A stretch of 60,313 nt of DNA from Bacteroidota bacterium (GTDB lineage: Bacteria > Bacteroidota > Bacteroidia > Bacteroidales > UBA4417), in assembly GCA_013376995.1 (NCBI GenBank), contig JACAAZ010000020.1, positions 1 through 60,313 on the forward strand, written 5' to 3'. The notes beneath the pieces are model-generated. The model ran no database searches, was not told where the DNA came from, and saw only the letters and a list, made by a program, of their open reading frames with translations. Each line of letters begins with the position of its first letter. Within the stretch, counting starts at the first letter, position 1. This document shows positions 1 through 60,313 of this stretch, piece after piece. The position numbers were made by a program, and so were the translations under genes.

Positions 1-117
1 TCAATGGTCATTCAATGGTCATACGATGGTCATACGATGGTCATACGATGGTCATACGATGGTCATACGATGGTCATTCAATGGTCATTCAATGGTCATT
101 CAATGGTCATACGATGG
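1..117. repeat. 11-bp tandem repeat array
   Basis: Ten full 11-bp units (8-117) and a partial unit at 1-7. Two unit types are mixed: TCATACGATGG (19-73 and 107-117) and TCATTCAATGG (8-18 and 74-106). Because 11 is not a multiple of three, the open frame across it is an accident. The array reaches the window edge, so its true length is unknown. Confidence 0.95.
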
Positions 118-246
118 TCCAAGGGGCGTAGTGCATAGGGGAAAGGGGGATGCGCTAAGGGAAGGAGGGCTGGCAGGGAAAAGATGTTTCTTTAAGGTTT
201 GTGTGATTATCCATAGTATGCGGGTTTTTTAAAAAAATTTCTTCAT

Positions 247-296
247 TTTGTGTAAGTGCCTCTAAAGTGTATTATCTTTGATCAAAAATTGATCAA
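247..296 (+). promoter_or_regulatory. Promoter and palindromic operator of the XRE-S24 regulator
   Basis: A TTTG at 247-250 and TATCTTTG at 273-280 resemble the Bacteroidota -33/-7 promoter, with 22 bp between them. The palindrome TTGATCAA occurs twice, at 278-285 and 289-296, starting 11 bp apart (one helical turn) and overlapping the 3' end of the -7 box. This fits an operator for autoregulation by the downstream regulator. The sites are seen in the sequence; the binding protein is inferred. Confidence 0.55.
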
Positions 297-339
297 AATT
301 GTGATTACAATATAATCAAAATATAAACACATTCATAAA

Positions 340-1164
340 ATGAACGAAAATATTTTTGGCCAGAACATCAAATTGCTGCGGAAACGGAGAGGCAGGACCC
401 AGGATGACGTGGCTGTTGCACTGGATATGAAGCGGTCTACCGTGAGCGGTTATGAGAATGGGGTGGCAGAACCCGGTATTGAAGCATTACTTACATTCTC
501 TACCTATTATAAGATAGCAGTTGATACATTACTGAAGATTGATCTTTCAAAGCTGGGAGAAAGCGAGTTGTCGCAACTGGAAAAGGGATACGATGTATTT
601 ATCAGCGGTAGCAAGCTTCGTGTGCTGACTACCACTGTTGATAATGCAAACAATGAAAATATCGAATTGGTTAATCACAAAGCATCGGCCGGATACAGGA
701 CCGGTTTTGCCGATCCAGAGTATATCCGTGTCCTGCCTACATTTCAATTACCGTTTCTCTCAGCAGAAAGGAAATACAGGACTTTCCAGATCAACGGAGA
801 CTCCATGCTTCCAATACCGGACGGATCCTGGGTAACCGGTGAATTCGTCCAAAACTGGCGATTGCTGCGAAGCGGGCAAGCCTATATTATACTTACCATA
901 GAAGATGGAATCCTGTTCAAGGTTGTTGAAGACCGGATTGACAATGAAGCACGCCTGAAACTTCATTCCCTTAATCCTGCATATGAGCCTTATTTTATTG
1001 AAATAAAAGATGTCAGGGAAATATGGCGTTTTGTGCATTATATCAGCGCTGAATTACCTGAACCTAATCTGCCCAAAAATGAATTTGCCAGTTCGCTGGC
1101 TGAATTGAAAAAAGAAATGGCTGAAATCAAAGCTCGCCTTAAACAAGGTAAATTATTTGAATAG
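340..1164 (+). CDS. XRE-family repressor with S24/LexA-like C-terminal domain
   Basis: This 274-residue protein begins with an XRE helix-turn-helix (about residues 8-65). An S24 peptidase fold follows: an Ala117-Gly118 cleavage-like site, the GDSM motif with the candidate nucleophile Ser155, and Lys194 as the likely general base. The end (about 245-270) is charged and coiled-coil-like. In LexA/CI-type regulators, RecA-stimulated self-cleavage at Ala-Gly removes repression; many Bacteroidota members have unknown stimuli. It stands alone, downstream of a tandem repeat and next to a palindromic operator it may bind. The target genes are unknown. Confidence 0.85.
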   Translation: MNENIFGQNIKLLRKRRGRTQDDVAVALDMKRSTVSGYENGVAEPGIEALLTFSTYYKIAVDTLLKIDLSKLGESELSQLEKGYDVFISGSKLRVLTTTVDNANNENIELVNHKASAGYRTGFADPEYIRVLPTFQLPFLSAERKYRTFQINGDSMLPIPDGSWVTGEFVQNWRLLRSGQAYIILTIEDGILFKVVEDRIDNEARLKLHSLNPAYEPYFIEIKDVREIWRFVHYISAELPEPNLPKNEFASSLAELKKEMAEIKARLKQGKLFE

Positions 1165-1239
1165 CGTTGAGAACAATCTGGTAGGAAAAGGTGTTTAAGT
1201 GTTGAAATTGAGAATATGGTAAATTTGAAATTTAGGCAG

Positions 1240-1247
1240 TAATTTTG
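1240..1247 (+). promoter_or_regulatory. Putative -7 box for the LamG-like secreted protein gene
   Basis: TAATTTTG matches the Bacteroidota -7 consensus TAnnTTTG. No convincing -33 TTG lies at the expected distance, so this is a weak call. The start codon is about 65 bp downstream. Confidence 0.3.
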
Positions 1248-1311
1248 CATTTGAAACTTATATATTCTTCGATGTTAAACTGAATATTCACCCTAAAATT
1301 TTGGAGGCAAT

Positions 1312-2265
1312 ATGAAAAAAATCTTACCCATCCTATTCTGTATATTGATATTTCAGGCTTCAAAAGCCCAGTCAGTCCTTTACTATAATTTTCAGAATTC
1401 TCTCAATGAGGTGAATGGTGCCGGGCCTGCACTGACAGTTTTGGGCAATGCCGGAAACTTTGTAATTGATACCCTGTCAGAAATTGGTGGCAGCAATAAA
1501 ACCGTTTACCGCTTTGAAAGCAACAATGGAGTCCAGTTTAATAATGTTGCTGCCGGAAACTACATTGGTAAATCCTATACTATTGAATTGTACTTTGTAT
1601 TCGACAATCTCACGAGTTGGAAACGGGTTGTAGATTGGAAAAATCGGAAAACCGATTGGGGAGCTTATGTCTACGACGGGAAGTTAAATTTTTATAACCT
1701 TGTCACAAGTGCTGAAGCTCCCGTTGCAGAAGGGGAATATACATACTATGTGATTACCAGGGATTCAACTACCAATAATGTTGTCATTTATACAGATGCT
1801 GAAGCCAAAGTTGGCTTTACTGATACTTATGGAGATGCCTTAATTGACGGTGATGGAATGTTAAATTTCTTTTATGACGACCTGGTTGTGCCAAATGAAG
1901 CTTCATCAGGAGCAGTTGCCACACTTAAGCTTTATAATCATCCCCTTGATTCAGCTGCTATTGTGAAAAATTGGAACACAATTGGCAGTACAGTTTTTGG
2001 TGTTGGGGGGACCGAAATTGATAATCAGGCCAAACTGTATCCAAATCCTGCATCTACTCAGATAACTGTTGACCTGACAGCTTTCAAGAATTCTGATGTG
2101 AATCTTATTATTTCTGATGCCAAAGGGAAAGAGGAATATAAAACTGACTGCAGGGGAGGAGCTACTAACTACGTAATTTCTACAGCCAGGTTCGCACCTG
2201 GAATACATGTTCTAAGGATAATATGTGGTGAAAAACAGGTTTCTTCAAAATTTATGGTTCGATAG
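1312..2265 (+). CDS. Secreted LamG/concanavalin-like protein with T9SS sorting domain
   Basis: The 317-residue product starts with a Lys-rich signal peptide ending near the AQS of residues 19-21. The middle is a beta-rich concanavalin A/LamG-like jelly roll (about 25-225), with repeated aromatic and Asn/Gly strands. The last 75 residues are a typical Por/T9SS C-terminal sorting domain, starting at LYPNPAS and ending with the basic FMVR. It is therefore probably exported through the outer membrane and anchored or released. Ligand and function are unknown. It is monocistronic, with a strong hairpin downstream shared with the convergent GH31 gene. Confidence 0.75.
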   Translation: MKKILPILFCILIFQASKAQSVLYYNFQNSLNEVNGAGPALTVLGNAGNFVIDTLSEIGGSNKTVYRFESNNGVQFNNVAAGNYIGKSYTIELYFVFDNLTSWKRVVDWKNRKTDWGAYVYDGKLNFYNLVTSAEAPVAEGEYTYYVITRDSTTNNVVIYTDAEAKVGFTDTYGDALIDGDGMLNFFYDDLVVPNEASSGAVATLKLYNHPLDSAAIVKNWNTIGSTVFGVGGTEIDNQAKLYPNPASTQITVDLTAFKNSDVNLIISDAKGKEEYKTDCRGGATNYVISTARFAPGIHVLRIICGEKQVSSKFMVR

Positions 2266-2281
2266 CTACATCACAATATAA

Positions 2282-2318
2282 AAAGAGCCTGGCATATTCA
2301 CAAAATGCCAGGCTCTTT
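2282..2318. terminator. Bidirectional intrinsic terminator
   Basis: A perfect 14-bp inverted repeat (2282-2295 with 2305-2318; arm AAAGAGCCTGGCAT) and a 9-nt loop lies between convergent stop codons. It has a T-rich tract on the plus side and an A-run start that gives Us on the minus side. Confidence 0.9.
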
Positions 2319-2333
2319 CGTTTTATAATTATA

Positions 2334-4784
2334 TTACTTGAGATCAATCACCATCCTATCATTCAGATTCCTGATCTGAACTATTCTTACATTTTCCGGA
2401 AATTTGCTGGCATAGGTGTATAAAGGATCAGAATCTGCTAATGAGGTAAGGATATCAATTACAGCATCTTTCGCCTTTTCAGCCTTTCCATTTATTTTAA
2501 TTTCTCCTGAATCCCCATGAAGAACCAGGGAGATAACTTTGTATTTACTCTTGTATGAACCCTTGGGAGCATCAATAATAAGCTGCTTGCTCAGTGGGTC
2601 AAAACTGAATTTCCGGGTCATGAATTTTCCTGATTCATTATCCATGCTGATTCCATCATCTTCATAATAATTGAATTCTGATTTTTCATTTCCCATGAAA
2701 AAATGCAGGAATAAGGTATCAGATGATTCTGAAGTATTCTGAACAATAGATTGCATGGGAATAAAGCTGCTCCCTTTTGCGAAAACAGGTAGTTTATCCA
2801 GCGGACACTCAATCATAATCTCCTGTTCCCCGCTATATTTCTTTCCATTGAAGAAATCATACCAATCACCTTTCGGCAGATAGACCTTGGTGATTTCTTT
2901 TGTGCTCTCAACTGGGGCTATCAAAAGAGAAGGGCCAAACATGAACTGGTTCTGGTAAGCTATTGACCAACAATTTTTATCAAATGTATTTTCAATTACA
3001 AGCGCGCGATTAACAGGTATACCTTTGGAATGTGTCTCATAAAAACTGCTGTAGATATATGGTAATAGCCTGTAGCGAAGTGAGATGTAATTCCTGGAGT
3101 AGCCTTCAACAAATGGACCGTATGACCAGGGCTCCGATTTCTTGAAATCATAATGCTTATGCACCCTGAAGAATGGTGTAAAGGTACCGATTGATAACCA
3201 ACGACTGAATAGTGAAGCGGAAGCATCATCTGTCATAAAACCGCCAACATCTGTACCACAGAAAGGCATTCCTGTTATTCCCAGTGAATTGACAAGCCGG
3301 CAGCCAAGCATCATGTGCTCTTCGCTCGCAACATTGTCGCCTGTCCAGATTGCAGTATAACGCTGAGCCCCGGAAAATGCAGCCCTGGTAAGTATAAGCG
3401 GGCGCTTATTCATTAGAGATTTGGTTCCTTCATAGGTGCTTCTGGCCATCTGCATCCCAAAAATATTTTTGCCTTGCCTGTAGGATGCTCCTTTGCCTTC
3501 CCAATTAAAATGGACGATGGAAGAAGTCTTCCCGCCACCCCAGCTGGCAACTTCATTCATGTCGTTCCAGAATCCCTCTACTCCATTATCGACATACCCT
3601 TTAAAGTTATCGCCCCACCATTTCCGTCCGGCTGGATTCGTAAAATCAGGGAAATTACACCATCCAGGCCAAACCTGCGCTGTATAAAGCGTACCATCAG
3701 GGTATTTTAGGAATATATCCTGTTTCTTCCCATCTTCATATGCTTTGTAACCATCTTCAACTTTGATCCCGGGATCAACTATCACTGCCGTGTGAACTCC
3801 CATATTCTTCAGCTGGTCGATCATAGACTTCGGTTTGCTGAATCTCTCCGGATGCCAGGTGAAAATCTTATAAGCATCCATATAATGTATGTCAAGATAG
3901 ATAACATCGAGCGGGATTTTCTTTTCCCTGAATGATTTGGCAAGGTCAAGCACTTCGGTATCCGGAAAATAAGACCAGCGGCTTTGCTGGAATCCCAGTC
4001 CCCATAGCGGTGGCATAGGCATCCTTCCGGTTAGCCAGCTGTAATTCTCAATGATTCGGGATACAGAATTTCCTCCGATGAAATAATAGTCCATTTCACC
4101 TGCATCTGCACCAAACGATGAATACCGGTTATTGGAAGCTCCAAAATTGAAATTGGTCCGAAATGTATTGTCCAGGAAAATTCCATAGGATACCAGATCG
4201 TGAATGCCAATATAAAAAGGGAAACTAGCGTAAATGGGGTCCTGGTTGACAGGATATCCTGGAACATCAGAATTCCAGTTTGTATATCCTTCACCCCTTC
4301 GATCCAGGTTCCCGGTCTTTTCGCCTAATCCTATGAATTTTTCACCTTCCATTAAACTCTTGAAAGTGGTTACTTCTTCGCCAACCCAGGTAGTCCCAAA
4401 AGCAGGATCATCGCGGTTAAGAAAGTTACCATGTGAATCTTTCACAGTGAAGCGGACAGGATCGGTACTGATTTCCAGCCTTAGTGAATCGGTTTGGATT
4501 AATACCAGCCCTTCTGTTTCATGAACACTAACTTTACATGCCTGGGGTGTTCCAACAACAGCGTAGGAAAAATCCTGATCCATGCTTTCCTTGGAAATTC
4601 GGAAACGAATGATCTCTGGTGAATAAACCATGATTTTTGCAACACCATAGCTTGTCTCCAGCGTATAAGCATTTGCTCCTTTTTTAATGGACTTTAGCCT
4701 TCCAAGACTATTATCGGGGAATTTCTGGGCAAATAAGAAAGAAATGGACAGCAGCAACAGAATAGAGACAAAGTATTTTTTCAT
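2334..4784 (-). CDS. GH31 family alpha-glucosidase/alpha-xylosidase, exported
   Basis: This 816-residue protein has a signal peptide (1-20, ending FAQ), an N-terminal galactose-mutarotase-like beta-sandwich (about 25-240) and a GH31 TIM barrel (about 255-600). The WNDMNE signature places the nucleophile at Asp408, and TGDN places the acid/base at Asp483. Beta domains of the DUF5110 type complete it. The length is normal for the family. GH31 enzymes remove alpha-linked glucose or xylose from non-reducing ends with retention; substrate cannot be told from sequence. It most likely acts in the periplasm or on the surface. There is no SusCD pair or other CAZyme beside it. Confidence 0.9.
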   Translation of the reverse strand: MKKYFVSILLLLSISFLFAQKFPDNSLGRLKSIKKGANAYTLETSYGVAKIMVYSPEIIRFRISKESMDQDFSYAVVGTPQACKVSVHETEGLVLIQTDSLRLEISTDPVRFTVKDSHGNFLNRDDPAFGTTWVGEEVTTFKSLMEGEKFIGLGEKTGNLDRRGEGYTNWNSDVPGYPVNQDPIYASFPFYIGIHDLVSYGIFLDNTFRTNFNFGASNNRYSSFGADAGEMDYYFIGGNSVSRIIENYSWLTGRMPMPPLWGLGFQQSRWSYFPDTEVLDLAKSFREKKIPLDVIYLDIHYMDAYKIFTWHPERFSKPKSMIDQLKNMGVHTAVIVDPGIKVEDGYKAYEDGKKQDIFLKYPDGTLYTAQVWPGWCNFPDFTNPAGRKWWGDNFKGYVDNGVEGFWNDMNEVASWGGGKTSSIVHFNWEGKGASYRQGKNIFGMQMARSTYEGTKSLMNKRPLILTRAAFSGAQRYTAIWTGDNVASEEHMMLGCRLVNSLGITGMPFCGTDVGGFMTDDASASLFSRWLSIGTFTPFFRVHKHYDFKKSEPWSYGPFVEGYSRNYISLRYRLLPYIYSSFYETHSKGIPVNRALVIENTFDKNCWSIAYQNQFMFGPSLLIAPVESTKEITKVYLPKGDWYDFFNGKKYSGEQEIMIECPLDKLPVFAKGSSFIPMQSIVQNTSESSDTLFLHFFMGNEKSEFNYYEDDGISMDNESGKFMTRKFSFDPLSKQLIIDAPKGSYKSKYKVISLVLHGDSGEIKINGKAEKAKDAVIDILTSLADSDPLYTYASKFPENVRIVQIRNLNDRMVIDLK

Positions 4785-4934
4785 AACAAAATTATTAGGA
4801 TGATTTCAATTTGTTCGTCATTATCTGAATTGATCACCTTATACTATATGCAAATTACGCTAAAAATCCCTTCTTGTAGCCTTATTTTCCCGAGATTTGC
4901 CAAAATTTAGAAGATCACTTTAACTATACCCATA

Positions 4935-5705
4935 ATGCAAAGTATATATTCGAAAATTGAAGAGTTAAGATCTTCCAATACACCGGCAGCCTTATGTATT
5001 GTCACAGATACAAGCGGTTCAACTCCCAGAAAGCAAGGATCAAAAATGATAGTTTTTGCTGATGGATCTGTTTTTGGCACTATTGGAGGAGGAAGCATAG
5101 AAAAGGAAGTTGTAGAAAAAGCTTTGAAGTTGATCCCGACCGGTAAAACGGAGAAAAATAATTTCAATCTAGGTGCTGACCTGGGCATGCATTGCGGCGG
5201 AAGTATGGAAGTGTATATAGAACCACTTAACAGCTCACGAAAATTATACATTTTTGGAGGAGGGCATATCGGAAGGGCATTATCCGGATTTGCCAAGGAA
5301 CTTGACTTTGCTGTTACAGTTATTGATCCCAGGCCTGAAGTATTTACAGGCAAAGAATTTGAAGCATGCAACTGTGTCTGTGAAGATTACTTTAAAGCGA
5401 TAGAAAAACAGGAATTTGATCCGGAATGCTACATGGTTATCGTGACACCGAAGCATGTTTTTGATGAAGATATCCTTGCCAGGGTAGCACGAAGGCCCCA
5501 TGCCTATGTTGGTATGATTGGAAGCAAGAGAAAAGTGGCATTGCTTAAAACGCGTTTTCTTGAAGAGAACCTGCTAACTGAGCAAGAACTTTCCAGTATT
5601 GATATGCCAATTGGTCTTTCTATGTTGGTTGAAACCCCCCAGGAAATTGCAATCAGTATCCTGGCAAAACTTATTGATGTGAGAAATTCGAGAAACAATT
5701 CCTGA
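4935..5705 (+). CDS. XdhC/YqeB-like molybdenum hydroxylase accessory protein
   Basis: This 256-residue protein has an N-terminal XdhC_CoxI domain with GSTPRKQG (28-35) and a conserved CGG (87-89). A C-terminal Rossmann XdhC domain follows, with GGGHIG at 108-113. XdhC proteins bind molybdenum cofactor, protect it, and help place the terminal sulfido ligand before insertion into xanthine dehydrogenase-type enzymes. In selenium-dependent hydroxylase loci the relative YqeB has a parallel role. It heads the plus-strand group with ygeY and ygeW. The client would be the dehydrogenase at 15633-18191. Whether it belongs to XdhC proper or YqeB needs a family search. Confidence 0.8.
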   Translation: MQSIYSKIEELRSSNTPAALCIVTDTSGSTPRKQGSKMIVFADGSVFGTIGGGSIEKEVVEKALKLIPTGKTEKNNFNLGADLGMHCGGSMEVYIEPLNSSRKLYIFGGGHIGRALSGFAKELDFAVTVIDPRPEVFTGKEFEACNCVCEDYFKAIEKQEFDPECYMVIVTPKHVFDEDILARVARRPHAYVGMIGSKRKVALLKTRFLEENLLTEQELSSIDMPIGLSMLVETPQEIAISILAKLIDVRNSRNNS

Positions 5706-5814
5706 GTTTTTTAGCCCTTAACCCCTTACTTTCACATTTTTGAATGAGAAGCCTTTACAAGAAGAGCAGGAATCATAATATTCCTATTTTTGCCTGAAAT
5801 TGAAAAGATAATAT

Positions 5815-7005
5815 ATGGAGAATACGATGTTAAAAATCAATGAATTGGCATCAAAATATGCTGATTATACTGCTGAAAATCTTTCTAAGCTGATTAAGAT
5901 CAAGTCCTTAAGTTTAGGGGAAAAAGCTGTTGCAGAAGAACTAAAACGTCAAATGCTGGAAGCTGGATTTGATGAAGCCAGGATTGACGGCTTGGGAAAC
6001 GTTGTTGGCAAAATTGGACATGGAGCCAGAATATTAGCCTTTGATGGTCATATTGATACTGTTGATGTTGGAAATGCTGCTAATTGGAATTCGGACCCTT
6101 TCTCAGGAGAGATAAAGGATGGGTTTGTTTATGGGAGAGGAACGGTTGATCAGAAAGGTGGACCTGCAGCGTTTGTGACTACAGGTAAAATCTTGAAAGA
6201 ACTCGGATTTGACAGGGATATGACCCTTTATTTCACAGGTTCGGTCATTGAGGAGGATTGCGATGGGCTTTGCTGGAAATACCTCATTGAAGAAGAACAT
6301 ATTAAGCCTGATTTCGTTGTTATTACAGAACCTACTAACCTTAATATTTACAGGGGGCACAGGGGAAGAATGGAGATTGAAGTAACCTTTAAAGGACTTT
6401 CCGCTCATGGTTCTGCTCCTGAAAGAGGGAAAAATGCCATTTATATGGCTTCGCGTGCTTGTCTGGAAATTGAAAAATTAAATGAATGCCTGGCTTCGGA
6501 TCCTTTCCTTGGAAAGGGAAGTGTAGCTTTGTCAGAATTTGTTTCCGGCAGCCCATCATTATGTGCAGTTGCTGATTATGCCAAGATCCACCTGGATCGC
6601 CGTCTTACCTGGGGCGAAACCAAGGAATCTGCTGTTGCAGAAATCATGGAGATTGTAAAGGACATGGATGCAACAGTCGAGGTACTTCAGTATGAGGAGA
6701 CTGCCTATACTGGACTCAGATACGGAATGGAGAAGTACTATCCGACCTGGAAGCTTGAAGAGGAACATCCTTTTGTACAATCTGCGAAGCATACGTTCAC
6801 AGGCTTGTTTGGTAAGGATCCACTTATTGATAAATGGACATTTTCTACCAATGGGGTCACCATCAATGGCTACTATAAGATACCATGCATCGGGTTCGGT
6901 CCTGGTAATGAAGTTCTTGCTCATGCACCCAATGAAAAGGTGCCGGTGAATGACCTTGTGGTTGCTTCCGCATTTTATGCAGGGCTGGCTTATCAAGTCA
7001 AGTAG
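5815..7005 (+). CDS. ygeY: M20/DapE-family amidohydrolase YgeY
   Basis: The 396-residue protein is an M20 metallo-amidohydrolase. Visible metal-site residues are His79 in the GHIDTVD motif, Asp112 in GTVDQKGG, Glu146/Glu147, Glu172 in ITEP and the His of AHAPNEKV near residue 374. The lid domain lies between about residues 180 and 295. In E. coli, YgeY sits with ygeW and ygeX; work on gut anaerobes links this set to anaerobic purine or uric acid breakdown, with YgeY probably acting on an amide or ureido amino acid. It lies 126 bp upstream of ygeW in the same orientation. Confidence 0.85.
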   Translation: MENTMLKINELASKYADYTAENLSKLIKIKSLSLGEKAVAEELKRQMLEAGFDEARIDGLGNVVGKIGHGARILAFDGHIDTVDVGNAANWNSDPFSGEIKDGFVYGRGTVDQKGGPAAFVTTGKILKELGFDRDMTLYFTGSVIEEDCDGLCWKYLIEEEHIKPDFVVITEPTNLNIYRGHRGRMEIEVTFKGLSAHGSAPERGKNAIYMASRACLEIEKLNECLASDPFLGKGSVALSEFVSGSPSLCAVADYAKIHLDRRLTWGETKESAVAEIMEIVKDMDATVEVLQYEETAYTGLRYGMEKYYPTWKLEEEHPFVQSAKHTFTGLFGKDPLIDKWTFSTNGVTINGYYKIPCIGFGPGNEVLAHAPNEKVPVNDLVVASAFYAGLAYQVK

Positions 7006-7130
7006 AGAAATTTCAAAATTCAAACCTTAAAACTAAAAGCAGAAAGCATCAACTTGTTGGAAGAAATTCATTGATTGAATTAGTTCCATTGAATGGATAA
7101 TTAATTGATTCATAATAGAAACTGAAAAAT

Positions 7131-8321
7131 ATGAGTAACGTATTTGAGAACCTGATCACAAAGATTAAGGCAAACCCATCAAGCTTGTTCCAAAAGGATT
7201 TTCTTTTAACCTGGGAGAAAACGTATGGTGAACTTGAGACAATTCTCGCTGTAGCTGAGGCTTTGAAGTATTTGAGAGATAACAATATTTCAGCAAAGGT
7301 CTTTGATTCCGGCCTGGCTATTTCGCAATTCAGGGATAATTCAACGAGGACCCGGTTCTCGTTTGCTTCTGCTGCTAATTTACTGGGCCTTGCTGTTCAG
7401 GACCTTGATGAAGGAAAGTCTCAGATAGCTCATGGAGAGACTGTTAGAGAGACTTCAGCTATGATCTCATTCCTGAGTGATATCATTGGGATACGTGATG
7501 ATATGTTCCTGGGTGCAGGCAATGCCTATATGCGTGAAGTAGGAGCTGCACTTGACGAAGCATATGCGGATGGCGTGCTTCCGCAACGTCCCGGAATTGT
7601 TAACCTTCAGTGTGATATAGATCATCCTACCCAAAGCATGGCAGACCTTCTTCATTTGAAGACTGTCTTTGGATCCCTGGATAATCTGAAAGGAAAGAAA
7701 ATTGCTATGACCTGGGCTTATTCACCCAGCTATGGTAAGCCTTTATCTGTTCCCCAGGGGATAATAGGCCTCATGACCCGCCTGGGTATGCAGGTAGATC
7801 TTGCTTTTCCGGAAGGATATGGGTTGATTCCGGAAGTTGTTCAATTAGCCGGGAAACAAGCTTCAGATAGCGGGGGAAGTTTTAGGGTTACCAATTCAAT
7901 GGATGATGCCTTCAAAGATGCAGATATCGTTTATCCAAAAAGCTGGGCCCCATTCCAGGTTATGGAACGCAGAACAACATTATTGAGAGCCAATGATCAT
8001 GATGGTCTCAAATCGCTTGAAAAAGAGTGTCTTGCAAACAATGCCAGGTTTATGGACTGGGAATGCACCGAAGATAAGATGAAGCTGACAAAAGGTGGGA
8101 AAGCTTTGTATATGCATTGCCTGCCAGCCGACATATCCACGGTAAGTTGTAAACAGGGAGAAGTTGAAGCCTCTGTCTTTGAAAGGTATCGTGTTCCTTT
8201 GTACAAGCAAGCCGGGTTCAAACCCTATATCATTGCATCGATGATGCTTACAAACCGTTTTGCAGATCCGGCTGAAACCCTGAAATCACTTTACGAAAGC
8301 AAAACTTCCAGGGTCAGGTAA
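7131..8321 (+). CDS. ygeW: Carbamoyltransferase-like protein YgeW
   Basis: This 396-residue protein is an aspartate/ornithine carbamoyltransferase homologue. It has the carbamoyl-phosphate loop STRTR (71-75), HPTQ (165-168) and HCLP (329-332). The 190s-260s contain the amino-acid-binding half, including the inserted stretch typical of YgeW rather than ArgF or PyrB. The family acts next to YgeX and YgeY; a catabolic direction, phosphorolysis of a carbamoylated amino acid to give carbamoyl phosphate, is plausible. No carbamate kinase is in this window to use the carbamoyl phosphate. Confidence 0.88.
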   Translation: MSNVFENLITKIKANPSSLFQKDFLLTWEKTYGELETILAVAEALKYLRDNNISAKVFDSGLAISQFRDNSTRTRFSFASAANLLGLAVQDLDEGKSQIAHGETVRETSAMISFLSDIIGIRDDMFLGAGNAYMREVGAALDEAYADGVLPQRPGIVNLQCDIDHPTQSMADLLHLKTVFGSLDNLKGKKIAMTWAYSPSYGKPLSVPQGIIGLMTRLGMQVDLAFPEGYGLIPEVVQLAGKQASDSGGSFRVTNSMDDAFKDADIVYPKSWAPFQVMERRTTLLRANDHDGLKSLEKECLANNARFMDWECTEDKMKLTKGGKALYMHCLPADISTVSCKQGEVEASVFERYRVPLYKQAGFKPYIIASMMLTNRFADPAETLKSLYESKTSRVR

Positions 8322-8358
8322 ATACTGAGTTTGGAGAAAAGGAATATCTATTGTAATT

Positions 8359-8388
8359 CCGGCATTTTAGTTTGAAACTATATGCCGG
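8359..8388. terminator. Bidirectional terminator between convergent genes
   Basis: Seven-base arms CCGGCAT/ATGCCGG enclose an inner inverted repeat TAGTTT-g-AAACTA, giving a nearly continuous 30-base hairpin between the stops of ygeW and the next minus-strand gene. A T-run is not prominent, so termination strength is uncertain. Confidence 0.65.
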
Positions 8389-8392
8389 AGTT

Positions 8393-10264
8393 CTATTTAA
8401 TGACCAGAATCTTTCTTATATCGGATTGATATCCTGTATTCAAATGGCAAATATAAACGCCTGCAGAGAGAGGGAATGTGTTCAGTTCGTATGTATGCTT
8501 GCCAGCTTCCTGGGCTTCATCCAGCAAAAGTTTTACGATTTTTCCTGAAATGTCAGTTATCGAAAGCATTATGAGTCCTCTTTGAGGGAGGTACCATTCA
8601 ATGTTGGTTTTGTCATTACTGGGATTTGGATAAACAGATGTAATTAAGTCTTTATTGGAATTGTTGCTCCCATTATTCATCCCAAGTTGGAGGTCATTAA
8701 TGGTGAATGCTGCTATACGGGTATTCCATTTCATATTGCTTGGAACGGAGAAATATTCGCCAGTAAACCAGAAGGTTGATTCATCAGTTGGGTCAATGCT
8801 CATCGATGAATAATCACCCCATCTTGATTCACCGCCCTGGGATCCACCACCAGCAATAATCAATTCTTCCAGGCAGGTCATGTGATTTGCAACATCTCCT
8901 GAGTGCCTTCCTGTTACTGCCAGTGAAGGATAAACAGTGTTATAGGATACAGAGTATGCCATGGCTATATTTCCATTTCCATCCATTGCCAAAGAACCCA
9001 TCCAACGATGCACTGCATCCGGCGCATATGTACTTTGCTGAAAAACAGACCAATCACTATTACTTCTCCTGATTTCGTACCAGCGCACTCCAGCATGATT
9101 AGTTTTATCGGCATCCACAGTTTGATTTACCAGCAAGGATTCATAGGATCCAAAATTGCGGTATTCCAACCTGTGCATCAGGTACCTGGAAAGAGCATCC
9201 AACTTACGGCTTGTTCCTTTTTGGGGAATATGATCGATGCCCAGGTCTGCTGTTGCTATCTGTATTTCTGCGGGACCTGAAAATGTAGTGTTAACCGTAT
9301 CAATCCAGTCAACATGCAGTTGATAAAGTAATAGCAGATTAGTAGTATCTCCGACATCATATTCACCCGCCATCAAATACTGGCAAGGAGTTCCCGAGGG
9401 TGGAGGCGGACCATCCAGGTCGGATGGCAACATCGACTGAAATGATGGATCAAGTTGAAACAGGAATATCCTTGCATTTTTACCTGCTAAAACTGAATCC
9501 CTTTCTATTACAGCAGCCAGTGGCCCTTTCCAACCCAGGGCTCCTGAACTATAGGAATTGGCTGACATATAATAGCCATCAGGCCAGACAGCAAATTTTG
9601 GATAATCTGGCATCTGGCTGAACCGGAATACATACCTGTTCCAGGTTCCCAGCGGATCGTCTGTTTGGGAGACAGCTATCAACTCATAGTAGGGTCCATT
9701 CGGGTAATTAGGGAGTGAGAATTGCGTTATCAACCAACGGTTTGCCAAATGATCAAAAAGTACAATGGGGTCACCATCACTTGGGTAATTTAAGCCCTGC
9801 CAGATCGTACCCAGATTCGCCGGGCCATAAACCAGGGATCCCTGTTTAGAATAAACTGCAAACTTCGTATTTACAGTCTGAATATAGTAGTTTGTTCCTA
9901 CAGCACCGTTTGGATCTGGAGGAACTGTTGTTCCATCAGCTGCTATGCCTTCAATGTTAATACCCATGGATACAGGCTCATCATTGCCCATCTCATCCTG
10001 AAGTACAGGATCTTTGCTGTTCCCTGTTTGCAAATATGCATTCGCATCCTGTTCCAACAGATGAAGGAACTGGTTTGGAATTTCACCATTTTCGAACCTC
10101 TCACCTGGAGTACCCCAAAGAATTACAGGCAAGTCTTTCAATGGAGGCGTAACATCATGCATCACCGAATGGAGAATGCTTGTCGGATGAATGGTGACTT
10201 TTTGTGCAGCTGATGTACATAGCAACAAGCACAAAGAGATACTTAGGAAGGATATCTTTTTCAT
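8393..10264 (-). CDS. Large secreted protein with T9SS C-terminal sorting domain
   Basis: I take the start at the internal ATG at 10264, which puts a clean signal peptide (MKKISFL ... SAAQ) first and leaves about 623 residues. An upstream ATG at 10306 would put 14 non-signal residues ahead of it. The body is beta-rich and may form a propeller, with motifs such as PPDPNGAVG common in large secreted Bacteroidota proteins. The last 80 residues, from SVYPNPSNDK to KILVIK, form a type A sorting domain. Function is unknown. It lies between the two halves of the purine-type cluster but has no obvious role there. Confidence 0.8.
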   Translation of the reverse strand: MKKISFLSISLCLLLCTSAAQKVTIHPTSILHSVMHDVTPPLKDLPVILWGTPGERFENGEIPNQFLHLLEQDANAYLQTGNSKDPVLQDEMGNDEPVSMGINIEGIAADGTTVPPDPNGAVGTNYYIQTVNTKFAVYSKQGSLVYGPANLGTIWQGLNYPSDGDPIVLFDHLANRWLITQFSLPNYPNGPYYELIAVSQTDDPLGTWNRYVFRFSQMPDYPKFAVWPDGYYMSANSYSSGALGWKGPLAAVIERDSVLAGKNARIFLFQLDPSFQSMLPSDLDGPPPPSGTPCQYLMAGEYDVGDTTNLLLLYQLHVDWIDTVNTTFSGPAEIQIATADLGIDHIPQKGTSRKLDALSRYLMHRLEYRNFGSYESLLVNQTVDADKTNHAGVRWYEIRRSNSDWSVFQQSTYAPDAVHRWMGSLAMDGNGNIAMAYSVSYNTVYPSLAVTGRHSGDVANHMTCLEELIIAGGGSQGGESRWGDYSSMSIDPTDESTFWFTGEYFSVPSNMKWNTRIAAFTINDLQLGMNNGSNNSNKDLITSVYPNPSNDKTNIEWYLPQRGLIMLSITDISGKIVKLLLDEAQEAGKHTYELNTFPLSAGVYICHLNTGYQSDIRKILVIK

Positions 10265-10355
10265 AAGCTGATACAAATTAAAGCAGGCATAAAATGATGA
10301 ATTCATGAATCCTCTTTAATCAATCATGAGTAACGTGCTTACAAGTAACTGGAAG

Positions 10356-10397
10356 TCAAATATTAAATCTCAAAGTAAAATTTCAAAACTCAAATAT
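10356..10397. repeat. Short degenerate 7-bp-phased repeat
   Basis: Six consecutive A/T-rich 7-bp units such as TCAAATA, TTAAATC, TCAAAGT and CAAAACT. It resembles the unit style at 28086-28113 but is weaker. Confidence 0.4.
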
Positions 10398-10469
10398 GGT
10401 GAGAAAGCTTCGAGACTAGAATGCAGAATAGTGAATGTTAGCTTAATAGAGATAATTGCAATGTAAATT

Positions 10470-11096
10470 TTATTCTTTTCTTCCCAGCGGCATTATCGCT
10501 TCGCCATTCTTATTAAAAAGCCAGTCCTGGTACCACCTTCCTTTATTTTTCTGAATGCCGGTAATGTTAAGACTTACTGTTTCATCTTTGTTCACCTTAT
10601 TCAATGAACCCGAATGAAAGAAGTAGATAGTCATGGTTGGAAGATGAATAAAGTGGACTGCATTAACTGTAACCCATGCAGTAGTTTCAAAATAGATCCT
10701 GTGATCATCAGGACTAAGGATGGGATTCATAACATTCGTTAATCCCGGGAAAGGGTATCGATCAGAATTAGCGTATGAGATGACCGAACCCTTCGAACCA
10801 TCTAATCCGGAGCTTTTGACAAGTACTTTTTTTTGTGATGAGATCAGGTCCATCAGGATGATTGATGACTCAGCAGACGATTTTCCTTTTATTGTTTCAA
10901 GGTAAACAATAAATTCCTTTGATTTAGATAAGCTGACATCAGAATCAGTCCCGTTGAAGGTAAGCTGTTTCAATTGTCCATCAGTGAATGAGATGTATAT
11001 GTTCCCATCCTTAATGCTTACAGTTGAAGGAGACTGTGCCCTTGATACAGCTGAGGTGATCAGGAGAGAAATCAGGGTATAACAGAAGAATTTCAT
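10470..11096 (-). CDS. Exported TolB/propeller-like protein of unknown function
   Basis: The 208-residue product has a signal peptide ending near SRAQ (residue 21). Short repeated beta units follow, with phrases like DGNIYISF and LSPDDHRIYF, as in TolB/WD40-like propeller blades. The length would allow only three or four blades, so it may be a fragment or partner rather than a closed propeller. It begins 44 bp after the dihydropyrimidinase stop on the same strand and may be the last gene of that transcript. No catalytic motif is visible. Confidence 0.6.
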   Translation of the reverse strand: MKFFCYTLISLLITSAVSRAQSPSTVSIKDGNIYISFTDGQLKQLTFNGTDSDVSLSKSKEFIVYLETIKGKSSAESSIILMDLISSQKKVLVKSSGLDGSKGSVISYANSDRYPFPGLTNVMNPILSPDDHRIYFETTAWVTVNAVHFIHLPTMTIYFFHSGSLNKVNKDETVSLNITGIQKNKGRWYQDWLFNKNGEAIMPLGRKE

Positions 11097-11140
11097 GCCT
11101 TAATTTGATTCAATAAAACAATGGATAAAGATACGAATTT

Positions 11141-12490
11141 TCAAAGCATTTTCCCGCCAATGAATACCCATTCTGCCTTACCTTTTACAGGGATCCCCTC
11201 GTAAATATTTGAATCGCAGCACTGTACCTGGGTTTCCCTGTTGATAATCCCTGTAGTGTTAGGATTCCAGACGATTAGATCCGCATCATAACCTTTCACC
11301 AGTTTTCCTTTTGAATTTGCCCAGCCGAAAAGTTCAGCAGCATTCGAGGAAGTTAGTTTAACAAACTGCTGCATATCAAGAATCCCAGAAAGCACGCCAT
11401 AGGTATAAAGCAGGGAGAGGCGGTATTCAATACCTCCTGCTCCATTTGGAATCCTCGTGAAGTCATGCAAGCCGGCATCTTTTTGCCCATGCAGGTTAAA
11501 AGGACAATGATCAGTAGCAACAGTATCAAATGTACCGTTTTTCAATGCTTCCCACAAATGTAGCTGTTGTTGCTGCGAGCGGATAGGCGGAGAGATGATA
11601 TATGGTAAAATCTCCTCCGGCGATTTTGAAGCTTCATAAACTTCATCGGTAAGGATCAGATATTGAATACAGGTTTCTCCTGAAACCCTCAGCCCTCTTT
11701 GCTTAGCTTCAAGTATCAGTTCAGCTCCTTTACCGGTTGATGTATGGACAATATAAACAGGGCAATTTGTTTCTTCGGATAATTCGATGACCTCCCTGAT
11801 CGATTCTATTTCTGTTTCTGCAGGCCGTGATAAAGGATGATAGAAAGCCTGTGTCTTCTTTTCCTGGATAAACTTCTTTCTGAATTCATTGATGAGTTCA
11901 CCCGATTCGCAATGCACGAGGACAATACCATTCTCTCCTGCAACCAGTTCCATCACTTCCCGAAGTTCGCTGATGGTTATTCCAATAGTATCAGTGTAGG
12001 CAAGGTATGCCTTTATTGAGGTAATGCCTTCATTTCTCAGGCAATACAGCAGTTCATCCTTTACTTTTTCATTCCATTCACTGATTCCAAGGTGCAATTT
12101 CCAGTTGCATAATGATCTGCCAGCTTCAATCCTTCGTAACTGCAGGGCTGATACAAGCGATTGTCCATGCCTGGGTGTAACGAAGTCGATGATCGATGTT
12201 GTGCCACCTGATAAAGCTGCCCTGGAGCCGGATATGAAATCATCAGATGAATTACCGGCCGGGGTGGGTAATGAAAGATGGACATGTGGATCAATACCTC
12301 CAGGGAGAATATATTTCCCATTTGCGTTGATTACCCGGTAACCATCAAAATTGCTTTGTTTTAAATTTCCAATTGCTTCAATCTTGCCATTATTAAATGC
12401 AAGGTCCTTTTTTTCGATGGAATATTGATTAACAACTGTTCCACCAACCAAGAGGAAAGCATTATCCGGTATTACTTCATTTTCTCCCAT
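11141..12490 (-). CDS. hyuA: Dihydropyrimidinase/hydantoinase-family cyclic amidohydrolase (HyuA/YgeZ type)
   Basis: This 449-residue protein belongs to the amidohydrolase superfamily. It shows the binuclear site residues His69 and His71 in GGIDPHVH, the carbamylated Lys160 in SIKAY, and the DHCPFN segment that carries the catalytic Asp. It should open a cyclic ureide (hydantoin or dihydropyrimidine-like ring) hydrolytically. E. coli ygeZ/hyuA occupies the same kind of locus. Its first 19 bases overlap the end of ssnA, which indicates translational coupling. In a purine pathway it would act after oxidation and deamination steps; the exact substrate is not known. Confidence 0.88.
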   Translation of the reverse strand: MGENEVIPDNAFLLVGGTVVNQYSIEKKDLAFNNGKIEAIGNLKQSNFDGYRVINANGKYILPGGIDPHVHLSLPTPAGNSSDDFISGSRAALSGGTTSIIDFVTPRHGQSLVSALQLRRIEAGRSLCNWKLHLGISEWNEKVKDELLYCLRNEGITSIKAYLAYTDTIGITISELREVMELVAGENGIVLVHCESGELINEFRKKFIQEKKTQAFYHPLSRPAETEIESIREVIELSEETNCPVYIVHTSTGKGAELILEAKQRGLRVSGETCIQYLILTDEVYEASKSPEEILPYIISPPIRSQQQQLHLWEALKNGTFDTVATDHCPFNLHGQKDAGLHDFTRIPNGAGGIEYRLSLLYTYGVLSGILDMQQFVKLTSSNAAELFGWANSKGKLVKGYDADLIVWNPNTTGIINRETQVQCCDSNIYEGIPVKGKAEWVFIGGKML

Positions 12491-13734
12491 AGTCTGACTG
12501 CTTGATTTCGAGCTTCCTGAAGAATTTCCTGTTCATTTACATTTTGAGCCACAGTATCCTTTACAATGAGTTTTCCGGAAGAAATAACGTGCTTAACTTG
12601 CTGGGATTCCAGTCCAAAAAGAAAATGGCCCAGGAAGTTATTGGTATTTAGTGGAGTAGGGGAGTTGTAATCCATAACAACCAGGTTATTGGCCCCATCT
12701 CCCATGTAGTTGTTAGTGCTCAGATAGTTATGAACATTGCGGAACCGCCTGTAGGATTCCATATAATCTATAAGATCGAAATTATGCCCTGCAAAAAAGG
12801 CAGATTTTGCACTTCTCAGCATGTCTGAGTGCATTCCATCCGTCCCGAGCATAATTCTATTTCCCAGTCCTTTGGAATTAAAGAATCCTACGGAGTTATT
12901 GAGGTTGCTCTCCATATTTTGAACCACCCAGGCCGGAGATCCGGCAACTAATCCTCTTTCGTGGTCATTGAGATGTAAGCAATGCCCAAGGATTGTGTTT
13001 GGAAACTGGAGTGCCCCGGCTTCTGCGAAACGCTCAATAACACGCATTCCGTAATTGGCTATGCAATGTTCCTGGTCGGAAGTTGCCTCAGCTACATGAA
13101 CATGAATACCGGATTTGGTCCTTTCTGCAAGATTAACAGCTTTCCTGAGAGTTTCATAGCCTACCGTAAATGATGCATGCAATCCTATTAAACCTTGGTT
13201 ATTCCCAAGGTAGGATTCAGTCTCAGCAAGGCCTTGTTCAGCTTTAGTCATCCCATCGCGGTCTGTAATTTCGTAACAAAGCAGATGTCCAACACCAACT
13301 TGATCGAAAGCCTTAGCTATAGTGTCCAGACTTCCCAGGACAGCATTGGGGGAAGCATGGTGGTCAATCACGAAAGTGATCCCATTCCTGGCACAGGCAA
13401 GTGCAGTGGCAAGGGCGCTGGACCGGATCATGTCGAGGTCAAGCGCTTTGTCGAGGTTCCACCAGATATATTCCAGGATCTCATTGAAGTTCTCAGGATT
13501 CTTGCGGGGAGCAGGCATTCCTCTTGCCAATGCGGAATAAACATGATGATGTCCGCAGGCAAATGATTTTGTTATAAAATTTCCCTGGCAGTCGAGTGTT
13601 ACAGCTCCTATTGAATCTTCAGGAGTTGGATCAAAAATAATGTTTTCATCCAATCCGTCTTTGACAAGAATATCCTTCCGAAGAAACTGAAGCGAATTCC
13701 AATCTATAAATGTGCCGTTTTTGAGCAGTATCAT
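12472..13734 (-). CDS. ssnA: SsnA-type amidohydrolase/aminohydrolase
   Basis: The 420-residue protein resembles SsnA and guanine or chlorohydrolase-type deaminases. It has GHHHVYSALARG (61-72) holding the first metal His pair, a later HVHVAEA, LGHCLH, and LGTDGMHSD with the catalytic Asp. SsnA is a marker gene of selenium-dependent molybdenum hydroxylase loci; relatives deaminate guanine or oxidised purines. It starts 9 bp after the upstream Fe-S protein and overlaps the dihydropyrimidinase by 19 bp, so the three are probably made together. A role in removing an exocyclic amine from a purine is inference. Confidence 0.88.
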   Translation of the reverse strand: MILLKNGTFIDWNSLQFLRKDILVKDGLDENIIFDPTPEDSIGAVTLDCQGNFITKSFACGHHHVYSALARGMPAPRKNPENFNEILEYIWWNLDKALDLDMIRSSALATALACARNGITFVIDHHASPNAVLGSLDTIAKAFDQVGVGHLLCYEITDRDGMTKAEQGLAETESYLGNNQGLIGLHASFTVGYETLRKAVNLAERTKSGIHVHVAEATSDQEHCIANYGMRVIERFAEAGALQFPNTILGHCLHLNDHERGLVAGSPAWVVQNMESNLNNSVGFFNSKGLGNRIMLGTDGMHSDMLRSAKSAFFAGHNFDLIDYMESYRRFRNVHNYLSTNNYMGDGANNLVVMDYNSPTPLNTNNFLGHFLFGLESQQVKHVISSGKLIVKDTVAQNVNEQEILQEARNQAVRLWEKMK

Positions 13735-13743
13735 TGAAGTAGT

Positions 13744-14748
13744 TTAATAGTAGTGAGTTTCGACAACAGGTTGCCAGAGATTTCTGAATTCTTGGTCGAC
13801 CGCACCTTTGCAAACTTGTTGGAATGCACAGGCAGAATGATCGGTAATATTGATTATTTCTTTAAACGTACAGGGTTCTTTTTCACATTTCCCAACCTGG
13901 CACAATGGCTTTTCGTGGCAGCAGCTTCTTCCAAGCGACCAGAAAAAGTCGTTCATTTTGGTTACCGGAAAACCTGATAATACTGCGATGTATTTGAATG
14001 CTTCTATGCAGGCAATACGAACAACAGCATCGCTTGACAGTGTTTGCCGGGCAGTAAGTTTATCCTTTAGTTCCTGGTTATATATGTTCACACAACCCAT
14101 CCGCAGGAGGACACGTTGCATATGATAATCCATTATCGGAATGAAATTAACTGGATCCAGAACTTTGATCATCCCTGCTTCTTCGAGCAGTTTCAACAGG
14201 AAGGTGATCTTTTTCCTCATTGGATCTTCAAAGGCCTTTACACCGGGTAGTATTTCATAATATCCTTGACCATTACTGAATAGAAGTCCTTCTGTGTTTT
14301 TAACGAGATTGGTTAATTTAGATTGATAATTCATCAGCACAAACTGATCAAGTTCAATCAGCATTGAAGTTCTCTCTTGAATTCTATCCAGTGTAGAATT
14401 TGAAGCAGTTCCGTCAGGTGAAAAATAGGCTGCCAGTTTTTCTTCTAAGAAAGAAGGATCATTAGTACAAAAATATCCTGAAGATAAGATTTCATCCTGG
14501 CTGTGAATCAGGCTGGTAAAAGCATCCTCAAGGTAATCCCAGCCGTAAAGATTTTTCAGGGGATAAGCGAGATTGTAAGTTTGATGACATATGGCCACAG
14601 CATAGAAAAAGCCCCTCAGTCTTATTTCAAAGGGTGCATTAACAGTAAGAAAGGGCCTGTTGTAAAAGGATTTCTTTAACTTAAGTCCCTTTACAACCGC
14701 CGCTACCTGTTGGCAGACTTCTTCATTCACTGATACCTGGTCACTCAT
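13744..14748 (-). CDS. Endonuclease-III/HhH-GPD-like protein with Cys cluster
   Basis: This 334-residue protein has no close relative that I can name. Its C-terminal half follows the order seen in endonuclease III and MutY: LPGV (167-170) followed by a Lys-rich stretch, MDYHMQRVLLRMG (206-218) in the place of VDTHV-R (Asp207 equals the catalytic Asp), then an Fe-S-loop-like Cys group at 276/277, 283, 288 and 293, with two more at 307 and 313. The N-terminal 150 residues are different. A DNA or base glycosylase-like or a non-catalytic Fe-S role is possible. It is 2 bp from the CoA-binding gene and 9 bp from ssnA, firmly in the operon. Confidence 0.6.
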   Translation of the reverse strand: MSDQVSVNEEVCQQVAAVVKGLKLKKSFYNRPFLTVNAPFEIRLRGFFYAVAICHQTYNLAYPLKNLYGWDYLEDAFTSLIHSQDEILSSGYFCTNDPSFLEEKLAAYFSPDGTASNSTLDRIQERTSMLIELDQFVLMNYQSKLTNLVKNTEGLLFSNGQGYYEILPGVKAFEDPMRKKITFLLKLLEEAGMIKVLDPVNFIPIMDYHMQRVLLRMGCVNIYNQELKDKLTARQTLSSDAVVRIACIEAFKYIAVLSGFPVTKMNDFFWSLGRSCCHEKPLCQVGKCEKEPCTFKEIINITDHSACAFQQVCKGAVDQEFRNLWQPVVETHYY

Positions 14749-14750
14749 AT

Positions 14751-15203
14751 TTATTTGGGAAATGAGCCGAACACCTTACTAAGGAATGCATGGGTCCGGT
14801 GCATAAAATGGGAAGGTTTAGTAAACATGAGCAGGCAATGACCTGAAATCAAATTATCTGTGGCTCCTGCCAGTGAACTGATCATTTCTTTATCTGCAGC
14901 ACCCTGTTGTAACCAAATGTTTTGGATGCCTTTATTCCTGGCATCAGCAAGCAAATGGGCTGTAACTGCGGGCTTGGTATTGATGATGATTGAGCTAACC
15001 TGATCTGGAAGGGATGCTATGTCTTTATAACAGCTAACGCCTTCAAATTCATTCAGGTGAAGACTAACAGGATATACGTTATATCCCTGCTTTTTTAGTT
15101 CCTTGAAGACTGAATTGCCGAATTTATGCGGCGTCCTTGATATCCCGGCAACAGCAATGTGCTTTTGTGCCGTGAATTGTTCGATTTGTTGTAAAGAGGC
15201 CAT
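14751..15203 (-). CDS. CoA-binding domain protein (YccU-like)
   Basis: This 150-residue single-domain Rossmann protein starts its nucleotide-binding beta strand at IAVAGISRTPHKFGN. It shows the family pattern of a Tyr-Pro-Val strand (VYPV), IIINTKP and NIWLQQGA. Such stand-alone CoA-binding proteins have no settled biochemical role. It lies 2 bp upstream of the endonuclease-III-like gene, so the two are cotranscribed. The long heptamer array sits between it and the dehydrogenase gene upstream in the transcript. Confidence 0.82.
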   Translation of the reverse strand: MASLQQIEQFTAQKHIAVAGISRTPHKFGNSVFKELKKQGYNVYPVSLHLNEFEGVSCYKDIASLPDQVSSIIINTKPAVTAHLLADARNKGIQNIWLQQGAADKEMISSLAGATDNLISGHCLLMFTKPSHFMHRTHAFLSKVFGSFPK

Positions 15204-15236
15204 GGTTTTCGGATAAAATGAAATTGTTATACTTGA

Positions 15237-15642
15237 TTAGTTATTATGTTATTAGTTATTAGTTATTTTGCGATTAGCGATTAGTTATTAGAATGCAGTA
15301 AGCAGTATTCAGCTGATTATGCGTATTTTGTGAGATTTCAATTTCGGACTTCTGTCTTCCGTCTTCTGTTTTCCGACTTCCGGCTTCTAGCTTTCGACTT
15401 CTGTCTTCCTACTTCCTGCTTCCTGCTTCCTGCTTCCTGCTTCCGGCTTCCGACTTCCAAATTCTGTCTTCCGGCTTCCGGCTTTCGACTTCTGTCTTCC
15501 GACTTCCGTCTTCCGGCTTCCGGCTTCCTGCTTCCTGCTTCCTGCTACCTGCTTTCGACTTCTGTCTTCCGACTTCTGTCTTCCGACTTCTGTCTTCCGG
15601 CTTCCGACTTCCGGCTTCCGACTTCCGGCTTCCTACTTCCTT
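15237..15642. repeat. Heptanucleotide tandem array (58 units in phase)
   Basis: From 15349 to 15642, 42 consecutive 7-bp units follow CTTCNNN (CTTCCGG, CTTCCGA, CTTCTGT, CTTCCTG, with rare variants). From 15237 to 15348, 16 further units are in the same phase but of different words (TTAGTTA, ATTAGTT, GATTAGC, AAGCAGT). This fills the 429-bp gap between two minus-strand genes. The last two units overlap the 3' end of the dehydrogenase gene and include its TAG stop (15633-15635). No gene is present apart from that overlap. Confidence 0.93.
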
Positions 15643-18191
15643 TTCATCGGCAACTTTGTCCTTCTAATCCCATCAAACATGTAAAGCGCATTTGCAACTG
15701 CGGCTGCTGTAGGTACAAGTCCTATTTCACCTATACCTTTCGCACCATATGGACCGACAGGATCCGATTCTTCAATTCCTATTACTTCAATTTCAGGAGT
15801 TTGGGAAGCTGTGAGTACACCACAATCACGCAGTTTGGTGCTGACGAGCCTGCTGTTAACCATTGGGAGATCTTCTGTAAGAGCATAACCAACACCCATA
15901 TGCACAGCTCCCTGGATCTGGCCCTCAAAAAGCATAGAGTTCATAATTTTACCAGCATCATGAGCTGCAACTACCTTTTCGATTTCTCCTTTATCATCCA
16001 GGATAACCAGTTGAGCGGCATATCCGTATGAATAATGAGTGATAATCTTCTCAACCTTGGCTCCAGGCTTTGTGGTCCAGTCACAGTAGAATTTTCCTGA
16101 ATATGTTTTTCCTGCCAGCTGAGCTAAAGTATTCGTTTCCAGGTCTTTATTAAGTGAAATACAGGCATCAATTACTGCATTACCAAGAAGCGCAGTAGCC
16201 CTTGAAGAGGTTGTCATGCCGGTAATTAGCTCAGCTTTAGTATCAATCACAACATCAACAATGGAATGATCAATTCCTGTTTCCTGGTGCAAGGTCTGAA
16301 TTGCCATATTTTGAACTCCCTGGCCCATTTCTGTCCATCCATGTTCTATCAGGACTTTACCTGATTCAAGGATATTGATTTTTACATCGCAAAAATCAGC
16401 CATACCATTTCCGACGCCGGAATTTTTGATTCCACAGGCTATTCCTGCATATTTTGCTTTATAGAATTGTTCTTTCAAAGCCTGGAGGCATGCCTTGATT
16501 CCGACACCTTGTTCAAGAACCTGGCCTGTAGCAGTCATTTTCCCAAAATCCAAAGCATTGTCAAACCTGAACTGCCAGCGGTCAAAGCCTCCTTTTTCGC
16601 ACAATTCATCAATACAGGCTTCGAGTGCAAAAGCAACCTGGTTGGCGCCAAATCCCCGCATTGCCCCGGATGGAATATTATTGGTATAAACTGTCAGCGA
16701 TTCAATATCAACATTCGGTACATGATATCCACCGGAAGCATGTCCTGCAACCCTCTCCATTACTTTATTTCCTACAGATGCATATGCTCCGGAATCCCCG
16801 ACAGCTCTGAGTTTAAGCCCGGTCAGAATACCATTTTTATCGCAGGCCAGGCTGATGTCCATCCAAACAGGGTGACGTTTTGGATGCATGATAATGGATT
16901 CTTCCCTGCTAAGATGAAGCTTCACAGGTTTCTTCAGAAGCCATGCAAACAGGGCGACGTGCCCTTGCACAGTCATATCTTCACGACCACCAAATCCACC
17001 ACCGCAGGGAACAAGTGTAACTCTTACCTGTTCCTCATTCAGTCCCAGCAAGGAGGCAACCTGCCTTTGATCAACATAGATTCCTTGCCCCTGGCTGTAA
17101 AGGTGAATGCCGTCACTATCCGGTAAGGCTATGCCTGCTTCGGTTTCAAGGAAGGCATGTTCAATCCGCTGGGTCTCATAAATGCCAGAAACCACATATT
17201 CTGATCTTTCAAAAACGCTTTCAATTGAATCACCCCGGCGAACTATGCAGTTGTCGAGCAGGTTGGATCGGTCAGGATGAACCCGTGGGGAACCATCTTT
17301 CAGTGCATTATGCATATCAGAAACCGGTTCAAGAACTTCATATTCTATCTTGATACTGGTTGCAGCCTTTCTGGCAGTTTCTTCATCAATTGCCACAATA
17401 CCTGCGAGAATATCTCCTATATAACGAGTAGTTTCTCCAACTGCGATCATCAATGGCCAGTCGCTGAATATCAGCCCTGTATAACGCTCACCTGGAACAT
17501 CACCTGAAGTAAATATCCGGATCACTCCTTCAAGTTTTAATGCTTCAGATGTATCAATTGACAGGACCTTTGCCCTGGGATGGTCACTAAAACGAAGTGC
17601 AGAATGCAGCATACCTTCAAAGTGAAGGTCGTTAACAAATTTCCTTTTACCTATTGCTGTTTCAAAGGCTTCATATTTCTTTAAAGGATCACCTATCCCG
17701 GCTTTTGCAATGGATTGGGACGATGAACTTCCCTGACTGAGGTTTTTGAGCGCTTCTTCAATTGCATCAATGATCTTGACATATCCAGTACAACGGCACA
17801 TGTTCAGATTGATAGCTTTGGCTATCTCAGCCCTGCTGGCATTGGGGTTTTCCTGGAACAGGACCTTTGTCCTTGTAATAAGTCCGGGAGTACAAAAACC
17901 ACATTGGACAGCCCCTTTTTCTACATATGCTTCAGCAATTGTTGTCCTGACTTTTTCCGGTATGCCCTCCATGGTTATAATGGTAGCATTTTCAAGGAAC
18001 TTAAGTTTTTGGGTACAGGATAATTTGGCTTTCCCATTAATCTCAACCATACAGGCTCCGCAACTGGCCTGACCTGAGCAACCATCCTTTACGGATGTTA
18101 TGCCTGCAGTCAGGCGGAGGTAATCCAATAAACTTCGGTTTTCATCGCCGGAATATTCAATCTTTTTATCGTTGAGGTAAAAAGTAATCAT
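15633..18191 (-). CDS. xdhD: Fused 2Fe-2S/molybdopterin xanthine dehydrogenase-like (XdhD-type) protein
   Basis: I use the ATG at 18191; an in-frame TTG lies one codon earlier. The 852-residue protein has a plant-type 2Fe-2S cluster (Cys38, 44, 47, 59) and a second 2Fe-2S domain (Cys97, 100, 132, 134). The molybdopterin domains follow, with GGGFGG at 397-402 and the catalytic Glu822 in GAKGIGEIG. This fusion matches the selenium-dependent hydroxylase family (XdhD/Se-dependent XDH), in which Se is a labile cofactor ligand rather than selenocysteine. There is no FAD subunit; YgfK is the likely partner. Its last codons (KRK, stop) lie in the heptamer array. The purine substrate is inferred from context. 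Confidence 0.85.
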   Translation of the reverse strand: MITFYLNDKKIEYSGDENRSLLDYLRLTAGITSVKDGCSGQASCGACMVEINGKAKLSCTQKLKFLENATIITMEGIPEKVRTTIAEAYVEKGAVQCGFCTPGLITRTKVLFQENPNASRAEIAKAINLNMCRCTGYVKIIDAIEEALKNLSQGSSSSQSIAKAGIGDPLKKYEAFETAIGKRKFVNDLHFEGMLHSALRFSDHPRAKVLSIDTSEALKLEGVIRIFTSGDVPGERYTGLIFSDWPLMIAVGETTRYIGDILAGIVAIDEETARKAATSIKIEYEVLEPVSDMHNALKDGSPRVHPDRSNLLDNCIVRRGDSIESVFERSEYVVSGIYETQRIEHAFLETEAGIALPDSDGIHLYSQGQGIYVDQRQVASLLGLNEEQVRVTLVPCGGGFGGREDMTVQGHVALFAWLLKKPVKLHLSREESIIMHPKRHPVWMDISLACDKNGILTGLKLRAVGDSGAYASVGNKVMERVAGHASGGYHVPNVDIESLTVYTNNIPSGAMRGFGANQVAFALEACIDELCEKGGFDRWQFRFDNALDFGKMTATGQVLEQGVGIKACLQALKEQFYKAKYAGIACGIKNSGVGNGMADFCDVKINILESGKVLIEHGWTEMGQGVQNMAIQTLHQETGIDHSIVDVVIDTKAELITGMTTSSRATALLGNAVIDACISLNKDLETNTLAQLAGKTYSGKFYCDWTTKPGAKVEKIITHYSYGYAAQLVILDDKGEIEKVVAAHDAGKIMNSMLFEGQIQGAVHMGVGYALTEDLPMVNSRLVSTKLRDCGVLTASQTPEIEVIGIEESDPVGPYGAKGIGEIGLVPTAAAVANALYMFDGIRRTKLPMKRK

Positions 18192-18205
18192 CAAAATGGA
18201 AGCTT

Positions 18206-19453
18206 TTAGATGGAAAATAATGAGTTGAGTGATGAAAGTTCAGGGGATACCGGCTTTGGAAGGCTTATCCGGGATTGGACAGATTGGAGGTCTTTTAGGC
18301 CGGATCCGGTAAGAAGAACCACATTCCTGGACCCTTCAGCCAACCTGGAGGTAGACTTGAATCTTATATAACCCGCATATGCTGTAGCAGCTGCGGGTTC
18401 TGAAAATATACCGGAAGATCTTGATAAAGATACTGACGCGTCAATTATCTCCTTGTCGCTAACTGAAATAGTCTCTCCTTTGAAAGTCTTAAGATATTTG
18501 ACAGCCATATGATAATTCCGGGGAATATCCACAGAAATTGAATCTGCAATCGTATTGGAAGGATATGCAATGAAACGGGACTGATCCAGATTTCGGATAA
18601 GATTATTGCTGCCTTCAGCCTGAACCGCAACTATAGTTGGCATTTTTTGGATGATCTCCAATTCAAGGAGATCTTCAAAGCCTTTGTAGACTCCGGAAAT
18701 GATCACTCCATCACCCACCGGAACAAAGATCCTGTCAGGCGCTTTTCTTCCAAGCTGTTCATAAATTTCAAATGCTACGGTTTTCTTGCCTTCAATAGTC
18801 AGTGGGTTAAAGGCGGTATTTCGGTTATAAAATCCAAATTGTTCTGAAGCTGCAACACTCAAGTCGAATGCCTGGTCATAGGTTCCGTCAACCGGGATGA
18901 TTCGTGCTCCATACATTACAATCTGGGTCAATTTTGCAATTGGCGCTTTTGCAGGGACGAAAATCATGGATTTTTGACCTTGCGACGCACAAATTCCAGC
19001 AAGAGAAGAACCAGCATTTCCAGTAGAAGCAGCGACAATTGTATCAATGTCATTTTCCCTGGCCCATGCAGAGACAATGGCTGAAGCCCGATCCTTAAAA
19101 GAGAAGGTTGGATTTTGTGAATCATCCTTCAGGAAAACTTCAAATGATTCACCTGTTTCATTGACATCAAATGATTTATAGAGTGGAGTATTGCCAACCC
19201 TGAGCTTTGGTAAACTCTCAAGGGATTGAATAGGCAGGAGTGGCAGAAATTGGTTCTCGACCAGGTACTGAAAACAATCCTTTCCATCCAGGTTATCCAG
19301 GATGGATTTGTATGAATAAATTGTTTTAAGGACTCCCTTAGGAGGCTGATCTGCCTTGTTGTTGGCATTGCAGGCAGGGCAGAGGTAACGAATGATCCCT
19401 GAGGAATATTCCTCACCACAGTCATTGCACCGGTAATGAAATATTTTCTTCAC
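18206..19453 (-). CDS. Threonine-synthase-like PLP enzyme with N-terminal zinc ribbon
   Basis: The start is a GTG; it is preferred because it keeps an N-terminal zinc ribbon (Cys9, 12, 25, 28). The rest of the 415 residues is fold-type-II PLP enzyme: NTPLYK, FSFKDRAS with the likely Schiff-base Lys120, and STGNAGSS as the phosphate/substrate loop. The nearest annotated type is threonine synthase, but the operon (14 bp before the dehydrogenase, 21 bp after another PLP gene) argues for a catabolic beta-elimination or ammonia-lyase role. E. coli has the diaminopropionate ammonia-lyase YgeX at the comparable place; this protein is not a clear YgeX. True housekeeping ThrC cannot be excluded. Confidence 0.75.
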   Translation of the reverse strand: MKKIFHYRCNDCGEEYSSGIIRYLCPACNANNKADQPPKGVLKTIYSYKSILDNLDGKDCFQYLVENQFLPLLPIQSLESLPKLRVGNTPLYKSFDVNETGESFEVFLKDDSQNPTFSFKDRASAIVSAWARENDIDTIVAASTGNAGSSLAGICASQGQKSMIFVPAKAPIAKLTQIVMYGARIIPVDGTYDQAFDLSVAASEQFGFYNRNTAFNPLTIEGKKTVAFEIYEQLGRKAPDRIFVPVGDGVIISGVYKGFEDLLELEIIQKMPTIVAVQAEGSNNLIRNLDQSRFIAYPSNTIADSISVDIPRNYHMAVKYLKTFKGETISVSDKEIIDASVSLSRSSGIFSEPAAATAYAGYIRFKSTSRLAEGSRNVVLLTGSGLKDLQSVQSRISLPKPVSPELSSLNSLFSI

Positions 19454-19474
19454 AAGACCGAAATTACTGTAAAT

Positions 19475-20953
19475 CTACAACTTATTCAATAACCCGGTTT
19501 TTTCGTTGAACTCGTTGATCAGTTCATCCCAACGGGCAGGCTGACTAAACAGTTTAGGCCAAATATGCCTGTCGTCCCACAATTGACGCAGATCTTCAAC
19601 ATCTTTTCCCTGTTGTTCGATCCAGGTGAAATACTTTAGGTTGTGAATAGCCTTCTGATCCTGGTAGGTAAGATCCTTCATTGTATCAGAGCGGGTGCCG
19701 AGCATACATTTTTCATGATCACGTGCAGCTTGCAAATTGGAGTAAGATCCACGTTCTTCCTTCAATTCTTCAATCCTGGAGCCATACATTTCAGCGGAGT
19801 CGGTAGCTATTGTAAAAATGATATCTTCCGAAGTCATGTCAAAATGTTTTGCAGTCTTTATAGCTGAAAGAATATTGCCAATCCCGGAGATACCGATCAT
19901 ATTCAGATTAGCAACGAGTTCCTGATCATTGCCATTGGAGGTTAGGTATTCTTTACCATCCTTTTCATTGAATAACCTGAGCAGTCGCATGCAGTCTTCA
20001 TCGTCGATGGCAGTCACAACGTTGGTGTTCTTAACATTATGGATCCAGGGAACGTGCTTGTCACCAATACCTTCAATTCGATGCCCGCCAAAACCATTTT
20101 GAAGAAGGGTGGGGCACTGCAATGCTTCAGATGCAACAACCTTTAAATGAGGGAACTTTGTCCTCAGGTAATCTCCGGCAGCAATGGTTCCAGCTGATCC
20201 TGTAGCTGAAATGTAAGCTGACATCTGAGCGTCTTTTCCAGCTACAAGGTGAAGAGCTTCTTCGATGGCATGGCCGGTTACTTCGTAATGCCAGCAGCTA
20301 TTTCCGAACTCTTCGAACTGGTTGAAAATGACACAATCTTTGCGGGTTCGTTTTATTTCCCAGCATTTATCATATATCTCTTTTACATTTGATTCACATC
20401 CGGGGGTAGCAATTACTTCAGCACCAATCTCTTCGAGCCATGCAAACCTTTCCCTGCTCATTTCTTCAGGGAGAATAGCAACAGCCGTAACATCCATGAG
20501 GTAGGAATCAAAAGCACCGCCACGACAATAATTTCCGGTTGAAGGCCAAACTGCTTTATGATATGTGGGATCAAATTCTCCTGTTATGATCCTGGGTGTC
20601 AGGCATCCATATGCTGCACCTACTTTATGTGCACCCGTTGGAAACCATTTTCCAAGCATAACAACTATTCGGGCATCGATACCGGTAAGTGATTTCGGAA
20701 GCTCAATATAATTAGGCTTTCCATAGAGCCCGCCTTTGGCTTTAGGCTCATTTTTCCAGGTTATCCGGAAAAGATTTAGAGGATGTAAGTCCCATAATCC
20801 AATGTTTTTTAATTGATCCTTGATCTTTCCGGGGATCAGTTCCGGGTTTTGCATCTGGGCGAATGTTGGAAGAATAATTCCTTTTTCTCGATAATGGTTA
20901 ATGGCCTTCTGCAGAACTTCGCCATTGACAACTTTGTCAGTAATTGGGATCAT
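19475..20953 (-). CDS. Cysteine-synthase-like fold-type-II PLP enzyme, long form
   Basis: This 492-residue protein has the fold-type-II pattern PTGAHKVGAAYG, with Lys110 as the likely PLP lysine, and STGNYCRGGAFDS (138-150) as the substrate loop. It is about 150 residues longer than cysteine synthase, with extra N- and C-terminal segments. I do not recognise a characterised family. Its position directly before the threonine-synthase-like gene suggests lyase chemistry on an amino-acid intermediate such as diaminopropionate, but that is inference. A 202-bp spacer separates it from the MORN gene. Confidence 0.75.
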   Translation of the reverse strand: MIPITDKVVNGEVLQKAINHYREKGIILPTFAQMQNPELIPGKIKDQLKNIGLWDLHPLNLFRITWKNEPKAKGGLYGKPNYIELPKSLTGIDARIVVMLGKWFPTGAHKVGAAYGCLTPRIITGEFDPTYHKAVWPSTGNYCRGGAFDSYLMDVTAVAILPEEMSRERFAWLEEIGAEVIATPGCESNVKEIYDKCWEIKRTRKDCVIFNQFEEFGNSCWHYEVTGHAIEEALHLVAGKDAQMSAYISATGSAGTIAAGDYLRTKFPHLKVVASEALQCPTLLQNGFGGHRIEGIGDKHVPWIHNVKNTNVVTAIDDEDCMRLLRLFNEKDGKEYLTSNGNDQELVANLNMIGISGIGNILSAIKTAKHFDMTSEDIIFTIATDSAEMYGSRIEELKEERGSYSNLQAARDHEKCMLGTRSDTMKDLTYQDQKAIHNLKYFTWIEQQGKDVEDLRQLWDDRHIWPKLFSQPARWDELINEFNEKTGLLNKL

Positions 20954-21155
20954 AGATTATAAGTATGGTTATTGCCGCCAAAGGCGGATTGGTTTGTGGT
21001 TGAATGTTAGATTTATGCCTGTAATTAAATCGTTTTAAATATTCATTTGATGTTTTAACTCATAGAATTCAGATTGCAACTGTATTAGGTAAATTTCATT
21101 CATCATTCCATCTTCCTGTTCAGGCTTCACAATGCGTTGCAACACCTTAAGTGTA

Positions 21156-21854
21156 TTAATTATTTGAAAGGAATACTTCGTATTTGCCTTGTTGCAGTAT
21201 ATCAAAATCAAAATTACATTGTCGTTCAATACCATTCACCAATATTGTATAATGGATGGTACAATTTAGAGGACAATTATAATTCTGAATTACTACTTTG
21301 AGGTTCTGGTCGATCCGATAGCCAGAGGACAGTTTAATGGCCAAATCCCTGGGGATATATTTCTTCATAGCCTTCTCAAAGGAAATCTCAATAATAGCTT
21401 CTTTCCCGGCAACTTTCGTAATGGATTGGTTCTCAATGCCGCTCAGATTTGTTACCCTATAGTCTTCAGCAGGTTTCGACAGTCCGCTGTATTCGCCATC
21501 CTTCCAGAAACCCTTGAGTAATGTGACCTTATCATTCAATTTGTACTTAAATTCACCTTCACCGTTCTTAAGCCCCATATTCCAGTTGCCGGTAAAAACA
21601 TTTCCATTTTTGTATTTGTAGATACCCTTTCCATGTGGCAATCCCTGGTGAAACATACCTTTATAGGTATCTTCACCAATTGCTGTCCCTTTTCCCTCAG
21701 CAAGTCCGTCTAGACAATCACCCTTGTATGTTGTGGAGATCTCTTTCATTAAAACTTTGCAGGAATTTTCACCCTGCTGTGAAAAGCATGTTCCGCTGAA
21801 AACAAATGTTAGCAGGGTAATCATCACCCAGCCTTTAAAGTGCAAATTATTCAT
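21156..21854 (-). CDS. Exported MORN-repeat protein
   Basis: The 232-residue product has a hydrophobic N-terminus ending near CFSQQ (signal peptide) followed by about three MORN repeats (residues about 48-118; pattern YKGMFHQGLPHGKG, FTGNWNMGLKNGEG). The C-terminal 110 residues are a beta-rich domain of no known family. MORN repeats usually mediate protein or lipid contact. It lies 51 bp after ygfK on the same strand, so it is within the transcript, though unrelated to known members of the pathway. An out-of-frame open stretch continues past its stop (to about 21035); I could not decide whether a frame change has shortened the gene. Confidence 0.7.
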   Translation of the reverse strand: MNNLHFKGWVMITLLTFVFSGTCFSQQGENSCKVLMKEISTTYKGDCLDGLAEGKGTAIGEDTYKGMFHQGLPHGKGIYKYKNGNVFTGNWNMGLKNGEGEFKYKLNDKVTLLKGFWKDGEYSGLSKPAEDYRVTNLSGIENQSITKVAGKEAIIEISFEKAMKKYIPRDLAIKLSSGYRIDQNLKVVIQNYNCPLNCTIHYTILVNGIERQCNFDFDILQQGKYEVFLSNN

Positions 21855-21905
21855 AATTGGCAGATATTCAGTTCTAAAAAATCTATAGATTTCATCCGGA
21901 AAATA

Positions 21906-24900
21906 TTAAATTGTCAGGCTCAGGGCCCCTTTCATTAAAATACTCATTTCGGCGGCAAAGGTGAACTGACATTCTTTAACGCAAGGAGCCAGGAATTGTA
22001 CATCCACCAAACTCAAATCCGCAGGACTGATTTTTGCTTTCACCTGGTCAGTTTCATAAATATAGGTGTTGTCGGCTAGTGTAAGAGTGCGGATACTTTC
22101 ATGATGCTTATAGATGAGAACATCACGGCCAGGAAGCCTGCTTAGGAAATAACCTTCACCTTCCTGATTCAGCGACTCTATAGACAGGCATAGTGCAGGT
22201 TTATCTTTATATGGCTTTCCGCTTGATGGACAGAATGTTACGCAATTTTCACATTCGTTGCACAAATCCCGGATGTTCAGAACCTGGTATGACTGGCTTA
22301 TGGTGAATTCTTTGTCTTCAGCAAACCCGATTGTACCATCAGCAAGTAAAACAGCCTTCTTTAATTGGTATGAAACAGGTTCAACTGAATAACTATAATT
22401 GGCCAGGTTAGGGCACACACTCACACAGACATTGCAAATTTCATCACAGTACAAGCAACGGCTTGCTTCTTTTACGGCTTCAGAATAGGTGAATGGAGAC
22501 ATTACCAGGTTGAAATTCCTCCGGTCTGAAATATCCGTTTCAAGTGGGGAAATGCCGAAATCACGAATTGCTTTCTTCTTGAGTAGTTCCGGTATCACAA
22601 GTTGTTTCTTATTCCTTTTAACTGAAGGTGATTCATTCAGGATTTCAGTTATCATTTCAGCTGCTGCCAGCCTCCCATCCGCGATTGCATTAATTGCCGT
22701 TGCGGCACCCCGCAGAGCATCTCCACCAATATAAACACCATCAAGGCGAGTCTTATAACTACCCGGAACAGTTTCCAGTAATTGCCCATCCATGAAATCA
22801 ATGGCAAGCTTTTGTCCAATTGCCGGAATAATGGTATCGCATGGAATGCTGAACTCAGATCCGGGTACCTTAACCGGCACAGGGCGGCCATCGTTGCCTT
22901 TCATGGCAAGTACTGTAAGCGAGCATTCCAGTGAATCTACTTTACCATCCGAAGAATTAATTCTTTCTGGACTGGTGAGTTCGATGATCTGGATACCTTC
23001 AGCGATAACAGCTTCTATTTCACCTTTATCAGCAGGCATCTCCTTGACCGTACGGCGATATACAATGGTGACTGTTCCATCTTCTCCTACAAGCCGGAAA
23101 GCAGTCCTGGCAGCATCCATGGCTGTATTTCCACCACCAATGATAATTACATTTCTACCTGTAAAGGAGGAATGGTTCTCTTTAACTTCAAACAAGAAAG
23201 TAAGCGGATCAAGAACTCCTTTGGAAGAGATCCCTTCAAGGTTCATCTTGGCAGCTTCCTGGGCACCTGCACCAAGGAACACAACATCATGTCTTTTCCT
23301 GATATCTGCAAAATTCTCTTGGTTAACAAGGTAATTATCTTTCAATGCTATTCCTGTCTGAAGGATACGTTGTATGTCTTTTTCAATAGCCTCGTCAGTA
23401 AGACGGAAAGATGGAATTGCAGCAGAGACCATTCCTCCGCTGAATTGTTTTTTCTCAAATATGTTGACTTCAAATCCTGCCTTTCTAAGGAACCAGGCAC
23501 AGGACAGTCCTGCCGGCCCTGCACCAATGATAGCGGCTTTTTTTCCAGCAGAGATTGGATGCATTTCACTCTTAGCAGAACCATTTTCTGCATTGTACCT
23601 TTTAATCTCCCGGATATGCAAAGCCTCGTCATAATTAATGCGAGTGCATTTCAACTGGCAGGGGTGATCACACACCATACCGGTAACGGATGGGAAGGGG
23701 TTTGTTTCAAATATGGTTTCCAGTGCCGCACCAAGGCTTCCATTAGCTGTCTCATACATATACTGGGGTATTCCCTGGTGAGTAGGGCAGGTGTCCTCAC
23801 AAGGTGCATGAATACAATCAAAGTAATTCAGTTGCCTTGAAGTTTTTATGTTCTTTTCAGTAAAGGAAGTGTTCCTATAGAGTTCATTATCAGCTACTCT
23901 GTCTGCGTACCTGTTTAGATTTAGTAAGGCTGCTGAATTTACATCCAGGTTACTTTCGCCGGACCTGAAGCAGATGTAATCGTCAATAGTTGCTGAACTT
24001 CCTGATTTAAATTCATTCTTCAGCACATCCATATATTGCCAGAGCCTTCCATACCCGCCAGGTTTCAGCAAATCGCTGCAAACTGTTACTGGTTTAAGTC
24101 CACAGGAAATCACTTCATGGATGTTGAAACAGTCTACTCCTGCGGAGAATGATATATCCAGGGTGCCCCTAAAATGGTTTTGCAGTTTCCTGGCAACACG
24201 AATACTGATAGGGTGCAGGGCACGACCGCTCATGTAATTCATGCTCTCCTTATCACTGAATACCTTGCGGATATTCTTGCTTTCGAGCGTATTTGTGAGT
24301 TTTACACTAAATTGTAATCCTTGTTCAACAGATGCCCTGCTGAGCATTTCAATGATACTCACGGCATCAGGGTATTTTAGGTCATGTTCAAAAGCAATAT
24401 CAGGGACCTCGGTATTGAAACCAAGTTGTTTGTTCAGAAGATCCCTTAGCTCATCCTGGCCAAGAAGAGTTGGATTTAACTTGATGGTAGTATGTAGTTT
24501 CTTTTCCCGGATGAGGTACATTCCTATTTTACCAATTTCATCAGGCGGGCACCCATGCATGGTGCTAAGTGTAATATGATCTGAAATACAGCCCGGGATT
24601 TGAATGGAATCGATTTCCGGGTATAAGAAACGAATACTTTCTTGGGCTGCTTTGAGTTCTTCACTGCAATCGTGCATTTTAGAAAAGAACCATTGGACAT
24701 TTTCCTGCAGGATCCCATCCATGTTATATCCAATACTCATATTGAATAAAGTGCCGAATGGTCCCTCAAAATTCAACTCCTTCCTGAGAATATGGATAAC
24801 TATCCATGCATTCAGGTATTCGCTAAAGGATTGTTTGATTTTCAATTCCTGCGACCACTCACAGTTATAACCTTCATCCTGCATGTCAATACAGGGTTTG

Positions 24901-25184
24901 GAAACTTCCAGTTCATCAAGTGTCTGTATGGTTTTGAGTTCAATGTAACGGGCACCGCATAGCCAGGCTGCTATAATATTGACAGACAATTGTGTATGAG
25001 GTCCGGCAGCTACACCGACAGGCGTTTCAAGCACTTTTCCATAGCGCTCCATCCTGAATGGATCAGAAGGAGAAGGAATGAAAAACAGCTTGTTTGGAAT
25101 TCCGAGAAAACGATCTTTGCGTATTTCGCTCAAAGTAAGGGCCAGAAGCCTTGGAAGTGGAATGGGTAAGAATTTATCCGACAC
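21906..25184 (-). CDS. ygfK: YgfK-type iron-sulfur flavoprotein (putative selenate reductase subunit)
   Basis: The start is a GTG. The 1092-residue protein has an N-terminal dihydroorotate-dehydrogenase-like barrel (about 1-400). A GltD-like part follows with N-terminal Cys ligands (457, 462, 466, 505, 509, 513), an FAD loop GAGPAG (554-559) and a dinucleotide loop GGGNTA (683-688). Two C-terminal ferredoxin-like clusters (Cys910, 913, 917, 920, 924; Cys975, 978, 981, 985) complete it. YgfK is a marker of selenium-dependent hydroxylase loci and is thought to move electrons or reduce a substrate. Here it probably replaces the missing FAD subunit of the dehydrogenase. It is the first gene of the minus-strand run. 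Confidence 0.92.
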   Translation of the reverse strand: MSDKFLPIPLPRLLALTLSEIRKDRFLGIPNKLFFIPSPSDPFRMERYGKVLETPVGVAAGPHTQLSVNIIAAWLCGARYIELKTIQTLDELEVSKPCIDMQDEGYNCEWSQELKIKQSFSEYLNAWIVIHILRKELNFEGPFGTLFNMSIGYNMDGILQENVQWFFSKMHDCSEELKAAQESIRFLYPEIDSIQIPGCISDHITLSTMHGCPPDEIGKIGMYLIREKKLHTTIKLNPTLLGQDELRDLLNKQLGFNTEVPDIAFEHDLKYPDAVSIIEMLSRASVEQGLQFSVKLTNTLESKNIRKVFSDKESMNYMSGRALHPISIRVARKLQNHFRGTLDISFSAGVDCFNIHEVISCGLKPVTVCSDLLKPGGYGRLWQYMDVLKNEFKSGSSATIDDYICFRSGESNLDVNSAALLNLNRYADRVADNELYRNTSFTEKNIKTSRQLNYFDCIHAPCEDTCPTHQGIPQYMYETANGSLGAALETIFETNPFPSVTGMVCDHPCQLKCTRINYDEALHIREIKRYNAENGSAKSEMHPISAGKKAAIIGAGPAGLSCAWFLRKAGFEVNIFEKKQFSGGMVSAAIPSFRLTDEAIEKDIQRILQTGIALKDNYLVNQENFADIRKRHDVVFLGAGAQEAAKMNLEGISSKGVLDPLTFLFEVKENHSSFTGRNVIIIGGGNTAMDAARTAFRLVGEDGTVTIVYRRTVKEMPADKGEIEAVIAEGIQIIELTSPERINSSDGKVDSLECSLTVLAMKGNDGRPVPVKVPGSEFSIPCDTIIPAIGQKLAIDFMDGQLLETVPGSYKTRLDGVYIGGDALRGAATAINAIADGRLAAAEMITEILNESPSVKRNKKQLVIPELLKKKAIRDFGISPLETDISDRRNFNLVMSPFTYSEAVKEASRCLYCDEICNVCVSVCPNLANYSYSVEPVSYQLKKAVLLADGTIGFAEDKEFTISQSYQVLNIRDLCNECENCVTFCPSSGKPYKDKPALCLSIESLNQEGEGYFLSRLPGRDVLIYKHHESIRTLTLADNTYIYETDQVKAKISPADLSLVDVQFLAPCVKECQFTFAAEMSILMKGALSLTI

Positions 25185-25215
25185 GGTGAATGAATAGGTT
25201 GGTAAAATGGGGAGT

Positions 25216-25223
25216 CAAATTTA
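25216..25223 (-). promoter_or_regulatory. Putative -7 box for the ygfK operon
   Basis: On the minus strand this reads TAAATTTG, which fits TAnnTTTG, about 30 bp upstream of the ygfK GTG. No clear -33 TTG lies at the expected spacing. Confidence 0.4.
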
Positions 25224-25338
25224 GGACAAATTGACCTAGAAGTGATAGATTTGCCGCTGATTCCGTTGTAGTGTTGATATTTATTTCGGGAATGTACTCA
25301 AACCATCTGATTAACAATCGCGTGCCCTTTTTATTTTA

Positions 25339-25911
25339 ATGAAGTTTTCAGTTATCATACTGGCTGCCGGAAATTCCGAACGGATGGGCAGGGACAAGGC
25401 TTCCCTTGCCTATGATGATCGGCTTACATTCGCTGCTTACCTAATAAAGACATATCTAAAGGCAGAACCGGATTCACTTTACCTCATCTTGAATGAAAAG
25501 AATATCCAATTCTTTGATCAGCATCCTAATGTTGAAACCATCAAAAACCATAATCTCGAAAAAGGGAGGTCACATTCGTTAAAGCTTGGAATAGAAAGAG
25601 TTCCTGAAGGCAATGCCTGTTTTATACAGAACGTGGATAATCCTTTCGTCAATATTGAATTGATCAGCAGTATGTTGATGTTACTGAACCCATGGAGTTA
25701 TATAGTGCCTGTATTTGAAGGAAAAAGTGGACATCCCTTATTGATTGGTTCAACCATAGTTGAATACCTGAAATCTTTATCTGAGCCTGGGGATATTCGG
25801 ATCTTGCTGAAGAAGTTTGACAAGATCTCCCTTGATTGGCCTGATAAAGAGGTGCTTTTAAATATAAATACACCTGCTGATTATTCAAATTTTAGGTTAA
25901 ACGGGAAATGA
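25339..25911 (+). CDS. mocA: MocA-like molybdenum cofactor nucleotidyltransferase
   Basis: This 190-residue NTP-transferase has LAAGNSERMGRDK (8-20) for the nucleotide phosphates. A GHP motif about residue 134 is typical of the CTP-specific MocA rather than GTP-specific MobA. MocA makes molybdopterin cytosine dinucleotide, the form used by xanthine dehydrogenase-family enzymes. Divergent from ygfK and followed 58 bp later by a ModE-like gene, it fits the maturation of the dehydrogenase in this cluster. A separate MobA is encoded at 53032-53622, which supports division of labour between the two. Confidence 0.8.
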   Translation: MKFSVIILAAGNSERMGRDKASLAYDDRLTFAAYLIKTYLKAEPDSLYLILNEKNIQFFDQHPNVETIKNHNLEKGRSHSLKLGIERVPEGNACFIQNVDNPFVNIELISSMLMLLNPWSYIVPVFEGKSGHPLLIGSTIVEYLKSLSEPGDIRILLKKFDKISLDWPDKEVLLNINTPADYSNFRLNGK

Positions 25912-25969
25912 CCTCAGGAATGAAAAAATTACCCTGGAAAAAGTCTTTAATTACAAATGCACTCAGAAG

Positions 25970-26344
25970 ATGACAACAAAAATGGACCACCTGCAATTGA
26001 ACTATAAAATCTGGTTGGAGTCCTCCGATCATGTTGGTATTCTTGGAGATAAGAAATGTGAGCTTTTAAAGGCTATTGATGAAACAGGTTCGCTTAATGA
26101 AGCCATGAAGAAATTAGGACTAACTTATCGCAAGACCTGGGATAATCTTCGGAAAATTGAAAACGAGCTAGGGTTTGCTCTGATTAAACCAACCAGGGGA
26201 GGAGCTGAGGGCGGAAGCACTACACTCACATTGGAAGGAAAAATCATAATAGCAGCTTTTGATAAATTCCATAAAGAATTCGATTCTATTATCCTGAATG
26301 GCTTTGAGGCCATCCTTCAGGAACTGAAGCAAAAGCTCAGCTAA
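25970..26344 (+). CDS. ModE-type winged-helix molybdenum-responsive regulator, DNA-binding domain only
   Basis: The 124-residue protein is the N-terminal winged-helix domain of ModE/LysR type, with ETGSLNEAMKKLGLTYRKTW as the recognition region and the Gly-rich wing GGAEGGST. It has no C-terminal TOBE/Mop domains, so it cannot bind molybdate as E. coli ModE does. Single-domain ModE proteins are common in anaerobes. It probably follows mocA in one transcript. A ModE-like palindrome with ATCG/CGAT ends and a 6-bp centre lies 50 bp downstream at 26394-26421. Confidence 0.85.
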   Translation: MTTKMDHLQLNYKIWLESSDHVGILGDKKCELLKAIDETGSLNEAMKKLGLTYRKTWDNLRKIENELGFALIKPTRGGAEGGSTTLTLEGKIIIAAFDKFHKEFDSIILNGFEAILQELKQKLS

Positions 26345-26393
26345 ACGACTCTGTTAATTTCTTGCAATCCTCCTATTCTCTAATATTATTGTC

Positions 26394-26421
26394 ATCGAAT
26401 TGCATAAATTTGCAATTCGAT
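26394..26421. promoter_or_regulatory. Palindromic operator overlapping the pruA -7 box (ModE-like)
   Basis: Perfect 11-bp arms ATCGAATTGCA (26394-26404) and TGCAATTCGAT (26411-26421) flank a 6-bp centre. A -7 box TAAATTTG (26405-26412) fills the centre. The outer ATCG/CGAT bases and N6 spacing match the published ModE pattern ATCGnTATATA-N6-TATATnnCGAT; the inner bases do not. A repressor here would block the promoter of the gene at 26446. Confidence 0.5.
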
Positions 26422-26445
26422 AAATTTCTCTAATATACTTAATCT

Positions 26446-28074
26446 ATGAATAATGCCATCTACAATTTTGCTCCTCCGTCAAATGAGCCAATTCTTGAAT
26501 ATAAGCATAATAGTCAGGAAAGGACAGAATTGGAAGCCGAACTTACCAGGCAATCCACCATGGTTATAGAAATCCCTCTTATAATTGGTGGAAAAGAATA
26601 CCGGACATCCCAGACTGGAACAGTCAGGATGCCACATAACCACACTCATATTCTAGCTACCTACTATAAAGCTACTGAAATTGAAGTGCAATTTGCTATT
26701 GAATCTGCTCTTAAAGCACATAAAATATGGTCTGATCTTTCCTGGACTGTTCGTGCATCCATATTACTTAAATCAGCAGAACTGATTTCCGGGAAATACA
26801 GGGCTGTTATGAATGCAGCCACTATGCTTGGCCAGAGTAAAAATATTTACCAGTCGGAAATAGATGCAGTGTGCGAAACCATTGATTTCCTGAAGTTTAA
26901 TGCCTATTTCGCTTCGAAGATCTATGAAATGCAACCTCGTTCAACTTTCAACCAATTGAACAAAATGGAGTTCAGGCCGTTGGAAGGTTTTGTATTTACT
27001 GTGAGTCCTTTCAATTTTACTTCTATCGCATCCAATCTGAATATGGCTCCGGTCATGATGGGGAATACTACAGTCTGGAAACCGGCTACCACTTCACTAC
27101 TGTCGAATTATTACCTCATGAAGATTTTCCAGGAAGCCGGTCTTCCTGATGGTGTTATCAATTTTATACCTGGTAGCGGTGCCCTGATTGGAAATACTGT
27201 CCTTAAATCTCCTGACCTTGCCGGTATCCACTTTACCGGATCAAATGAAACATTCAATCATTTGTGGAATGAAGTTTCAGGGAATCTGTCAATTTACCGG
27301 TCGTATCCAAGGTTGATAGGTGAAACAGGGGGGAAGAATTTCCTTTTTGCTCATCCGAGTGCCACTGCCCGCGAAGTTGCTGTTAATGCATACCGCGGAG
27401 CTTTCGAATTCCAGGGCCAGAAATGCTCTGCTGTATCCAGGATGTATGTTCCAAAATCATTGTGGCCTGCAGTTAATAAGGAATTGATCTCAATCTGTTC
27501 TGAGGCACAAGTTGGTGATGTGATGGATCCGATGAATTTCATTAACGCGGTTATTGATGAAGCTTCCTTCAATAATTGCATGAATTATATTAAATATGCC
27601 CTTGAAGACGGCGATGCAGAGATTATTGCCGGAGGAAAAGGTGATAAGAACGTCGGTTATTACGTTGAGCCAACAATCATTGTTACAAAGAATCCGAAAT
27701 TTAAAAGTATGGTGGAAGAAATCTTTGGGCCAATCCTAACTGTTTATATATATGAAGATAATAAACTGGAAGAGACAATAGGGATATGCAATGAAACATC
27801 ACCTTACGGCCTTACAGGGGCTGTTTTTGCCCTGGACAGGATAGCAGCATCATCTATGTGCGAACAACTTCGTTATGCCGCAGGTAATTTTTACATAAAT
27901 GATAAGCCAACAGGGGCAATTGTTGGTTTACAACCTTTCGGAGGATCCAGAGCTTCAGGTACTAATGATAAAGCGGGAGGGGAGTTTAACCTGATCCGGT
28001 GGATCAGTCCAAGGACGATAAAAGAAACATTCCTGCCAGCATCCGAATACAGGTATGGATATATGATTGACTAA
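26446..28074 (+). CDS. pruA: L-glutamate gamma-semialdehyde (1-pyrroline-5-carboxylate) dehydrogenase
   Basis: This 542-residue aldehyde dehydrogenase has general base Glu293 in GETGGK, catalytic Cys327 in QGQKCSAVSR, and VSPFNFTSIASNL near 186 for cofactor binding. The length and the QGQKCSA motif match the 1-pyrroline-5-carboxylate dehydrogenase (ALDH4) branch. It oxidises glutamate semialdehyde from proline or arginine to glutamate with NAD. No proline dehydrogenase is adjacent. Its promoter is overlapped by a palindrome that may be controlled by the neighbouring ModE-like protein. Confidence 0.9.
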   Translation: MNNAIYNFAPPSNEPILEYKHNSQERTELEAELTRQSTMVIEIPLIIGGKEYRTSQTGTVRMPHNHTHILATYYKATEIEVQFAIESALKAHKIWSDLSWTVRASILLKSAELISGKYRAVMNAATMLGQSKNIYQSEIDAVCETIDFLKFNAYFASKIYEMQPRSTFNQLNKMEFRPLEGFVFTVSPFNFTSIASNLNMAPVMMGNTTVWKPATTSLLSNYYLMKIFQEAGLPDGVINFIPGSGALIGNTVLKSPDLAGIHFTGSNETFNHLWNEVSGNLSIYRSYPRLIGETGGKNFLFAHPSATAREVAVNAYRGAFEFQGQKCSAVSRMYVPKSLWPAVNKELISICSEAQVGDVMDPMNFINAVIDEASFNNCMNYIKYALEDGDAEIIAGGKGDKNVGYYVEPTIIVTKNPKFKSMVEEIFGPILTVYIYEDNKLEETIGICNETSPYGLTGAVFALDRIAASSMCEQLRYAAGNFYINDKPTGAIVGLQPFGGSRASGTNDKAGGEFNLIRWISPRTIKETFLPASEYRYGYMID

Positions 28075-28085
28075 GTGCAAATGTT

Positions 28086-28207
28086 AAATATCAAATTGCA
28101 AATATCAAATTGCAAAAAGCAAGTATAAGATAGTTAATAACCAGTAACCAATAGCCAATATCCAACAACCCTCAACCAATAACCAATAACCAATTAACTT
28201 TCAACAA
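28086..28207. repeat. 7-bp-phased spacer between two dehydrogenase genes
   Basis: The gap between pruA and the next gene consists of about 17 units in one 7-bp phase: AAATATC, AAATTGC, AAATATC, AAATTGC, then words such as CAGTAAC, CAATAGC, CAATATC, CAACAAC, CAATAAC, CAATAAC. It ends 3 bp before the ATG at 28211, so any leader or ribosome-binding site of that gene lies in repeat sequence. Confidence 0.75.
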
Positions 28208-28210
28208 CAT

Positions 28211-29746
28211 ATGAATTTTGATTTAAATATATTAGGCGTCGAAGCCATTAACCCGGGGTTATCAACGGGAAGTGAATGGTTTGATACTAAAGGAGATGTA
28301 ACAGCTTCTTATTCACCTATTGATGGATCTTTGATTGCCAAAGTGAGAAATGCCAGAATGGATGATTATGAAAAACTCGTTACCAAGGCGCAGGAGGCAT
28401 ACCTGAAATGGCGAATTCTACCTGCACCCAAAAGAGGCCTGGTGGTGCACCAGATAGGTGAGGCACTGAAAAAAGCCAAAGCTGACCTGGGATATCTTGT
28501 AGCCTTGGAAATGGGCAAGATTTATGAAGAGGGCCTTGGCGAAGTACAGGAAATGATTGACATATGCGAATTTGCCGTTGGGCAGTCCAGACTGCTGAAT
28601 GGTGCCACCATGCATTCTGAAAGGCAATATCACAGGATGTATGACCAATACCACCCAATAGGTATTGTCGGGATCATTACTTCCTTTAATTTTCCGGTTG
28701 CTGTTTGGGGGTGGAATGCAATGCTTGCAGCTATTGCCGGTGATGTCGTCATCTGGAAGCCTAGTTCCAAGACCCCCATTTCTGCTATAGCCATTCAGAA
28801 AATTATATCAGAAACCTTGCAGAATTGTAATGTACCTGAAGGAGTATTCAACCTGATCGTTGCAAAATCCTCGGACCTTGGTGACAATTTTGCCGCCGAC
28901 AAAAGAATTCCTTTAATTTCTGTCACAGGATCCACGGAAGTTGGCAAAAGGGTAGCCGCCATTGTGGGTAAACGCCTTGGTAAAACCATTCTCGAACTGG
29001 GAGGCAATAATGCAGTCATCATCTCTAAATATGCTGACCTGGAAATGACGTTGCAATCCGTTGTCTTCGGAGCCGTTGGAACTTGCGGGCAGCGTTGTAC
29101 ATCCACCCGCAGGCTGATCGTACAGGAAGGTATTTACAATGAAGTTAAAAACCGGTTGATAGCTGCATATCAAAGTATCGGTGAACGAATTGGTAGCCCG
29201 CTGGATAAAGAAACGCTGGTGGGCCCACTGGTGGATTCAACAGCTGTCAGGAATTTCCTGTACGCGATTGATAAAGTTCAAAAAGAAGGAGGAACTTTAG
29301 TTTTTGGAGGATATCAGTTAACAGGAGAAAAATACCCATCGGAGAATTATGTAATGCCTGCTATTGTTGAAGCTGAAAATCACTACCCGACCGTCCAGGA
29401 AGAGACCTTTGCTCCGATTGTATACCTTATCAAGTATAGTACAATTGAAGAAGCAATTTCCCTAAACAATAATGTTCCACAAGGTCTATCCTCCTGTATT
29501 TTTACAGAAAACCTGGTTGAAGCTGAGAAATTCTTATCCGAAACCGGTTCAGATTGTGGAATTGCAAATGTCAATCTTGGAACTTCTGGAGCTGAGATTG
29601 GAGGTGCGTTTGGTGGTGAGAAAGATACAGGTGGGGGAAGGGAATCTGGTTCAGATGCATGGAAAGCCTATATGCGAAGGCAAACAAATACAATAAACTT
29701 TAGTGGCCAGACAGCCCTTGCACAGGGCATCACATTCGATTTCTAG
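28211..29746 (+). CDS. ALDH7-family (antiquitin-like) semialdehyde dehydrogenase
   Basis: The 511-residue protein has catalytic Glu262 in LELGGNN and Cys296 in GTCGQRCTSTRR, the form seen in ALDH7A1/antiquitin and bacterial aminoadipate semialdehyde dehydrogenases. TGSTEVGK (239-246) is the cofactor helix region. It probably oxidises alpha-aminoadipate semialdehyde in lysine breakdown, or a related aldehyde. It follows pruA after a repeat-filled spacer and ends at a strong terminator, so the two may form one unit. Confidence 0.88.
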   Translation: MNFDLNILGVEAINPGLSTGSEWFDTKGDVTASYSPIDGSLIAKVRNARMDDYEKLVTKAQEAYLKWRILPAPKRGLVVHQIGEALKKAKADLGYLVALEMGKIYEEGLGEVQEMIDICEFAVGQSRLLNGATMHSERQYHRMYDQYHPIGIVGIITSFNFPVAVWGWNAMLAAIAGDVVIWKPSSKTPISAIAIQKIISETLQNCNVPEGVFNLIVAKSSDLGDNFAADKRIPLISVTGSTEVGKRVAAIVGKRLGKTILELGGNNAVIISKYADLEMTLQSVVFGAVGTCGQRCTSTRRLIVQEGIYNEVKNRLIAAYQSIGERIGSPLDKETLVGPLVDSTAVRNFLYAIDKVQKEGGTLVFGGYQLTGEKYPSENYVMPAIVEAENHYPTVQEETFAPIVYLIKYSTIEEAISLNNNVPQGLSSCIFTENLVEAEKFLSETGSDCGIANVNLGTSGAEIGGAFGGEKDTGGGRESGSDAWKAYMRRQTNTINFSGQTALAQGITFDF

Positions 29747-29764
29747 AGCTCTAGCAATAAAAAA

Positions 29765-29790
29765 ATGGCTGTCATTTGAGTGACAGCCAT
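29765..29790. terminator. Bidirectional intrinsic terminator
   Basis: Perfect 10-bp arms ATGGCTGTCA/TGACAGCCAT with a 6-nt loop. CTTTTTTC follows on the plus side and an A-run precedes it for the minus side. It lies between convergent genes. Confidence 0.93.
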
Positions 29791-29810
29791 CTTTTTTCTT
29801 TCAAACTGAA

Positions 29811-31937
29811 TTATTTGATCTCAAACATTTCAGCTTTCAATTTGGTATTGATTGCAATGTCTGTAACGGCAAACTTAAAGGATTGTCCTGCCATTGACTG
29901 ATTCATGGCGTATGGGAATTTTATTCCGTTAACATCCCTGTAATCATCAAGTTCAACAACATTATCCTTGGTTTCAACCTTCATCTTCAGCCCGGTAGTA
30001 ACATCGAAATAGTCAGTGCTCTTTTGGCCACTTGGAGTAATAACTTCCAGTTTGTAGAAAGATTTGCCACCAGCTTCTTCTTCTATTCCCAAAAGATTTG
30101 ATTTATAGCCAAGTTCAGCAAAATGCATTTCTGAGAAAACAATAGCCTGATCCTTGAAGTTTTCCAACTCTTCAGCTTCCATCGGTTTTGTCTCACCATT
30201 CATTGGTGAAATGGAAACACCTTTACCAGCATTGTAAATCTGCTTTGCAAAAACCATAGCACCTGATCCTACCTGTAACAGGAATTTGTCAGGAATGGCA
30301 GAATACATATCCAGGTTGATGGTCATGCCCTGCATGGTTGCAGCTGCATGAATTGTAACATCCTTTACTTTCTTCAGCTTTTTGGCACCACCAATAGCGT
30401 TGATATAGCCATTGAGAACAGTTTCTGCTGTGACACCAGCGGGAGCTGGTTTAATTTTAATGCTTGGGTCATACCAGTTTCCCTGGACATCATAATACTG
30501 AACATCGCCTGATTTTGAGAACCTCTTGAGTTTGGAAGCAATATCATCACCTTTTCCAACTACAAGAATGTAGGCGTTATCCGGACGGATGTATTTCTGC
30601 GCCATGGTCTGAACATCGGAAGCTGAAACAGCTGATAGGTTAGTCAGGTAGTTGGCATAATAGTCTTTTGGCAGATTGTAACGTGCTGTATTAATTGCAA
30701 AGTCAGCAACAGTTTGAGGATTTTCAAGGCTGCGTCCAAAATTACCCATCATGAAATTCTTAACCATTGTCAATTCATCATTAGGCACAGGTTCAGTGCG
30801 GATGCGGTTCATTTCATACAGTATCTGTTCAACGGCGCTGTCGGTAACAGGATTGCGAACTTCAGCAGTGGCATCAAATTTAGAGATGATACGGTCAGGA
30901 GTAAGGCTTGAATAGGCTCCGTAGGTCCAGCCGTGTTTTTCACGCAGGTTGTTGAACAAGCGGAAAGTGCCACCTCCTAATATGGAGTTGGTAACTTTGG
31001 CTTTGATCACATCCGGTGTTCCAGGTTTCAAATCAACAGGATAGGAGATACTCAAGGTAGTTTGAACAGCGTTTGGACGATCAACAAGGGCAACAGTAGT
31101 CTTTGCGGGAGCCTTTGGAGAAGGATAATTAACCGTAAGGACTTCCCCCTTTTGCCAGCTGCTCAGGTACTTTTCTACCAATAACTTAGCTTCAGGTAGC
31201 GTAATGTCACCAACGATAGCCAGGTAAGCAATATTTGGCTTAAAGTATGTTTTGTAAAATTCAGAGCATTTATCGAGGGTGACCTTCTTTACGGATTCTT
31301 CATTCATGCTTTCACCATATGGGTGCATGGAACTAAAGAGAAGTTTTCCTTTTACCCGGGCAGAGATGGCTTTTGGCTCATTCTTTTCAGCTTCAAGACC
31401 TGAAAGTGTCTGAGTCCTTATCTTTTCCAGCTCTTCTGATTTGAAGGAGGCATTCAGGATTATATCTGACATGATACTGAGAAGTTCTTCATTATGCTTG
31501 GTTAAACATGAAGCATTAAGTCCTTCAGCAGTGGTATTCAAGGATGCGCCAATGAAGTCAACGGCTTCATCAATCTGATCCTTGCTTTTTGTTGTGGTAC
31601 CGGTACGTAACAATTGACCGGCGATATCAACGTAACCGGCGATATCACCTTCAACAATAGGAGAGTAGTCTAGTACAAGAGAATAGGAGACCCTGGGAAC
31701 TTTATGATTTTCAACAACGAAAACCTTCAGTCCATTGGCCAATTCGAATGACTGGTAATCACCGATCTTAATAACCGGAGCTGGTGCCGGTTCAGGGCGT
31801 TTGCTTCTGTCAAGAATTTCCTTAACAACAGGAGCCGGGGTAACTGCTTTTTTTGTACCTGGTTTGTTCTTAACCTGGGCTGCGAGGGGCAACGAAAGCA
31901 GGACAGCAAAAATAATATTGAGTGTTTTTGTTTTCAT
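29811..31937 (-). CDS. M16-family peptidase-like subunit without zinc motif, with C-terminal LolA-like domain
   Basis: This 708-residue exported protein (signal peptide, then Pro/Lys/Ala-rich linker) has two M16 halves between about residues 55 and 480. The HXXEH position is occupied by DIAGQLLRTG, so this chain should not bind zinc. After about 500 it has an extra beta domain like LolA or outer-membrane lipoprotein-sorting proteins (repeated strands ending KAEMFEIK). M16 enzymes often work as an active/inactive pair; the active partner is the next gene, 15 bp away in the transcript. Confidence 0.85.
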   Translation of the reverse strand: MKTKTLNIIFAVLLSLPLAAQVKNKPGTKKAVTPAPVVKEILDRSKRPEPAPAPVIKIGDYQSFELANGLKVFVVENHKVPRVSYSLVLDYSPIVEGDIAGYVDIAGQLLRTGTTTKSKDQIDEAVDFIGASLNTTAEGLNASCLTKHNEELLSIMSDIILNASFKSEELEKIRTQTLSGLEAEKNEPKAISARVKGKLLFSSMHPYGESMNEESVKKVTLDKCSEFYKTYFKPNIAYLAIVGDITLPEAKLLVEKYLSSWQKGEVLTVNYPSPKAPAKTTVALVDRPNAVQTTLSISYPVDLKPGTPDVIKAKVTNSILGGGTFRLFNNLREKHGWTYGAYSSLTPDRIISKFDATAEVRNPVTDSAVEQILYEMNRIRTEPVPNDELTMVKNFMMGNFGRSLENPQTVADFAINTARYNLPKDYYANYLTNLSAVSASDVQTMAQKYIRPDNAYILVVGKGDDIASKLKRFSKSGDVQYYDVQGNWYDPSIKIKPAPAGVTAETVLNGYINAIGGAKKLKKVKDVTIHAAATMQGMTINLDMYSAIPDKFLLQVGSGAMVFAKQIYNAGKGVSISPMNGETKPMEAEELENFKDQAIVFSEMHFAELGYKSNLLGIEEEAGGKSFYKLEVITPSGQKSTDYFDVTTGLKMKVETKDNVVELDDYRDVNGIKFPYAMNQSMAGQSFKFAVTDIAINTKLKAEMFEIK

Positions 31938-31952
31938 GGTTCGTTCCTCCTA

Positions 31953-33281
31953 TTAGTTTTGAGCTTTAGGTTTGGGAAGGTAATAGAGCACGACCCTGTT
32001 TTCCTTGTTCAGGTATTTGTTTGCTACGCGCTTCAGGTCTGCCGGTGTTACCTTCATGTATCGGTCGATTTCGGTATTGATCAGGTTTGTATTGCCAAAA
32101 TATACATGGTAATTGGCAAGGTTTTCAGCAATACCTGCCATTGTACTGTTACCAGTTACAAAATCATTTTCCACTTTATTTTGAAGCTTTTGGAATTCTA
32201 CCGAAGTAACATCTTCACTTTTAACTTTGTCGATTTCGGCTTCAATAGCTGTTTCCAGGTCAGGAAGAGTAACTCCCATATTAACTAAGCCAAAAATCAG
32301 GAACAACCCCGGATCTTCAAGAGCAAATGGGAATGCCATTACCTGCAGCGCCTTCTGTTGCTTATCAACAATTGATTTTGACATGCGTGAGCTTTCACCG
32401 TCTGATAACAAGGTGGTAAGCATGGATAATGCATAGGAATCATCAGTTCCCTGAGCAGGCATATGGTATGCCATGATTACTGCAGGAAGCTGGATATTAT
32501 CATAAACAGAATCGCGTACTTCGGCTGTCTTGGCTGGTTCAACTAGTGACAAGCGATTAATAGGCTTTTTCCCTGAAGGGATATCTCCAAAGTATTTTTC
32601 AATCATCATTTTTGTGCTGTCAACATTGAAATCACCTGCAATGGATAAGGTGGCATTATTGGGAACATAATACATGGAGTGGAAATCCATGAATTCCTGC
32701 AGGGAAGCCTGGTTGATGTCTTTAGGATCACCAATCGGAGTGTATTTGTAAGGGTGAACTTTGAAAGCGTGCGACATGGTCTGTTCAATAATTGACCCAT
32801 ATGGACGGTTATCGTAGGATTGCTTACGTTCTTCCTTAACAACAGCACGTTGTGTTTCAACGCCAACGCTGTCAATTCTCAGGTGAAGGAGCCTTTCTGA
32901 TTCAAGCCATAATCCCAGTTCAAGTTGATTTGACGGGAGAAGTTCATAATAGAAGGTGCGGTCCTGTGAAGTATTGGCATTCAGGGTTCCACCCGCATTC
33001 AAAGTGATCTTGTCGTACTCACCTCTTGCAATGTTATCGGAACCTTCGAACATAAGATGTTCAAAAAAATGGGCAAAACCTGTTCTGCCTTCAACTTCGT
33101 TCTTGGATCCTACATGATAAAGAATAGTCACAGCAACAATAGGAGTAGAATTATCCTGGTGCAGGATGACATGCAATCCGTTTGGCAGATCGTATTCCGT
33201 GAACTTGATCCTGCCCTCCTGCGCTTTCATCATGCTGAAGGACAGCAGGAAGATAAACAGGGTTAAGACTCTGATTTTCAT
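31953..33281 (-). CDS. M16-family zinc peptidase, active subunit
   Basis: The 442-residue protein has a signal peptide ending near MKAQ (residue 21) and an inverted zinc motif HFFEH (71-75). His71 and His75 are ligands and Glu74 the base, with the distal Glu in VVKEERKQ about residue 150. It has one pair of M16 half-domains, the usual size for bacterial two-subunit pitrilysin-like or processing-peptidase-like enzymes. It probably degrades peptides in the periplasm together with the zinc-less partner transcribed next. Confidence 0.9.
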   Translation of the reverse strand: MKIRVLTLFIFLLSFSMMKAQEGRIKFTEYDLPNGLHVILHQDNSTPIVAVTILYHVGSKNEVEGRTGFAHFFEHLMFEGSDNIARGEYDKITLNAGGTLNANTSQDRTFYYELLPSNQLELGLWLESERLLHLRIDSVGVETQRAVVKEERKQSYDNRPYGSIIEQTMSHAFKVHPYKYTPIGDPKDINQASLQEFMDFHSMYYVPNNATLSIAGDFNVDSTKMMIEKYFGDIPSGKKPINRLSLVEPAKTAEVRDSVYDNIQLPAVIMAYHMPAQGTDDSYALSMLTTLLSDGESSRMSKSIVDKQQKALQVMAFPFALEDPGLFLIFGLVNMGVTLPDLETAIEAEIDKVKSEDVTSVEFQKLQNKVENDFVTGNSTMAGIAENLANYHVYFGNTNLINTEIDRYMKVTPADLKRVANKYLNKENRVVLYYLPKPKAQN

Positions 33282-33622
33282 AGGTTAATGTTTATGTTTA
33301 TTAATTGATTTGAACGTAATTAGTAGCTTGAATTACTGATGCGAAGTAACGAAGAAAGACGCAGAATGCCATACATTATGCGGGAAATATTGAAAATATG
33401 AGGGAACTTGACATGTCAAGTGCATATTGCTAGTTATGAGGCTTTTGAATGAAAATTAGAAATGGGCTGCCATCTTTTATCAATTCCGATCATAATGAAA
33501 AATTAATGCCACGAATTATTCAAAAGTTACTAATGACTTAGTATAACAGATGATTGTTTCAAAATTTTGAAATAAGCTGATTGCTATTTTGAACAACATA
33601 CCTTTTATTCGAAGCTAAATTT
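33282..33622. other. 341-bp gap with two perfect 16-bp palindromes
   Basis: No gene was found. It contains ACTTGACATGTCAAGT at 33406-33421 and TTTCAAAATTTTGAAA at 33557-33572, both perfect palindromes. The sequence is AT-rich and lies between two minus-strand genes. The palindromes may be operators for the M16 pair downstream; no clear -7 box was found beside them. Confidence 0.5.
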
Positions 33623-34285
33623 CTAGTACTTAATATCTGATAATGTCAAAGTCGAAAAATCATGGATCACTTTCCATGTGTGCGACAATTCCATTTTTGA
33701 TAAAGAAGTTGAAACACCAATGACCCGCATACCTGCAGCTTGTGCGGCAGCAATGCCTGTAAGAGAATCTTCAAAAACCAGGCAATTCTCAACTTTCATA
33801 TTCAGGAGATCTGCGGTTTTCAAATACACTTCCGGATCAGGTTTGGCCTTTTTAACCTGGGAATCATCTGTAATAACATCAAAAAAGTCACGCATCTCAG
33901 TCATGTCCAAAGTAAAATCGAGGTTTTCACGAGGAGCTGCAGTAGCTACAGCCGTTTTAATTCCTGCAGCTCTTGCAATCCTGATAAATTTCTTAACTCC
34001 GGAGAGTGCATGAATTGATGGTCCATGCAGTTCACGGTACAAGACTTCTTTTTCAGTTGCATACATTTCTATCTCAGCATCTGTAAGATTTCGACCAAAT
34101 ACCTTTTCCATCAGGTCACGGTTGCTTCCTCCAAACATATTTTTATTGAATTCTTCAGCAGTCATACTAATACCATAGCGATTGCAAAACATAACCCATG
34201 CCTCCAGGTGAAAAGCCCTGCTATCTATCAGTACACCATCCATGTCAAAGATCAGGGCCAGGGGGAGATTATTGAAGTTTTTCAT
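33623..34285 (-). CDS. HAD-superfamily phosphatase/beta-phosphoglucomutase-like
   Basis: This 220-residue protein has HAD motif I DMDGVLIDS with the nucleophile Asp14 and acid Asp16, motif II about TAVATAAP, and motif III/IV FEDSLTGIAAAQAAG. The alpha-helical cap lies at residues 20-80. This subfamily includes beta-phosphoglucomutase, phosphoglycolate phosphatase and sugar-phosphate phosphatases; substrate cannot be decided. It stands alone, with a -7 box upstream. Confidence 0.85.
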   Translation of the reverse strand: MKNFNNLPLALIFDMDGVLIDSRAFHLEAWVMFCNRYGISMTAEEFNKNMFGGSNRDLMEKVFGRNLTDAEIEMYATEKEVLYRELHGPSIHALSGVKKFIRIARAAGIKTAVATAAPRENLDFTLDMTEMRDFFDVITDDSQVKKAKPDPEVYLKTADLLNMKVENCLVFEDSLTGIAAAQAAGMRVIGVSTSLSKMELSHTWKVIHDFSTLTLSDIKY

Positions 34286-34329
34286 GATCAGGGAAGTTGC
34301 GTCCGAATTTGTTTTGCCTGATAGTTGCC

Positions 34330-34337
34330 CAAAGGTA
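34330..34337 (-). promoter_or_regulatory. Putative -7 box for the HAD gene
   Basis: Reads TACCTTTG on the minus strand, about 45 bp upstream of the ATG at 34285. The -33 element is not clear. Confidence 0.4.
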
Positions 34338-34490
34338 GAAACATTCGATTGTTAGAATTCTAGTCTGAATTATTTGGAATAGGTCTTTAGAACTTGTATC
34401 ATCTGTTTAAGCGAATAAGGTTGAATATTGAAACTATTGCCAAAGATGCATCATAATATTTTCAGCTTATTAATTGCGAAATTCAGAAAA

Positions 34491-34520
34491 AAAGACCGTC
34501 ACCTAATGGCAACGGTCTTT
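34491..34520 (-). terminator. Intrinsic terminator of the small exported protein gene
   Basis: Nine-base arms AAAGACCGT/ACGGTCTTT around a 12-nt loop, followed on the minus strand by a T-run. Confidence 0.8.
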
Positions 34521-34544
34521 GGAGTATATATTGGATTACTTGAT

Positions 34545-34874
34545 TTATTTTGATTCCAGTTCACCCGTATCTGGGTTCTGCGCTTCAGTAATTATCTGGG
34601 TGGGGTCGAGTTTGAATGCAAAGGAGGGAGTTTTGGAATTCTTCGATACTTTTGTTTTTTGTTTGACCAGGTTTAACTCGCTCAGATCAATAGATTCAGA
34701 AGCTTTTATTATCTGAATTACATCAAGCCTGAAGGCGAAATTAGTATTCTTGTTTACAGATGACTTTACCGGATTCATGGTTACCGAAGAGGAGTCGATG
34801 CCTTCAGCTGTTGTGTTCATCGTTACGACCAGGAATAAGAAGGCAAGTATGCTGGTAAAAATTGTTGTTTTCAT
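34545..34874 (-). CDS. Small exported protein with an internal duplication
   Basis: The 109-residue product has a signal peptide (about 1-24) and no known domain. It contains two copies of a segment: FAFRLDVIQII at 46-56 and FAFKLDPTQII at 85-95, each followed about eight residues later by an acidic Asp-x-x-Glu-Leu end. The repeat period is 39 residues. It is transcribed alone and ends at a clear terminator. It may be secreted or periplasmic; function is unknown. Confidence 0.65.
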   Translation of the reverse strand: MKTTIFTSILAFLFLVVTMNTTAEGIDSSSVTMNPVKSSVNKNTNFAFRLDVIQIIKASESIDLSELNLVKQKTKVSKNSKTPSFAFKLDPTQIITEAQNPDTGELESK

Positions 34875-35202
34875 GTTATTTAAGTTTTAAAGGTTACTTT
34901 GAATTTGTTTTGCATATAGACGAGGGCTTAATAAAAAAGTTACATACCTGATCAGGACGATTTTTCCATTTTTATGCAGACTTTTTAAAATTAATGTTAA
35001 AGCTATTGATGGCAGAGTATTCATGATGGGAACAATCACATTGACAAGAAGTAGAAAGTTATTATTATATACTTAATAATCAATTCATTTTAAATTATTA
35101 CAGATCAAGACACTACTCAGGTATAAAACTTATACCTTTGCACTCGTTTTTTAGAAGACAGTGAAAAAAGTGCAAATAACAGATTCACAATAATATAAGA
35201 AT
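34875..35202. other. 328-bp divergent intergenic region
   Basis: No gene was found. It contains the small palindrome CCTGATCAGG (34947-34956), AT-rich sequence, and the pfkA -7 box near its right end. Confidence 0.5.
35133..35140 (+). promoter_or_regulatory. Putative -7 box for pfkA
   Basis: TACCTTTG fits TAnnTTTG, about 63 bp upstream of the pfkA ATG. No TTG was found 19-21 bp before it. Confidence 0.45.
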
Positions 35203-36318
35203 ATGCGAAGAGTATTAGTAATAACAGGAGGTGGTGATTGCCCCGGATTAAATGCTGTTATCCGTGCTATCGTAAAAAGAGCAGCCCAGGAGAATGATTG
35301 GGAAGTGCTTGGAAGCATTAAGGCATTTGATGGTATATTAAATGAGCCTTCAGAGCTGATGATCCTGGATGAGGAAAAAGTCGCCGGTATTCATTACCAA
35401 GGTGGAACTATCATCCAGACCACGAACAAGGGTGGTCCATTTGCATGGCCGGTGAAGAAAAATGATGGTTCATACGATTATGTGGACCGCTCTGATGAAA
35501 TGATCCGTAAGATTCAATACCTTGGTATTGATGCTGTTATCAGCATCGGTGGCGATGGTTCCCAGCGTATTTCACAAAAACTGTTCGAAAAGGGGCTAAA
35601 TGTTATCGGTGTCCCCAAGACTATAGACAATGACCTCTCTGCAACTGATTCTACTTTCGGTTTCCAGACTGCAATACAGGTAAGTACTGAAGCTGTTGAT
35701 AAGCTTGTTACTACTGCCGCAAGTCATAACAGGGTTTTTATCCTTGAAGTTATGGGCCGTGATGCTGGATGGATCGCTCTCAATGCAGCAGTAGCTGGTG
35801 GAGCAGAAATTTGTCTCATTCCTGAAATTCCCTATGACCTCAATGTGGTTCTTTCAAAGATCAATGCAAGGTTTCACAGGGGACGCGGTTTTGCCATCAT
35901 TGTTGCTGCCGAAGGCGCCAGGCCTAAGGAAGGAACTGTTGTAGGTCATAATAGCCAGGAAGTTGGTTACGAAAATCTCAGGCTTGGAGGCTTAGGCTTT
36001 AAGCTGGAAGATGACCTTAAGAAAGCTGGATGTGAGCATGATATTCGTGTTACCGTTCTTGGCCACCTTCAACGTGGGGGCGTTCCAATTGCATACGACA
36101 GAGTGCTTGCTACCCAATTCGGGGTAAAAGCTATGGAAATGGTACTTAAGGGAGAATATGGAAGAATGGTTTCTTACAACCATCCTTATATTACCAGTGT
36201 AACATTGAAAGATGCCATTACCAAGCCTAACCTTGTAACTCTGGATACTGCGCTTATTAAGACAGCACGTGGAGTTGGGATAAGTTTCGGGGAAGACCTT
36301 ATTGCAATGGAAGAATAA
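35203..36318 (+). CDS. pfkA: 6-phosphofructokinase
   Basis: This 371-residue PfkA-family enzyme has GGGDCPGLN (9-17), SIGGDGS (114-120) and PKTIDND (138-144) with the catalytic Asp. The Gly in GGDGS is the usual sign of ATP use; the Lys in PKTIDND is more usual in diphosphate-dependent enzymes. The mixed pair occurs in ATP-dependent group III members, so ATP is likely but unproven. The gene is monocistronic, with a small hairpin at its end. Confidence 0.9.
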   Translation: MRRVLVITGGGDCPGLNAVIRAIVKRAAQENDWEVLGSIKAFDGILNEPSELMILDEEKVAGIHYQGGTIIQTTNKGGPFAWPVKKNDGSYDYVDRSDEMIRKIQYLGIDAVISIGGDGSQRISQKLFEKGLNVIGVPKTIDNDLSATDSTFGFQTAIQVSTEAVDKLVTTAASHNRVFILEVMGRDAGWIALNAAVAGGAEICLIPEIPYDLNVVLSKINARFHRGRGFAIIVAAEGARPKEGTVVGHNSQEVGYENLRLGGLGFKLEDDLKKAGCEHDIRVTVLGHLQRGGVPIAYDRVLATQFGVKAMEMVLKGEYGRMVSYNHPYITSVTLKDAITKPNLVTLDTALIKTARGVGISFGEDLIAMEE

Positions 36319-36319
36319 T

Positions 36320-36337
36320 CTGAGCCAAAAAGCTCAG
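36320..36337. terminator. Weak hairpin between convergent genes
   Basis: CTGAGC and GCTCAG arms (6 bp) around CAAAAA. There is no strong T-run, so it is only a candidate terminator. Confidence 0.35.
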
Positions 36338-36344
36338 TATCGGT

Positions 36345-36755
36345 TTATTTCTTGATTTTTACCTGGGCTTCTTCCTTATCAATATCGAAGACAAGGTTAA
36401 TATCTACCTTTTTCTTTAGTTTGATCTCACCTCGGTAAGATGCATCAATTGAATAATTGTTATCCTTGGTGTGTTCTTCCCATTTTCCTTCATAAGAAGC
36501 CAGGTTGATAACGTAAACCTGGTGCTTGCCCCTGGGGACATCTGCGCTAAAAGTTATTGGTTTGGATTCAGGAGATTCAGGAGATTCACCAGCAAGAGCA
36601 CCATCAATATAAAGTTGCGTCTTATTGATATGATCATAGCCTTCAATTATTCCTTTAAAGCTGGTTGAAACGGTTATTTTGCCCATTTTCTGAGCCGCAA
36701 GGGATCCGATTAACAATAAAAAAACAGATACTGCAAGGGTAAGCTTCGTTTTCAT
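36345..36755 (-). CDS. Small exported beta-rich protein
   Basis: The 136-residue protein has a signal peptide ending near LAAQK (residue 22) and a compact beta-rich body. Phrases such as LYIDGALAGES, PRGKHQVYVINL and VDINLVFDID suggest a PEGA- or transthyretin-like sandwich. No catalytic residues can be named. It lies alone between pfkA (convergent) and ccoI (divergent). Confidence 0.65.
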   Translation of the reverse strand: MKTKLTLAVSVFLLLIGSLAAQKMGKITVSTSFKGIIEGYDHINKTQLYIDGALAGESPESPESKPITFSADVPRGKHQVYVINLASYEGKWEEHTKDNNYSIDASYRGEIKLKKKVDINLVFDIDKEEAQVKIKK

Positions 36756-36947
36756 AGGTTCATTTTTTGATTTGAATAAGTAATGTCAACAAATAAACAG
36801 AAGTTCTTTTCATTTGTTTAGTAAGAATTTATTTTATTGTACAAATGAATCTACAATAATTAAGTGCGAATGAAGCCTATTTCTGATTACTGACTTGGGA
36901 AGTTATTTACTTTTACCGCCCTAAAAGGAAATTCTTAAAGCTACTCT

Positions 36948-39326
36948 ATGGTTCCTTGTGCGCATTGTGGCCAGGATTGCGGAAACATCCCGATGCATTT
37001 CGAGGATAAACCTTTCTGCTGTGATGGTTGTGTTTTGGTATTCAGGATTTTGAAAGAGAAAAACCTGGAGCAGTATTATGAGATCATGCCTTCTCCGGGA
37101 ATAAAGATTGAAAAGACTGAAACAGGATCCAAGTATGCGTTTCTTGATAACGAAGAATTTAGTTCTAAACTTCTATCCTTCTCTGACGGAGGGATTAGCA
37201 AGATTACTTTATTTATTCCCGCCATCCATTGTTCTTCCTGCATCTGGTTACTCGAAAACCTGAGTTCTCTTCATCCCGGGATAATGAGTTCTTTCGTGAA
37301 TTTTGTCAGGAAAGAGGTGAATGTCACTTTCAGGGAAAGTGAAATCAGCATGAGGCAATTGGTAGAGTTGCTGCACAGCATACATTATATTCCTGAGCTT
37401 ACTTTTGAGAAAGGTGAGAAGGATGATTACCAGAAAGTGAACCGAAGGTATCTTATGAAGATCGGCGTGGCTGGTTTTGCTTTCGGAAATATCATGCTTT
37501 TAAGTTTCCCGGATTATTTGCCCGGGGGAGAACAAATTGACAGAATACTCAGAAGTACATTCGGATATGTGGCATTTGTACTTGCTTTGCCTGTCTTCCT
37601 GTATTGCAGTTCTGATTTTTACCTTTCTGCTTTTAAGAGTATCAGGAAGAAGATTATCAATATTGATCTTCCTATTTCTCTGGGAATCATTGCACTTTTC
37701 ATGGAAAGTTCCTACGAAATTTTTTCAGGACATGGTAATGGATACATGGACTCCCTTGCAGGATTGCTGTTTTTCATGCTTATAGGCAGGTGGTACCAGG
37801 GAAAATCATTCCAGTCACTGTCCTTCGACCGGGATTACAAATCATATTTTCCTGTCGCTGTTACCCGCCTGAAAGAAGCAGTAGAAGAATTTGTCCAACT
37901 GAAGGACCTGAAAGAAGGCGACCTGATACTGGTCAGGAACCAGGAACTGATTCCGGCTGATGGAGTTGTTTTCGAAGGTGAAGGAAATATCGACTATAGT
38001 TTTGTGACAGGAGAGTCTGTCCCTGTTGTAAAGAAACAGGGTGATGCTGTCTTTGCGGGTGGACGACAGACCGGAACCGGTATTAAGATCAGGATCAAGA
38101 AGGAGGTTGCCCAAAGTTATTTAACCCAACTATGGAACGAAGACCGGATGAGCAATAAGCAATCTCATGCCATGCAAAAGATTGTTAACCATGTCAGTCA
38201 TTATTTTACAATTATCATTTTATTCATTGCTGCAGCTGCCGGTATTTACTGGGCATTTGATGATATTGGCAAAGCGGTATATGTTTTTTCAAGTGTATTG
38301 ATCGTTGCTTGTCCTTGCGCTTTAGCACTTACAATACCTTTCACTTTTGGCAGCCTGATGAGAGTGTTCGGCAGAAATGGTTTTTACCTTAAAAATACTG
38401 ATGTCATCGAAAAAATAGCTAAGGCTGATACTATCGTATTTGATAAAACAGGTACATTAACTCATTCCAGGAGCATGAAGGCGCAGTGGGAAGGGACACC
38501 TTTAATCGGGAATGAAAAGGAGATGATAGTCTCAGTTGCCCGGAATTCGACACATCCAGCTTCAATAACAATTTGTGATTCTTTGGCTTGCAAAGGAACA
38601 TCAGTAGTCAAAAATTTTGCAGAAATTCCTTCAATGGGTATTTCCGGAAATGTTGACGGGAATACTATTTTGATCGGTTCCTATAGGTTTGTCGCAGGGA
38701 AAGACCAGGAAGAGAAAGGGACTACAACTGTTGTTTACGTGTCTGTTAATCATGCAATCAGGGGATTTTTCCGGATAGAGAATAGCTATAGGGAAGGCCT
38801 TGAGAATGTTATTTCAAGTCTAAAATTCCATGAGTTGCATTTGCTGACCGGAGATAATAACTCAGAAAAATCAAATCTCGAGCATTATTTCCAGGGGAAT
38901 CATCAACTGCATTTCAATCAATCCCCAACAGATAAACTTGATTATATTAATCTTTTGAAGCAGAACAATAAACATGTGATCATGATCGGCGACGGACTGA
39001 ATGATGCCGGGGCTTTGCTTCAATCAGACGTTGGGATTACCATTGCAGATGATATTTACCATTTTTCACCTGCTTGTGATGTTATACTTGAATCAGGGAA
39101 ATTCTGGAAACTTCACCAATTCCTGAGGTTTACAAAAAATTCGTTATGGATCGTCTATGCTAGCTATACGATTTCATTTCTTTACAATATCGTCGGTCTT
39201 ACCTTTGCTGTTCAGGGCTTGTTGTCACCCGTGATTGCAGCTATTTTAATGCCGATCAGCTCTATTACCATTGTAGCATTCAGTACCTCATCCATTGCAC
39301 TTCTATCAAGACAAAAGAAGATGTAG
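36948..39326 (+). CDS. ccoI: CcoI/FixI copper-transporting P1B-type ATPase
   Basis: The 792-residue protein starts with a Cys-rich metal-binding segment (CAHCGQDCG, CCDGC) followed by an HMA domain with CSSC near residue 94. The CPC translocation motif is near 454, DKTGTLT with the phosphorylated Asp near 499, and GDGLNDA close to the end. Eight membrane helices are expected. CcoI exports copper needed for assembly of cbb3 oxidase. It heads the cco locus, about 290 bp before ccoS. Confidence 0.92.
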   Translation: MVPCAHCGQDCGNIPMHFEDKPFCCDGCVLVFRILKEKNLEQYYEIMPSPGIKIEKTETGSKYAFLDNEEFSSKLLSFSDGGISKITLFIPAIHCSSCIWLLENLSSLHPGIMSSFVNFVRKEVNVTFRESEISMRQLVELLHSIHYIPELTFEKGEKDDYQKVNRRYLMKIGVAGFAFGNIMLLSFPDYLPGGEQIDRILRSTFGYVAFVLALPVFLYCSSDFYLSAFKSIRKKIINIDLPISLGIIALFMESSYEIFSGHGNGYMDSLAGLLFFMLIGRWYQGKSFQSLSFDRDYKSYFPVAVTRLKEAVEEFVQLKDLKEGDLILVRNQELIPADGVVFEGEGNIDYSFVTGESVPVVKKQGDAVFAGGRQTGTGIKIRIKKEVAQSYLTQLWNEDRMSNKQSHAMQKIVNHVSHYFTIIILFIAAAAGIYWAFDDIGKAVYVFSSVLIVACPCALALTIPFTFGSLMRVFGRNGFYLKNTDVIEKIAKADTIVFDKTGTLTHSRSMKAQWEGTPLIGNEKEMIVSVARNSTHPASITICDSLACKGTSVVKNFAEIPSMGISGNVDGNTILIGSYRFVAGKDQEEKGTTTVVYVSVNHAIRGFFRIENSYREGLENVISSLKFHELHLLTGDNNSEKSNLEHYFQGNHQLHFNQSPTDKLDYINLLKQNNKHVIMIGDGLNDAGALLQSDVGITIADDIYHFSPACDVILESGKFWKLHQFLRFTKNSLWIVYASYTISFLYNIVGLTFAVQGLLSPVIAAILMPISSITIVAFSTSSIALLSRQKKM

Positions 39327-39488
39327 TTTCAGTCTTGGCAATTCTGATGCTTCAGGCAAATTATACAGTTTTTTTCAGAATTTCGATGTTTAATAACAAT
39401 GTGAATGTTAAACAAATAAATCGGGTACCTGAAATCTTCATTTGTATTTTAATATGCGATTCAAAACGCTTATTTGGAATTTAAATAT

Positions 39489-39515
39489 GATTGAAATTAT
39501 AATATAATTCAAATC
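39489..39515. promoter_or_regulatory. 27-bp near-perfect palindrome upstream of the cbb3 operon
   Basis: Arms GATTGAAATTATA (39489-39501) and TATAATTCAAATC (39503-39515) pair at 11 of 13 positions around a central A, with TTGA and TCAA-like ends. It lies about 50-75 bp upstream of the ccoS promoter, a typical position for a Crp/Fnr-type activator. A Crp/Fnr protein is encoded at 50420-51127; the pairing is inference. Confidence 0.45.
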
Positions 39516-39562
39516 AACCAGATAGAAAACTATTTAGACAAATTATAAACTAATTGGACCTA

Positions 39563-39592
39563 TTGCATAACATTTATCATTCAATAACTTTG
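39563..39592 (+). promoter_or_regulatory. Promoter of the ccoSNOQP operon
   Basis: TTG at 39563-39565 and TAACTTTG at 39585-39592 are 19 bp apart, a good match to the Bacteroidota promoter. The ccoS ATG follows 25 bp later. Confidence 0.7.
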
Positions 39593-39617
39593 CTTTAAAT
39601 AGTATTTCATTACTTAA

Positions 39618-39833
39618 ATGCAGGTCATAGTTGTATTAATCGGATTCAGTCTGCTTGTCGCGGTGGGATTTCTAATTGCTTTTTTATGGGCAGTTAAGAG
39701 CGGACAGTATGATGATGATGTTTCTCCAGCTATGAGGATGTTGCATGAAGATCGTGTGCTAAATAAAGCATTGGATTCGAATAGTATTGTCATTGACAAA
39801 GGAATTCAGGAAAATGGTGAACTTGAAGCCTGA
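39618..39833 (+). CDS. ccoS: CcoS cbb3 oxidase maturation protein
   Basis: This 71-residue protein has one N-terminal membrane helix (about 3-27) followed by a short acidic tail with SGQYDDDVSPAMRML, typical of CcoS. CcoS is needed for insertion of haem and copper cofactors into the catalytic subunit. It is the first gene after the promoter and lies 78 bp upstream of ccoNO. Confidence 0.88.
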   Translation: MQVIVVLIGFSLLVAVGFLIAFLWAVKSGQYDDDVSPAMRMLHEDRVLNKALDSNSIVIDKGIQENGELEA

Positions 39834-39911
39834 TTAAAGTTGTTCCAACAATCCGAACATTCATCAAAATCAATTATAACCAAACTAAAGCCTAATTAAA
39901 TCAACGATTCT

Positions 39912-42053
39912 ATGGAATTACAAAAATTCTACTACGACAACAAGATCGTAAGGATGTTCGCCTATGCCACCATGCTTTGGGGTGTAGTTGGGATGTTGGT
40001 CGGATTGCTGATAGCATGTCAGATCATTTTTCCCATGCTGAATTTCGGCCTTGAGTTCACCACTTTTGGCAGGGTCAGACCCCTCCATACAAATGCGGTG
40101 ATCTTCGCTTTTGTGGGAAACGGCATTTTTACCGGTGTTTATTATTCACTACAGCGATTACTCAAAGCCCGTATGTTCAGTGATGTATTGTCACGCATCC
40201 ATTTTTGGGGCTGGCAGTTAATCATTGTTCTTGCTGCTGTTACTTTGCTGGCAGGATTTACTACCGGCAAGGAATATGCTGAGCTTGAATGGCCTATTGA
40301 TATTCTGATAGCAGGTATCTGGGTTGTTTTTGGCTGGAACATGATGGGGACTATCCTGAAACGCAGGGTAAAGCACATCTATGTTGCTATTTGGTTCTAT
40401 ATTGCAACGTTCGTTACCGTTGCAGTTTTACACATTGTCAATTCCCTGGAGATTCCCTGGAGCATAATGAAGAGCTATCCGATTTTTGCAGGGGTACAGG
40501 ATGCTTTAGTACAATGGTGGTACGGACATAATGCAGTTGCATTCTTCCTTACAACACCTTACCTGGGATTGATGTATTATTTTATTCCCAAGGCTGCCAA
40601 CAGGCCTGTTTATTCCTACAAACTTTCCATTATTCACTTCTGGGCGCTGATCTTCCTGTATATTTGGGCAGGTCCTCACCACCTTCTTTACACTTCTCTT
40701 CCCGATTGGGCACAGGCTTTAGGAACAGTTTTTTCAGTGATGCTAATTGCCCCATCCTGGGGTGGTATGATCAATGGACTGCTTACTCTAAGAGGAGTAT
40801 GGGATAAGGTACGTGAAGAACCGGTATTGAAATTCTTCGTTGTTGCAGTTACGGCTTACGGTATGTCAACTTTCGAAGGCCCCATGCTTTCATTGAAAAA
40901 CATCAACGCCATCAGCCATTATACAAACTGGACCGTAGGCCATGCCCACATTGGAGCATTAGGCTGGAATGGATTCCTGACATTTGGAATGCTATACTGG
41001 CTCCTCCCGAGAATGTTCAAAACCAAACTATTTTCAAATAAGCTTGCCAATGTTCATTTCTGGTTAGGCACACTGGGTATTTTATTCTATTCAATCCCTC
41101 TATACTGGGCTGGTTGGACTGAAGCTTCAATGTGGAAACAATTCACAGCTGAAGGTGTACTCAAATACCCCAATTTCCTTGAAATTGTTACCCAAATAAT
41201 GCCAATGCATTATATGAGAGCATTTGGTGGATTATTATACTTCTCCGGGATGCTGCTGCTGGTATATAATATTATGAAGACCGTTAAAACCGGTAGTTTT
41301 GTTGCTGAGGAACCTGCTGAAGCCCAGGCGCTTCAGAAAGAAGGCGGCAGGCTGGTTGGAGAAGGTTGGCATCGTTTCTTGGAACGCAAACCTATTCGCT
41401 TTATGATCCTTGCAATTGTTGCTATATTGATAGGTGGATTGGTAGAAATTGTTCCAACTTACCTCATAAAGAGCAATATACCAACAATCTCTTCTGTTAA
41501 GCCATATACACCACTTGAGTTACAGGGCCGTGACATTTATATAAAAGAAGGATGTTATAATTGCCATTCGCAAATGATTCGTCCTTTCCGTTCAGAAACG
41601 GAGCGCTATGGTGAATACTCAAAACCAGGTGAATTTGTATATGATCATCCATTCCAATTTGCTTCTAAAAGGACAGGTCCGGATTTAGCAAGAGAAGGTG
41701 TTAAGACCGGGAAACTATACAAACCGGATGCATGGCATTACAACCATTTGATGAATCCACAATCCATGAATGTTCAGAGTATAATGCCGAAGTATCCATG
41801 GTTGGCTTCCAAAGAGATTGACATAGCCTCAACACCCAAGAAGATTAGGGTTATGCAATACCTTGGAGTTCCTTATCCTGAAGGGTATGATCAAAAAGCA
41901 AATGATGATCTGAAAGCCCAGGCTGAAGGTATTGCTGCTGGTCTCAAGGCATCAGGAATTGATATAGCTGCGAATAAGCAAATTATTGCACTCATTGCTT
42001 ATCTACAGCGACTTGGTACAGATATTTCAGCATCTCCAACTGCACAGAAGTAG
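39912..42053 (+). CDS. ccoNO: Fused CcoNO subunit of cbb3-type cytochrome c oxidase
   Basis: The 713-residue protein joins CcoN (about 1-470, twelve helices) to CcoO (about 490-713). His ligands are visible in RPLHTNAV (His59), HNAVAFF, GPHHLLYT and VGHAHIGALG. The CcoO haem motif is CYNCH near residue 550. The fusion is common in Bacteroidota. It reduces oxygen with high affinity and pumps protons, in the cytoplasmic membrane, accepting electrons through CcoO and CcoP. Confidence 0.95.
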   Translation: MELQKFYYDNKIVRMFAYATMLWGVVGMLVGLLIACQIIFPMLNFGLEFTTFGRVRPLHTNAVIFAFVGNGIFTGVYYSLQRLLKARMFSDVLSRIHFWGWQLIIVLAAVTLLAGFTTGKEYAELEWPIDILIAGIWVVFGWNMMGTILKRRVKHIYVAIWFYIATFVTVAVLHIVNSLEIPWSIMKSYPIFAGVQDALVQWWYGHNAVAFFLTTPYLGLMYYFIPKAANRPVYSYKLSIIHFWALIFLYIWAGPHHLLYTSLPDWAQALGTVFSVMLIAPSWGGMINGLLTLRGVWDKVREEPVLKFFVVAVTAYGMSTFEGPMLSLKNINAISHYTNWTVGHAHIGALGWNGFLTFGMLYWLLPRMFKTKLFSNKLANVHFWLGTLGILFYSIPLYWAGWTEASMWKQFTAEGVLKYPNFLEIVTQIMPMHYMRAFGGLLYFSGMLLLVYNIMKTVKTGSFVAEEPAEAQALQKEGGRLVGEGWHRFLERKPIRFMILAIVAILIGGLVEIVPTYLIKSNIPTISSVKPYTPLELQGRDIYIKEGCYNCHSQMIRPFRSETERYGEYSKPGEFVYDHPFQFASKRTGPDLAREGVKTGKLYKPDAWHYNHLMNPQSMNVQSIMPKYPWLASKEIDIASTPKKIRVMQYLGVPYPEGYDQKANDDLKAQAEGIAAGLKASGIDIAANKQIIALIAYLQRLGTDISASPTAQK

Positions 42054-42068
42054 CAATAAACTCAATCC

Positions 42069-42260
42069 ATGAAAATTGTAACAAGTTTATTCGACAGTAT
42101 CGACGGGGTTTTTTGGTACCCAATGATCGCATTATTCATATTCCTGGTGATTTTCATTGTTATGATGATCCATACATTTTCTTTACCCAAGAACCAGGAG
42201 AAAGAATTAAGCCGGATTCCCCTCGAGGAAGATAGACCTGATCATATTCAAGAAATGTAA
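42069..42260 (+). CDS. ccoQ: CcoQ-like small subunit
   Basis: This 63-residue protein has one transmembrane helix (about 14-37) and a charged C-terminal tail. It lies between ccoNO and ccoP with gaps of 15 and 20 bp. Position, length and one helix fit CcoQ/FixQ, which stabilises the oxidase complex. Confidence 0.8.
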   Translation: MKIVTSLFDSIDGVFWYPMIALFIFLVIFIVMMIHTFSLPKNQEKELSRIPLEEDRPDHIQEM

Positions 42261-42280
42261 AACATTGAAAATAATTGACT

Positions 42281-42913
42281 ATGAGTAATACAGATGAAAA
42301 AAATATGAATCATGGTGAGCCTGAAATAGATGAGCTGACCAAAGATCGTTTCCTGGGTGGCCATGAATACGATGGCATCAGGGAATTGGATAATAAGCTG
42401 CCAAGCTGGTGGGTATGGTTATTCATTGTAACCGTTGTATTCAGTGCAGTGTACCTGGTAGGATACCTGGTTGCTGGATGGTGGCCTTCACAGAGCAAGG
42501 AATATGACCAGGAAATGGCTCAATTGGTCGAAATGAGGAAATCGGCCCCTGATGTTTCAGTTGATACAGCTACCATGATTCCTTTGACTGATGTTGCCAG
42601 CCTAGAAGCCGGACATGAAACCTTCAAAAAGATCTGTTCTACCTGCCATGGGCAGAATGGAGAAGGACTTGTCGGTCCCAATATGACCGATATGTATTGG
42701 ATCCATGGGGATAGCCTAAATAACAGGGTGACGATTAAAGACCTGTTCAAAGTTGTAACAAATGGGGTTATTGAAAAAGGCATGTTACCCTATAAAGATC
42801 AACTTTCACCTTTGGCCCGTCAACAGGTATTGAGTTATATAATAACTTTGCAGGGTACAAATCCTCCCAAGCAGAAGGCTCCTCAAGGTAGAAAATACGA
42901 TAAGTTTGGTTGA
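42281..42913 (+). CDS. ccoP: CcoP-type cytochrome c subunit with a single haem
   Basis: I use the ATG at 42281; a TTG two codons upstream is possible. The N-terminus has the CcoP signature (TKDRFLGGHEYDGIREL ... LPSWW) and one membrane helix, then one cytochrome c domain with CSTCH. Classical CcoP has two CxxCH motifs; only one is present and the protein is short (about 210 residues). This monohaem form occurs in Bacteroidota. A terminator follows the gene. Confidence 0.9.
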   Translation: MSNTDEKNMNHGEPEIDELTKDRFLGGHEYDGIRELDNKLPSWWVWLFIVTVVFSAVYLVGYLVAGWWPSQSKEYDQEMAQLVEMRKSAPDVSVDTATMIPLTDVASLEAGHETFKKICSTCHGQNGEGLVGPNMTDMYWIHGDSLNNRVTIKDLFKVVTNGVIEKGMLPYKDQLSPLARQQVLSYIITLQGTNPPKQKAPQGRKYDKFG

Positions 42914-42977
42914 TCTTTAAGTCTCTGTTTGAGCCTGGTTTAAGGCAAAAATGAATAATAAAAGTTGAAAATGTCTG

Positions 42978-43011
42978 AGGCTACAGTTTGATAAATTTCA
43001 AGCTGTAGCCT
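42978..43011 (+). terminator. Intrinsic terminator after ccoP
   Basis: Arms AGGCTACAG/CTGTAGCCT with a 16-nt loop, then TTTTATT. ccoG begins only 28 bp later, so its expression may depend on read-through. Confidence 0.85.
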
Positions 43012-43039
43012 TTTTATTAAATAATGAAAGAAATACTAA

Positions 43040-44461
43040 ATGGAATTATCAGACGAGTCAGAAGATTTCCGCGACAGGTTATCTACAATTAGTGAACAAG
43101 GTGACAGGGTATGGGTATATCCCAAAAAGCCTAAAGGAAGGTTGTACAAACGGAGAATATGGTTCTCATATTCTTTACTCCTTCTGTTTTTTGCAGGGCC
43201 TTTCATTAAGATAAAAGGGGACCCTATTTTACTCCTTAATATTATTGAGCGAAAGTTCATCATATTTGGCATAATATTTTGGCCACAGGATTTTTACCTG
43301 TTGGTTCTTTCCATGATTTTTCTGATCGTATTTATTGTCCTATTTACAGTAATATATGGTCGATTGTTTTGTGGATGGGTTTGTCCGCAAACCGTTTTTA
43401 TGGAGTTTGTTTATCGCCAGGTTGAGTACCTGATTGAAGGAAATAACAACAAACAGCGTAAACTTGACAACCAGCCCTGGGACTTTGAAAAAATCTGGAA
43501 AAAGAGTGCAAAACACTTGGTTTTTCTAGCCTTCTCACTAATAACAATCTGCACCTTTGTTGCTTACATATTTGGTGTTGATGAACTTGGCCAGATGGTT
43601 GCAAATCATTTTACAACCAGCAGGGTATTGATGTTTGTAATGATTGGATTAACCGGAGCGCATTATTTCATATTTGCAAAATTCAGGGAACAGGTTTGTA
43701 TCATTGCCTGTCCCTATGGCCGTTTGCAAGGTGTACTACTCGACAGGAATTCAATTCAGGTGAGCTATGATTATAAAAGGGGAGAACCCAGGGGGAAACA
43801 CAACCCACTTGAAAATCGTGAGACATCAGGCAAGGGAGATTGCATTGAATGCGGAAGTTGTGAAGTTGTTTGCCCTACCGGGATTGACATACGTAACGGA
43901 TCCCAGTTGGAATGCATTAATTGCACAGCCTGCATGGATGCCTGTGATGCAGTGATGACTCGCATTAACCGGCCTAAAGGATTGATCCGTTACGCCTCAG
44001 AGCGGACCATATCGGAAGGAACTCACCTTAAGTTCAATGGAAGAGTAATGTTTTACACAGTTGTGCTTACAGGGCTTTTGGGTTTGATAGCATATCTGTT
44101 TACAATCAGAACTGAGGTTGAAACTACAATTCTTAGAGTACAGGGATCTTTATTCCAGGAGTATGATTCACTTCATATTTCGAACATTTATGTGATCCAG
44201 GTAGTGAATAAGACGCGCAAAGAATTGCCAATCAATGTTATTCTTGAAGAGCCAAATGGCGAAATCAAGATGATGGGAAATACACTTCTTGTAAAGAAAG
44301 GTGAGATGGGAGAGGCCAATTTCCTGGTAGTGTTGCCAAAAGCGGAATTAAAATCATCACAAACCAAGATAGAGTTCAAAATTGTAAGCGGGGAAAAGGA
44401 GATTGAAGAAGTTGAATCTACTTTCAATGGCCCACTTGAACTAAATAAGAAACACCAATAA
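43040..44461 (+). CDS. ccoG: CcoG cytochrome c oxidase accessory polyferredoxin
   Basis: The 473-residue protein has several membrane helices, a CGWVCPQT motif near residue 112, and two 4Fe-4S ferredoxin motifs at about 266-310 (CIECGSCEVVCP, CINCTACMDAC). A C-terminal Ig-like domain follows. CcoG is thought to reduce Cu(II) for the cbb3 oxidase. ccoH begins 11 bp after it. Confidence 0.93.
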   Translation: MELSDESEDFRDRLSTISEQGDRVWVYPKKPKGRLYKRRIWFSYSLLLLFFAGPFIKIKGDPILLLNIIERKFIIFGIIFWPQDFYLLVLSMIFLIVFIVLFTVIYGRLFCGWVCPQTVFMEFVYRQVEYLIEGNNNKQRKLDNQPWDFEKIWKKSAKHLVFLAFSLITICTFVAYIFGVDELGQMVANHFTTSRVLMFVMIGLTGAHYFIFAKFREQVCIIACPYGRLQGVLLDRNSIQVSYDYKRGEPRGKHNPLENRETSGKGDCIECGSCEVVCPTGIDIRNGSQLECINCTACMDACDAVMTRINRPKGLIRYASERTISEGTHLKFNGRVMFYTVVLTGLLGLIAYLFTIRTEVETTILRVQGSLFQEYDSLHISNIYVIQVVNKTRKELPINVILEEPNGEIKMMGNTLLVKKGEMGEANFLVVLPKAELKSSQTKIEFKIVSGEKEIEEVESTFNGPLELNKKHQ

Positions 44462-44472
44462 AAGATCTATTT

Positions 44473-44919
44473 ATGAAATTTAACTGGGGACACGGGATTT
44501 TTATTTTCATCGTAGTTTTCCTGCTGAGTATGAGTTTTGTAGTCTACAAAGCCTTCCAGGAAAAGAATGCTTTGGTGGAAGACGAGTATTATCCCAAAGG
44601 ACTTGAATACCAGAAGCAGATCGACAGAATCGCCAATGCTGATTCAATGAGCGAAAAAATTACCATTGGTGAGAAAAACGGGACTGTGTTATTAACCTAT
44701 CCTGCTATTTTCAGGAATAAGTCTTGTGAGGGGATAGTATACTTTTACAGGCCATCTGATGATGCAGGTGATCTAAAACTGGCAATGGTTATTGACAATA
44801 CATTGCAACAGAAAGTAGAAGAGAATAAGCTTCTTTCAGGAAAATACACAGTCAAAATGAATTGGAAGTTGGATGGAAAGGAATATTATCACGAGGAGTC
44901 CCTTTTGATCAGCCATTAG
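44473..44919 (+). CDS. ccoH: CcoH/FixH family protein
   Basis: This 148-residue protein has one N-terminal membrane helix (about 6-27), followed by the FixH pattern with EDEYYPKGLEYQKQID and a beta-sandwich. FixH/CcoH supports assembly of the cbb3 complex. It is closely spaced after ccoG. Confidence 0.88.
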   Translation: MKFNWGHGIFIFIVVFLLSMSFVVYKAFQEKNALVEDEYYPKGLEYQKQIDRIANADSMSEKITIGEKNGTVLLTYPAIFRNKSCEGIVYFYRPSDDAGDLKLAMVIDNTLQQKVEENKLLSGKYTVKMNWKLDGKEYYHEESLLISH

Positions 44920-44954
44920 TATTTTCGTTATTTCAATAACCTATTTGTCAGGCT

Positions 44955-45671
44955 ATGTTTCTTTGGACGGCATTTATACTTGGATTGTTTGGAAGTCTCC
45001 ATTGTGCGGGAATGTGCGGGCCTATTGCCCTGGCTCTGCCCCTGAACAGGATCAGTTGGGTAAACAGGGCAGGGGGGCTGTTGCTTTATAACATTGGCAG
45101 GATTTTCACCTATGTTCTTTTAGGCGCTTTTTTTGGCCTACTTGGAAAAGGGATACACCTTGCAGGTTTCCAGTTATGGGCTTCTGTAATCATCGGTTCT
45201 GTTATGATTGCTCTTGTTCTGTTCCCAATGATATTTGGCAGCAGGATTTCTTTTAGTAAGTTATTCAGCGGGTATACCAACAGGTTATTTGGCAGCTTTC
45301 AACGCTTATTCAAGGCAGGTACTTCTTTTTCCTTTCTTACAATAGGTTTATTAAACGGCATCCTTCCCTGCGGGCTTGTTTATGTTGGAATTGCAGGTGC
45401 AGTGAATTCGGGAGATGTAAAAAATGCGATGATTTTTATGGCATTATTCGGACTGGGGACTTTCCCTATTATGTTTGCCATTTCGATGATTGGAAATTTC
45501 TTAAGTATCTCAGTGAGAAATATGTTCAGCAAAATAACTCCTTATGTGGTGATCTTGCTGGGAATCCTTTTTATTTTGAGGGGACTTTCCCTGGGAATTC
45601 CTTACGTTAGTCCAAAAGCTGAAGCACTTACTCCTGTGGTAGAAAAAGCACATAAATGCTGTCATAAATAG
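44955..45671 (+). CDS. DsbD_2/TauE-SafE-like membrane protein of the cbb3 locus
   Basis: The 238-residue protein has six or seven membrane helices and the motif HCAGMCG (His16, Cys17, Met20, Cys21) in the first helix, a possible copper site. A C-terminal HKCCHK tail adds further metal-like residues. This family lies after ccoGH in many Bacteroidota and is taken to handle copper or cytochrome assembly. It differs from the TauE/SafE permease at 53845. Confidence 0.8.
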   Translation: MFLWTAFILGLFGSLHCAGMCGPIALALPLNRISWVNRAGGLLLYNIGRIFTYVLLGAFFGLLGKGIHLAGFQLWASVIIGSVMIALVLFPMIFGSRISFSKLFSGYTNRLFGSFQRLFKAGTSFSFLTIGLLNGILPCGLVYVGIAGAVNSGDVKNAMIFMALFGLGTFPIMFAISMIGNFLSISVRNMFSKITPYVVILLGILFILRGLSLGIPYVSPKAEALTPVVEKAHKCCHK

Positions 45672-45701
45672 GAAAAAATGTGAGGAATTCCAGTTTTTCG
45701 G

Positions 45702-45733
45702 TTGCTTCTAGTATCCAATAATCAATACCTTTG
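45702..45733 (+). promoter_or_regulatory. Promoter of the lipoprotein cytochrome c gene
   Basis: TTG at 45702-45704 and TACCTTTG at 45726-45733, 21 bp apart. The ATG is 38 bp downstream. Confidence 0.65.
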
Positions 45734-45770
45734 CACAAAATTTTAACCTTAATTTTAAAATTATTGACTG

Positions 45771-46247
45771 ATGAAAACTCTTAACGTATTTGCACTCGCA
45801 TTTTTAGGCATTTTGAGCCTTTCCATTCTTTCCTCCTGTGGAGGCGGTAAAACCTCCGATCAAAAAGGTGATACCACACAGGTTAGCAAGGCTGCTCCTG
45901 GAGCTCCCAGTGCTGAAGTAATGGCATTAGGTAAAGGCATTTATGATGCAAAATGCAAGGCATGTCATCAACCTACCGGTCTAGGACTGAAACCCGCTTT
46001 TCCTCCATTGGCTGCTTCTGATTATTTGCTTGCAGATAAGAAAAGAGCAGTTGCTCAGGCGCTGAATGGCTCTCAACATGAGATTACTGTAAACGGAGCT
46101 GTTTACAATGCTTTGATGCCACAACAAGTAGGAACGGTTGACTCAGCAGTTGCTGTTATTAATTATGTACTGAACAGTTTTGGTAACACTGGTGGTACTA
46201 TTACAGCTGATGATGTAAAGGATGTTGTGATTGATAAGCGTAAATAG
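45771..46247 (+). CDS. Lipoprotein monohaem cytochrome c
   Basis: This 158-residue protein has a lipobox ending in LSSC (Cys23) and a class I cytochrome c domain with CKACH (62-66) and the likely axial Met in NALMPQQ. It may be a membrane-anchored electron donor to the cbb3 oxidase. It has its own promoter and ends in a strong terminator. Confidence 0.88.
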   Translation: MKTLNVFALAFLGILSLSILSSCGGGKTSDQKGDTTQVSKAAPGAPSAEVMALGKGIYDAKCKACHQPTGLGLKPAFPPLAASDYLLADKKRAVAQALNGSQHEITVNGAVYNALMPQQVGTVDSAVAVINYVLNSFGNTGGTITADDVKDVVIDKRK

Positions 46248-46275
46248 AACAGTTTATTTGGACTATACATACAAC

Positions 46276-46295
46276 AGGGCACCTTTTGGTGCCCT
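46276..46295 (+). terminator. Intrinsic terminator after the cytochrome c gene
   Basis: Arms AGGGCACC/GGTGCCCT, loop TTTT, then TTGTTTTT. Confidence 0.93.
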
Positions 46296-46405
46296 TTGTT
46301 TTTGCCTGCAACTCATTTTTTTTGTTGTAGCTATTCAATGATTTATGTCATTTTATTCTATGAGCAATCGCAGGTTATAAGTATTTAAGTAACTAAATAA
46401 TTAAA

Positions 46406-46413
46406 TATATTTG
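46406..46413 (+). promoter_or_regulatory. Putative -7 box in the 46248-46613 gap
   Basis: TATATTTG fits the -7 consensus; no good -33 is seen. It lies 29 bp before a possible small gene and about 200 bp before the multihaem gene. The rest of this 366-bp gap holds the terminator at 46276 and AT-rich sequence. Confidence 0.3.
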
Positions 46414-46441
46414 TTTAAAGAGATTTGGTAAAATACTGAAG

Positions 46442-46579
46442 ATGTTATTATTGCAAAAGGTGTATGAAGTTGATGACTTCCCGATTTACTTTCATTTTTT
46501 GAATAACATCTCTCAGAACAAGGAAAAAAACTCCGGAATTCCCGGACAGATTGGAAAACTTCACCAAATTCTGAAATAG
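46442..46579 (+). CDS. Possible 45-residue protein
   Basis: An ATG-initiated frame of 45 codons (starting MLLLQKVYEVDDFP, ending LHQILK) fills most of the space between a -7 box and the multihaem gene. It has no known domain, and its composition is ordinary for coding sequence. It could equally be a leader or chance. Confidence 0.25.
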   Translation: MLLLQKVYEVDDFPIYFHFLNNISQNKEKNSGIPGQIGKLHQILK

Positions 46580-46613
46580 AGATTCTATTGTAATCCCAAA
46601 CTATGTATCTCCT

Positions 46614-49600
46614 ATGAAACGTATGCTCTCATTACTTCTTTTTATCCTGATTATTCCTTCAATTTTCTCTGCTTCTTCACATGTTGGTAAAAAAGCCCCG
46701 ACAACTGAAAACTATATTGTTATTGGCTGGAATGAACTTGGAATGCATTGTGCCAATAAGTTTTTTGATAATATGTGCATCCTCCCGCCCTATAATAACC
46801 ACCTGGCACAAATTATTAAAGTTGGTTCTCCAACTCAATTACCTGAAGTAATGGGGGCAAGCAGCGGATTTTCCGTTACCTACGAAATTCCCGGAGATAC
46901 CTATTCGGTTGGTAAAACCAATTTCTGGTCATTTGCACTGCAGTTATTTGGTGTGAATCTTCCTGATAATATCGGGTTGACTGGCAATGGTCTTACCGGG
47001 ACCATGACTGATACAAATAACTATTATCTTGCAACGGGGATCCCTATTACACCTTATACCGACAACAACTTCCTTACTGAAAACCCTTTCCAGCTAACAT
47101 TACTGAAAGCATTTAATGCCAGCAACCAACTTATCGCTACTACTCAATCAGTTATTCCTGTATCAAATGAGATTAACTGTGTTAGTTCCGGTTGTCATAC
47201 CAGTGAAATGGATATTTTACAGCACCATGAAAATGTAAGTGGGTTCAATATTAATAATCGTCCAATATTTTGTGCAACCTGCCATGCAGATCCTGTTTTG
47301 GGGATGCCAGGTAATGGAACTGCACCGAAATTTTCACAGGTCATTCACGAGAAGCATGGTGAATTCATATCCACAGATTGCTATAAATGTCATCCAGGAC
47401 CAAACACCCAATGTTTCCGCGATACCATGCATGCTGCAGGCTTGACCTGCGTTAATTGTCATGGGAATGTATTTAATGTTGGTAAGACTGTTGAAAATGG
47501 CCGCACTCCCTGGCTTCAGGAACCTTCTTGTGGGGCAGCAGCTTGTCATGGTGATAATTTTGCTGAGAACCCGGGTAAGTTGTTTCGTGAGTCCAAAGGG
47601 CATGGCAACCTTTTTTGCAGTGCCTGTCATAATTCACCGCACGCTATTGTGCCTACCAATAAAGCGGAGGATAACCTGCAGAATATCACGCTGCAGGGAT
47701 TCAGCGGAACTTTGCGGAAATGCAGTGTTTGCCATGGTTATACACCTACAGCTCCAGGTCCCCATGGATTATCCGGGAATACTGTGCCATTGTCTGGTTC
47801 TTACATTATTCCCAGTACAACCTATCCGACAATTGCATCCGCCTTTGCAGATCTGAATACCAATGGATTAACAAGTTCTGTGACTTTCCTTATTGATGCA
47901 GGATATACTGAAAATGCTCTTGGGTTAACCTTAACAGTACCAGAGGCAAACTCAACCAAAACAATTACTTTCAAGAAAAATCCTTCCCAATTAGGTGTTA
48001 ATCCTAAACTGATTGTCAATACCGGGACTTCGGCGGTAACTGATGCCGGTATAATTATCGCAGGGACGGATTATGTTACTTTTGAAAGCCTTGATATTGA
48101 TGCTTCTGCCCAGAGTACAATTGAATGGGGGTATGCATTGTTGAAAAGGAGGGGGGCTTCACCTTTTGATGGTTGTCAGCATGTTACTATCAAAGGCTGT
48201 TATGTTAGCATGAACAGGACAAATACGAAATCAGTAGGTATTTATTCCGGGAATCATGTAGCAGGTTCTACGACTTCACTTACACTTCTTTCTGCTTCTG
48301 ATGCATGCAATAACTGTCAATTTGACAATAACACGGTTTCAGGTGCATACACTGGAATTTCCCTGAATGGTTTCTCCTCTTCAGCACCTTATACATTTTT
48401 TGATCACTCCAATGAGATCGGGCAATTTGGGAAAAATAGTGTCCTGAATTTTGGCGGTTCCAATGTTGCTGCTTATGGAATTTATGTTGCATCCCAGGAC
48501 CAGGTGAAAATCATGAATGATTCTGTGGTGAGTGGTGCAGGATCCACAAACAGGCTGGCAGGAATTGCCCTTTCCGGGAGCACAGGTTCCAGTGCCGACA
48601 TTTCGGGTAATTACGTTATGGTTGCAAGCAGCGCTACTACTAATCAGAATGTCTATGGTATTTGGAATAATTACGGCAGCACACCTTCCGCAAATGCCAT
48701 AAGAATACACAATAACCGGATCCAGAGTTATACATCCACACATACATCAAGCGGTCCCTTGTATGGAATCCTGAATAGCGCATCCGCTGATTCAGTCCTG
48801 ATCTATGATAATGTTATCTCGGGCTCAAGTCTTTCAGGAACCGGAACGCAGTATGGCATTCGTTCAGATGCTAGCGGTAATGAGACGAGTATATATAATA
48901 ATATTATTCATGATTTGGTTAATACCGGTTCCGGTGGAATGATCCCGGTTTATACAGCTCTGTTTGGTACGGCTAATGTTTACTCAAACCAGATATATAA
49001 CTGTACTGCAAATGGGGGATCTGTTTATGGTATTTATTCCCTGACAGGAACCAACACATGGAATGTATACAGAAACAGCCTGCATGGCCTTGTGTCGAAT
49101 ACCGGGACTACAGCAAGCTGCCTGGTATATGGAGTATATAACAATGGAGCTGCTATAGCTGAAATTTATAATAATTTCATCTCAGAACTCTATACTCCTA
49201 AGGCTACTGCCAGCCCTGCAATCTGTGGACTATACCTCACAGGTGGATCGACCAATAATGCCTATTTTAACACGATTTACCTGAATGCAACAAGTACAGG
49301 TGCAACCTTTGGATCAGCAGCTATATATGCTGGAACCACTGCTACAGTTGACATGAGGGATAACATTGCAGTTAATATTTCTGTACCAGGCAACAGCGGA
49401 CTGACCGTGTCATACAGGAGAGCAGATAATAATCTTTCTACTTATGCAAATGGATCTAACAATAATGATTTTTATTCGGGAACACCTGGTCCTAAAAACC
49501 TGATTTACTTTGATGGAACTCCATATGTCAATCTTGCTGATTTACAGGCTCTTGTATCACCAAGGGATAATGTCTCCTTCAGTGAAATCCCTCCATTTGT

Positions 49601-50387
49601 GAATGTATCAACTCCACCTTTTAACCTACACATCCAATCAGCAATCAATACACTTTGTGAAAGTGGTGCAGTTTCAGTTAGCCTGCCTACAATCAATAAT
49701 GATTTGGATGGAGATTCCCGTTATCCAAATGCCGGGTACCCGGATAATATATTTCATCCTGCTACAGGACCTGATGTTGGTGCAGACGAATTTGCGGGTG
49801 GTGTTATTCCCCCGATGAGGACTCTAAACCTTACACTATTCCTGGAAAGCCTTTATTCAGGAGCCGCTGGGATGAACCAGGCAAGAGACTTGAATGGTCC
49901 CAGGTTCGGGGCAGGTATAGCAGACCAGATAACTGTTGAGCTTCACAATGCGCAGGCATACCAGGTAATAGAATACACGGCCCCCAATATCAACCTGGGA
50001 ACTGACGGCCATGCCAATGTTCCTGTTCCGATGATATACAGCGGCAATTACTACATTACTATCCGCCATAGGAACAGTCTTGAGACAACATCTGCTACTG
50101 CCATCTCATTCTCAACTAATACTATAACCTATAATTTTGACTTTCAGCAGATGGCTTATGGCAATAATGTTAAGTTCATAAATACCCATTATTGTATTTT
50201 TACCGGTGATGTTAACCAGGATGGCATTATCAATTCATCAGATATGCTGTTGGTACAAAGCCTGGGTTCCATCTTCGGGACAGGATATGTTCATGAAGAT
50301 ATCAATGGAGATGGACTTGTTGATTTCTGGGATATGCTGTTGCTGGATAATAATATGGCAGCCCTCGTAATGAAGATCGTTCCTTGA
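46614..50387 (+). CDS. Seven-haem exported cytochrome fused to beta-helix and dockerin-like domain
   Basis: The 1257-residue protein has a signal peptide (about 1-20) and an N-terminal domain with GWNELGMHC. Seven haem-binding motifs follow between residues 189 and 374: five CxxCH (220, 256, 279, 335, 370) and two CX4CH (189 and 306). A long right-handed beta-helix with Asn-rich turns extends from about 390 to 1080. The end carries two EF-hand-like repeats (GDVNQDGIINSSD and EDINGDGLVDFWD), as in type I dockerins. No typical T9SS sorting domain is seen. It is probably periplasmic or on the surface, carrying electrons or binding a polymer. The exact role is unknown. Confidence 0.82.
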   Translation: MKRMLSLLLFILIIPSIFSASSHVGKKAPTTENYIVIGWNELGMHCANKFFDNMCILPPYNNHLAQIIKVGSPTQLPEVMGASSGFSVTYEIPGDTYSVGKTNFWSFALQLFGVNLPDNIGLTGNGLTGTMTDTNNYYLATGIPITPYTDNNFLTENPFQLTLLKAFNASNQLIATTQSVIPVSNEINCVSSGCHTSEMDILQHHENVSGFNINNRPIFCATCHADPVLGMPGNGTAPKFSQVIHEKHGEFISTDCYKCHPGPNTQCFRDTMHAAGLTCVNCHGNVFNVGKTVENGRTPWLQEPSCGAAACHGDNFAENPGKLFRESKGHGNLFCSACHNSPHAIVPTNKAEDNLQNITLQGFSGTLRKCSVCHGYTPTAPGPHGLSGNTVPLSGSYIIPSTTYPTIASAFADLNTNGLTSSVTFLIDAGYTENALGLTLTVPEANSTKTITFKKNPSQLGVNPKLIVNTGTSAVTDAGIIIAGTDYVTFESLDIDASAQSTIEWGYALLKRRGASPFDGCQHVTIKGCYVSMNRTNTKSVGIYSGNHVAGSTTSLTLLSASDACNNCQFDNNTVSGAYTGISLNGFSSSAPYTFFDHSNEIGQFGKNSVLNFGGSNVAAYGIYVASQDQVKIMNDSVVSGAGSTNRLAGIALSGSTGSSADISGNYVMVASSATTNQNVYGIWNNYGSTPSANAIRIHNNRIQSYTSTHTSSGPLYGILNSASADSVLIYDNVISGSSLSGTGTQYGIRSDASGNETSIYNNIIHDLVNTGSGGMIPVYTALFGTANVYSNQIYNCTANGGSVYGIYSLTGTNTWNVYRNSLHGLVSNTGTTASCLVYGVYNNGAAIAEIYNNFISELYTPKATASPAICGLYLTGGSTNNAYFNTIYLNATSTGATFGSAAIYAGTTATVDMRDNIAVNISVPGNSGLTVSYRRADNNLSTYANGSNNNDFYSGTPGPKNLIYFDGTPYVNLADLQALVSPRDNVSFSEIPPFVNVSTPPFNLHIQSAINTLCESGAVSVSLPTINNDLDGDSRYPNAGYPDNIFHPATGPDVGADEFAGGVIPPMRTLNLTLFLESLYSGAAGMNQARDLNGPRFGAGIADQITVELHNAQAYQVIEYTAPNINLGTDGHANVPVPMIYSGNYYITIRHRNSLETTSATAISFSTNTITYNFDFQQMAYGNNVKFINTHYCIFTGDVNQDGIINSSDMLLVQSLGSIFGTGYVHEDINGDGLVDFWDMLLLDNNMAALVMKIVP

Positions 50388-50419
50388 TAATTTGTTTTGG
50401 TTCGAATCTGGTTGAGATG

Positions 50420-51127
50420 CTAACCAACCTCACTGATTCGCATTAACCTGGGGACATCGAGGAGATGAATAGATTTTCCTGTAATCTCAATGAGGCCGTC
50501 ATCTTTTAGTTCTTTCATTAAGCGGATAACGCTCTCGGTAGACATACCGGTCAATTCACCCAGGTCATTTCTTGAGAGTGGCAGGTCGAATTTCAGGCTT
50601 TTAAAGATGCGGCCCGAGAGGCAGATAAGTATGTCGGAAAGCCTGCCGTGCAGATGCTTTTGGGTAAGGCAGAAAAACCTTGCATAGGTTTGAGCCATAT
50701 TCTCGTTCATGATGGTAAGCATCCTGAAGGCAAAAGAAGCATTCTGAAGCATCAGTTGCTTGAAAATATTGATGTCAATGATTTTTACCACTGATTCAAC
50801 ATAGGTAACAACAGAATATAAGTAGGTATTGTTGCCCTCAAAGATAGATGGAAGGCCAATGATATGTCCTGAAGGGGTTATGGTTAGTATAAGGTTCTTT
50901 GGGTTACCTTCAAGAAAGACCTTAACCAGACCGGTCTCGAGGTACATTATGTTGGATGCAAATGACCCCTGCTTGCAAATGGTTTCTCCTTTCTTGAAAG
51001 TAATGGTCACTGAATTGGCATTCATGAACTCAACCTCATCTTCTGTTAAAGGTGAAAAGCAAGGTGAATCATAAACCTGGGTGGCACAAGTACTTACAGG
51101 GAGAATTTCAGGATCATTTTCAACCAT
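50420..51127 (-). CDS. Crp/Fnr-family transcription regulator
   Basis: I use the ATG at 51127; an upstream ATG at 51160 adds eleven residues. The protein (about 235 residues) has an N-terminal cyclic-nucleotide-binding-type barrel and a C-terminal winged helix with LSRNDLGELTGMSTESVIRL as the recognition unit. Two Cys near the start (STCATQVYDSPC) might be redox-sensing but do not make the full Fnr cluster pattern. It is divergent from the sulfide:quinone-type gene and near the cco locus, both possible targets. Confidence 0.88.
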   Translation of the reverse strand: MVENDPEILPVSTCATQVYDSPCFSPLTEDEVEFMNANSVTITFKKGETICKQGSFASNIMYLETGLVKVFLEGNPKNLILTITPSGHIIGLPSIFEGNNTYLYSVVTYVESVVKIIDINIFKQLMLQNASFAFRMLTIMNENMAQTYARFFCLTQKHLHGRLSDILICLSGRIFKSLKFDLPLSRNDLGELTGMSTESVIRLMKELKDDGLIEITGKSIHLLDVPRLMRISEVG

Positions 51128-51353
51128 GACAATAATAATTTCTGTACTGCAAAATAACAATAATATTTCGAACCGAACTGGCAGATATTCTTATGAAACA
51201 CATGAAAAAACTTCGCCTCTATGCCGATTTAATGCAATAATCATGGCCTGGATTGATTTACTTAATACTGGTAGTATCAGATAAGTTTCCATAAGCAAAG
51301 TTTTGGATGAAAAGAATTATGCATTACATTTCACAATCTTATATAGGCAAATA

Positions 51354-52811
51354 ATGGCTAAAGTTGTTGTACTGGGAGCTGGCATTGCAGGCCATACTGC
51401 TGCCCAGATCCTGAAAAGAAAATTGGGACGCAAACATGATGTGGTTGTAGTTAGCCCAAACACGAAATATCAGTGGATACCATCCAACATATGGGTAGGT
51501 ATCGGACAAATGACAGACAAGCAAGTCACATTTGAACTTGGCCCTGTTTACAGGAAACTTGGAATAGAACATATACAGGCAAAAGCAGTAGCATTGTTTC
51601 CAGAAGGAAGTGCTGACAATCCTGGAGCTTTTGTTGAGGTACTCTATACCGGTAAGGAAAAGAACGGCTTGCCGGATAGAATAAAGTACGATTACCTCGT
51701 AAATGCGACCGGGCCCAGGTTGAATTTTGCAGCTACTGAGGGATTGGGCCCAGAAGGTTTCAGTGAATCGGTCTGCACATACCAGCATGCAGGGCATGCC
51801 TGGGAGAAGTTGAAGGAGTCCCTGGCTAAGATGGCAAAAGGTGAGAAACAAAAATTCCTTATTGGAACCGGCCATCCTACTGCCACCTGCCAGGGTGCGG
51901 CATTCGAGTATGCGTTGAATGTTGCATTTGAGATTAACAAGCGCAAACTCAATTCTATGGCTGAGATTACCTGGATTACCAACGAATATGAGGTAGGTGA
52001 TTTTGGAATGGGAGGTGCTTTTATCAAGAAAGGGGGGTATGTTACATCAACGAGAATATTCACAGAATCCATCTTATCAGAATATGGAATACAATGGATC
52101 AAGAGGGCAGGGATTACTAGAGTAGAGGAGGGGAAAGCCTATTACCAAACCCTTGACGGGGAAGAGCATACCCGTGAATTCGATTTTGCAATGCTGATTC
52201 CCGCATTTGCAGGAGCTGGTTTGAAAGCATACAAGGTGGATGGCTCAGAAATCACTTATGAAATGTTTGCGCCCAGCGGTTTCATGAAAGTTGATGCAAA
52301 CTACAAACCGCAAGAGTTTGAGGACTGGTCAGTAGCTGACTGGCCTTCTGTTTACCAATCACCTCTATATGATAATATTTTCGCAGCTGGCATTGCCTTT
52401 GCGCCACCTCATCCCATCTCAAAACCGATGACCAATAAGAACGGGCTTGCCATATTTCCGACACCACCAAGGACAGGTATGCCATCAGGTATTATGGGTA
52501 AAATTGTAGCTTTGAATATCGCTGAAAGAATCCTGAATAACAGTAAAGAATTCAAACATAAAGCTTCAATGGGAAAAATGGGTGCTGCCTGCATTATTTC
52601 TTCCGGGTATGGGATCCGGGATGGAATGGCCGCAACAATGACAGTATTTCCGATTGTGCCTGATTATGAGAAATATCCGGAATGGGGAAGGGAAATTGGA
52701 TATACCATGGGTGAACCCGGGCTTGCCGGTCACTGGATTAAATTGTTACTTCATTTCATGTTTATGTATAAGGCAAAAGCAAAACCTTTTTGGTGGTTAA
52801 TACCTGAATAG
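51354..52811 (+). CDS. sqr: Sulfide:quinone oxidoreductase-like flavoprotein
   Basis: I start at the ATG 51354, directly before the FAD motif VVVLGAGIAG; an upstream TTG adds seventeen residues with no homology. The 485-residue protein has candidate redox Cys141, Cys179 (in GHPTATCQGAA) and one more near residue 418 (GAACIIS). The C-terminus has an amphipathic or hydrophobic membrane anchor (LLLHFMFMYK). It would oxidise sulfide (or polysulfide) and reduce quinone at the membrane. Close relatives include type III SQR and FCSD-like enzymes. Confidence 0.8.
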   Translation: MAKVVVLGAGIAGHTAAQILKRKLGRKHDVVVVSPNTKYQWIPSNIWVGIGQMTDKQVTFELGPVYRKLGIEHIQAKAVALFPEGSADNPGAFVEVLYTGKEKNGLPDRIKYDYLVNATGPRLNFAATEGLGPEGFSESVCTYQHAGHAWEKLKESLAKMAKGEKQKFLIGTGHPTATCQGAAFEYALNVAFEINKRKLNSMAEITWITNEYEVGDFGMGGAFIKKGGYVTSTRIFTESILSEYGIQWIKRAGITRVEEGKAYYQTLDGEEHTREFDFAMLIPAFAGAGLKAYKVDGSEITYEMFAPSGFMKVDANYKPQEFEDWSVADWPSVYQSPLYDNIFAAGIAFAPPHPISKPMTNKNGLAIFPTPPRTGMPSGIMGKIVALNIAERILNNSKEFKHKASMGKMGAACIISSGYGIRDGMAATMTVFPIVPDYEKYPEWGREIGYTMGEPGLAGHWIKLLLHFMFMYKAKAKPFWWLIPE

Positions 52812-52863
52812 CTTAATTACCATTTTTATGTTAAATGATTGTTTCATTGAAAGTTAATTAATT

Positions 52864-53025
52864 ATGATACGTAAAAACTTAGTAAAGGGGTATAAGGATG
52901 AAGCCTATCCTCCAATACCAACCTCTAATACCCGATTCTGGAGGAAATTCTTCCCCTGGCAGGTTATTCGTTTTTTTGTGCTGAACCTAAAAATTATGCG
53001 AATAATTATTGGTGGTCATTCGTAG
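52864..53025 (+). CDS. 53-residue small protein downstream of SQR
   Basis: An ATG frame of 53 codons lies 52 bp after sqr and ends immediately before mobA. It is basic, with KGYKDEAYPPIPTSN, an aromatic FWRKFFPWQVIRFFV segment and a short hydrophobic end. It looks like a small membrane-associated peptide. Its good codon use, and a stop touching the next gene's possible TTG start, support a real gene. No family is known to me. Confidence 0.55.
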   Translation: MIRKNLVKGYKDEAYPPIPTSNTRFWRKFFPWQVIRFFVLNLKIMRIIIGGHS

Positions 53026-53031
53026 TTGGAG

Positions 53032-53622
53032 ATGCAAGTTACCGGGATTATTTTAGCGGGAGGCAAAAGCTCCAGGATGGGGTATGAAAAAGGCCTTGTA
53101 GAGTTGGGTGGAAAGACGCTAATGCAGATCGCTATTGAGAATCTTTCAAGTGTTTGCGACAGGATTCTGATTAGTTCCAATTCGAAAGTTTTTGTAGACT
53201 ATGACTTTGAAGTCATCCCAGATGAGATTCCGGACATCGGTCCTATGGGAGGGATTTACAGTGCTTTAAAGCGCAGTGAAACTGAAGCCAATCTTGTTCT
53301 TTCCGTCGATCTTCCATTTGTGAACCCACAATTGTTCAGTTATTTGATAAAGTCGCAAGATAATTATTTGGCCGCTGTTCCATACAGCGGTAATGATCAT
53401 TATGAGCCGCTTTGCGCTTGCTATTCTTTAAAACTGCTTCCCTTTATTGCCAACAGAATTAGCATTGGAATTTATAAACTTCCGGATCTGTTCAGGGAAA
53501 TTGCTATCAATCAATTGACTATAAATGAGGAACTGGATTTTTTTCATCCTTCTATTTTTTTCAACATTAACACTCCTGATGATTTGATATCAGCGGAAAA
53601 CATGATCAATTCCCGGTCATGA
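53032..53622 (+). CDS. mobA: MobA molybdenum cofactor guanylyltransferase
   Basis: The ATG at 53032 is chosen; a TTG two codons earlier abuts the small gene. The 196-residue protein has LAGGKSSRMGYEK (8-20), DIGPMGGIYSAL and SVDLPF, a standard MobA pattern. MobA joins GMP to molybdopterin to make the bis-MGD cofactor used by DMSO-reductase-family enzymes. No such enzyme is in the window. It is distinct from MocA at 25339. Confidence 0.9.
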   Translation: MQVTGIILAGGKSSRMGYEKGLVELGGKTLMQIAIENLSSVCDRILISSNSKVFVDYDFEVIPDEIPDIGPMGGIYSALKRSETEANLVLSVDLPFVNPQLFSYLIKSQDNYLAAVPYSGNDHYEPLCACYSLKLLPFIANRISIGIYKLPDLFREIAINQLTINEELDFFHPSIFFNINTPDDLISAENMINSRS

Positions 53623-53689
53623 CTATCTGGTAAGAAAAGGATATTATTGTATTATTGCAGTATGATTCTCCGAGTCATTGCTTCTAAGG

Positions 53690-53826
53690 GACATTCCTAT
53701 CGAAGTTCTGACCGATGGGTTGCCCGGGAAACTGGTCAGCCTCCCGAAATAATGTTGAATTGGAAAGGAGAAAAGGATACAGTTGATTACAGCCTTGGGT
53801 TGGATAATACTGCTGTATCCTTTCCC
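53690..53826 (+). other. Possible structured RNA/leader before the TauE gene
   Basis: AAAGGATACAG (53772-53782) pairs with CTGTATCCTTT (53813-53823), and a second small stem CGGGA/TCCCG lies upstream (53725-53745). An overlapping 59-codon frame exists but looks non-coding. I could not match a known riboswitch. Confidence 0.3.
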
Positions 53827-53844
53827 CGGTTAATCCGGTGAAGA

Positions 53845-54576
53845 ATGAATTATGATTTTCTTTTGGTGGCCTGCCTGATGGTGGTAGCCTTCCTTTATTC
53901 ATCTGTAGGTCACGGAGGTGCCAGCGGATACCTTGCAATTATGGCTTTGTTCGGTATTCAGCCTGACCTCATGAAATCCAGTGCCCTGGTTCTGAATCTT
54001 TTCGTTGCAGGTGCAGCATTTTATTCTTTTTACCGGCAGGGTTATTTCCGATGGAAACTTCTGTGGCCATTCCTGATAACATCGATGCCAGCTGCCTTTT
54101 TAGGGGCCAGGTTTCACCTTGATCCTGTTGTATACAAGACGCTTTTAGGCTTATTTCTTCTCTTTGCAGCATTACGGCTGTTCTTCAGACTGGGAAGTGA
54201 TTCTGATGAATTATGTGAAATCCCGCTTTGGTTTGGATTGATCACCGGGTTGCTGATTGGATTTTTATCCGGACTAATTGGAATAGGCGGTGGCATATTA
54301 TTGACTCCCATTTTATTACTTGGGAGATTTGCCCGGGTTAGGGAAGCTTCAGCTGTTTCAGCTTTATTCATTTTACTTAACTCATCAACCGGAATAGCAG
54401 GTTTGGCAACTAAAGGACTTCATATTACAACAGAACTCACCGTTTGGATTGCTGCAACTTTTATTGCCGGCATGTTGGGTTCATTTTCCGGGAGTCATCA
54501 TTTTTCAGACTCCGGCCTCCGTAAGGTTCTGTCCTTTATACTGTTATTCGCAACACTGAAGCTTTTCCTTATATGA
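53845..54576 (+). CDS. TauE/SafE-family membrane permease
   Basis: The 243-residue protein has about eight membrane helices in two similar halves, with family motifs SVGHGGASGY near residue 18 and GLIGIGGGILLTPILL near 143. TauE/SafE proteins export sulfite, sulfoacetate or related anions. It is followed 30 bp later by the ECF-like/NTPase gene, so they are likely cotranscribed. A link to sulfur metabolism (SQR nearby) or to a molybdenum or tungsten oxyanion is inference. Confidence 0.88.
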   Translation: MNYDFLLVACLMVVAFLYSSVGHGGASGYLAIMALFGIQPDLMKSSALVLNLFVAGAAFYSFYRQGYFRWKLLWPFLITSMPAAFLGARFHLDPVVYKTLLGLFLLFAALRLFFRLGSDSDELCEIPLWFGLITGLLIGFLSGLIGIGGGILLTPILLLGRFARVREASAVSALFILLNSSTGIAGLATKGLHITTELTVWIAATFIAGMLGSFSGSHHFSDSGLRKVLSFILLFATLKLFLI

Positions 54577-54606
54577 TAATGACTCATAGGGTCCCAGTAT
54601 AAGTTT

Positions 54607-56358
54607 ATGAAAGTCATTACCCCAACCTATCCAAACTCTGCCTGGCTTAAAGCTTCAGTTATAGCCAGCTATTGGGCTACGATTGAAATCCTTGCGGGTA
54701 GCATTCTCCATAACTTTCGGATCCCGGTTTCAGGAACCATCCTTTCGTTTACAGCAGTTATTCTGATGACTTCCTTTCTTTACCGCTGGAAAACAAATGG
54801 CATAATCTGGAGGGCAGGTCTTGTATGTGCATTGCTTAAATCCATCTCTCCCTCTGGTGTAATATTTGGGCCTATGATCGGGATCTTTTCTGAGGCTTTG
54901 CTAATGGAGTTTTTTGTTTGGATTTTTGGTAAGAATTTGCTGGGATATATGCTGGGAGGCGCTTTCGCTGTGCTAAGTGCCCTGATACATAAGTTTATTA
55001 GCCTGATCATTATTTATGGATTTGACTTTGTGAAGATATTGGATGCGCTTTACCATTATGCAGTCAAACAAATAGGATTGTCATCTTTACCGGCTTCTAC
55101 CGTTGTGTACATAATTATCGGAATTTATTCAGTTACCGGGATGATTGCAGCTATACTTGGCTTCATTGTAGGTAAAAAGTCCATGGAACAAAAGCTGGAT
55201 CTGGGTTTATTGCCAGAATTCAAGTTCAATAAGGAAAGCCAGTTTTTGAGCAGGAACAAGCAACAGCACTATTCAGTAAGCCTCCTGCTTATCAATTTAT
55301 CTATTATGATCCTGATACTGTTCTTGCTGGAAAGGGGGTTGGTGCTTGCAAGTAGTATCCTTTCCATATTCTTTCTATTCTTTATTACAAGGAGGTACCG
55401 GAACTCAATGCGGTACCTAAAGAAGCCCACATTCTGGATACAGTTGATAGGTATTACGCTCATTGCATCATTATTGCTGAATGGACTGGTAGAAGGGGTT
55501 TACTTCAGCAGGAAAGGATTAGAAGTCGGCTTGCTCATGAATTACCGGGCAGTAATAGTAATAATGGGATTTGTTGCGATTAGTGCAGAACTGAGGAATC
55601 CATTGATCAGGACTATATCATTCAAAGCAGGATTTTCAATGGTATACCAATCTGTGAACCTGGCATTCTCAGCGCTTCCCGAACTAATTAAATTCTTTCC
55701 CGGGTCACGGAAAATGCTGTTTAAGCCAGTTTCAACCCTTGCTGCTATTCTTCCTTACTCTGAAGAGATCATTCAATCATTTGAAAAATCAATGTCTGAA
55801 AGACCTTCCATTATTATTATTTCCGGTGAGAAACAAGAAGGAAAAACGACTTTTGCGAATGAACTTGCCGGGAATTTGTTAAAAAAAGGAATCCGTCTCT
55901 CGGGTTTCCTGGCAAAAGGAGTGCATGAATGTGAGAAGCGCATTGGATTCGACCTGGTTGACCTCAAAAGTGGAATTAATTATCCCCTCAGCAGGTTAAA
56001 AAAAGGATCGGATGATACAACATATAAACGGTTTGATTTCAATCAGGAAAGCCTGGAATTTGGCCGGAGACTGATTGATCCTGAAAGCCTTCAGGATGTG
56101 CAATTGGTTTTTATTGATGAGGTTGGGCCTATGGAATTGAAAAATGAGGGCTGGTCAAATTCTATATATAAATTGTGCTCTATGGGAAATATAATCCAGG
56201 TATGGACAGTCAGGAGGGCTATGGTGGAACAGGCTGCGGGCACCTGGCCGGTTGGAGCAGTTTATGTATTTGATATTAAAGATGAGAAACCAGAAGATGC
56301 AGGGAATTTCATTGTTAATCAAACACGGGGACGGATGTCAAAAGCAGCTTCGGAATAA
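54607..56358 (+). CDS. ECF-like membrane protein fused to THEP1-type NTPase
   Basis: This 583-residue protein has two membrane parts and a soluble end. Residues about 1-190 form six or so helices like an ECF transporter S component. Residues 225-390 have further helices with the pattern NYRAVIVIMGF ... LRNP, similar to the T component. Residues 400-575 are a THEP1/DUF2478-type P-loop NTPase with GEKQEGKTT (407-415) and FIDEVGPME (502-510). I know of no described protein of this arrangement. It stands beside mobA and TauE. It may couple uptake of a cofactor or metal to NTP hydrolysis. The substrate is unknown. Confidence 0.7.
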   Translation: MKVITPTYPNSAWLKASVIASYWATIEILAGSILHNFRIPVSGTILSFTAVILMTSFLYRWKTNGIIWRAGLVCALLKSISPSGVIFGPMIGIFSEALLMEFFVWIFGKNLLGYMLGGAFAVLSALIHKFISLIIIYGFDFVKILDALYHYAVKQIGLSSLPASTVVYIIIGIYSVTGMIAAILGFIVGKKSMEQKLDLGLLPEFKFNKESQFLSRNKQQHYSVSLLLINLSIMILILFLLERGLVLASSILSIFFLFFITRRYRNSMRYLKKPTFWIQLIGITLIASLLLNGLVEGVYFSRKGLEVGLLMNYRAVIVIMGFVAISAELRNPLIRTISFKAGFSMVYQSVNLAFSALPELIKFFPGSRKMLFKPVSTLAAILPYSEEIIQSFEKSMSERPSIIIISGEKQEGKTTFANELAGNLLKKGIRLSGFLAKGVHECEKRIGFDLVDLKSGINYPLSRLKKGSDDTTYKRFDFNQESLEFGRRLIDPESLQDVQLVFIDEVGPMELKNEGWSNSIYKLCSMGNIIQVWTVRRAMVEQAAGTWPVGAVYVFDIKDEKPEDAGNFIVNQTRGRMSKAASE

Positions 56359-56360
56359 TC

Positions 56361-59060
56361 TTACCAGGCTGGCTGTAAACATTTGGAAGTGCAACTCGCT
56401 TTGATTGCATAAAAATCATCAAGGCTATGAAGCATTACCTTACTGCCTGGTTGATGACAAGTGAGGCAGGCACCAACCATTAGTATCTTTTTTTGCTCTT
56501 CCACATTGAAAGGACGGTAACCATAACGTGTTGATGATAAATCTTTTCTATTCAGGAGAAACCCTGTCCAGGCATCTTCCGGAAGGCCATCGTTAACATT
56601 ATTGGCATACGCAGCCTGGAAATGCCATTTGCCAGTTGCAGAATAATTTAATGTACCACGTCCATATCCAATAGCCAAAGGGTCGTTGTGACAGGATTTA
56701 CAGCTCCGGCTTTCGCGGGTGATGGTATGAGCTGAAGCCGACGCATAAAGTCGATTGAAATTCTTTCTTCCAGTGCCACCCAAAGAAGTGGGGTCAATCG
56801 TGAGGATCATACCAGGCACAAAGGTTTGAATCTTCCCTGGAGTTCCTATTTGCGCATTAACACCCAGAACAGGTAGCTCAGCCAGGTATTTGCCGGTATA
56901 TTCCACCCAACTTCCTTTAGTCGGTTTATTGGTAAGCATATCAAAGCCTTTCGACTGTTTTTCATAGCTGTTATGGCAACCGAGGCAATTAGGAGCCCAG
57001 GAAGTATGACAGGCTTCACAACTGAGTCGGATATGAGCTTTCCCCTGGAAGCATTTTGTTGACTGGCGCTTAGAAAGCAGTTCACTTCCTGAAAGTTTTG
57101 TCAACAGGCTCACCTGACCTTCTTTACTCACACGAGTATTAACAATCAGACGATTTTCCTTTAGAGTTGCTACCATTTGAAATCCAGACAAAGGGTAATT
57201 CCTAAGCCAGGCTATTAGTTGAGTTTCCCTGTCAGCTTCTTGAATAGAGATTGACCTTACAATTCCATTTCCAGGATGGCAATCTATACATTGAACCTTA
57301 ACCGCTTCTTCCTTATGGGAATAGGAGGTGTTATCCCCCATGAGTTCATAGGAAGAATGACAATCAATACAGGCCATGCCCTTTTCATGATGTATATCTG
57401 CTTTAATAAACTCAAAAACTCTACCATCAGGGATTTGCAGGTATTTACCATTGCCAGGGATACTCTTTAAAGCAGTTTCATTCCAGCCCTCATAATTCAT
57501 CGAAATTCTTCCTGAACGGCTGTGGCAGCTTCTACATTTATCGTTGCTGATTGCAAGATTAACAGAAGGATGGATCTTCGGAGTGATTTCATTTCCAGGT
57601 TTTATTCTTTGATACTTTTCCAGGTCCTTCTGAGCATCTTTAGAGTAAGAGAGATGACATGCATTGCAACCACCCCCTCTTTCGAGCCAGAAAGAAGTCC
57701 CTGCATGAGTTTTGTCATTTCCAAGATGGCAGCCAATGCAAAGGTTTCGCAAATGTTTATCAGCTGGAGAATGAGTAATATCATTAGCCTGGGTATGTCC
57801 ATTGAGGGAATGTGACTCCCCGAAAACAAAGCGGTCAACCGAGATCATGCCTGAAAGCGAAGCCATGAGGCTGCCTTTTACCCGTTCGACGATATGAGGG
57901 TGGCAATTAGCAGAACCACAGGTTCTTCCTGCATTTGAGAGATTTCCAGGGATTAATTCCATCCCTTTATGTGCAGTGTTCTTATTCAACGAATATGGAT
58001 CTCCAAGGTGGCAGGAGTAACAGCCTGCAAAATTTTCAGAATGGCTGATACTTAAACCTTTCATTCCCGTATGGCATACGAGGCAGGCCTCCGGTTGTGC
58101 CTGGACCGTTGGGATTTGCTTGGTTGTAATGGAATGAAAATCAACAGGTCTGAGTACAAATGCAGATTGAATGCCAGAGTTGGAATCCCATGGCCATTGC
58201 CATTTCCAATCTTCCCCCCTGAAAAATAAACCAATGAGTGTAAGGACCAGGTAGATCAATGCAACAATAAGAAGCAATGGGCGAACTAACCGCTTAGCTT
58301 TTTCTTGCAAACCCGGAAGAAAATAGATGATAGCGAGTGACAAGAGAAATATTAGCATGACTAACCATGGATGACTAACCCAATGCAACAATTCCTGGAC
58401 TCCAACAAAATACCAAGGGCCTTTCATTACCGGCTCAGTCGAAGTACCCAATGGGGCCCTGAAAAACCATGACATTAATACAATTGCAATGAAGACAATT
58501 AGGAAGGTTTTCAAATTTACCCAGATAGTTTTGACGTGATCATAAACTGCCATGAACAGGATTAAGGTTGCAGTGGCAATGTGATGAACATAAAGCAGTT
58601 GGAAATTATCTTCCTTTCCTATAAATGTTTGCCTTAATAGTCCACCAGGGAATGGCACACTATCCAGCATGGCTGACAATATTCTTTTTGCCTGCAATGC
58701 ATCACTGTCAGCTTTCAGGATAAAACCGGAAATCATAGCATAAGCAAGGAAGATCAAGGCAATTGTTAGCCGGAACCAGACAGCTTTTTTCTGGATGTTT
58801 ATCTCACGGCCCTGGCGGATGTGGTCATAGGTATGCAGCACAGTAAAAATCAGGAATAGCTGTGCAGTCCAATAGTGAAGGTTGCGAGAGAATGAAGCTG
58901 CCGGGTTGAGGATAATTAAGCTTGCAACAGAAATAAACGGCTTACCAACATCATAGGGAATTGCCAGGAGTATCCCAGATAATACACAAATGAGCAGGGA
59001 AGCTATTGCTATCCATCCATAGGTGTCAAAATGAAGGAATTTCCTGATTTGAAGAAGCAA
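56361..59060 (-). CDS. Cytochrome b fused to a twelve-haem c-type domain
   Basis: The start is a TTG; no ATG is available upstream in frame. The 899-residue protein begins with a bc1/b6-type cytochrome b domain, with His pairs 62/76 and 160/175 and a GPWYFVGVQELLHW motif (214-227) at the place of PEWY. Two more helices follow. From about residue 325 there are twelve haem c motifs: eleven CxxCH and one CX4CH (CGSANCH, 381-387). The protein would oxidise menaquinol and pass electrons to the periplasmic haem chain. Geobacter CbcL is a functional analogue, but has a different b domain. The gene is convergent with the ECF-like gene. Confidence 0.85.
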   Translation of the reverse strand: MLLQIRKFLHFDTYGWIAIASLLICVLSGILLAIPYDVGKPFISVASLIILNPAASFSRNLHYWTAQLFLIFTVLHTYDHIRQGREINIQKKAVWFRLTIALIFLAYAMISGFILKADSDALQAKRILSAMLDSVPFPGGLLRQTFIGKEDNFQLLYVHHIATATLILFMAVYDHVKTIWVNLKTFLIVFIAIVLMSWFFRAPLGTSTEPVMKGPWYFVGVQELLHWVSHPWLVMLIFLLSLAIIYFLPGLQEKAKRLVRPLLLIVALIYLVLTLIGLFFRGEDWKWQWPWDSNSGIQSAFVLRPVDFHSITTKQIPTVQAQPEACLVCHTGMKGLSISHSENFAGCYSCHLGDPYSLNKNTAHKGMELIPGNLSNAGRTCGSANCHPHIVERVKGSLMASLSGMISVDRFVFGESHSLNGHTQANDITHSPADKHLRNLCIGCHLGNDKTHAGTSFWLERGGGCNACHLSYSKDAQKDLEKYQRIKPGNEITPKIHPSVNLAISNDKCRSCHSRSGRISMNYEGWNETALKSIPGNGKYLQIPDGRVFEFIKADIHHEKGMACIDCHSSYELMGDNTSYSHKEEAVKVQCIDCHPGNGIVRSISIQEADRETQLIAWLRNYPLSGFQMVATLKENRLIVNTRVSKEGQVSLLTKLSGSELLSKRQSTKCFQGKAHIRLSCEACHTSWAPNCLGCHNSYEKQSKGFDMLTNKPTKGSWVEYTGKYLAELPVLGVNAQIGTPGKIQTFVPGMILTIDPTSLGGTGRKNFNRLYASASAHTITRESRSCKSCHNDPLAIGYGRGTLNYSATGKWHFQAAYANNVNDGLPEDAWTGFLLNRKDLSSTRYGYRPFNVEEQKKILMVGACLTCHQPGSKVMLHSLDDFYAIKASCTSKCLQPAW

Positions 59061-59096
59061 GGGTAAGGCTGATTGGTTTTGGTACCAAAGTTATAA

Positions 59097-59525
59097 TTAA
59101 CCGGCCAGTATCTTTTGAATAGAAGCTTTTTCGTTATCGGTAAGTGTATCCATCTGGCTTAGTGCTGTCTGGATCTTATTTTTGAAATTCCAGCAGGTCA
59201 TCTGCCGCAATGAAAGCCTCCTTGCAAATTCGTAAGTCGATATTTCCTCCTGGCTTTTGCTAACATTGTAGGCTATGTAAAATGCTTTACTAACCGGGAA
59301 TTTGCAGTTGTGAAATATAGTACCTGTCGTTGCAGATTCTTCTGTTTTGCATTTAGTGCAACGCCTGGAAAAAGAGGTTTTACCCGGGCAATAGTTCGTG
59401 TTTCCGCATTTGCGGCATGTAAATCCTTCAGCCCATTTAAGATCGGCTAGAAATTCAAGGCATTTCTCGTCACTGCCTAGTAGTTCCTCGATTTTCTCAG
59501 GTGCGATTGCCTCTTTAAAGATCAT
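59097..59525 (-). CDS. Stand-alone transposase-type zinc-ribbon protein
   Basis: The 142-residue protein has two CxxC zinc ribbon pairs (FTCRKCGN, RRCTKCKT) followed by SATTGTIFHNCKFPVSKAFYIAY and a helical region ending LSLRQMTCWNFKNKI. This matches the N-terminal domain of IS1595-type transposases, but the catalytic DDE domain is absent and no inverted repeats are seen. It is a short complete protein common in Bacteroidota, most likely a domesticated DNA-binding protein. It is divergent from osmC with shared repeats between. Confidence 0.75.
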   Translation of the reverse strand: MIFKEAIAPEKIEELLGSDEKCLEFLADLKWAEGFTCRKCGNTNYCPGKTSFSRRCTKCKTEESATTGTIFHNCKFPVSKAFYIAYNVSKSQEEISTYEFARRLSLRQMTCWNFKNKIQTALSQMDTLTDNEKASIQKILAG

Positions 59526-59559
59526 ATTCAGTTATTTCGATGCCAAAAATAAAAAAAAT

Positions 59560-59599
59560 AGTGATACTAATAAGATTTAAGTGATACTAATGCGATTTA
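59560..59599. promoter_or_regulatory. 20-bp tandem direct repeat, candidate operator
   Basis: AGTGATACTAATNNGATTTA occurs twice back to back (59560-59579, 59580-59599), differing only at the two N positions. It lies between the divergent zinc-ribbon and osmC genes, just upstream of the osmC -7 box. Confidence 0.65.
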
Positions 59600-59614
59600 T
59601 ATTAATTATTGTTT

Positions 59615-59622
59615 TACCTTTG
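59615..59622 (+). promoter_or_regulatory. Putative -7 box of osmC
   Basis: TACCTTTG, 20 bp before the ATG. The second copy of the direct repeat covers the -33 region. Confidence 0.55.
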
Positions 59623-59642
59623 TCAGATAAAATTTATATGCC

Positions 59643-60059
59643 ATGCAACAATTAGTAAATACACAATGGTTAGGTGACATGAAATTTGATTCTCTTGTAG
59701 GCGGACATCATGTCATTATTGATGCATTACCCGAGAATGGGGGAAGCAATTCCGGCCCAAAGCCAAAGTCACTTTTGCTCACAGCCCTGGCAGGTTGTAC
59801 GGGAATGGATGTTGTTTCCATATTGAAAAAGATGAGGGTTGAACTTGAAGGGCTTAATATTGAAGTAATTGCGGATGAAACAGAGGAACATCCCAAGCAT
59901 TTCAGTAAAATGCACATCATATATCGATTCAAAGGAAAAAACCTCCCGATGGAAAGTCTTCAGAAGGCAGTTGACCTATCCCAGGAAAGGTATTGCGGTG
60001 TTTCTTTCATGTTTAGAAAAGCCATGGAGGTGTCCAATGAGATAGTGGTTGGGGAGTAA
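59643..60059 (+). CDS. OsmC/YhfA-family peroxide-handling protein
   Basis: This 138-residue protein has the two conserved cysteines Cys52 (in AGCTGMD) and Cys118 (in ERYCGVS). The Arg/Glu residues near them match the family. OsmC proteins reduce organic hydroperoxides with thiol partners. It is divergent from the zinc-ribbon gene and followed by repeat sequence. Confidence 0.9.
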   Translation: MQQLVNTQWLGDMKFDSLVGGHHVIIDALPENGGSNSGPKPKSLLLTALAGCTGMDVVSILKKMRVELEGLNIEVIADETEEHPKHFSKMHIIYRFKGKNLPMESLQKAVDLSQERYCGVSFMFRKAMEVSNEIVVGE

Positions 60060-60100
60060 GTGTTTGTGGGCGGCAGTAGGCGGGAAGCAGAGTGTATGCA

Positions 60101-60203
60101 GTCCGAAGTCTGAAGTCCGAAGTCTGAAGTCCGAAGTCAGAAGTAGGAAGTCAGAAGTTGGAAGTCTGAAGTTGGAAGTAGGAAGTAGGAAGTAGGAAGT
60201 AGG
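60101..60203. repeat. Heptamer array, GAAGTNN family
   Basis: Fourteen 7-bp units (GTCCGAA, GTCTGAA, GTCAGAA, GTAGGAA, GTTGGAA) and a partial unit. Its reverse complement follows the same CTTCNNN pattern as 15349-15642, so this is the same repeat family in opposite orientation. Confidence 0.9.
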
Positions 60204-60226
60204 CCGTTTGTGGACAGCGGAGTGGC

Positions 60227-60313
60227 GAGATGGCGAGATGGCGAGATGGCGAGATGGAGAGATGGAGAGATGGAGAGATGGAGAGATGGAGAGATGGAGA
60301 GATGGAGAGATGG
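60227..60313. repeat. 8-bp tandem repeat at the window end
   Basis: Three GAGATGGC units (60227-60250), seven GAGATGGA units (60251-60306) and a partial unit. It runs to the last base. Confidence 0.95.

Follow-up and report, generated by a model that had tools for sequence, protein, structure and literature searches.

A fused membrane protein with a THEP1-type NTPase in Bacteroidota, probably a single-chain form of a modular system for uptake of the pterin cofactor of molybdenum and tungsten enzymes

ECF transporters are composed of an S component, EcfT and two ABC ATPases. On the cofactor side, MoaC is a defining enzyme of Moco synthesis, MoeA is the known metal insertase, MobA acts after metal insertion, and enzymes of the DMSO-reductase family typically need MGD. 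The system described here resembles ECF transporters in its S-component fold (5edl), a T-like module weakly similar to CbiQ, a modular gene order and the vitamin-like substrate to be expected, and differs from them in that a THEP1-type NTPase is fused or co-encoded, the chain carries no ABC ATPase, the T module is without a confirmed EcfT match and a TonB-dependent receptor is often encoded alongside. With BtuB-BtuFCD, as we understand the B12 side, it would share a BtuB-like receptor, an inner-membrane importer for a scarce metal cofactor and riboswitch control, whereas the inner-membrane part here is ECF-like and the riboswitch is of the Moco class. ModABC, WtpABC and TupABC, which also serve Mo and W enzymes, are oxyanion carriers needing the Moco pathway, while the present system often occurs where MoaC and MoeA were not found; molybdate transporters, too, may follow Moco riboswitches, according to the part of the literature we drew on (PMC2408646). 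The use of externally made Moco has a counterpart in dietary acquisition by C. elegans, which differs in being the case of an animal and in that the word transporter does not occur in the main text of that report (PMC9793310).

The representative studied here is a fusion protein of 583 aa encoded at 54607..56358 on the + strand of the window, by which we mean the whole analysed stretch of 60,313 nucleotides (contig JACAAZ010000020.1 of assembly GCA_013376995.1). Its ORF has an ATG start, and the same architecture recurs in other genomes, therefore it is no chance reading frame. An earlier note on this DNA had read two hydrophobic segments and a P-loop domain in the protein and proposed structure prediction as a check. 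The AlphaFold model of the whole chain was confident (pLDDT 89.1, pTM 0.85) and contains a six-helix part, a four-helix part and an NTPase fold. Both hydrophobic segments were thus accepted as real, because the model places membrane-type helices at residues 11-194 and 224-328, followed by further helices and the NTPase fold. The S–T region, modelled separately from an alignment of relatives, gave similar scores (pLDDT 89.5, pTM 0.88). Three modules were delimited, all on the + strand: an S-like module of six TM helices (residues 7-198, 54625..55200), placed by homologue conservation and Foldseek, a T-like module of four TM helices followed by more helices (residues 222-399, 55270..55803), and a THEP1-type NTPase module that includes R536 (residues 396-570, 55792..56316). 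The P-loop reading also held: NTPase_1 was matched, and the sequence shows intact Walker A (GEKQEGKTT, residues 407-415, nt 55825-55851) and Walker B (FIDEVGPME, residues 502-510, nt 56110-56136) motifs.

The same note had taken the membrane segments for ECF-like S and T parts and proposed profile searches segment by segment. These recovered NTPase_1 for the soluble segment, while the S and T segments of the window alone gave no significant match in Pfam or NCBIfam. In Foldseek, the S module matched 5edl with a probability of 1.00 and TM scores to the target of 0.57 and 0.59 for the two models; the E-values, 0.34 and 0.11, are insignificant taken alone, and 5edl was the sole ECF component among the best 50 rows with either model. 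When the Pfam scan was opened to E 10, ABC_cobalt was matched in 6 of 19 members of the S family (best E 4e-4) and Trep_Strep in 4 of 19 (best E 2e-4), with neither matched by the window's own S at that setting; the profile of the S family matched none of the PDB sequences. We take 5edl and PF09819 to be YkoE, and the matched families to be ECF S families. E27, G31, L34, H35, P40, G43, K78 and G138 are kept in at least 21 of 22 homologues and, if the N-terminus is assumed to be cytoplasmic, would sit in the model around the periplasmic ends of helices 1, 3 and 5; ECF S components bind their ligand at periplasmic helix ends. The 5edl fold and the weak ECF-S Pfam matches bear out the S part of the claim, and the first module is supported as ECF S-like, with a six-helix ECF S fold.

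For the T part the claim is plausible only, the commonest weak match being CbiQ/EcfT in 4 of 12 members, with a best E of 0.49. The motif M-x-x-R-A is invariant among the 12 aligned sequences, and the tail of helices after the four TM helices is probably cytosolic. EcfT did not appear among the best 50 Foldseek rows of the search with the S–T model or of that with the whole-chain model, and the T profile, run against PDB sequences, found no ECF protein, its best match being RPB_PLP3_R6, apparently a designed protein. We consider the second module to be probably, short of proof, a reduced EcfT. MFS proteins stood at the top of the Foldseek rows of the S–T model by E-value, with TM scores near 0.15, and were set aside as uninformative. 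Nothing was matched in a structure search of a viral fold library, and a plasmid search for the system also gave no match.

The NTPase module was assigned by Pfam NTPase_1 (PF03266), which covers residues 403-538 with an E of 9e-20 and 71.6 bits against a cut-off of 23.9; DUF2478, another family that the note had named, stayed below its cut-off (17.8 bits against 22.3). The domain thus has the marks of the THEP1/NTPCR family, namely an over-cut-off match, Walker motifs and the human NTPase 2i3b as closest solved structure (phmmer E 6e-6, Foldseek E 2e-6), but it is joined to membrane modules here, whereas the known members are, to our knowledge, soluble proteins. All 22 homologues keep G407, G412, K413, G433, D504, E505, E510 and G515, and each of F478, G507, L509 (where the window has M) and R536 is found in 21 of them.

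One uniform search found the system in 28 of 395 genomes of the phylum, and a scan of public genomes with a degenerate pattern yielded a single further full-length relative, L031, in a Bacteroidales MAG. Module arrangements in 34 fetched regions and L031 were read with module profiles. That for full T matched 12 proteins, and the shorter T regions could be told only by visual inspection of the alignment. The S–T part was aligned apart from the NTPase, since a full-length alignment put T-only rows over the NTPase. The order S-T-NTPase is found in the window and L031-L033, and NTPase-S-short T in L044, L046, L048 and L085. S with a short T is accompanied by an adjacent NTPase gene in ten loci (L042, L043, L047, L083, L084, L086-L089 and L093) and stands without one in six (L038, L045, L050, L051, L082 and L090). 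Eight loci have separate genes for S, T and a TonB-dependent receptor (L034-L037, L039-L041 and L049), with an NTPase gene in 5 of the 8. Pfam identified plug and beta-barrel domains in two of the receptors, whose cluster spans the eight loci and is confined to relatives, there being no such gene in the window's operon; among solved structures in the PDB, BtuB is nearest to the receptor of L041. NTPase_1 was detected at E 1e-3 in 27 of the 28 system genomes and over the cut-off in 25. By our own reading of search matches and module profiles combined, it is fused in 7 genomes, encoded beside S in 10, further off within the operon in 5 and unlinked in 3, and the remaining 3 have none over the cut-off. 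The distances of S and NTPase sequences are correlated (r 0.61 for 22 pairs, reached in 0 of 2000 permutations), to which shared genome ancestry also contributes.

The suggestion in the earlier note that a different NTPase family replaces the A part of an ECF transporter is consistent with the linkage: in 22 of 28 genomes the NTPase is either fused to the other modules or encoded in their operon, on one side of S–T or the other, with Walker A/B and R536 conserved. It is weakened by L044 and L118, where ABC-transporter genes lie just upstream of the module on the same strand (in L118 by BLAST similarity only), and by G070, G132 and G267, which have no NTPase_1 over the cut-off, in addition to the three genomes in which NTPase_1 is unlinked. 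THEP1 enzymes are slow NTPases, and the module matches MobB weakly. We therefore give a little under an even chance to the reading that the NTPase, rather than being the motor, is a soluble protein acting on the cofactor after import (MobB-like or as a kinase), with S–T being powered otherwise, for example by ABC ATPases. Against it, besides the linkage and the conserved motifs, no ABC ATPase was noticed beside the module outside L044 and L118 among neighbours of which a minority were scanned against a family library, and none of the four window neighbour genes scanned with Pfam was of ABC type. Since the ATPase of the chain is NTPase_1 and not ABC, and ABC genes lie upstream in L044 and L118, we do not class the system as an ECF transporter.

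Adjacency to mobA and a TauE/SafE permease, also claimed before, was confirmed. Both genes lie just upstream on the + strand: a mobA-like gene for a molybdenum cofactor guanylyltransferase at 53026..53622 (Pfam NTP_transf_3 E 3e-35; NCBIfam MobA E 2e-43, with 148 bits against a curated cut-off of 164), and the permease gene at 53845..54576 (Pfam TauE E 2e-33), ending 30 bases before the fusion gene. Between them, upstream of the TauE and fusion genes, is a Moco riboswitch aptamer at 53656..53786 (+), lacking the P3 stem, that matched Rfam RF01055 with 60.4 bits against a gathering threshold of 36. A stable hairpin over the 3′ end of the aptamer, 53767..53825 (+), is a candidate expression platform (53760-53850 folds at -29.0 kcal/mol, z -3.7); there is no T-run behind this hairpin, and translational control is therefore more likely.

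A riboswitch scan of 47 sources, consisting of the window and 46 of 48 large loci (all but L091 and L095, about 0.8 Mb), gave ten RF01055 matches. These were the window, every one of the eight loci that encode S, T and receptor separately (53-97 bits; seven lie in genomes without MoaC, and in L036 a CMD-like gene stands between riboswitch and S), and one upstream of a moaA-moaC operon in G148 (L126; moaA by Pfam). At the gathering threshold none was found in L031-L033 or in the scanned loci of the S-T plus NTPase and NTPase-S-T types. The P3 stem is absent or only a few bases long in all nine operon copies. Regulski et al. associated P3-lacking Moco RNAs largely with the tungsten cofactor (PMC2408646), so the W cofactor stays in play. 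In what we drew from that paper, molybdate transporters, Moco synthesis and Moco-using proteins are described behind Moco riboswitches, and the term TonB does not occur in its main text.

The survey of neighbours of homologues that the earlier note had called for also turned up a metal context, comprising the riboswitch, mobA and Nap, Psr/Phs, Nar and Xdh genes. Thirty genomes have both mobA and the system; in 13 of these 30 the two are no more than 15 kb apart, where about 0.26 would be expected for 4-Mb genomes, and in G014, G132, G000 and G357 the distance is at most 4 kb. NapA-NapG-NapH-like genes neighbour the system in L041, a PhsA/Psr-like gene with NrfC- and NrfD-like partners and sulfur-transport and rhodanese genes in L043, xanthine dehydrogenase in L038 and NarI in L031. 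When 36 sources (35 loci and the window) were compared, 15 contained a member of a single cluster of molybdoenzyme catalytic subunits. This cluster includes a Psr-like protein encoded on the contig of the window, about 7 kb past the fusion (L095 5203-7497). As context only, the window encodes a Moco user, a selenium-dependent xanthine dehydrogenase, at 15633..18194 on the - strand (TIGR03311, 880 bits against a cut-off of 830). It also encodes YgfK (834.4 bits, just under the cut-off of 835.3) and an SsnA-like protein. Thus, of the guess that a molybdenum or sulfur species is transported or sensed, the molybdenum half is strongly upheld by riboswitch, mobA and molybdoenzymes and can be sharpened to the cofactor. 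Sulfur as a general theme was rejected, as no other fetched locus has a TauE-like gene beside S; one weak partial match, in L043, is far from S. Genes for sulfur transport and rhodanese are nevertheless present in Psr-type operons nearby.

In a 2018 survey covering almost 5,900 organisms, several hundred had a partial Mo trait, most of them having molybdoproteins but lacking a full Moco pathway; the portion we drew on treats organisms with such orphan molybdoproteins as unexplained and suggests unknown biosynthetic components or Mo-independent forms (PMC6147048). In our 395 genomes MoaC was found in 229, and in 9 of the 28 system genomes. Genomes were considered molybdoenzyme-positive if they had PF01568 at E <=1e-12 or PF20256 at E <=1e-40. 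In the uniform search, the system was present in 16 of 26 molybdoenzyme genomes without MoaC and in 9 of 172 with MoaC, compared to 0 of 57 with MoaC and no molybdoenzyme and 3 of 140 with neither. The difference between MoaC-negative and MoaC-positive molybdoenzyme genomes has a Fisher p of 5e-11, kinship of genomes being ignored, and three pairs of molybdoenzyme thresholds gave p from 4e-11 to 8e-11, class membership being threshold-dependent.

A profile search was run on 72 chosen genomes, made up of 16 without MoaC that had looser-threshold molybdoenzyme matches and no match in the uniform search (4 found), 6 borderline ones without MoaC (0 found), 22 with MoaC, mostly from the same families (3 found), 18 others without MoaC (0 found) and 10 others with MoaC (0 found). 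It added G116, G310 and G385 to the molybdoenzyme genomes without MoaC, G035, G236 and G294 to those with MoaC, and G204 to those with neither. The resulting pooled counts, 19 of 26, 12 of 172 and 4 of 140, come from a partial search and are not uniform, because only the chosen 72 genomes received it. In family f18, which has at least 25 members, the system was present in 6 of 8 molybdoenzyme genomes with MoaC against 10 of 13 without, so the association with MoaC stems largely from contrasts outside f18. System genomes under the molybdoenzyme thresholds are G019, G224, G326 and G204.

Some molybdoenzyme genomes without MoaC also lack a detected system. G221, G362 and G370 belong to family f19, many members of which have MoaC; two of the three are 84-87% complete, and assembly gaps may account for these exceptions. 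G009, G176, G322 and G269 have a xanthine-dehydrogenase-type protein, with no MoaC, MoeA, MobA or system detected. The absence of a gene from a draft genome is in any case uncertain; G124 and G132, however, are single contigs of 99% completeness with molybdoenzymes and MobA and with no MoaC or MoeA match, G132 being also without NTPase_1 over the cut-off. In the window genome, G000, MoaA-, MoaC-, MoeA- and MogA-type genes lie together at G000:C24; it can make Moco, and the system is therefore not essential there.

MobA was called at E <=1e-12, because none of 62 genomes reached the TIGR02665 cut-off and a single one of 14 controls did. All 12 system genomes with MoaC have both MoeA and MobA, and both were absent from ten MoaC-negative genomes without molybdoenzyme matches. 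MobA was found in 13 of 13 MoaC-negative system genomes with a clear DMSO-reductase-family enzyme (PF01568 at E <=1e-12), and of the five without MobA, four have a xanthine-dehydrogenase-type protein as sole strong match and the fifth, G204, has PF01568 at 3e-10. Two further markers were dropped, MoaE as non-discriminating (found in 8 of 62, and missing from 10 of the 12 system genomes with MoaC too) and ModA as uninformative.

We regard the fusion as probably a single-chain form of a modular system that takes up the ready-made pterin cofactor of Mo and W enzymes. Which form is taken up can be judged from what the 23 system genomes without MoaC retain. MoeA was not found in 20 of them and MobA is kept in 18, so import would follow metal insertion, of Mo-MPT or the W form. 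Import of a metal-free precursor (cPMP or MPT) would account for the MoeA kept in the other three (G006, G051 and G353) and is unlikely given the 20. Import of inorganic molybdate or tungstate, with the Moco link reflecting metal demand only, would agree with the riboswitches that precede molybdate transporters in the cited part of PMC2408646, and with ModA passing its cut-off in 0 of 28 system genomes (weak matches in G000, G047 and G393). Mo or W as metal alone is useless without MPT, however, and the same 23 genomes have no detectable MoaC, 20 of them no MoeA either; an ECF S fold with a BtuB-nearest receptor would also be the pattern for a vitamin-sized ligand, and we think this account improbable as well. 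It is very unlikely that the molybdoenzyme homologues of MoaC-negative genomes are dead or Mo-independent, the latter being one option proposed in the survey portion cited above (PMC6147048), and that the system does something else: G124 encodes NapA-like (full-length), NapG-like and NapH-like partner proteins, all scoring under the curated equivalog cut-offs, together with a full-length PhsA-like protein that shares 67% identity with its counterpart in MoaC-positive G074; MobA accompanies every clear DMSO-reductase-family case, and seven MoaC-negative system genomes carry a Moco-class riboswitch. That the system is a cofactor sensor or exporter is the least credible account, since, while the NTPase could be a signalling switch and sequence does not reveal direction, the TonB-dependent receptors of eight operons point inward and the system is enriched where MoaC was not found.

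Most likely, then, this is a riboswitch-controlled system by which the finished Mo or W cofactor is imported; we infer the import direction, the exact substrate (Mo-MPT or the W form) and the role of the NTPase as motor. In its full form, the BtuB-like TonB-dependent receptor would carry the cofactor through the outer membrane. The cofactor would next be bound by the S module, whose conserved residues would sit where helices 1, 3 and 5 reach the periplasm, and the T module with the THEP1-type NTPase would drive its passage into the cytoplasm. There MobA would attach GMP, giving (bis-)MGD, and the Moco riboswitch ahead of the operon would shut the system off when cofactor is plentiful. More tentatively, at rather less than an even chance, ECF-like S–T modules that have a THEP1-type NTPase as their non-ABC motor, a TonB-dependent receptor of their own and control by a Moco riboswitch may form a new class of transporter that imports the intact Mo or W cofactor.

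In a review devoted to TonB-dependent transporters, the stem molybd is absent from the text we searched (PMC11658791). Our literature search, the coverage of which leaves most subscription journals outside, listed no match whose title or abstract opening names a bacterial Moco importer. We know of no earlier case of an ECF-like transporter with a non-ABC NTPase, and such transport, if true, would be a mechanistic novelty. A cofactor importer would likewise be a third answer to the orphan molybdoproteins and would explain how many bacteria with them live without cofactor synthesis. Labile Moco would then be a nutrient shared among bacteria, as B12 is, and such sharing would matter for nitrate, sulfur and purine metabolism in anaerobic communities.

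Among the other genes of the window, a cluster at 11141-25184 is similar to those of selenium-dependent molybdenum hydroxylases: it encodes a selenium-dependent xanthine dehydrogenase, PALP enzymes, an SsnA-like amidohydrolase and a YgfK-like protein. Convergent with the S-T-NTPase fusion gene lies a reverse-strand gene (56361-59060) whose 899-aa product joins a cytochrome-b-like membrane part to a multi-CXXCH cytochrome. A 142-aa ORF at 59097-59525, also on the reverse strand, carries the zinc ribbon of an IS1595-type transposase.

MoaE was undetected in 10 of the 12 system genomes (those carrying the proposed importer) that have MoaC and MoeA, for example G000 (the window's genome), G074 and G188; the molybdopterin synthase of these genomes may have diverged or been replaced. 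Four further genomes (G009, G176, G322 and G269) have xanthine-dehydrogenase-type proteins with MoaC, MoeA, MobA and the system all undetected; these proteins would need another cofactor source or be Mo-independent.

Diverged stand-alone S-like paralogues were matched by the S profile at 11852-12436 of locus L125 (E 8e-27) and 12582-13274 of L126 (E 3e-24), with no T or NTPase match adjoining either one. Both are close to a Nap locus, and in L125 the paralogue is preceded by cytochrome b and multiheme cytochrome genes. At L118 (G116), a same-strand gene run (6550-10649) ending in the S gene includes an ABC-ATPase-like gene, recognised by BLAST to its counterpart in the NTPase-S-T locus L044, and a 451-aa protein marginally matching the NTPase profile (E 0.0015), possibly an ABC-powered or different variant of the system.

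A carboxymuconolactone-decarboxylase-like (CMD-like) small protein of about 105 aa was found repeatedly at six loci, by Pfam in L042 (9658-9969) and L122 (8587-8901), and by BLAST in L118 (7633-7953), L115 (9739-10056), L116 (7619-7939) and L126 (2322-2639). In L126 (G148), the CMD-like gene stands between a Moco riboswitch and a gene of the chromate-transporter (CHR) family, with moaA after that (1998-4152); the CHR gene may encode a molybdate or tungstate carrier. Across the six loci, the CMD-like gene adjoins S genes, moeA-mobA or a moa operon, and it is an unrecognised Moco-linked gene.
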